Virus record (IMG/VR): IMGVR_UViG_3300010413_000131
Location: 1 to 28,231 of that record
Strand: one strand, 5' to 3'
DNA: 28,231 bases
Origin: a virus
Shown: positions 1 to 28,231 of the stretch, piece after piece
How positions within the stretch are numbered: the stretch's first letter is position 1
Layout of the letters: every line of letters begins with the position of its first letter
Notes under the pieces: generated by a model
The model's input: the letters and a program-made list of their open reading frames with translations, nothing else
Database searches by the model: none
What the model was told of the DNA's origin: nothing
Made by a program: the position numbers and the translations under genes

Positions 1-2168
1 TCAAGCAGGGGAAGCCATAACAGATCCACCGTCTCGATCTCCACGCTATCACTGGTGCCGGTCCCTGTGACTCCCAGCAAGATCCGTATGTCGTGGCCTG
101 TCGTCTGTGCCGGTAATGGCACACTGGCAAAGGGTTCATTTGCTGCGCCAATAGTGGCCAGGGTTGTCCAGCTTGCGGTACTGATAGGGGTATCCTCCCC
201 CGCATAGTCAATCAAGTACCATATCTGGATCGTGCCTGTGGCCGTGCCGCTGTTCTTGTACCGGACCTCCAGACTGTAGAAGTCCTTGGGGCGGCTTGGC
301 TTGCCCCCGTCAAAGGCTGGCAATTCAAGGTAGCCGATCTGGGTGATAAAATCTGCATCTAGATCATATCGCCGGTTCGCTGTCCAGGTAGGCATAATCA
401 TGTAGGCTATGTCGCTGCCTATGTTGAACCAAAGCCGCCCTTTCCCGCTGCCTATGGGCTCCAGATGAACGGCGCTGATCTGCTCTCCATAGTCGGTGTT
501 GTGATAGAGGCTGTGCCAGCCGCGCCCATCCCACCAGTACAGCCCGGATCGGGTTAGATAGGGGTAGCTGATAGAGGCAACTAGCCCCCGTGTGGTACCG
601 CAAGCGCTCATGAACTGCCCCCGGTTGTCTACCCGCATTGTCGGGTGAAGGGGTGGCCTGGGCAAGTTTGACCATATCTCCTTTGACGTGTCGATCTTGC
701 TGTAGAGATAGTCGGGGTCAATCCGATCATTCCATATATCTCTAAGTACCCCGTTTTTGTACTCTAGCAGGCCAAAGGTGCCGGGGAAGTATAGCCCGCT
801 TTGCCAGTCTAGCGCCCAGGGCCGGGCCGCCCGGTCGGTCTTGAAGTCGAGAAGCAGGTTACAGGTCGGGCTACCTGACGTTGGGTAGGTGCTGGGGTAG
901 CTGATCTCAAATACCCCTTCTTCTTTCATGGCGAACAGTTTCCCGCCATGGCTGATCATGCTTTGTACCATAGTCCCCGGATCGCCAACGATCACGGTCC
1001 CCGCTCCCCATGCGGTGCCGGTTGTGCTCCCTTCCAGCGTTGCGCCGTCTGCCCTCCACAGCATATTATCATGAACGGCTAGGCAATCGGCGTTGATCCC
1101 GACCACGTTAGCCCATACAGTGGTAGCCGTCGCCCCTGTGTGATTCCAGATAGGATTACCCGCCCCCTGACAGGCAAAGAGCAAAGAGTTAAAGACGCAC
1201 AGATCGGATACTTCGCCTACAAAGTCGCCCTTGCTGTTCTGCCAAGAGCTAGTATCTACCCTCCAGTACATGACCTTAGCGCCCACGGCTGCATATAGCC
1301 GCCTCATGTTGTCGCTGCCGGTGAACTCCATGAACTCCCTGACCGGTGCGTCATTCTCGGCTGTCCAGTTGAGCTTGAAAAACGGTCGATTTTGGGAGGC
1401 TCCAGCCCCCCAGGCTATACCGTCATAAAAGGATACTACGTCGTTATTTTCTGTATCCTTCGCCCAGTACAGCTTGTATGCCTGGGCATTGGTCACGCAA
1501 AGCCAATATGTGGTAGCGGGGGCCAGTACGATCCCGGTACCGGCAAAGGTGACAGGCATATTAAACCATTCACCTGCCGCCCACGCCTGGGATCCGAAAA
1601 GCTGCAAGGTCCGGTATACATCCTTCAGGCTGAACGTAGTTGCCACACCGACTACAGCCCCAGGGGTCCCGGCTACGTCGGCGCGGATCTCAACGGTGAC
1701 ATTCCCAGCGGCGTTGTACTCCATATCTGGCTTCCGGCGCACAAGCAAATTAACGTGTTTGACCAGTGCACCCGCTCCCGGCGACACAAACTTGACGCCT
1801 ACTCCATCATAGCCCGCCGCTGCGTTGCTTACCTCGTACTCGCCCACGTCCTCTGTATCTGTGACACGGAAAACATAATCAGTTGTTCTGCCTGATATGT
1901 GGACAACAGGACCTCTGACAGCGTTGCCGCCTCGGGTGTCCACCCGGTACCCTCTGCGGTATCGGTTGGTACCGTCGTAGATTTCCGCGCCCTCCCCGCC
2001 GTCAAAGCGAAAGCTAGCACGGCTCCAGCGCTCGCCCTCGGCAAAGTAGTTTGACACTGGGGACCGGCGATCCTCTCTCAAGGAAGAGCTATATAGCTGG
2101 CCGTTGGGATCCCTGGCCAGTACGTAGCCGGTACCGTCAATGTATACATCGAACTCGGACAAGGCCAT
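1..2168 (-). CDS. Large tail/nozzle-like structural protein, 3' end beyond the window (partial)
   Basis: Reading the minus strand from the ATG at 2168 gives an open frame of about 722 codons with no stop before base 1, so the C-terminus is missing. The ATG overlaps the TAA of the upstream gene (TAATG), the usual sign of translational coupling. Residues about 85-265 form a beta-rich, jelly-roll-like segment with a spacing of strands seen in 'choice-of-anchor R'-type domains (ending near TTYWLCVTN). Residues about 275-600 show repeated short strands with Trp, Gly and Asp, such as RLYAAVG, LLFACQG, MLWRADG, KLFAMKE and GLYWWDG, which resembles a beta-propeller. From about 620 a second jelly-roll-like part begins (FYSLEVRYKN). 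Its position after two adaptor-like genes fits a tail hub, nozzle or fibre protein of the virion. The exact role is inferred; the existence of the gene is clear from the uninterrupted frame. Confidence 0.85.
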   Translation of the reverse strand, partial: MALSEFDVYIDGTGYVLARDPNGQLYSSSLREDRRSPVSNYFAEGERWSRASFRFDGGEGAEIYDGTNRYRRGYRVDTRGGNAVRGPVVHISGRTTDYVFRVTDTEDVGEYEVSNAAAGYDGVGVKFVSPGAGALVKHVNLLVRRKPDMEYNAAGNVTVEIRADVAGTPGAVVGVATTFSLKDVYRTLQLFGSQAWAAGEWFNMPVTFAGTGIVLAPATTYWLCVTNAQAYKLYWAKDTENNDVVSFYDGIAWGAGASQNRPFFKLNWTAENDAPVREFMEFTGSDNMRRLYAAVGAKVMYWRVDTSSWQNSKGDFVGEVSDLCVFNSLLFACQGAGNPIWNHTGATATTVWANVVGINADCLAVHDNMLWRADGATLEGSTTGTAWGAGTVIVGDPGTMVQSMISHGGKLFAMKEEGVFEISYPSTYPTSGSPTCNLLLDFKTDRAARPWALDWQSGLYFPGTFGLLEYKNGVLRDIWNDRIDPDYLYSKIDTSKEIWSNLPRPPLHPTMRVDNRGQFMSACGTTRGLVASISYPYLTRSGLYWWDGRGWHSLYHNTDYGEQISAVHLEPIGSGKGRLWFNIGSDIAYMIMPTWTANRRYDLDADFITQIGYLELPAFDGGKPSRPKDFYSLEVRYKNSGTATGTIQIWYLIDYAGEDTPISTASWTTLATIGAANEPFASVPLPAQTTGHDIRILLGVTGTGTSDSVEIETVDLLWLPLL

Positions 2169-3256
2169 TATCTGATCACGCTCCAGTCAAAGGACCTGGC
2201 CCGGCCTGTGGATCGGCGGCGCATGGTGCGTTCCCGGCCTGCCCTGGCTTGATCCCAGTAGGTAAGCTGGCGCTCGATCCTCCCCGGATCCTCCCCGGTT
2301 AGCTGGGGATCGGCCTCCAGAAGCAAGAGGGCCATGGCCTGAGCAAGCACCCACTCACGATCAATGTCAATCAAAAGGTCGTGGTCTTCACAGTCAACCT
2401 GTGTGGGCTCGGTAATGTAGACAACCTTGATCGTTAAGTCTGCATCCCTGGGATCGTTGTCTAGCACAAGGGTCAAGGCTCCGGCGTTGTCCTCGATTCT
2501 CCAGCGCTCGATCTCGTAGTAGTGATCGTCGCTGCCCTCCATGAAGATATGCTGGACCTGGCGGGTGTCAACTATGTCCGTCAAGGTGGCCAGTGAATAC
2601 CGGCGCTGTTCTGCGACAGTGGCTAGGGATGTATCTACAACCTGGGGCCACATGGACCGGGGGCACATCGAGATCGCCCGGTTCAGGGCCTCGGGGTAGC
2701 GCCCATGCTCCAGCTTCACGGCCTGCCAGTCTGTACGGCGCTTCTGAAGCTCCCAGATCAATTCCCCACAACTGTTGATCTCCGCCTCTGTCTCAGCGGT
2801 AATATCTTCTAACACTATATCGTCAAAGAGGGGGTTGCCCTGGTACTTGTAGTCCCCGCTGGGGTCGGTTACTCCTGGCATGGAGAAGCTGACCTGGATC
2901 GTTGTGCCTCCCTCTATTGCGAACTCACGTTCTATATAGATCCAGTCGTCGCTCAGGGGTATGTCCAGTTCTTCCAGAAAGAAGGTCGCCCCCATAGGTT
3001 CAAAGATGTTGATCTGGAAGTCCTTAATCGGGTACAGTTCAGCCTTGACATACATCCCAAAGCGGTGCAAGTACATGGTACCACTGTTCCCGCCCGTGGT
3101 AGGTTGCTGGCTCAGGGTAACGGCTATCTTTGCCTGAAGATCCGCAAAGGCTGATCCTGGCGCTCCGTGGTACACATCGTACCTGTAGACAAAATCGGTG
3201 GTACTCCACCCGCTTAGGTCGGTGTCAAAGTCTCCGTTCGTGATCAAGTTTGCCAC
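2168..3256 (-). CDS. Carbohydrate-binding-like domain fused to a head-tail adaptor-like domain
   Basis: The protein has an N-terminal beta-sandwich that opens with the common carbohydrate-binding pattern NLITNGDF..DLSGW (first residues to about 150) and a C-terminal part (about 185-345) that resembles the product of the next gene upstream: ALNRAI, WPQV, a YSL strand, RWRIE, L-rich strands, then a helix with DIDREWVLAQ. It is therefore probably a head-tail connector carrying a sugar-binding domain. I chose the GTG at 3256 because AAAGGAG lies 10 bases before it and the domain starts right there. Two longer in-frame starts exist: GTG at 3328, which overlaps the upstream stop (GTGA), and ATG at 3355, which overlaps the upstream gene by 31 bases. 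Either would add a hydrophobic leader (RYLLLAIFILGLGG). Function is inferred from architecture and order. Confidence 0.85.
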   Translation of the reverse strand: MANLITNGDFDTDLSGWSTTDFVYRYDVYHGAPGSAFADLQAKIAVTLSQQPTTGGNSGTMYLHRFGMYVKAELYPIKDFQINIFEPMGATFFLEELDIPLSDDWIYIEREFAIEGGTTIQVSFSMPGVTDPSGDYKYQGNPLFDDIVLEDITAETEAEINSCGELIWELQKRRTDWQAVKLEHGRYPEALNRAISMCPRSMWPQVVDTSLATVAEQRRYSLATLTDIVDTRQVQHIFMEGSDDHYYEIERWRIEDNAGALTLVLDNDPRDADLTIKVVYITEPTQVDCEDHDLLIDIDREWVLAQAMALLLLEADPQLTGEDPGRIERQLTYWDQARAGRERTMRRRSTGRARSFDWSVIR

Positions 3257-3266
3257 TGGGCATAGT

Positions 3267-3273
3267 CTCCTTT
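3267..3273 (-). promoter_or_regulatory. Strong ribosome binding site favouring the GTG start at 3256
   Basis: The minus strand reads AAAGGAG here, with 10 bases between GGAG and the GTG at 3256. This is one of the best Shine-Dalgarno matches in the window and supports the shorter form of the gene. A competing start at 3328 has a GGGG-type site and is coupled to the upstream stop codon, so both forms may be made. Confidence 0.6.
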
Positions 3274-3324
3274 CTGTTGTTGGGCCTCCAAGCCCCAGGA
3301 TAAAGATAGCCAGTAGTAGGTATC

Positions 3325-4176
3325 TCACTTGCCGCCCCTTTCTTGTAGTGCCCATGAGCTAGACTGTAGATCCGCCTGGATCTCAACCTTTGCCCTCTCT
3401 GCCCGCTCGCCTTCGTGGGCCATCATTTGCAAGTGATAGTTTCTGTCGCTGGGTGCCCCCCTGGTGGCTAGCAACTGGTGAACATGGTACCTGGCCCTGG
3501 GCATAAGATAGACCAGATCAAGATCGGTTTCACCCGCCGCCGCAAGCTCCGGGTACCTGGCTGCATAGAAGACCTGTAGCCGCCTGTTCAGCCCGGTTGC
3601 TAGCCGTACAGCTAGCCGAACTGTTAGATCCGTTCCCGGTGTGCCCTCTACTTCCCAGCGGTGCCGGGGGATCTCCTGGGCGGGTACCCCCAGCCTGGTA
3701 CCGATAGTGTGTACCATGATCCTGTTAACGGCGTTGGCGCTGTTAGGGAGTGGGTATACCCCAGTCCCGTTGACTTGGTAGCTCTTGTACTCCCGGCTAT
3801 ATACCTGGGGCCATGCCTCACGGATCGCCCTGTTGATCGCTGCGTCCCATTCGTCAAGGGTGATAGGCATTAGATACACGTCGTAGGTGTCCCCCGCCCC
3901 TGGCGCTGCGGTAAAGTTATATTCCACTGTGATTGTCTGGGTAGCCTGTGCGTAGTCGGTGATCCGCCTGCTCTCCCCCTCGGGGGCTGCCCCTGCTCCC
4001 CCTGCATCCTCTCTGATATAGAGGATCCCCCGGATCAAGGCGTCGTCCTCTGTAACGTGAGCTAGCCCGTTGGTGTCAATGAGGGTGCCCACGGCTCCGC
4101 CTGTGGCTGCGCCGGTGATCATTAGCTGTAGGCTCTGGGCAAGCTCGGCCCGGATCTCTTCAAGTGTCGCGCTCAT
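3325..4176 (-). CDS. Head-tail adaptor (connector)-like protein
   Basis: This 283-residue protein has the layout of phage adaptor proteins that sit beneath the portal: an N-terminal helix (EEIRAELAQSLQLM), a small beta domain (to about residue 105), a conserved helix containing EWDAAINRAIREAWPQV (about 108-124), then strands with YPLP, HRWEVE and RRLQVFYAARYPEL and a C-terminal helical end (RARYHVHQLL). It starts nine bases after the stop of the LamG-like gene, with AAGGGGG as a ribosome binding site. The next gene downstream appears to be a paralogue of its core. A role in joining the portal to the tail is inferred from this pattern and from gene order. A phage neck or minor tail protein of another kind is the alternative. 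Confidence 0.75.
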   Translation of the reverse strand: MSATLEEIRAELAQSLQLMITGAATGGAVGTLIDTNGLAHVTEDDALIRGILYIREDAGGAGAAPEGESRRITDYAQATQTITVEYNFTAAPGAGDTYDVYLMPITLDEWDAAINRAIREAWPQVYSREYKSYQVNGTGVYPLPNSANAVNRIMVHTIGTRLGVPAQEIPRHRWEVEGTPGTDLTVRLAVRLATGLNRRLQVFYAARYPELAAAGETDLDLVYLMPRARYHVHQLLATRGAPSDRNYHLQMMAHEGERAERAKVEIQADLQSSSWALQERGGK

Positions 4177-4185
4177 GGTGCCCCC

Positions 4186-5853
4186 TTACGTTGTCTTCAG
4201 GATGTGATTACCGCAACTGTCCAGATAGGCCCATCGTGAAGTCACGCTGACACTATCCCCACTTTTGCAGTATCCCCCGGATAGGGACAGATAGACTTTT
4301 GTAGTGTTCTGGTTTATGAAAGCCCGGTTCCCCTGGGCCATTCTGAGCAAGCCGTCAATGTCTGTAACATGAATCGCGCATACTTGCTCTTTGGTCGTGT
4401 CCCATACAGCGACAGTGGTAGACTTCTCTTCTCCTGCTGTGCCGTCCACCCCTGATAGATCGTAGTCCGTACCCCCTAGCTCCATGGTAACTTTACTCAA
4501 GTTCGTTGTGTCAAGGGTCTGCATGGACAAGTAGCCACTAAGTAGCTGAAGATCGGCCTTCCATGTGATAGATAAGGTGTACTCAATGTACTGGTTACTT
4601 CGGTCAAGGGTGATCTGCTGGGCCACTTCTGCCACTACTGCCGCGCCTACTGGATCGTCAATCTCTGTCGTGGCCGTGAAGGTGATAACCTCCCCGTTGC
4701 CCCAGTCCCCGTTACCTGGGGACCATGTTTCCCCGTCGATCTCCCAGATTTCAGACGTGCCCCCCTTTATGGCCTCGTTGCCGTGGCCCTGGCCTCCCCA
4801 AAAAGCGCCATTCCCAGCGTCGATCTGTAGTGCGTACTGGTCGGCGGCGCTAGCGCTGTCCTGGTGAATCGTGGCGGGATCGGTTGTCCATGTGCTGGGC
4901 ACGTCATTGGCCGGATCGGGGATCCCTGTCCATGCACCCCGCCCCATGCCCAGGGCTGCCCCCTCTCGCCTTAAAGCCTTCTTCACCCAGTATGGGCCGG
5001 TGTTGTGGATCTTCCAATACAGTTCGTAGTTGTCGGCGTCTGTCCTATGAGCATAGACATTCACGTCGGACACGTCGGACAGGATTTCAAGTACCGCATC
5101 CCAAAGATCCCCGCCATGGTTCAGGGTTTCACAGTCGGCCTCGCTCCCCCAGGCGGGTTCACCCGCCCCCTTAAAGTTGCCGGTGTGCCCGTGGGCCTCG
5201 TCGGCTAGGGTTGTTCCCGCTCCCTCTGTGGCCCTGGCCAGGTATACCGTGCTGCTATCTGCCGTGAGGATCGCTGACGGGGTGAAAGTCTTGTTGTGAA
5301 GCAGGGTGTTTGATACCTTGATCTGGGCTACCTTGTGACTCAAGGGCCACAAGGCCCCGTTAAGCCTGCCGATCTCCCATCCGGTGTTAGCATAAGCTAT
5401 TGGTGTGTTGTCGCTGGCCTGGGTGGCAACTAGTACCCCCTGGAGGAAATAAAAGATCGTCTGCTCTGCGGCGCTCCAGCCTGCCGCTATGTGCAGCGGG
5501 TACCCGTCTAAGTGAGAAACAAGGTTGATTGTCTTGTAGGTGTTGCCATTCAGGGGGCCGCTAAGGTAGAAGCGAAAGTACATACTATTAAGACTGGCCC
5601 GCATCCTGACCGAAAGGCTATACCCGTCGTAGGTTGCGCCGCCCCGCTGTATGATTGTCCTGTCCAGATCGTCAACTACATGATAGATCCACGCCTCGAC
5701 AAAGATCGCCGTGGAAGGTTCGTCACCCTCCCCCGTTGGAAGCGTGATATAGTCATCTGAACCATCGAACTCCAGCCAATAAGAGGGCAAGATCGGCGCT
5801 GCCGCTGAAGTTATCCGGCGTCTGTGCGATCTGCTTAGCACCTGTATTAGCAC
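4186..5853 (-). CDS. LamG/concanavalin-like lectin structural protein
   Basis: The 555-residue product begins at a GTG (5853), preceded by AAGGGGG directly after the upstream stop. Residues about 24-240 look like a LamG-type jelly roll: YWLEFDGSDDYITLP at the start, VEAWIYH, RTIIQRGG, LHIAAGWSA, WEIGRLNGALWPLSHKVAQIKVSN, all typical of concanavalin-like domains that bind glycans. The rest (about 250-555) is beta-rich with no clear family, ending in SVTSRWAYLDSCGNHIL. It lies in the run from capsid to tail genes and is probably a virion surface protein, such as a head fibre or host-contact protein. The lectin-like fold is read from sequence pattern; the ligand is unknown. Confidence 0.8.
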   Translation of the reverse strand: MLIQVLSRSHRRRITSAAAPILPSYWLEFDGSDDYITLPTGEGDEPSTAIFVEAWIYHVVDDLDRTIIQRGGATYDGYSLSVRMRASLNSMYFRFYLSGPLNGNTYKTINLVSHLDGYPLHIAAGWSAAEQTIFYFLQGVLVATQASDNTPIAYANTGWEIGRLNGALWPLSHKVAQIKVSNTLLHNKTFTPSAILTADSSTVYLARATEGAGTTLADEAHGHTGNFKGAGEPAWGSEADCETLNHGGDLWDAVLEILSDVSDVNVYAHRTDADNYELYWKIHNTGPYWVKKALRREGAALGMGRGAWTGIPDPANDVPSTWTTDPATIHQDSASAADQYALQIDAGNGAFWGGQGHGNEAIKGGTSEIWEIDGETWSPGNGDWGNGEVITFTATTEIDDPVGAAVVAEVAQQITLDRSNQYIEYTLSITWKADLQLLSGYLSMQTLDTTNLSKVTMELGGTDYDLSGVDGTAGEEKSTTVAVWDTTKEQVCAIHVTDIDGLLRMAQGNRAFINQNTTKVYLSLSGGYCKSGDSVSVTSRWAYLDSCGNHILKTT

Positions 5854-5862
5854 GTTGCCCCC

Positions 5863-6432
5863 TTAACTGTCCCTCCTGATCCATACATTGACTTCTAGGA
5901 TCTCGTCATCGCCCGCCCCGTCGTTGTAGGATGTGGCGCTAGTCAATCGAAAGGCGACATAGAGGGTACTAATTCCATGAATGGCAACAGGCACACTCAC
6001 CAGATAGACGCTAGCGCCGTTGGCGTCGCTGTCAAAGTCGGTGCCGGTAACGGCAATCTGGCCTAACAGCGCTTGGCGGGCCGCCGCTGACATAGCGGTA
6101 GCACCTGAAGAGATAGAGGGATCGGCGTCAAAGAAGAATAGGATCCCGTCTGGGGTCTGAACTGCACCTGTACCAGTTTCCCTGGATACAAGCAGTACCC
6201 CCAGGATCTCCCCGCTCATGGTTGCGCCCAGGCTGATCCCGACGCTGCCACATAGATCGTTTTGATCTACCTGCTCGTCTGCCCCGATTAGCTCAGTCAA
6301 CCCAGCCTCGACAATGGCGGCAAAAGGTTCAGCACTGATCGCCAACTTTCCTAGCTCGTCGGCGGATCCGGCTACAAGCTCTATGTCTCGGGGGGTACTC
6401 TCCCCAGACACCCAGCCTTCTTGAATAGGCAT
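5863..6432 (-). CDS. Beta-rich virion structural protein, function unknown
   Basis: The 189-residue product starts at an ATG with AGGAGGG nine bases upstream. It is rich in short strands and small residues. The segment ILFFFDADPSISSGATAMSAAARQALLGQ resembles proteins found near phage capsid and connector genes, which have an F-D-x-D-P turn followed by a short helix. No signal peptide or membrane segment is visible. It lies between the membrane-anchored protein and the LamG-like protein, so a minor head, head-fibre or neck role is likely. I do not recognise a named family. Confidence 0.72.
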   Translation of the reverse strand: MPIQEGWVSGESTPRDIELVAGSADELGKLAISAEPFAAIVEAGLTELIGADEQVDQNDLCGSVGISLGATMSGEILGVLLVSRETGTGAVQTPDGILFFFDADPSISSGATAMSAAARQALLGQIAVTGTDFDSDANGASVYLVSVPVAIHGISTLYVAFRLTSATSYNDGAGDDEILEVNVWIRRDS

Positions 6433-6453
6433 AACACTTCCCTCCTGTGCAAC

Positions 6454-6477
6454 AGGGGAGGGCCTGAGCCCTCCCCT
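6454..6477 (-). other. Perfect 10-bp stem-loop in the intergenic gap
   Basis: The arms AGGGGAGGGC (6454-6463 on the plus strand) and GCCCTCCCCT (6468-6477) are exact reverse complements separated by a four-base loop. It lies about 20 bases after the stop of the membrane-anchored gene and upstream of the AGGAGGG ribosome binding site of the next gene. There is no U-run after it in the direction of transcription, so it is not a standard intrinsic terminator. Partial attenuation, RNA processing or 3'-end protection are possible. Confidence 0.7.
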
Positions 6478-6496
6478 TTGTGCTGTGTTTGTGGGT

Positions 6497-7102
6497 CTAG
6501 GGGGTGCCGACTACGAGGCAGTATACAACGCAATCTGTCTCAGTCGCCGCCGTTGTCCAGTCATCCTGCCAGGTCTTGGCCGTTACCACGTTTGCAGACA
6601 CGTCAACAGTAGCAAGCGCACACTCGCCCGCCCCCGTTTTCGCGGCCTGGCCCATGACGCACTGTGCCCAAGTAACTGTAGTAAGCCCGTGCGCGACAAC
6701 GGCTGTACCGGTGACGGCCTCGGTAGACGTGACAAGTACCTGCCCCTCGGTGCCGTTAAGCAGCATATAGCCCAGGCTGTCTACTGTACCATCAGCCATG
6801 AATGACGTTGACACGGTGCCGTCATCTACGATAGACAAGGCGGGTCCGGTGCCTGCCTGGTCAACTAAGAGTGCCGCCTTCTGGTCGCTATCGCCGTCGA
6901 TCTGGATCTCCTGGTAGCGCCCGATCTCTGTAAAGCCGGTGCCGGTCGTGGCCTGCATAGGCTCGCCGCCCACGTCCCCGCCCTCCATAAAGACTGGCGG
7001 GCACTTGATTTCAGGCTGGGGGGCGATAAAGCCGACCACAAGAACAGCGGCCACAAGGCCCAAGAGGACAGCAAGCAGCAAAGCAAATTGATTCTTGCCC
7101 AT
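6497..7102 (-). CDS. Membrane-anchored protein within the virion gene cluster
   Basis: The 201-residue product starts MGKNQFALLLAVLLGLVAAV. Residues about 6-27 form one strongly hydrophobic segment, preceded by a lysine, as in a type II anchor or an uncleaved signal. The remainder is beta-rich, contains Asp-Gly turns (IDGDSDQKAALLVDQAGTG) and several cysteines (IKCPP, WAQCVMG, GECAL, TDCVVYC). AAAGGAG precedes the ATG by about nine bases. It sits between the decoration-like and beta-rich structural genes. A membrane segment is unusual in this position. It could be a virion protein that contacts the host membrane or a host-envelope protein made late. No lipobox is visible. Function unknown. 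Confidence 0.75.
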   Translation of the reverse strand: MGKNQFALLLAVLLGLVAAVLVVGFIAPQPEIKCPPVFMEGGDVGGEPMQATTGTGFTEIGRYQEIQIDGDSDQKAALLVDQAGTGPALSIVDDGTVSTSFMADGTVDSLGYMLLNGTEGQVLVTSTEAVTGTAVVAHGLTTVTWAQCVMGQAAKTGAGECALATVDVSANVVTAKTWQDDWTTAATETDCVVYCLVVGTP

Positions 7103-7123
7103 GTTCTGATCTCCTTTTCACTC

Positions 7124-7160
7124 GGGCGGGGGCACGGCCCAAGGACACGCACCCCCGCCC
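7124..7160 (-). other. GC-only 9-bp stem-loop before the membrane-protein gene
   Basis: GGGCGGGGG at 7124-7132 pairs exactly with CCCCCGCCC at 7152-7160, leaving a 19-base loop. It fills most of the 78-base gap between the decoration-like gene and the membrane-anchored gene, just before the AAAGGAG site. It lacks a U-run, so termination is not supported; a role in transcript processing or in lowering downstream expression is possible. Confidence 0.55.
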
Positions 7161-7180
7161 ATATATGGGGTTTCCGATGA

Positions 7181-7546
7181 CTACGGGGTGATAGGCTTGT
7201 TGGCCTTGATCACACCGATCTGAACTGCGCCGAAAGATCCGGTAACTGCGGTCACACGGTAGCGGAGATATGGCCGGTCGGCCACAAGGGGCCATTGGTA
7301 CGTATCCGCCCCAGCGGTGATCGCGGCTGGCGGGCTGCCTGCCGGTACCGTTTCCGCGTTGGTCCCGTCTGCGTCGTCGGCTTGCTGAATGACAATGGTA
7401 ATACTGGTGCCGTCCGTGGGCAAGTGAACTTGTACGGCGTGATTCTTGTAGGTGGTCTTCCCCAGTCGTACCCAGTCCCCATCTTCAGTACCGGCAACAA
7501 CGGTTGAGCCGTCGCGGAGCATATAAGAAGCGTCCTGAACTGGCAT
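7181..7546 (-). CDS. Capsid decoration-like small beta protein
   Basis: The 121-residue product follows the major capsid gene, the usual place for a head decoration or stabilising protein. It is almost all beta: VQVHLPTDGTSITIVIQQADDADG, then ITAGADTYQWPLVADRPYLRYRVTAVTG, a pattern that recurs in small proteins encoded directly after phage capsid genes. GGGGGAGGA precedes the ATG. No membrane segment or signal is visible. Its role on the capsid surface is inferred from order and fold type; a neck protein is the alternative. Confidence 0.75.
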   Translation of the reverse strand: MPVQDASYMLRDGSTVVAGTEDGDWVRLGKTTYKNHAVQVHLPTDGTSITIVIQQADDADGTNAETVPAGSPPAAITAGADTYQWPLVADRPYLRYRVTAVTGSFGAVQIGVIKANKPITP

Positions 7547-7560
7547 GGTACAATCCTCCC

Positions 7561-7600
7561 CCGGCTATGTTGGCCGGACTAGGGCGGCTAGCTGGCCGCC
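7561..7600 (-). other. Two tandem GC stem-loops at the end of the capsid gene
   Basis: GGCGGC (7583-7588) pairs with GCCGCC (7595-7600) across a six-base loop and overlaps the capsid gene's TAG stop (7588-7590). Directly after it in the transcript, CCGGC (7561-7565) pairs with GCCGG (7573-7577) across seven bases, next to the ribosome binding site of the decoration-like gene. Together they occupy almost the whole 41-base gap. They could modulate relative output of the capsid and decoration genes. Confidence 0.45.
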
Positions 7601-8604
7601 ATCTTGAAATCTTCCAGAAGGGCGGCGCAGTAGTCGTCACCGATATGCGTCAACCCTAGGATCCACTGAAGCCCCCACTCTCGGGCCGTCAACGTGGCGA
7701 TAGGGCCAAGGCGGGCAAAGCCCCCCACCTGGACGATAGAAAGCCCGTCGCTGCCTGGGCTGTCAATGTCCCCGTCCGGTTCGCTGAACCGGACAATAAA
7801 GATCCGGCTGGAGTCGTTGCCCGCATCGCCCGGATCGTAGGTGTCCCCGATGATCTCAGTGCTCTTGTCCCGCTGCTTGCCCACGTCAACAAAGGGGAGC
7901 CCCTGCCACGAAAACCAGTGGTAGCCCAGAACATCCCTGGTATACAGGGTATACCCGGCAAGCTGGGCCGCGTACTGGATCCCCAGAAAAGAAGTCTTGT
8001 TCATGAGGATCGCGCCGCTGGCCGCGTTGTCCTTCTGGGGTCCCCAGATCCCGGCTGCATAGCAGGCTTCGTCAAGTTTCCTGAAGAACTGCTGCGCGTT
8101 GGCCGCTGAGGCATGAACCTTCAGGCTGTCCGTGGTGCCGCTGGCGCTGATCACCTGGGAACTGGGGAAGTCCCCTGAATCAAAGCGGGCATAGAGCCCG
8201 TTGAATCCATCCGGGGTACTGGAGGTATCCCCGTTGATCACGTTCTGGGCGATCCCCCGCTCCATGGCTACGGTGTGCATGGCGAACTGCTGTTCTACGG
8301 GATCCCGGTACAGGCTTTCGCTGAAGCGTTCAAAGGCTTCATCTTCGCTGAACTTGCCGCCAAAAATGGCTAGGGAGTCTTCGGCGGGCTGGGTCGTGCC
8401 GGTGGACTCGCTGAAAGTCGCGTTGAGCTTGCGGAAGCCGTGTTCTGGCAATTCATCCCAGCGCAAGCCCTCGACTGTGAGGGATCCATGGTTCGTCACC
8501 GGGAACAGTTTTACAATGTCGGACATTCTGACAAGGTTCTTGTACAGCCCCAGCGACATAGGATCTTTGATCAGGTTTACATAGTCGGTCAATGATACTG
8601 GCAT
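7588..8604 (-). CDS. Major capsid protein (HK97-fold type)
   Basis: The 338-residue product matches the usual pattern of HK97-fold phage capsid proteins that lack an N-terminal delta domain: an N-arm (LTDYVNLIKDPMSLGLYKNLV), a strand-rich E-loop-like region (about 40-95), a long helix ending in MERGIAQNVINGD followed by PDGFNGL, a central part with ILMNKTSFLGIQ, and C-terminal strands (DGLSIVQVGGFARLGP). It lies directly after the scaffold gene, with GGAGG before the ATG. Scaffold supplied as a separate gene agrees with the missing delta domain. The product would form the head shell. Family is recognised from motif layout and context rather than a search. Confidence 0.92.
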   Translation of the reverse strand: MPVSLTDYVNLIKDPMSLGLYKNLVRMSDIVKLFPVTNHGSLTVEGLRWDELPEHGFRKLNATFSESTGTTQPAEDSLAIFGGKFSEDEAFERFSESLYRDPVEQQFAMHTVAMERGIAQNVINGDTSSTPDGFNGLYARFDSGDFPSSQVISASGTTDSLKVHASAANAQQFFRKLDEACYAAGIWGPQKDNAASGAILMNKTSFLGIQYAAQLAGYTLYTRDVLGYHWFSWQGLPFVDVGKQRDKSTEIIGDTYDPGDAGNDSSRIFIVRFSEPDGDIDSPGSDGLSIVQVGGFARLGPIATLTAREWGLQWILGLTHIGDDYCAALLEDFKMAAS

Positions 8605-8625
8605 TTGTAGATCCTCCGTTTCTTC

Positions 8626-9405
8626 TTAACGGCGGATCGGGGTCTTCTCGCGGCCTTCCTTGAGTCCTTCCCTGATTAGCTGGGTGGCTGGCTTGTTGCG
8701 CCAGGCTTCCGGTCCCGCTCCCCCCTGCTCTGATATGGCCGGTATAGAGATCCCAGATCCCGCCAAAAGTTGGTTAACCTGCTGCCTGACCGTCTCCGCG
8801 ATCCCAGCTTGCAGACCTTCGGCCTCCTTCTTGGCCTTCTTGATCATCTGCTGCGCTAGGGTCTGCTGATACTCCCATTGGTAGTTGGGGTCCCGCTCGA
8901 TCTTGGCCTGCCACTCGTCAAGTAGCTGGCCTGTCTCGGGGGCCTCCAGATCATAGCCAAGATCCCCGGCTATGCTCTCCATCCATTGGCGGGTCTGATC
9001 TGCGGCCTGGCTGCCTACGATCTCCTGCTGCTGCATCTGTGCTACAGCCGCAAGGATCTGTGCTGCCTCGTCTCGGTTGCCGCTCTCTAGAAGCTCCATG
9101 CCCCGCTGATAGGCGGCTTGCATTTCCTCTTGGCGCTTCTTGCGCTCGGCGGCTACCTGTGCGTCATACTTGGCCTTGACCTTCTGCAAGTGGCCTTCGT
9201 ACTCCGCTTTGACTTTGGCCTCGATCTCCGCCCGCTGGGAGGCGATCAGTTGTTCAAGTTCCGGCGTTAGCTCTGGACCTTCACCCTGGCCCATCACAGA
9301 AGGGGCCTGCTCACCCTGGGAGGGGGCCTGTTGCGTTCCCGCTGCCCCCGTCCCTGAGCCGCCCGGCTGGCCTGTCTGTAACTCCGTGGCGTTGTCCATA
9401 CTCAT
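8626..9405 (-). CDS. Capsid scaffolding protein
   Basis: The 259-residue product has the classic scaffold make-up: a disordered Gly/Gln/Ser/Pro-rich start (to about residue 45), a long charged coiled coil (about 48-135, many Glu, Lys, Gln, Ala), another helical part (about 150-215), and a basic C-terminus (GLKEGREKTPIRR) that could contact the capsid protein. It is immediately upstream of the capsid gene, 21 bases away. It would guide shell assembly and then leave or be degraded. The ATG at 9405 has AAGGAG nine bases upstream; a second ATG two codons later (9399) is also possible, see the overlapping promoter. No protease motif is visible in it. Confidence 0.87.
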   Translation of the reverse strand: MSMDNATELQTGQPGGSGTGAAGTQQAPSQGEQAPSVMGQGEGPELTPELEQLIASQRAEIEAKVKAEYEGHLQKVKAKYDAQVAAERKKRQEEMQAAYQRGMELLESGNRDEAAQILAAVAQMQQQEIVGSQAADQTRQWMESIAGDLGYDLEAPETGQLLDEWQAKIERDPNYQWEYQQTLAQQMIKKAKKEAEGLQAGIAETVRQQVNQLLAGSGISIPAISEQGGAGPEAWRNKPATQLIREGLKEGREKTPIRR

Positions 9406-9431
9406 TATAGCACACTCCTTCGTTTTGTCAA
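9404..9431 (-). promoter_or_regulatory. Consensus sigma70-type promoter overlapping the scaffold start
   Basis: On the minus strand, TTGACA (9431-9426) is followed by 16 bases and then TATAAT (9409-9404), both exact matches to the consensus hexamers with near-ideal spacing. The pair occupies the 31-base gap after the preceding gene. The -10 box overlaps the first ATG (9405-9403), so a transcript starting about seven bases downstream would begin near the second ATG of the scaffold (9399-9397). It could drive extra transcription of scaffold, capsid and decoration genes. The AAGGAG ribosome binding site (9420-9415) lies inside the spacer and serves read-through transcripts. Confidence 0.65.
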
Positions 9432-9436
9432 CCTGG

Positions 9437-10126
9437 CTAGGCCAGCGTTGAATAGCCCAACAGGCGGGCTAGCTCGTCGGCCATGGCGGCGATCCGGTTG
9501 CCCCTGCGGCGGATCCCGTCGATCAATTCCTCGATCTCTTCCGGGGGCGGGGGCTCGGGATCGTCCGGGTACAGCGTCCATACCACGTCAAAGTGATCAT
9601 GGTTGGTAGCCGCGATCATGCCCAGCCCCAGAATCAGATCGGATCGTGTTTCGCTGCCGTGCGCCCAGCCTGCATGGGGGCCGATCTGGCCCTGGTCCGG
9701 CCAGTAGTAAGCCCCCGGTCCCATTCCATTTCCGATCAGCCCCTCCGCATTGGTCGGCCCATGGTGGCAACGGTTGGGGACCATCTGAGGAAGTACCCCG
9801 CCCAGGGGTCCGGCGTTGGGATCCTCGGGCGCGTCTGTCCAGTAAAAGGCCATTTCCTGGCCGCTCATGGGCTGGCCCTGGGGGTTGATCACCCCAAAGA
9901 TCATAGCGCTGCTGGCCTCGGGTAGCCGGATCGGAGCCTTGACCTTCTTTCCCTTGGGCGCTCCCTTGCCCTCCGCTGGAGGGTCGGCCCGCTCCAGCAA
10001 GTGGCTGATCTTGTACACTGGGCCGCTGCCCGCTGCCGCTGGCTTTATGATAAAGTTGCCGTACTTGGCCCGCAAATAGGCCAGGTCCCGTTGATTGCCT
10101 GCGTAGTCGATAACGATAATCTCCAT
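9437..10126 (-). CDS. Beta-sandwich-like protein, possible virion surface or glycan-contact protein
   Basis: The 229-residue product has a linker-rich first third (PPAEGKGAPKGKKVK), then a beta-sandwich-like domain from about residue 79 (VINPQGQPMSGQEMAFYW, followed by TNAEGLIGNGMGPGAYYWP and SETRSDLILGLGM with NHDHFDVVWTLYP). The G-x-P-x-x-G turn and T-N-A-x-G motif recall carboxypeptidase-regulatory-like or SpaA-like domains, which are found attached to phage and surface enzymes. The last 45 residues form a helix (PEEIEELIDGIRRR..MADELARLLGY). AGGAGA lies about 11 bases before the ATG, inside the end of the upstream gene. Role unknown; surface decoration is my best guess. Confidence 0.72.
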   Translation of the reverse strand: MEIIVIDYAGNQRDLAYLRAKYGNFIIKPAAAGSGPVYKISHLLERADPPAEGKGAPKGKKVKAPIRLPEASSAMIFGVINPQGQPMSGQEMAFYWTDAPEDPNAGPLGGVLPQMVPNRCHHGPTNAEGLIGNGMGPGAYYWPDQGQIGPHAGWAHGSETRSDLILGLGMIAATNHDHFDVVWTLYPDDPEPPPPEEIEELIDGIRRRGNRIAAMADELARLLGYSTLA

Positions 10127-10129
10127 GGT

Positions 10130-10354
10130 TCAGCGTCTCCTTTTGCGCTTGGGTTTCCCCTTCACTCGTTTAAGCCTTGGGTTTCGGCGCTTGGCTGCCG
10201 GGCTAGCCCTGCGGGTGGCACCTGCCAGGATAGCCCCCGCTCGCTTCATGCTGATTCCCTGCCGCTGCGCGATCTTCCGCTGGTTCGCCTTGAAGCCCCT
10301 AACCTTCTTCCGTGTTGTTCGTCGTTTCGTCTTTGCCCTCCGTTTCCTGGCCAT
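10130..10354 (-). CDS. Small, extremely basic protein, possible DNA condensation or packaging factor
   Basis: The 74-residue product has about 20 Arg and 14 Lys (near 46%) and no Asp or Glu. It begins MARKRRAKTKRR and ends GKPKRKRRR. I chose the ATG at 10354 because AGGGGAGGG precedes it by seven bases; the frame is open further upstream to 10501, but that extension lies inside the giant gene and has a different composition. The gene starts four bases after the giant gene's stop. Such a charge makes nucleic-acid binding very likely. A head-packaged DNA-binding protein, similar in kind to small basic internal proteins of other phages, is possible. A short helix around QRKIAQRQGISMKRAGAIL may fold. 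Confidence 0.8.
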   Translation of the reverse strand: MARKRRAKTKRRTTRKKVRGFKANQRKIAQRQGISMKRAGAILAGATRRASPAAKRRNPRLKRVKGKPKRKRRR

Positions 10355-10358
10355 TCCG

Positions 10359-13300
10359 TTACCCTCCCCTGAATGGTCCCCCGTATACATTGGGCGGGGG
10401 TACCCAGCGGGGTTGTTCCGTTCGGCTAGCTGACCGGTTATACGTTCTACCCCCGCCCCCTCTGCCGCCCCGGCGCTGATACTTCTCCCACCACGGCGCA
10501 CCTAATACCGATCTCCAGTCCTCAGCTACTCGCTGGCTGAAGTCTGACGATCCACCGCTAGCCCCTCTATATGTGCCGGTCCCTGTCCCTCTCTTCTCTG
10601 CCTGCTGGTCGGCCATGGGAGGGAAGATCACCCCGGCTAGCTCTTGCTGTAGCTGGGCCTGTGTCCAGCCCTTGAATCCATACACCCGCTGAATCGCTGG
10701 GATTAGCTGGGTGGCCTTGATCTGGGGCACAGCGCCCACGGTCTGATTGTAGGCGTTGGGCTGCCCCTTGATTGCGTGGTAGGCGTCCCATGTTGGGCTG
10801 ATAACCTGCTCTTGGTAGATTTCATGGGCGGCCTGTAGTATGCTATGGTTGCGCCGCGTAAAGGCGTCGTAAGCCTGCGGGCCGCTCATTCCCTGGTAGG
10901 TCCCGGCCTGTATGGGCTCCCCGATTAGGTTGTCTGGGATCGTGGTCTTCCACTGGTCAACGGCTGCATAGTAGTTAGCCCAGTCGATTTCCCCGCTCTG
11001 GGGATCGGTGAACGTGTCTGGGCTGGGCTTGGTAGCCTGGAGATCGTATAGCTGATCCTCAGTTACAGCGTTCCACATTTCAGCCGGGTTCTGGCCATAG
11101 AGGATCGGCGGGATCTCCCCGGTGAACTCGGGTAGTGGGTACTGGGCCTTGGCTGCGTCAAGGGCCTGGTACCGCTGATTATTGATCTCGCTCACCCCCT
11201 GGCCGTCCCACGGGCGCTGTTTTAGGAACTCGTCTATCTGACGGTTGGCCTGGTCGTTGATCTGGTCCTTAACTTCCCTGAGAGCCAGCCAGTTGCGCCG
11301 GGCTCCCGGTGCCATTCCCTGCCCTGCCTCTTCGCCGGGAAGGGCCTGGTACTGGGTAGACCTTGGGTACATGGCTGGTGTCTCGCGCTTGTATTGCTCG
11401 TAAGCGGCGCGGCTGCCGGTCGGACTCTCAGGGTAGGTCAAGCCTCTGGCCTCTTCTGCCATTTCCAGTTGAGCCCGCTCCCCGCTGGGCTCGATCTTCA
11501 TGCTGGGGCCTAGCGCCCAGCCTACAACACCCGCCCGCTGTTCCTGGGCTGCCTGGTCGGCGGCCTGCTGTAACATCTGCTGGGCCGCTGCGATCTCTTC
11601 AGGGGGTATGTTCAGTTCTGCGGCTACCTGCTGGGCAAGCTCGCTTCCTGCTGTCCATGCTGCCCCTGTTTGCTGGGTGTCACGCTGCATAAGTTCCTGA
11701 GCCAATAGCGCCCGCTGGGCAAGCTGTTGATTTGTCGGATCAAGTGCGCTCATGTTGGCCAGGGTGCGGTTGATCCGGTACGTGTCCCAGATTTCCCCGG
11801 CTGGGAGCCCGGCCAACTGCCTTAGCGGTCCCTCGATGTTCAGCCCCCCTGGGGGTGCCCATTCCTGGCCCGCCGTGAACGCCTTGACCGCTCTTGTCTG
11901 GGGGAGCATATAGCCATAGTCCCCGCCATACTCTGGGCCTAGTAGTTGCTGGGCCTTCTCGGTTTCCATGCCGAGGGCCTCCCCTGCCTTGGCTAACCAG
12001 CCCGCCTTATAGGGAAGCTCCAGAAAGTGATAGGGCCTTAGACCTATGTCCTGCGTCATGTTCCAGATCCGCTGTAGCCCCTGGGCGCTCTCGTCTGCAT
12101 CATCCCAGTTGTTCCCAAAGATGTTAGCAAAGGGGAGCATAAAGCGGAGAGGGTCAACGTAGACCGCATCACCCGCCCAGTCTGGGAGCCAGGGGAAGGG
12201 GACCTTAACGCTGGTTGCAAAGCGCTGGCGGCGGCCTGCGTTCTCGTTGGCTTGCTGCATGGCGTCTCTAGTCATTAGGTAGTGATTCAACAGGCCAGGA
12301 TGCAGGGCTAGACGCTGCGCCCAGTTCCAGCCTGAACGTGTGAACCAGTAATGGTATGGCGCGATGTATGAAAGCCAGGTGTCAAAGTTGCGCCGGTTGC
12401 GGTAGTTCAATAGCGCATCATCGGCACGGGTCTTCCCATACTGGAGGGCTGTAGCCCTCAGATCGTACCATGCGGGCTGTACCTCATTCTCTAGCCAATT
12501 AGCCGCATCTGCCTTCACCTGCTGGCTGGCGATCTGTGGCTGCCATTCGTGCCAGTCCTGGGTTATGCCTGCCTGTATGTCGTCAAGTGCTTTGTGGGTG
12601 GCCGTCTCTCCAGCCTGTACCATGCCCCTAAGTGTGGGGGGCTCAGCCTGCCCAGCCTGGGCAAAGCCCCGTTGGTACATGGTCCGGCCCTCGTCGTTGG
12701 CCATAGCTAGCAGGTCGTCTGTGATTAGTTCATCTATGGACCTGAACCAACGGCCAAGGTCAATCTTGTTTTCGATAACCGTCCTGCCTAGCAGGTGGCC
12801 TGTGATCGGGTCAAAGACGTAGGCGTCAAGCTCGGTGCCTGTCTCCTTGACAAGTCGCGTTATCACATTCCGCTGTGATTCGGTTAGTGGGTTACTGGCC
12901 CATATCTGGCCGAACTGTCCCCCCTGGCTGGGGGTCACTGACCATAGCTTGACCGCTCCAGTCTGCCCCGTGAACCATACTTCAGGTTGGGGGATCATTC
13001 CGCGATCTATCCCTTCCACTTCTCGGATCGCTGCGCTGATCTCGTTGTGGGGAACAGTCCTTTGACCGGCGATCCGTTCTTCTCTGCTGCCTCTGCTTCT
13101 GCCGCTGAAGTCCAGCATGGTTCCATCTTTCAGGATGTAACCTGCCTCATTCGGATCGTTTGTCACACCAAAGATCCTGATCGCTGCATCCTCCCAGGGG
13201 TGGCGGCCCTGGGTTCCCCTCTGCCACAAGGTACCTTGCCCCTTGGGTACCCTCTTGGGTCGTAGCTCTTCAGCCGGGGGCGCTGCCCCTGCTGGCCTGG

Positions 13301-16300
13301 CTGCGTACTTCTCAGCGTCGCCAAGCTCGGGGGCCATACCGGGTAACATCCCCTGGGGCGCTGCCTCTGGCGGCACAAACTGGGGGGCCTCTGCCTGCGG
13401 AGCCGTGCCGGACATTAGGGGTAGGTCCTCCCCTCCCTCAAACATCTGCATTTGTCCGGGCTTGCGCTCAGGCTGGCCAAAGACGGGGCGGGCTCCCTCT
13501 GCCTGGTACATCCCCTCTGCTGGTCGCGCAAACTTCCGCAAGTCAAGGGGCGCTTCTCCTACGACCTCCGGGGGCCTCTGGATCTCCCCACCCTCTAGCG
13601 CTGCCTGGGTCTGTGCCTTGCGCTCGATCTGTTCCAGTGCTACCCGTGCGATCTCTTCTGGGGGCGCGGGCGCTTTGTCTCCGCCCATGGCCTCTGAGGC
13701 TAGGCTATAGTACCAATTAGCGTACATGGCCTGCTCGTCCCTGAACGCCTTGGCCGCCTTCTTGGCTACCTTCAGGGCCTCTTGATCTCCCTTCGCCGGG
13801 GCCTTCACCCCCTGAAGCTCCCAGTACAATACCCGCTGTTGCTCGTCGGTTAGTACCTTGTCCCTGGTGATCTCCACCGTGCGCCCGAATTGCTCACGGT
13901 ACTTGGGTTCATCCAGCCGGTGATAGGCTTGCTTCTTCACCTGCTGCCGGATCTCGTCAACCGTGCTGTTGATATAATACTCGTTGCCCCTGTCCTCCAG
14001 GGCCTTGACCAGTGCGTCACCCTCTAGCCCGTACTCTTGGCGGGCTTGCTCCAGGTCAAGCGGGATCGTGGGTGCTATGGCTGCATCCTGCGCTTCATCC
14101 CAGCGGGCGATCCGATCCCAGGCCAGTTCCCGGCCTCGGGGATCCCCAGCCCTTATAATCTCTGGGTCTGATTCAAGTAGCCGGTCAAACACTCCCCGGA
14201 TATTGGGGTCAATCGGCACATCTATATCACTGCCGGTCAAGTTCTTGTAGATCCTGATCAGCCAGTCCTTTAGGTGTGCAAACACGTTCTTGAGTTCCTG
14301 GCTAGGGGCCTGGCCCTCTCTCAAGTAGCGCTCAAAGGCTCGGGCGAACTTCTCTTCTGCCTCTACTGTCCACTCTGCATCATCCAGCCCAGTAGCCCAG
14401 CGGGTGGCGATCCTCAGTTCCTCACCCTCCAGATCCCGCCTGAAGATGTGGCCAAGCTCATGTACTACTGTAGATATGTCCCCACTCTCAAAGGCGGAGA
14501 TCACGGCCCGCCCATCATCCAGAAAGTCAATCGCTCCCTTGGGCCGCTGGAGTAGCGGGCGGCCTCCCTCGATAGACAACGTGAACGCCTCTGTTACGTC
14601 TCGGGCGATCCAGTCTGCATCTGGGGTAGGACCTGGGCGGATCTCTGTCACCCGGACGATCTGATCTGCTGGGACAGGGCCGGTTGAATATACGTCGCCC
14701 GTCCTGTACTCTGCCTTCGCCCAGTCTCCCCGTTTGACCTCTAGCACATAGCCGGGGGCCGCTGCGGTTGGCTGATACTGGGGAGGGGCAAAGGTCCCAG
14801 CGTAGGCATAGCCGGTCCCTGGTGCCTCTCCAAAGAAGGTTGCATCTGGATCCTGAAAGCTGAAGTTGTATTCTCCCCTGCTTTTGATCTGGCCGGTTTC
14901 TATGATGTAATCAAGCTCGCCTTTGCTGATCCCCCGGTATAGATAGAAGTCGTTGGCCTCCGCTGCCCCCCTGGTGATAATCCCCGGCGCTCTCTCGGGG
15001 AAGTCATCTGGGAGGGGGATCGCTGAAAACGTGGCCCTTAGATCCCGCTCCGCTGCCCTGGTGCTTGTCCATGAACTCACCCGATTGCCTAGCCGGTCAT
15101 AGGTATTGTAGCTCACGGGCACTTGCTCCGGCGCTAAGCGTTCGGCTAGCTGTCGGGCTTGGGCCAGGTCGGGGACCGGGCCAAAGTCTTGACCATAGCC
15201 GATCCATGGCGCATGAACATACCACTGACCTTCATGCTCAAGCAGTAGCAAGCTGGCGTCATTGGTGATTTTCAGGGCCTCTGTCCCTGCCCCAGTCTTG
15301 CCCCAGGTCGGGGAGGGTGCTTCCGCCTTCACCTTGTAGCCCAGGGAGAAGCGCCATTCTCCGGGGTTGGGTGTCTGCTGCAAGCGGCCCATCTGGAATA
15401 GGGACTGTGGCCCGCCCAGTAGATCGGCCTTCATCTGCGGGGTGATCGGTATTACCCAGTGGTAGGGCGGATTTTCCGGGCCATAGATATAGTCCATGGC
15501 CTCTTGCTCGGTTAGGAAGGTTCGTATCTGATCAAAGTCGGTGCGCCCGTCTTCGTCCCGGCCTACACCGATCACATCCCATGCGCCCCTTGAGCTTTCT
15601 TCAAGTATGAACTCTTCATAATCTGGGAAGTCCTGGTAGGCGTTTGATTGTAGCCTCCAGTTGGGTTCTTCCCTTGGCTCCACCCCCCAGCGCTTCAGTT
15701 CCTTCTTGGCAACACTGGGAAGAATTTCATCATAGTAGGTCTGATAGCCGCGCCCGCCTACGTAGTCACCGACATAGGTACGTTTGACACTGTACTCCTG
15801 GCGCAAGGCGTCTACGGCTTCATCCATAGAGGCATAGGATCTAACGTCTGTTGGTAAGCCTTTCTCGTCAATGTAGGCCCTGACTGTCCCGTCCTCTAGC
15901 TGATAGATCCTTATGTCCTGGTTGGGATTTGTCATCCCAGCGGTGATCTTCTGGCCCTCTAGATAGCCGTCGTCTGTCCTCTCCCAGTCGTACTTGTTGA
16001 ACTCTCGGAACGTCTCAGATCCTAGATCGTTCTCAAGTAGATCGTCTGCTATGTCTTTGCCCAGAACATCATACAGATCCTTGGGGCTCAGCTTCTCTTC
16101 CCTGAAGACCTCCCCCATTCCCTCCCTGAAGCCTCTCAGGGTCCGGGTTCTGGGGTCGTAGCTCAGATCGTCTACAAGGTGCCGCTGCCTCCACCGTACC
16201 CCGTGAACGTGGCCGGTTGTCCAGCCCAGGGCCTCCATGTCCTGTTCTGCTGCTTCCCTCAGCATACGCTTAAAGGCTAGGGCTGTCCAGTCTCGGGTAT

Positions 16301-19300
16301 CGGCATAGGGGGCCTTGGGTAGCTGGGCCTGGGTTGCGCTTCTGGCCCGCTGTAGTTCCTGCCAGCCGTTACGTACTGACCACGGCTGCCCCTCTACCTG
16401 GATCTGTACCCTGGTCTTGCCGTCCCAGTTCTGGGGCGGAGCAAACTCAGGATTAGGCCACTCGGTAACACGCCAATTCCCCGCCGCATCGGATCGGTAG
16501 TTGCGCCATATATCCTGGCCGATTAGGTCTATGGCCTCTTGGGCCGTGACAGGCTTTGACTCCCAGATGATAAAGGGGTTCTTGTTCCAGTCCTTACCAT
16601 ACAGCCGGATCGTATGCGTCTCAGCCTGCATCTTTTGGCCGTCCGGTACAATCTCGATGAATGACGTATCTTGGATCGCCGTTGTGGCTAGACCTTCACG
16701 GCTGCCTAGTTCGTCCATCGTCCTAACGATCCGCTGTGCTGGAGGGGTGGCCCCCTCCATGGGATCATGCAACGGTGAAAAGGTCCCGTACTTCTGGAAC
16801 AGTTCCCCGATCCTGGCCTTCTCCGCGTCAATGTCCTCTAGTTCCCAAAGATGCAAGTACCCTTGCTTTCGTGCGTCCTGGTGCCAGTCGCTTTGTAGTT
16901 CATCTATAAAGAGCATCCTCCGCCCGTCCTGGGTTGCCCTCTCGTCAAAGCGACTGTGTACGATCACATTCTCTTCATAGCCCCAGTGCGCCATTTTCTG
17001 GTACTTCTTTGGGTACTTGGCGGCCTGGCGTCTGACCTCTGACGTTAGCCCCTTCTCTGCGGCGTCTTGCCAAGCTCCTTCTAGTGCCGCCCTGCGGTTG
17101 CCAAAGGCTGCGCCCTCCATGTCTGGGCGCTCCCAGTACCATTCGTCAAGATCGCTGTCAAAGGTGATCTTGTAACCGGGCGGGGGTGTGGGTTCTCCTT
17201 CCCACTCGATCAGCCACTCGGTATAGTTCTTGCCGCCTGGAAGGGTGAACGTCTCCCAGCGGGTGGATCCTGCGTCCTGCGCCTCGTCTACCATCAGCCG
17301 GGCTTCTGTGAGATCGGCGTAGGCGTCTAACAGTTGCCGGGTTAGCTCGGGCTCCTGTTCAGCAAAGCGGATCGCGTCTCGATATGTCCCGTACTGTTGC
17401 CCTTCTTGATCTATCTGGAGGATCCGCTCTTCGTGCCACTCTATGGCCCCCAGGATCCCTTCAGTTGAACCATAGTCGCTTGCTCTCTCCCCTACCATGG
17501 CCCTCACCCGATCATACTCGGCTAGGGCTTGGGAATGGCGGATCTCCAGTGTGGGATCCGCCTTGCCCCCGAAAGTTACATCTTTGACCTTGACCTGAAA
17601 AGATTTCAGGTACTCCATTACCTCTTGCTTGCTGATTGTCTCTTCCGGCCAACCATCCAGCCAGCGGAGGATCCCGCTGTACTCTATTTCATCCCCCTTG
17701 ACTGGGGGACTGGGCTTGTACAGTGCCCCTTTCTTGCTGCGCTTCATGGGAGGATCGAGCATATCACGCAACTGATCCACCCTCACCCGCTGGGGTAACT
17801 TCTGCTCTAGCACAGTCTCAAGTTTGTTGTACCATACCGGGGTAGGACCTGCCCCCTTCTGGAATAGGCGCGGCTGATAGGTCGGGGCCTTGTAGGTGTG
17901 TACCATTTCCTGGGCCTTCTCTAGTCGCTCGATCAAGCCCTGCTTCCTGCCCCACGGGTCGCCTACTCTCAGGGGATCGTAGGGTGGCAATTCCTCCCGG
18001 CCATGGATCCCCCTGGCTGCCAGGTCTAGGATCTCGCCGTCAAGCTCTTCTATCTGGTCGGTTAGCTGGCCGATCATGATCTTGTAGCGCTCGATCATGG
18101 TTGAATGGTTCTCAGCTACAAGCCGGGCGATCTCGTCTTTGGTGATACGATCACCCTTCTTCAGCACCTTGACGATCAAGGTATCTGGGATCTCGGTCGT
18201 CTGATAACCGGCCAGCCCTGACCATGACAGGGGAGCACCTTTGATCGGCGTTGTCCCTATATACGCTGTTGTCCCTGGCTCCAAGAACTTACCAAAGCGC
18301 TCCCAGTCGGCTTCCCTGTAACTCTTGGCCGTGACAACTTCCCCGTTAATGAGGACAACACGATCCCCCTTCTGGATCTGTAGTCCATCTTTCAGGTATA
18401 CCGGCGTCTCGATGAATGGGCGCTCTAGGCTGGCCGGTGGCTTGCGGAGATCCCGGATCGCCTCTGCTGCTGCGGCCACTAGCTCAGGGTCCCGGTCCTT
18501 GTAGGTGTTCTTGAACGCGCCTTTAACTAGATGCTCGTCGGCTATCGACTTGGCCCAAGTGATCGTATCCTGTATCAATTCATCTGGCACAATCCAAAGG
18601 CGTTCGATCTGCTTGGCGTCTACGATTAGCTCAGTGTCTACAAAGGTTAGGGAATAGGCGATCCCCTGGGTGCCGGTCCCTGCCTCTGCGGCTGCCCTGG
18701 GGCTGGTGTACAGGATCGCTGACTCGGGTACCTCCATCGCAAAGGTGATCGGATAGCTGGCCTTCCACTCCTGGTAAAAGCCCGCAACACTGGGGTAGTT
18801 GCTCACGTATACGGGCGACTGTCCCCGCCTGGTGGCCCGATCTGCTAACTGCCTGAGCTTCTGCTTAATGTGGGCCACACTGGAAGTAAAGCCCCCGCCC
18901 AGGTCCCCGGCCTCAGCACTGGCCAAGATCGGGATCACCTGCTTTGGGCTGCGCTCTGTCCGGTACAGGATCACGTTGCCCGGCTTGGCCTCCGACTGGA
19001 TCCCCGGCCTGGCTGATTCTAGAATCATCGTGGCCTTGCTCTGTAGGTAGTTCCTGGCCGCGTCTTCAGCCTGCACCCGCTCCATAATGTCAAGCTCGCC
19101 CAGGTCCCCAAGATCAAGCTCAAGTGTGCGCTGATCCCGGCCTGCCTCTAGGATCTGCCAGGTGGCCTCTTGGATCTTGGCGCGGTCAAGGTCCTGGCCT
19201 CCCTGGGCTGCCCAGCGCTGCAAGTTGTGATCTATGATCTGGCCTAGCTCGGGATCCCCCCTCCCTACCTGCATTAACCTTGACTCGCCCTCGATTCCCC

Positions 19301-22300
19301 GTCGCATCCCAGCTAGCCTGGTCTTGTACCATTCGGCGGCTGGCCTGCCGGTCTGCTCTGCCCAGGTCTTGGCCCGCGCATCGGTGATCGCCATAATGGC
19401 GCTACGATCCTTGCCGCTCAGTCCAAAGAAGGTCTGGAGATCCTGCCGCCATTCCTCCCGGCTGTACTCAAGCGGGGCATTGGCCGCGATCTCCGCCTTG
19501 ACTACCTCTGCGGTCGTGGGCATACGCCTTCCGGTATCTGTCCAGCGCTCCACGGCTGCCACTTCCTCAGCCGTCCACTGGTCCCGGTTCTTCAGGGCTG
19601 CCGTCTTCACAAGGGCCTGATCGCCTGGCTGAATCTTCTTGGGTGTGGGCGCTGTCCTGGCCTCTGCTCTCTCGAACCTGGCCAAGAGTGCATCACGCTC
19701 CGCAACCATCCAGCGGCGTTCTGCCCGGTCGTGGTACTTGGCCCAAAGATCGTTACGCTCCGCCCAGTATTTTTCCCAGACATACTGGGCCGCTCGCTTG
19801 CCTGCGTTCCCTCCACCGTGGCGGGCATAGGCGGCCTGTGCATCCTTAAAGGCTTTGTCCCTGGCCTCTGCCACTAGCCCGGCTGTACGCTGGCCGTATA
19901 TCTCCACGTCACGGCTGGCGCTGTCAAGCAGGTCTAGCACGTCTCCATGATAGCCGGGCTCGATATTGTAGCTAGCCCTGAGCGCTCTCACCTGGGCGCG
20001 GTCAACCCTGCCCCTGTGGTGTGCAAGGAATAATTCAAACTTCTCATTATCCTGAGCGTCAAGCACTCGCCCAGGTACCCAGTTCTCGGGGGCGGGCGGG
20101 ATCTCACTGGCCCGCCTCAGCCGTTCTTCTGCTAGCTGGCGGCGCGACTTGCCCAGGACCTCCCCTATGTCCTCCCCTGCACCCAGCCGGGCAAGCTGAT
20201 CCCTAGCCTCTACAAAGCGATCAATCCTCCGCCTGGAGTACAGATCCCAGGACTGGGCTACCTCTTCCGCGTACTGCCGCCATAGTCCCCCGCTGCCTGC
20301 TGGGTTGGCCTGGTACGCCTTGACAACACGGCGGCGCAAGTCGTCAAGGGCTACCCGGCTGGCGTCTCTCAGTTCGTCTGCTGACAGGTTGGCCGCGATC
20401 AGGACCTCTAGGCTGTCGGCGTTGCTGGCCTCCACCCCCTCACGGGCTGCGGTCCTGGCCTCCGCTAGCTCTGCTTCTCGCTCTGGTACCTTGGCCTTCG
20501 TCTCTTCTACTATACGGGCGATCTCGGGATCCTCTGGGTGATCGGCGGCTATCCGCTCTAGCTCTGCGATCACAGGCTCGGCTACCTCTGCCTCTTCAAC
20601 GTCGGTTGCAACCTCACGGGTGGCCGGTAGGTCCTCTAGATCCTTGAGCCTGCGGGCCGTGTCGTCGGCTACCATGTTATGCAGATCCTCAAAGGCTCGG
20701 GCTATCTCTTCCTGTGTGGCGTTGGGAGGAAGGCTTGTCAACCGTTCCCTGGTAAGGCGGGCGATCTCTGGGCTCATGGCGTCAAGGGTCACGGCGTCAA
20801 GGTACCGGGTCGGCTCCAACAGATCCCCTGGTCCTTTGGGGTTCAGGAAGCGGGCGACTGTGGCCCGCTTTTCATCCATGTTCAGGCCACGGGCTACAGC
20901 ATGAAGCAGATCATCTGCCCTTGGGCCAAAGAAGGCCATAACTGAAGCGGGCGGGGCCGGGGTCAAGCGCACAGCGTTGGCGTCTAACATCTGTTGGGTG
21001 GCCTTCACTAGCGCCCGCTTATACCTGGGCTCTTCACCTATGGCAAAGCGCCCTAGCTCCGCCTCTCTTACAATCTTCTGGCCTAGCTTGCTGATTGCGC
21101 CCAGGGGTCCGGGTAGCCTGCTGGTGTAGACCTTCTCACCGACCTGCCCGGCCTCTTCTGCAATCCCGGTTAGTTCGGCTAGCTGACCGGCTCCGCCTGT
21201 GGTGACTCGCCGTGTCGTCACGCTGCCCAGTGCGTCAAGGTAGTTGTCAATGTCTTCTACCCGGTCAAAGTTCAGGATCCCATCAGCCGCCGCCGTGACA
21301 AGATCGGTCGCCGTGTTTCGCATGGCGTAGCCTGGGCTATAGAGTGCTGTAAGATAGAACTCACTCATTAGCCCTTTCCATGCGTTGGCAAATTGCAAAT
21401 ACTTGTTAGGCTCCTTGTGGCCGTATGCCTTGCGGAGCCTGTCAAGGGCCAGGTCCTCAAGCTCCATGACAAAGCGGGCGGGGTTGAACATCCCTTCTGG
21501 CTTCTGGGCCTCGGGGAGTTTGCCGATCCCATCTGCTATATCTGTGAGGATTAGCCGCGTCTTGCTGCCTGCCTCTGATACCATGCTATCGCCAAAGATC
21601 GGGCGCAACCTCTCGGGGTCCTCGATCATATCGGCTACAAAGGCTAGGGCTTCATCCCCGCTTCTGGTTTCCGACAACGGCCCGCCTAGCACGATCCACA
21701 TCTGGCCGGTGTCCCGCTCTGCCTTGGCCGTGGGTGTCAAGTCAAAGGGGTTGGCTATAGCGTCGCGGATCTTGGCCATGACTCCGCCGTCTGCCTTGCG
21801 GCCCGCCTTAGTCACTGTCTCGCCCAGGATTTCTACAGCCTGATCGGCCTCCACCCCTAGCACGTTGGCCATGGCCAGGACGGCCCGCCTGGCCTCGGGT
21901 GTGGCGTCAACTGCCTCGGCTACAAGTTGCTGGCTGGCCTTGAGGGCCTTTCCCTGCTTAAACGCCTTCCACACCCCCAGCGCATCGATCAAGTTCAGGG
22001 GGTCGGCTATCACCTGGCCCACAAGCTCGGCGGCTATGCTCTCACGCTGAAGCGCTGCCTCTTCTGCCGTGACCTCTCCCCGCTGGATCCGCTCTACGTC
22101 GGTCTTCAGCGGGCTATAGAGGGCTTCCCCCTCTTCCCGGCCTAGTTCCTGCTCAAGTGCCCGGCCCATATATGAGTAGGTGCGGAGTGTGAGGGGTGCC
22201 CACTCTTCCACGCTCAGGCCCTCAGCCTCGGGCATGGCCTCAATTAGCCCAGCCCCTAGCGCTTGCTCTCCCCATAGTGCGGGCTCACCTAGAAGCGTGG

Positions 22301-22868
22301 TGGCGTAGGCTCCGAACTGCTCAAGCCCTCGTAGTAACGGGCTCTTGTAGGTAGCTCGCTCCCAAGCCTGGCCGACCTGGCCAAGCGCTGCCAGGGGCAC
22401 GGCTGCCGCTGGGGCTACCTTCTGGCCAAAGCTACCCAGCCCCCCGATCAGATTCTCCCTGTCCTCTAGGGTCTGTTGCCAACTGGGCATGGGGGGCGGC
22501 ATAAACCCGGCTCGCTCTTCTGGCCGCTCTACTGCCTGCTGTACCCGCTGCTTGCTCCCCTGCCAAAGCCAGTCTAGAAAGTTAGCAGGGGCGGGCTGGA
22601 TCCTGGTGGCCGGGTTGTAGTCCTGGCTGGTGCCGGTCGGGGGCACGTACTGGGGCGCTCCCTGGGCCGTTTCCTGGCCGGGAATGGCGGAAATTGGCCC
22701 GCCCTGAATCGTTCCCGGCTCAGGGGGCTTCTGGGACAGCGCTGTCATATAAGGTTGGGAACGTCCGGCTAGCTGAACGTCTGCCGCCTGCTGCTGGGTC
22801 TGCTGAGTGTCGAGCCAGCCGCGCCATTTGTTTACGTCTTGTAGCCATTGATCCCGTTCTGTGGGCAT
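10359..22868 (-). CDS. Giant phage polyvalent protein (4169 residues) with zincin and ART-like regions
   Basis: Uninterrupted frame starting three bases after the upstream stop, with GGGAGAGGGA as ribosome binding site. Visible parts: a disordered Pro/Gln start; a helical region with SPGYAMRNTATDLV (about 510) as in other large phage proteins; long charged helices (about 740-1040); a possible ART-like region with LYRTERS (Arg1303); a large conserved module (about 1673-2490) with LPGGKNYTEWL, FIDELQSDWH (to 1996), TALAFKRMLREAAEQ; a second possible ART-like region with LYRGIS (Arg2645); HELGH (2803-2807) with a later Glu (2839 or 2846) as in zinc peptidases; a module with AGYILKDGTMLDFSG (from about 3225); a Trp/Tyr-rich region with PYHYWFTRSGWNWAQ (about 3500); a Gln-rich helical part; and an Arg/Gly tail. 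This mix is known from polyvalent proteins of phages. Injection into the host is inferred. The ART calls are tentative. Confidence 0.9.
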   Translation of the reverse strand: MPTERDQWLQDVNKWRGWLDTQQTQQQAADVQLAGRSQPYMTALSQKPPEPGTIQGGPISAIPGQETAQGAPQYVPPTGTSQDYNPATRIQPAPANFLDWLWQGSKQRVQQAVERPEERAGFMPPPMPSWQQTLEDRENLIGGLGSFGQKVAPAAAVPLAALGQVGQAWERATYKSPLLRGLEQFGAYATTLLGEPALWGEQALGAGLIEAMPEAEGLSVEEWAPLTLRTYSYMGRALEQELGREEGEALYSPLKTDVERIQRGEVTAEEAALQRESIAAELVGQVIADPLNLIDALGVWKAFKQGKALKASQQLVAEAVDATPEARRAVLAMANVLGVEADQAVEILGETVTKAGRKADGGVMAKIRDAIANPFDLTPTAKAERDTGQMWIVLGGPLSETRSGDEALAFVADMIEDPERLRPIFGDSMVSEAGSKTRLILTDIADGIGKLPEAQKPEGMFNPARFVMELEDLALDRLRKAYGHKEPNKYLQFANAWKGLMSEFYLTALYSPGYAMRNTATDLVTAAADGILNFDRVEDIDNYLDALGSVTTRRVTTGGAGQLAELTGIAEEAGQVGEKVYTSRLPGPLGAISKLGQKIVREAELGRFAIGEEPRYKRALVKATQQMLDANAVRLTPAPPASVMAFFGPRADDLLHAVARGLNMDEKRATVARFLNPKGPGDLLEPTRYLDAVTLDAMSPEIARLTRERLTSLPPNATQEEIARAFEDLHNMVADDTARRLKDLEDLPATREVATDVEEAEVAEPVIAELERIAADHPEDPEIARIVEETKAKVPEREAELAEARTAAREGVEASNADSLEVLIAANLSADELRDASRVALDDLRRRVVKAYQANPAGSGGLWRQYAEEVAQSWDLYSRRRIDRFVEARDQLARLGAGEDIGEVLGKSRRQLAEERLRRASEIPPAPENWVPGRVLDAQDNEKFELFLAHHRGRVDRAQVRALRASYNIEPGYHGDVLDLLDSASRDVEIYGQRTAGLVAEARDKAFKDAQAAYARHGGGNAGKRAAQYVWEKYWAERNDLWAKYHDRAERRWMVAERDALLARFERAEARTAPTPKKIQPGDQALVKTAALKNRDQWTAEEVAAVERWTDTGRRMPTTAEVVKAEIAANAPLEYSREEWRQDLQTFFGLSGKDRSAIMAITDARAKTWAEQTGRPAAEWYKTRLAGMRRGIEGESRLMQVGRGDPELGQIIDHNLQRWAAQGGQDLDRAKIQEATWQILEAGRDQRTLELDLGDLGELDIMERVQAEDAARNYLQSKATMILESARPGIQSEAKPGNVILYRTERSPKQVIPILASAEAGDLGGGFTSSVAHIKQKLRQLADRATRRGQSPVYVSNYPSVAGFYQEWKASYPITFAMEVPESAILYTSPRAAAEAGTGTQGIAYSLTFVDTELIVDAKQIERLWIVPDELIQDTITWAKSIADEHLVKGAFKNTYKDRDPELVAAAAEAIRDLRKPPASLERPFIETPVYLKDGLQIQKGDRVVLINGEVVTAKSYREADWERFGKFLEPGTTAYIGTTPIKGAPLSWSGLAGYQTTEIPDTLIVKVLKKGDRITKDEIARLVAENHSTMIERYKIMIGQLTDQIEELDGEILDLAARGIHGREELPPYDPLRVGDPWGRKQGLIERLEKAQEMVHTYKAPTYQPRLFQKGAGPTPVWYNKLETVLEQKLPQRVRVDQLRDMLDPPMKRSKKGALYKPSPPVKGDEIEYSGILRWLDGWPEETISKQEVMEYLKSFQVKVKDVTFGGKADPTLEIRHSQALAEYDRVRAMVGERASDYGSTEGILGAIEWHEERILQIDQEGQQYGTYRDAIRFAEQEPELTRQLLDAYADLTEARLMVDEAQDAGSTRWETFTLPGGKNYTEWLIEWEGEPTPPPGYKITFDSDLDEWYWERPDMEGAAFGNRRAALEGAWQDAAEKGLTSEVRRQAAKYPKKYQKMAHWGYEENVIVHSRFDERATQDGRRMLFIDELQSDWHQDARKQGYLHLWELEDIDAEKARIGELFQKYGTFSPLHDPMEGATPPAQRIVRTMDELGSREGLATTAIQDTSFIEIVPDGQKMQAETHTIRLYGKDWNKNPFIIWESKPVTAQEAIDLIGQDIWRNYRSDAAGNWRVTEWPNPEFAPPQNWDGKTRVQIQVEGQPWSVRNGWQELQRARSATQAQLPKAPYADTRDWTALAFKRMLREAAEQDMEALGWTTGHVHGVRWRQRHLVDDLSYDPRTRTLRGFREGMGEVFREEKLSPKDLYDVLGKDIADDLLENDLGSETFREFNKYDWERTDDGYLEGQKITAGMTNPNQDIRIYQLEDGTVRAYIDEKGLPTDVRSYASMDEAVDALRQEYSVKRTYVGDYVGGRGYQTYYDEILPSVAKKELKRWGVEPREEPNWRLQSNAYQDFPDYEEFILEESSRGAWDVIGVGRDEDGRTDFDQIRTFLTEQEAMDYIYGPENPPYHWVIPITPQMKADLLGGPQSLFQMGRLQQTPNPGEWRFSLGYKVKAEAPSPTWGKTGAGTEALKITNDASLLLLEHEGQWYVHAPWIGYGQDFGPVPDLAQARQLAERLAPEQVPVSYNTYDRLGNRVSSWTSTRAAERDLRATFSAIPLPDDFPERAPGIITRGAAEANDFYLYRGISKGELDYIIETGQIKSRGEYNFSFQDPDATFFGEAPGTGYAYAGTFAPPQYQPTAAAPGYVLEVKRGDWAKAEYRTGDVYSTGPVPADQIVRVTEIRPGPTPDADWIARDVTEAFTLSIEGGRPLLQRPKGAIDFLDDGRAVISAFESGDISTVVHELGHIFRRDLEGEELRIATRWATGLDDAEWTVEAEEKFARAFERYLREGQAPSQELKNVFAHLKDWLIRIYKNLTGSDIDVPIDPNIRGVFDRLLESDPEIIRAGDPRGRELAWDRIARWDEAQDAAIAPTIPLDLEQARQEYGLEGDALVKALEDRGNEYYINSTVDEIRQQVKKQAYHRLDEPKYREQFGRTVEITRDKVLTDEQQRVLYWELQGVKAPAKGDQEALKVAKKAAKAFRDEQAMYANWYYSLASEAMGGDKAPAPPEEIARVALEQIERKAQTQAALEGGEIQRPPEVVGEAPLDLRKFARPAEGMYQAEGARPVFGQPERKPGQMQMFEGGEDLPLMSGTAPQAEAPQFVPPEAAPQGMLPGMAPELGDAEKYAARPAGAAPPAEELRPKRVPKGQGTLWQRGTQGRHPWEDAAIRIFGVTNDPNEAGYILKDGTMLDFSGRSRGSREERIAGQRTVPHNEISAAIREVEGIDRGMIPQPEVWFTGQTGAVKLWSVTPSQGGQFGQIWASNPLTESQRNVITRLVKETGTELDAYVFDPITGHLLGRTVIENKIDLGRWFRSIDELITDDLLAMANDEGRTMYQRGFAQAGQAEPPTLRGMVQAGETATHKALDDIQAGITQDWHEWQPQIASQQVKADAANWLENEVQPAWYDLRATALQYGKTRADDALLNYRNRRNFDTWLSYIAPYHYWFTRSGWNWAQRLALHPGLLNHYLMTRDAMQQANENAGRRQRFATSVKVPFPWLPDWAGDAVYVDPLRFMLPFANIFGNNWDDADESAQGLQRIWNMTQDIGLRPYHFLELPYKAGWLAKAGEALGMETEKAQQLLGPEYGGDYGYMLPQTRAVKAFTAGQEWAPPGGLNIEGPLRQLAGLPAGEIWDTYRINRTLANMSALDPTNQQLAQRALLAQELMQRDTQQTGAAWTAGSELAQQVAAELNIPPEEIAAAQQMLQQAADQAAQEQRAGVVGWALGPSMKIEPSGERAQLEMAEEARGLTYPESPTGSRAAYEQYKRETPAMYPRSTQYQALPGEEAGQGMAPGARRNWLALREVKDQINDQANRQIDEFLKQRPWDGQGVSEINNQRYQALDAAKAQYPLPEFTGEIPPILYGQNPAEMWNAVTEDQLYDLQATKPSPDTFTDPQSGEIDWANYYAAVDQWKTTIPDNLIGEPIQAGTYQGMSGPQAYDAFTRRNHSILQAAHEIYQEQVISPTWDAYHAIKGQPNAYNQTVGAVPQIKATQLIPAIQRVYGFKGWTQAQLQQELAGVIFPPMADQQAEKRGTGTGTYRGASGGSSDFSQRVAEDWRSVLGAPWWEKYQRRGGRGGGGRTYNRSASRTEQPRWVPPPNVYGGPFRGG
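10362..10370 (-). promoter_or_regulatory. Ribosome binding site that sets the start of the basic protein
   Basis: AGGGGAGGG on the minus strand lies within the last codons of the giant gene and is seven bases before the ATG at 10354. It supports the 74-residue form over the longer in-frame reading from 10501. Confidence 0.7.
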
Positions 22869-22871
22869 GGG

Positions 22872-23831
22872 CTAGTATCCCTCTCCCAGTCTCCAGATTG
22901 TCATAGGTGGCACGTAGTTGGGCGGGCGCTTCTCTTCCTCTGCACCCCCGCCGCTGGATCGGCGGCGCTTCATCATCCCCCTAAGTGCTTTCCACTGTTC
23001 AGGGCTGAAGGTCGGGCGGGGCCTGCCGGTCCTGGTGATATACCAGTGGTCTTCCCATTCGGTCTGGGTTGGGCTGCGTCCCTGTTCCTGGGCAAATCTA
23101 ACCGACCACTCGCGATCCCCCAGGGCCTCCGCTAGCCCCTCCCCCTGGGCCTTGTACCAGTCATTGGCGCTTGCTCCGCCGTGTTCCTTGCTGAACTCGC
23201 TTTGCCAGCGGTCGAACCAATTACCTCCCCCGCCCTGGGCCTGGCCCTGCTGTCCCTGGCCTCCCTGGGCCTGCTGGGTGCCCTGGTCCGGGTAGCCTGG
23301 GGGGAGGGCTCCGCCGCCCACACTCTGGCCATAGGTGCCCAGCCCAGCCGCCCGCCGCTGCTCTGCAACCTGCATTAGATACTGTCGTCTCGCGTCAAGG
23401 GCCTGGCCTGGCTGCCCTGCCTGCCGCTCTTGTACGAACTGGGGAAGGCTGGAGGGCTGACCGGCTGTGCCATAGCCCCCAGGTCCCCAGCCCCCAGCGG
23501 TCACGGCTGCCCCCTGGAACTGATAGGGGTTGTACCCGGCGTAAGCCTGGGTAGCCTGGCTGGGTGCCTGTACCTGATAGGTCGGGGCCTGTGCTCCCCA
23601 GCCCTGAACGTTGGGGCCTGGCTGCATCTGCTCTGCAATCCTGCCCCCGGTCTGGGCTAGCTGGGTGCCTGGGACATAGTATCCCTGTGGCTGGCTGTAG
23701 TTCGGGTACTGAACCATGGGAAGGTAGACCGGCTGGGCTGGCTGGTACTGGTACTGGCCGTATGCTTGCTGCGGGGCTGCCTGCCCCCATGGTGTGGCCG
23801 CTCCGGGCGGCTGAAACAGTGGGTTAGTCAT
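22872..23831 (-). CDS. Gln/Pro/Gly/Tyr-rich low-complexity protein, function unknown
   Basis: Residues 1 to about 203 of 319 are low-complexity: rich in Gln, Pro, Gly, Tyr and Ala with repeats of the PQQAYGQYQYQP and YPNYSQPQGYY kind, like prion-type or condensate-forming segments. From about 204 a folded part follows (NWFDRWQSEFSKEHGG, DHWYITRTGRPRPTFSPEQW), then KRRR, a Gly run and PNYVPP near the end. The last third could be a small helical domain. GGGGAGGGG precedes the ATG by seven bases; the upstream stop is three bases away. The giant gene begins three bases after its TAG. The shared YVPP motif suggests a link to the giant protein. No enzyme motif is visible. Confidence 0.75.
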   Translation of the reverse strand: MTNPLFQPPGAATPWGQAAPQQAYGQYQYQPAQPVYLPMVQYPNYSQPQGYYVPGTQLAQTGGRIAEQMQPGPNVQGWGAQAPTYQVQAPSQATQAYAGYNPYQFQGAAVTAGGWGPGGYGTAGQPSSLPQFVQERQAGQPGQALDARRQYLMQVAEQRRAAGLGTYGQSVGGGALPPGYPDQGTQQAQGGQGQQGQAQGGGGNWFDRWQSEFSKEHGGASANDWYKAQGEGLAEALGDREWSVRFAQEQGRSPTQTEWEDHWYITRTGRPRPTFSPEQWKALRGMMKRRRSSGGGAEEEKRPPNYVPPMTIWRLGEGY

Positions 23832-23834
23832 TGT

Positions 23835-24173
23835 CTACCCCTCCCCGTCTTCCTCCCAAACGTCTTCCCATTCCTCTTCTTGGGGTACAATGTCCGGGCT
23901 CAGGGTCATTAGCTGGCCGGTGCTGCCTCGGTGTAGGTGCGGAGCCTGGAGGACCACAAGGCCAGCCGCAATCATTCCATCAAGCGCTTTGCGGGCTTCT
24001 GGCCTGTTCCAGAATCGTTCATCACCCCGGATCCTGGGCATAAAGTACGGTCGCCCGTCGTGAACCTTCAACACCCGACCTTCTAGCAGGTGCTCTACGA
24101 TCTTCTTCTGAGCCTTGCTGAACTCTGACACTCCCGCTTCTGCCTTTTCCTCTGGTACCTGTTTCTCTGCCAT
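23835..24173 (-). CDS. Small possible winged-helix protein with acidic tail
   Basis: The 112-residue product has a pattern that could form a winged helix: KAQKKIVEHLLEGRVL as first helix, RPEARKALDGMIAAGLVVLQ as second and third, then GQLMTLSP as a wing strand. The last 15 or so residues are acidic (EEEWEDVWEEDGEG). AGGAGG lies at the very end of the portal gene, about ten bases before the ATG. Its place directly after the portal and before the Gln-rich protein suggests a head-assembly or packaging role, but a regulator is possible too. I do not recognise a family. Confidence 0.65.
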   Translation of the reverse strand: MAEKQVPEEKAEAGVSEFSKAQKKIVEHLLEGRVLKVHDGRPYFMPRIRGDERFWNRPEARKALDGMIAAGLVVLQAPHLHRGSTGQLMTLSPDIVPQEEEWEDVWEEDGEG

Positions 24174-24176
24174 GGC

Positions 24177-26018
24177 TTAGAATCCTCCTGGGTATGGCAT
24201 AGCGCCGGGGATCTGTTGCTCCATCTGTCCCGGCTGGGGGTACCCCTGTCCTGGGTACCCTGGCGGCTGCATCATTCCGGGCGGCACTGGCATAGCTGCG
24301 CCGGGTGGTATCGGCTGGGGGCCATAGCCTGGCGGGTACTGCTGGGGTGGCATTGGCCCATAACCTGGGGGCGGCTGCATCATTCCGGGCTGCATGGGTG
24401 GCGGCTGCATCGGTTGGGGCTGGGCCGGTGGCTCTTCGCCTGCCTGTGCGAGCTTCCTTAGTTCCTTCTCGAACTCTATAGCCCGCTTCATTTCCTCTTC
24501 AATTCTGGCCTGTTCCTTCTCCGCCGCCTGTACAAGTCCGTACTTCTCAACGGTCGTTCTCCATGACAGCATGGGTCGCCCGTCTGTCCCTGGTTCTCTG
24601 GCCCTGCCTGCCAGGACCATGTTAGCTTGCTCGTCACTGGGTAGCAGGTCCCCGATCTGAACCTCTACATGGTACAGCCCATCGAGATCACGGGGCTTGA
24701 ACTCAAGCCAGTTTGCTACCCGATAACTGCGGGTGTCCCCGTCCATGTCGTCTATCCGCATGAACCTGATCACGTTGCTTGGAGTCAGATCGGCTAGCCA
24801 CTCAGCGCACATTCTCAGGGCCACTTCCCCCAGCGATTCTACACAAGCCTGGAGGGCCGCTATGATCCCATTCAATCGGATCTGCCCGCTCTGGTTCAGA
24901 AGGTTGATCGCATAGCCCGCCATGATGCGCCCAGGGTCAAGGCCATACATCGAACTCGGGAAGGTTCCCCGCTCAAAGTGAGCTTCATACTTGGCCCGCA
25001 TCTTGTCAAGCTCCATAGGCTGGCGGCCTGCTCGTAGTGGGTCAACGCTCTCCCCTGGGTATAGGTGGTTGACAGCGCCGGGGCGGGTGTCTAGTTCAAA
25101 GTCTTCTTGCTCGGTGATAACAGTCCATGCGTCGCCTGTGTACTGGTGAACGGCTGTAGCCTCTGCGGAGTCTGCCAGGTCGAGACGGTCGATCACGTTC
25201 AGCACTCCATGGAGTAGCCCCCTTGCCCGTTCCTCTGGTACTGCGCTGCCGGTCTGTCTTGCGTACTCGAAAGCATAGGGGATCTGTCCGTAGGTGTGGG
25301 GCCAGGGACCTTGGCCCGCCTTGAGGCTGACCAGTTCCCCCGCCGCCCAGTAGCAGTATTGTGAGTCGTCCCAGTATTCCACCCACGTTACTTCTTCAGC
25401 CGGTCGCTTGCCGGGTAATGCCTCCTTGTCGCCCAGGGTCCGGCGTATGTCGGCTACCCGCCGCTGGCTCTGCTCTACAACGTAGCTCAGCCCGTCGATC
25501 CCGATCTCGGGATAGACGTAGCGGGGATCTCGAACCTGGATAGCTAGGGGGATCCTGCGGTCTGCCTCCCAGGTGGCCCGGCCTTCCTCGTCTACTGTGA
25601 TCTTGGTATCTGTACCGGGGGAGGGGAGCACCCGCATACACACAGCGCCGCGCATCCCGGCAAGCCAAGCGGCCTTTGACAGAAATCTCTGATGCTGTGT
25701 GCGCTGGCTCTGTGTCCAGATCGCCTGTAAGAACTGCTCTGCATCATCGGCGGCCTGTTGGCCTTTCTTCTTCTCGCTGGGCGCTGCGACAGTGAATGTC
25801 ATATCGGCGCTAGTTACTAGGTCCTGCACAAGATCAATCGCCCCAGTCCCCCAGGGCATACGCACGATCTCGATCCCTTCAGCCTGCGCCGTCTCTTTGT
25901 CGTCCTTGTCGTACTCTAGAAAGTAATACTGGTTGATCTCGTCAAGGTCGGCGTCTCGCTCAGCATAGTAGTCGATTGTTTGTTTAGCTAACTCCCATAG
26001 ATCGCTAGCCGCGTCCAT
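24177..26018 (-). CDS. Portal protein with a Pro/Gln/Met/Gly-rich tail
   Basis: The 613-residue product is a phage portal by content and position: it follows the terminase large subunit and has portal-type segments, including an N-terminal helical part with DEINQYYFLEY, a middle with DPRYVYPEIG, a clip-like core with YCYWAAGELVS and YGQIPYAFEYARQTG, a helical stretch with AINLLNQSGQIRLNGII, and a late VEVQIGDLLPSDEQ. The portal ring would sit at one head vertex, bind terminase and admit DNA. Residues about 530-613 form a low-complexity tail of Pro, Gln, Met, Gly and Tyr, which ordinary portals lack. The ATG at 26018 overlaps the terminase gene by 31 bases; the next in-frame Met is about 53 codons on and would cut conserved sequence. 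Confidence 0.92.
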   Translation of the reverse strand: MDAASDLWELAKQTIDYYAERDADLDEINQYYFLEYDKDDKETAQAEGIEIVRMPWGTGAIDLVQDLVTSADMTFTVAAPSEKKKGQQAADDAEQFLQAIWTQSQRTQHQRFLSKAAWLAGMRGAVCMRVLPSPGTDTKITVDEEGRATWEADRRIPLAIQVRDPRYVYPEIGIDGLSYVVEQSQRRVADIRRTLGDKEALPGKRPAEEVTWVEYWDDSQYCYWAAGELVSLKAGQGPWPHTYGQIPYAFEYARQTGSAVPEERARGLLHGVLNVIDRLDLADSAEATAVHQYTGDAWTVITEQEDFELDTRPGAVNHLYPGESVDPLRAGRQPMELDKMRAKYEAHFERGTFPSSMYGLDPGRIMAGYAINLLNQSGQIRLNGIIAALQACVESLGEVALRMCAEWLADLTPSNVIRFMRIDDMDGDTRSYRVANWLEFKPRDLDGLYHVEVQIGDLLPSDEQANMVLAGRAREPGTDGRPMLSWRTTVEKYGLVQAAEKEQARIEEEMKRAIEFEKELRKLAQAGEEPPAQPQPMQPPPMQPGMMQPPPGYGPMPPQQYPPGYGPQPIPPGAAMPVPPGMMQPPGYPGQGYPQPGQMEQQIPGAMPYPGGF

Positions 26019-27409
26019 TCATCTTCCCTCAGTTCCTTTGGGAGCCGGGCGATCTTGCTGCGTCCATGCCTGGCTGCCGCTAGTTGGTCCCCGCCTGGCT
26101 TGGGCTTGCGTCGTGGCCCTCTGATCTTCCACGTTAGCCCGTACCTGAGCGCATCATAACCGTGATCCTCTGCGTCGCTGTCAACGTCCTCCGGGTTGTG
26201 CTCGTCGTGAGGGAGGGCCGGAAGAGTCCTTATTAGATTTCTGCAAGTGCTGAAGACCTGGATCCCTGGCCTTCCGTCCTCTGCATCTGCTAAGAACTCC
26301 CTCACCCGGCGCAACCCACGGATCCTGTCATTGTCTGCTTGTGTAAGCCTCACCCCCGCCTTCTGGTACTCTTCAGCGCTGCTGGTCAACCGATCCTCAT
26401 AACTCTTCTTTGTCCACATGGAGGGGTCGGCCAGCGTGATCCTGATCTTGTCGCCCCTGGTCTTCTCCTTGATCCGCTCCGCCTGGCCCTTGTCGGTCAA
26501 CCCAGTCTGGTAGTCCTCATTGTAGACATACACCCGCCTACTGTCCGGGTCCTGGGTTAGCCACAAGCAACAGTATGGCTGCCGGTATCCCCAGTCTACA
26601 GCCCTCCAGCGTCTCCATGAGTCCGGCACGGTGAACGGCTCCACTACATGATGCTCTCGCCTCCACTCGTCAAACGCCTGGCCCTCGAACATATCCCAGT
26701 TGCCATACACCCAGGCTTGCTGTAGCTTGTCGGGGAGGGTGTGCAGGGTATCCCAGTAGTCCTGGTCTAAGTGCGGGTTGTCGGCTGGGAGTGCCTTGAC
26801 GAAAGCGAACTGCCCGGCCTGGGGCTCTAGCTCTTCCGGGTACTCCCGATCAAGCCACAACTGCTTTACCCATAGGTGGCCAATACTGCCGGGGTTGGTG
26901 GCTGCGACAAAGCGGGCCATGTCCACACCTGGCCAGCGTAGCGATCCCCTCAGTATGTCAAAGGTACCATAGGGATTCTTCGTTAGCTCGTCTACCCCGA
27001 TAGCCGCGAACTCTGCGCTCTGGTACTTGCTCGGGTCGTCAAGGTTGCGGAGTAGGATCGATCCCCCTCCATACCGTGGCCGCAAGTGAAAGCCTAGCCC
27101 CTCGTCTTGGGTACCCCTCACGCTTCCAAGGGCCTGCGGGAACTCACGCTTGATCTTGCTGATCTGCCGGTCCCTCAATACGGGGTAGTCTTCACAGAAG
27201 AGCCCGACTTGTACCCCCCGGATCCCTAGCCGGTCGGCAAAGTAGATCAGCAACCAAAGCAGGTACCAGCGGAGCCAGTAACTTTTACCTGGCCCACGGC
27301 TACCCCCATACAGGGTGTACTTGTGGGCCATGGCTGCATGGGTGGCTTCAAGCTGTTTGTCTGTAAAGGTGCAAAGATCCCAGAAGGATCGTCGGTCAAG
27401 CACCGTCAT
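25988..27409 (-). CDS. terL: Terminase large subunit (ATPase and nuclease)
   Basis: The 473-residue product packs DNA into the head. The ATPase half shows a Walker A motif, GGSRGPGKS (35-43), a Walker B motif ending in AIGVDE (136-141) and the coupling motif AATNPG (169-174). The nuclease half shows the three acidic positions expected of an RNase H-like fold: VDWGY (Asp272), LADPS (Asp328) and DAEDHGYDALRYGL (Asp415 or Asp419). Length is normal for the family. It overlaps the small subunit gene by 14 bases, so the two are probably translationally coupled. The portal follows it, completing the usual packaging order. The call is firm. Confidence 0.96.
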   Translation of the reverse strand: MTVLDRRSFWDLCTFTDKQLEATHAAMAHKYTLYGGSRGPGKSYWLRWYLLWLLIYFADRLGIRGVQVGLFCEDYPVLRDRQISKIKREFPQALGSVRGTQDEGLGFHLRPRYGGGSILLRNLDDPSKYQSAEFAAIGVDELTKNPYGTFDILRGSLRWPGVDMARFVAATNPGSIGHLWVKQLWLDREYPEELEPQAGQFAFVKALPADNPHLDQDYWDTLHTLPDKLQQAWVYGNWDMFEGQAFDEWRREHHVVEPFTVPDSWRRWRAVDWGYRQPYCCLWLTQDPDSRRVYVYNEDYQTGLTDKGQAERIKEKTRGDKIRITLADPSMWTKKSYEDRLTSSAEEYQKAGVRLTQADNDRIRGLRRVREFLADAEDGRPGIQVFSTCRNLIRTLPALPHDEHNPEDVDSDAEDHGYDALRYGLTWKIRGPRRKPKPGGDQLAAARHGRSKIARLPKELREDEWTRLAIYGS

Positions 27410-27914
27410 GGGCTGGTAGTGGAGGATCCCCGGCTACGATCCAAAGCTCGTTAGGGTCCTGCTCTACAACGTCAACCCATAGCCGGTGATTCTTGCCTAG
27501 CTGGGTGGCCGCTGCCTGGGCGGAGTACAGCTTGATCCTGAATCCATCCCGTGTCTTGCTGAAGCTCTCGATCAGGTGGCCGCCCTCACTGAATAGCTTT
27601 TGCCAGTTAAAGCGGGCTACTTCCTCCCCTGTCTCAAGGTCAATGCCCATTTCTAGGAAGTCTCCCAGGTTGCCCCTGGCCTGCTTGCCCAGGATAGACA
27701 GCACTTCTTCCGCCTCTAGTGCGCTGTGTCCGGTTAGTTGGCTGATGTAGGTTTGGATCTTAGGCTTCGTTAGGTTCTCACTGGCAATAACTGAAAGTGT
27801 GGCCGCGTTCCCGCCATAACCTGCCGCCTCCGCCGCCGCCCTGCCATTGTACCCGTTGGACACATAGGCTTCACAGAAGGCTTTTTGTTTGTAGGTTAGG
27901 CGGGTGTTCTTCAT
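27396..27914 (-). CDS. terS: Terminase small subunit
   Basis: The 172-residue product matches the Terminase_2 type: LTYKQKAFCEAYVSNGYNGRAAAEAAGYG at the start (residues 6-34), which holds the helix-turn-helix used for recognition of the packaging site, then LTKPKIQTYISQL and an oligomerisation-like helical part. Its C-terminal part (about 90-172) is longer and mixed in structure. It begins within the stop of the preceding small membrane protein (ATGA overlap) and overlaps the large subunit gene. It would bind viral DNA and recruit the large subunit. The call is firm from sequence pattern and place. Confidence 0.93.
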   Translation of the reverse strand: MKNTRLTYKQKAFCEAYVSNGYNGRAAAEAAGYGGNAATLSVIASENLTKPKIQTYISQLTGHSALEAEEVLSILGKQARGNLGDFLEMGIDLETGEEVARFNWQKLFSEGGHLIESFSKTRDGFRIKLYSAQAAATQLGKNHRLWVDVVEQDPNELWIVAGDPPLPAHDGA

Positions 27915-28156
27915 GGTATGGGGCTCGCGGCTAGCAGGTTAAGCAGTAGCAAGAGGGCCGCTGTTCCAAAGCTGATCGCAAAGCCAACAAGCGCCCATGT
28001 TACCTTGGCCTGGCTTGCTCGCAATTCTCTGATCGCTTCTTCCATCTTGTCTGATAGGTCCTTTATCCGGTCGCTGTTGCGCTGTCCATACACGCAACCC
28101 AACCGGTCTAAGGTATGCCAGGTCGGGGGGCCTGGCCGTCCGTTGTTCTCGCTCAT
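27911..28156 (-). CDS. Small coiled-coil membrane protein, XhlA-like or holin-like
   Basis: The 81-residue product has a polar start, a charged helix able to form a coiled coil (RIKDLSDKMEEAIRELRASQ, about 30-50) and one hydrophobic segment near the C-terminus (about 53-76, ALVGFAISFGTAALLLLLNLL). This layout is that of hemolysin XhlA-type proteins, which assist lysis in some phages. It overlaps both neighbours with ATGA junctions. A holin or holin accessory role is possible, but one membrane segment is not decisive and other phage membrane proteins look alike. Confidence 0.65.
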   Translation of the reverse strand: MSENNGRPGPPTWHTLDRLGCVYGQRNSDRIKDLSDKMEEAIRELRASQAKVTWALVGFAISFGTAALLLLLNLLAASPIP

Positions 28157-28231
28157 TCGTCGCTCTCTGCACCTGGCCAGGACACACGGGAAACAGAATA
28201 CAGATCCATAGCCTCAACGCTGCGCTTAACC
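28153..28231 (-). CDS. 3' end of an unidentified gene, cut by the right edge (partial)
   Basis: On the minus strand the frame ending in TGA at 28155-28153 is open to the window edge and gives 25 or so residues ending in SVEAMDLYSVSRVSWPG and an acidic tail AESDE. The stop overlaps the ATG of the next gene (ATGA), as at the other junctions here, which makes it likely to be real. The segment MDLYSVSRVSWP weakly recalls the C-terminal end of phage head maturation proteases (D-L-x-x-V-S-x-V-x-x-P), but this is too short to rely on. Confidence 0.55.
   Translation of the reverse strand, partial: VKRSVEAMDLYSVSRVSWPGAESDE

Follow-up and report, generated by a model that had tools for sequence, protein, structure and literature searches.

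A giant cysteine-free phage protein, probably of polyvalent type, with a conserved chassis and variable cargo

Introduction

The DNA analysed here, a virus record from IMG/VR that is 28,231 bases long and is referred to as the window hereafter, carries one gene of 4169 codons in the region of the portal and capsid genes. The question raised by this locus is what kind of protein is encoded there and where it acts. The window record is probably a genome fragment, and neither genome end is therefore covered. Polyvalent proteins of phages are already known, and their injection into the host has been proposed since 2017 on the basis of their domains and gene neighbourhoods (Iyer et al. 2017, PMC5512222). 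Cysteine-free ejected giants are also known: the N4-like virion RNA polymerases (vRNAPs) lack cysteine, a property that may be needed for tail passage (PMC3915230). A sequence-only reading of the window had given the gene the make-up of a polyvalent protein, and we examined the gene, its neighbours and its relatives.

The giant gene and its neighbourhood

The giant gene is one uninterrupted ATG-to-stop frame on the minus strand (10359–22868), encoding 4169 aa (about 467 kDa; protein P0001). The remaining five frames across these positions contain 128–241 stops each, with no open stretch of more than 189 codons; because they are full of stops, a chance origin of the giant frame is excluded. The single continuous frame of the sequence-only reading, which gave no strand, was thus confirmed, and the minus strand can be added. 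The size is not unique, as related open frames of about 4,700, 4,922 and 5,218 aa exist.

All neighbouring genes discussed here are also on the minus strand. In the order of that strand, they are the terminase small subunit (TerS, 27396–27914; Pfam Terminase_2, 1.4e-18), the terminase large subunit (TerL, 25988–27409; phrog_2, 1.6e-30), the portal protein (24177–26018; SPP1_portal, 8.6e-07, and phrog_64), a 112-aa gene, a 319-aa gene, the giant gene, a 229-aa gene, a scaffold-like gene, the major capsid protein (MCP, 7588–8604; GP7, 4.6e-10, and phrog_212, 3.6e-26) and putative tail genes, for which no confident family match was obtained. The giant is therefore surrounded by the late, virion-type neighbourhood of a portal–terminase phage, being separated from the portal by two small genes and from the MCP by two genes. 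Its location between the portal and capsid genes, which had been claimed before, is borne out by the portal and MCP matches. The 229-aa gene (9437–10126) gave no family match and is absent from the nearest relative of the locus, L193. The scaffold-like gene (8626–9405) also gave no family match and was assigned by position and composition; it is 31% identical to the L193 gene at the same place, and the MCP is 66–71% identical to that of L193.

The 319-aa gene (22872–23831), directly upstream of the giant, is Q/P/G/Y-rich and cysteine-free. It terminates in ...RPPNYVPPMTIW, and the giant (window 10359–10480) terminates in ...EQPRWVPPPNVYGG. The proline–tyrosine tail common to the two may be a shared assembly or portal signal.

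A conserved chassis surrounds a variable insert

In sequence searches of Pfam, NCBIfam and PDB, P0001 gave no match, either whole or piecewise; its sole library match was phrog_9880 (aa 2778–2909, 1.6e-26). In tblastn against phages, three separate zones, namely a zincin region, a region with the motif ELQSDWH, and aa 3447–3708, were matched, each by different partners, and the first 1786 aa were not matched. A direct search of IMG/VR with P0001 as a single query returned nothing, and the relatives surfaced only through an alignment of the segment named C1 below; the IMG/VR search was seeded by the alignment of the phage ctptF532 and yielded 18 loci, then 57.

Three segments, aa 464–739, 3457–3723 and 3740–4100, recur in the same order, and mostly at the same locus, in about 60 distinct IMG/VR proteins of roughly 1,600–4,900 aa, and this chassis is also present in six Chloroflexota MAG contigs. 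The segments are, respectively, referred to as N1 (20652–21479; 17 proteins by iterated HMM and many more in a later search), C1 (11700–12500; 57 IMG/VR and 6 genome loci) and C2 (10569–11651). Iterated HMMs revealed one more segment, N2 (about aa 1098–1207; 19248–19577), which often lies beside the zincin domain in relatives. The long members share N1, C1 and C2 (from 3740 on) in order, and N2 and the zincin co-occur in many. Among the family loci whose flanks are present, TerL and the portal lie upstream of the giant and the MCP lies downstream, which makes the position between the portal and capsid genes characteristic of the family. In two of the loci (L003, 1744–3750; L004, 2573–4579), TerL occupies a frame of 1131 codons, and its homologous part contains about 340 additional residues, which are possibly an intein.

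The family ranges from 1628 aa (L018, in which no cargo was recognised) to the open frames of about 4700 and 4922 aa. The median length from C1 to the stop is 648 aa, and the middle between N1 and C1 extends over 73 to 2726 aa. The comparison with the nearest relative, L193, which is located on an Anaerolineales MAG contig, is instructive. L193 is 44% identical to the giant over aa 3392–4165 and 35% over aa 922–1109 (19542–20105), the last backbone part before the insert. Since these two matching stretches are only about 36 residues apart in L193, it lacks the whole of aa 1110–3391, a variable cargo block of 2282 aa (12696–19541, by the tblastn junction). The L193 locus is syntenic with the window in the MCP, the scaffold-like gene and three tail genes. 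Regions 1–480, 740–1290 and 3420–4169, which the sequence-only reading had thought might be new, proved to be largely conserved backbone, the most conserved part of the family; the polyvalent modules are its variable insert, and the ends are its conserved part.

No Pfam, NCBIfam or PHROGs model covers the chassis. The C-terminal chassis (C1 and C2 together) is all-helical in the structure model (mean pLDDT 69), and fold searches with it against solved structures and viral predicted structures gave no match; a PDB sequence search with P0001 also gave no match, and these searches thus revealed no homology to a known short-tail ejection protein. The idea that the C-terminal part is LPD38 was dropped when the PF18857 profile gave no match, although this is a weak test in which the control genomes were silent too. 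N1 and C1 were also compared as possible repeats of one another, and this was rejected.

Modules in the cargo

Several domain types are combined with the chassis in the one frame of P0001, namely the zincin, ELQSDWH and GYIL modules, whose activities are predicted ones. The zincin metallopeptidase domain (aa 2774–2905; 14154–14549), which corresponds to the phrog_9880 match, is found in 53 unique relatives. It contains HELGH at aa 2803–2807 and, about 35 residues on, a conserved Glu at about 2838 (in EEKFARAFE, which starts at 2838). At least 90% of the relatives retain the first His, the Glu and the later Glu, and 47 of the 53 retain HExxH. Large proteins of Bordetella phage BPP-1 (Bbp10) and of Xanthomonas, Pseudomonas and cyanobacterial phages were matched by this region in tblastn. 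A relative of it is also carried by BK063671.1 (H11), a virus for which a Methanomicrobiales (archaeal) host is listed.

The ELQSDWH module (aa 1660–2410; 15639–17891) belongs to an unnamed family with the invariant positions GGxNYxE, HxR, ExQSD, W and GGxG...YD; ELQSDW itself lies at aa 1990–1995. This is a very common unnamed module: more than 540 IMG/VR relatives were found, and most of the 80 retained sit in very large proteins. Its tblastn partners are Dolichospermum phage Dfl-JY45 and a spring-water myovirus. The AlphaFold model is good in the core only (mean pLDDT 61, best blocks 85–96), and the fold search of the model against PDB gave no significant match. A GNAT fold, considered from the order of strands and helices and from weak Foldseek matches (ranks 10–42, E of 0.66 and above), gained no support from profile comparison (hhalign probability 0.2%). 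The last module, GYIL...DFSG (aa 3225–3400; 12669–13196), has 10 IMG/VR relatives and occurs in L020. Thus, the HELGH segment and the ELQSDWH-type module of the sequence-only reading both proved to be conserved modules.

The same was not the case for its two ART-like regions, which we place at aa 1290–1500 (18369–19001, where the structure model is poor) and aa 2640–2770 (14559–14951). The ART-PolyVal profile (PF18760) had no match anywhere in the window, and when 15 ART-PolyVal domains of related phages were combined into a profile, its hhalign probability against either region was below 1%, a result that concerns the ART-PolyVal clade only. Curated polyvalent domains, with no Pfam or NCBIfam match inside P0001, were seen in its chassis relatives: ART-PolyVal (3.9e-31) in the middle region of L033 and L019, and LPD5 (1.6e-16) with LPD1 (1.3e-10) in the middle of L034. 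On the contig of L099 (G052), a 5218-codon frame has several ART-PolyVal domain matches. The assignment of P0001 to the phage polyvalent type is thus supported by the zincin, the late head genes and the curated domains of the relatives, and the ART-like part of the original argument found no support.

The modules vary among family members. In L048, L075, L082, L142, L160 and L163, ELQSDWH is placed between N1/N2 and the zincin, and on a C1–C2 tree of 57 proteins, the zincin state changes at least 10 times and the ELQSDWH state at least 9 times. These counts are rough, because the tree was a quick one with many weakly placed inner branches and some of the proteins are truncated.

Host and lifestyle

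When 84,980 genomes were scanned with the C1 alignment, six loci were found; each lies in a MAG whose title names a Chloroflexi, Anaerolineales or Anaerolineaceae bacterium. Anaerolineae is a class with many anaerobes. In 3 of the 6 genomes, a contig of 55–248 kb carries both the giant and a tyrosine integrase, the latter about 11–24 kb away from the stretch of the giant that was matched. Together, the integrase contigs and the Chloroflexota MAGs make temperate Chloroflexota phages the likely setting, and the relatives suggest a Chloroflexota host for the window virus as well. This host call relies on MAGs, in which binning errors are possible, though all six agree. A podovirus morphology is suggested by the label of one relative (ctptF532).

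Cysteine is excluded from chassis and cargo

P0001 contains no cysteine in its 4169 aa, while the frequency in the other window genes, 33 in 4981, would give an expectation of 27.6. The triplets TGT and TGC number 0, 86 and 98 in frames 1, 2 and 3 of the gene, respectively. The family as a whole has 35 cysteines in 165,064 residues, as compared with 1063 in 122,592 for the other ORFs of at least 200 aa at the same loci (0.021% versus 0.87%, a 41-fold depletion). Cysteine-free proteins account for 53 of the 65 giants, some of which are truncated, and for 2 of the 46 other ORFs of 500 aa or more. Among the 20 residues, cysteine is the only strong outlier, with a log2 ratio of −5.36, followed by histidine at −0.78. 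The cargo was found to be as depleted as the chassis (15 in 49,493 residues for the insert or middle; 13 in 68,901 for the ends). The main exceptions are L161 and L186, related chassis giants with 9 and 10 cysteines, each with two zincin matches.

Proteins carrying ELQSDWH, mostly on other chassis, have 39 cysteines in 144,007 residues and 9 in 24,793, against 0.79%. The ELQSDWH giants on other chassis (L036–L115) are also almost cysteine-free, and the signature is therefore wider than the chassis family.

Proteins ejected by short-tailed phages show the same property: N4 gp50–52 have 0 cysteines in 4294 residues, T7 gp14–16 have 1 in 2261 and P22 gp7/16/20 have 0 in 1309 (together 1 in 7,864). 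The near-absence of cysteine in the P0001 family matches this pattern, which is an empirical correlate rather than a formal criterion. Injected proteins of long-tailed phages may contain cysteines (T4 Alt, 3 in 682; P1 DarB, 9 in 2255), and tape measures are free of them (P1 Sit, 0 in 1140; T4 gp29, 0 in 590). Because tape measures share it, the signature should be read as "passes through the tail or tail tube", not as "reaches the cytoplasm". The full exclusion gives indirect support to head loading and injection of the giant.

In the literature searched, of which the coverage was incomplete, no statement was found on a cysteine-free status of polyvalent proteins as a class, and the word cysteine is absent from the text of PMC5512222. 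According to the libraries and papers examined, the family-wide cysteine exclusion that includes the cargo is new, and so is the Chloroflexota phage chassis family with its defined cargo region.

Discussion

With good confidence, we regard the giant as a head-packaged, polyvalent-type ejection protein of a Chloroflexota phage, probably short-tailed and probably temperate, that is threaded unfolded into the host. In this mechanism, the conserved frame (N1, N2, C1 and C2, with C1–C2 predicted to be helical) would be made near the portal and packed in the head, with the enzyme modules carried in its central part. On infection, the chain would leave through the tail, unfolded or loosely folded, ahead of or with the DNA, and would refold in the host. 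The absence of cysteine from frame and cargo would keep the chain free of disulfides and easily threaded. Inside the cell, the zincin, ELQSDWH and GYIL modules might target proteins of the host or of the phage, and the zincin may also release separate products by cleaving the chain. The open frame, the chassis, the insertion, the gene neighbourhood, the host group of the relatives and the cysteine exclusion are observations. By analogy with N4, T7 and P22, packaging near the portal, unfolded passage and refolding are plausible steps; the activities of the zincin and ELQSDWH, self-cleavage and an anti-defence role are suggested by domain type only. Arrival of the chain in the cytoplasm is the least certain point, because tape measures share the cysteine signature.

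The alternative that survives best is that the giant is a polyprotein cut during assembly, of which only a part, chassis or cargo, is packaged, as has been proposed for P1 DdrB. It is compatible with the preferred reading except for full-length passage. The conserved HExxH and downstream Glu of the zincin fit such a cut, and self-processing proposed for DdrB provides a precedent (PMC5512222); against it, no zincin was detected in 15 of the 43 relatives with both ends, the N4 vRNAP is packaged uncut (PMC5512222), and cysteine is as scarce in the insert as in the ends, which would be expected from threading of both. We consider partial packaging rather unlikely.

Clearly less probable is a structural role, inside the head or like that of a tape measure, for a protein that does not enter the cytoplasm at all, with enzyme-like modules serving assembly (the zincin, for example, maturing head proteins). 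The proximity to the portal and scaffold-like genes, the predicted helical C-terminal chassis and the cysteine-free tape measures would suit this role, but the cargo varies greatly and some relatives lack it, unlike an assembly factor, the ART-PolyVal, LPD1 and LPD5 cargo fits effectors, and the range of 1,600–4,900 aa follows no tail-length logic. That the absence of cysteine is a by-product of composition or of an anoxic or reducing habitat, as the Chloroflexota MAG hosts, several of them Anaerolineae, might suggest, is very improbable, since cysteine is at a normal level in the neighbours on the same contigs, no other residue is a strong outlier, and the ELQSDWH carriers on other chassis are alike.

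If the preferred reading of an ejected giant is extended, cysteine exclusion might be a physical passport for tail-threaded proteins: the giant polyvalent proteins of many tailed phages would be threaded, chassis and cargo alike, and the Chloroflexota chassis would be a general vehicle whose slots take any cysteine-free module. We put this forward tentatively, at slightly less than even chances. If true, ejected effectors would be predictable from sequence alone. The cysteine test provides independent, quantitative evidence, obtained from sequence alone, on the injection of polyvalent proteins; it makes this injection directly testable and predicts which phage proteins are threaded. It further implies that chassis and cargo travel together and that delivery should suffer when disulfides are introduced. 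The finding thus bears on protein delivery by phages. It also delimits a family of chassis among the phages of Chloroflexota, and the common ELQSDWH module merits a structure.

Comparison with known systems

The giant resembles the phage polyvalent proteins (PMC5512222) in its very large size, late-gene context, zincin and shuffled cargo domains, with ART-PolyVal, LPD1 and LPD5 being shared by its chassis relatives. It differs from them in the chassis family with a defined insertion region, the strict cysteine exclusion and the Chloroflexota hosts. The N4-like virion RNA polymerase gp50 (Schitoviridae) is likewise giant (3500 aa) and cysteine-free, is packaged in the head and ejected, and has a zincin reported by Iyer et al.; however, no RNA polymerase module was recognised in the giant, and the gp50 gene lies at the far end of the late cluster, while that of the giant lies between the portal and the MCP. 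Bbp10 of Bordetella phage BPP-1 (1 cysteine in 2052 aa) and its Xanthomonas and Pseudomonas relatives are large, belong to a structural gene cassette and are about 30–35% identical in the zincin region; the match is confined to that region, the chassis is not shared, and the BPP-1 gene follows the tail genes. The 2156-aa protein of ctptF532 (MW202608, Manatee Spring "Podoviridae") has no zincin, ELQSDWH or other recognised cargo. It carries the N1, C1 and C2 chassis, contains 1 cysteine, accounts for the tblastn zone at aa 3447–3708, and sits between the portal and the MCP, as the giant does.
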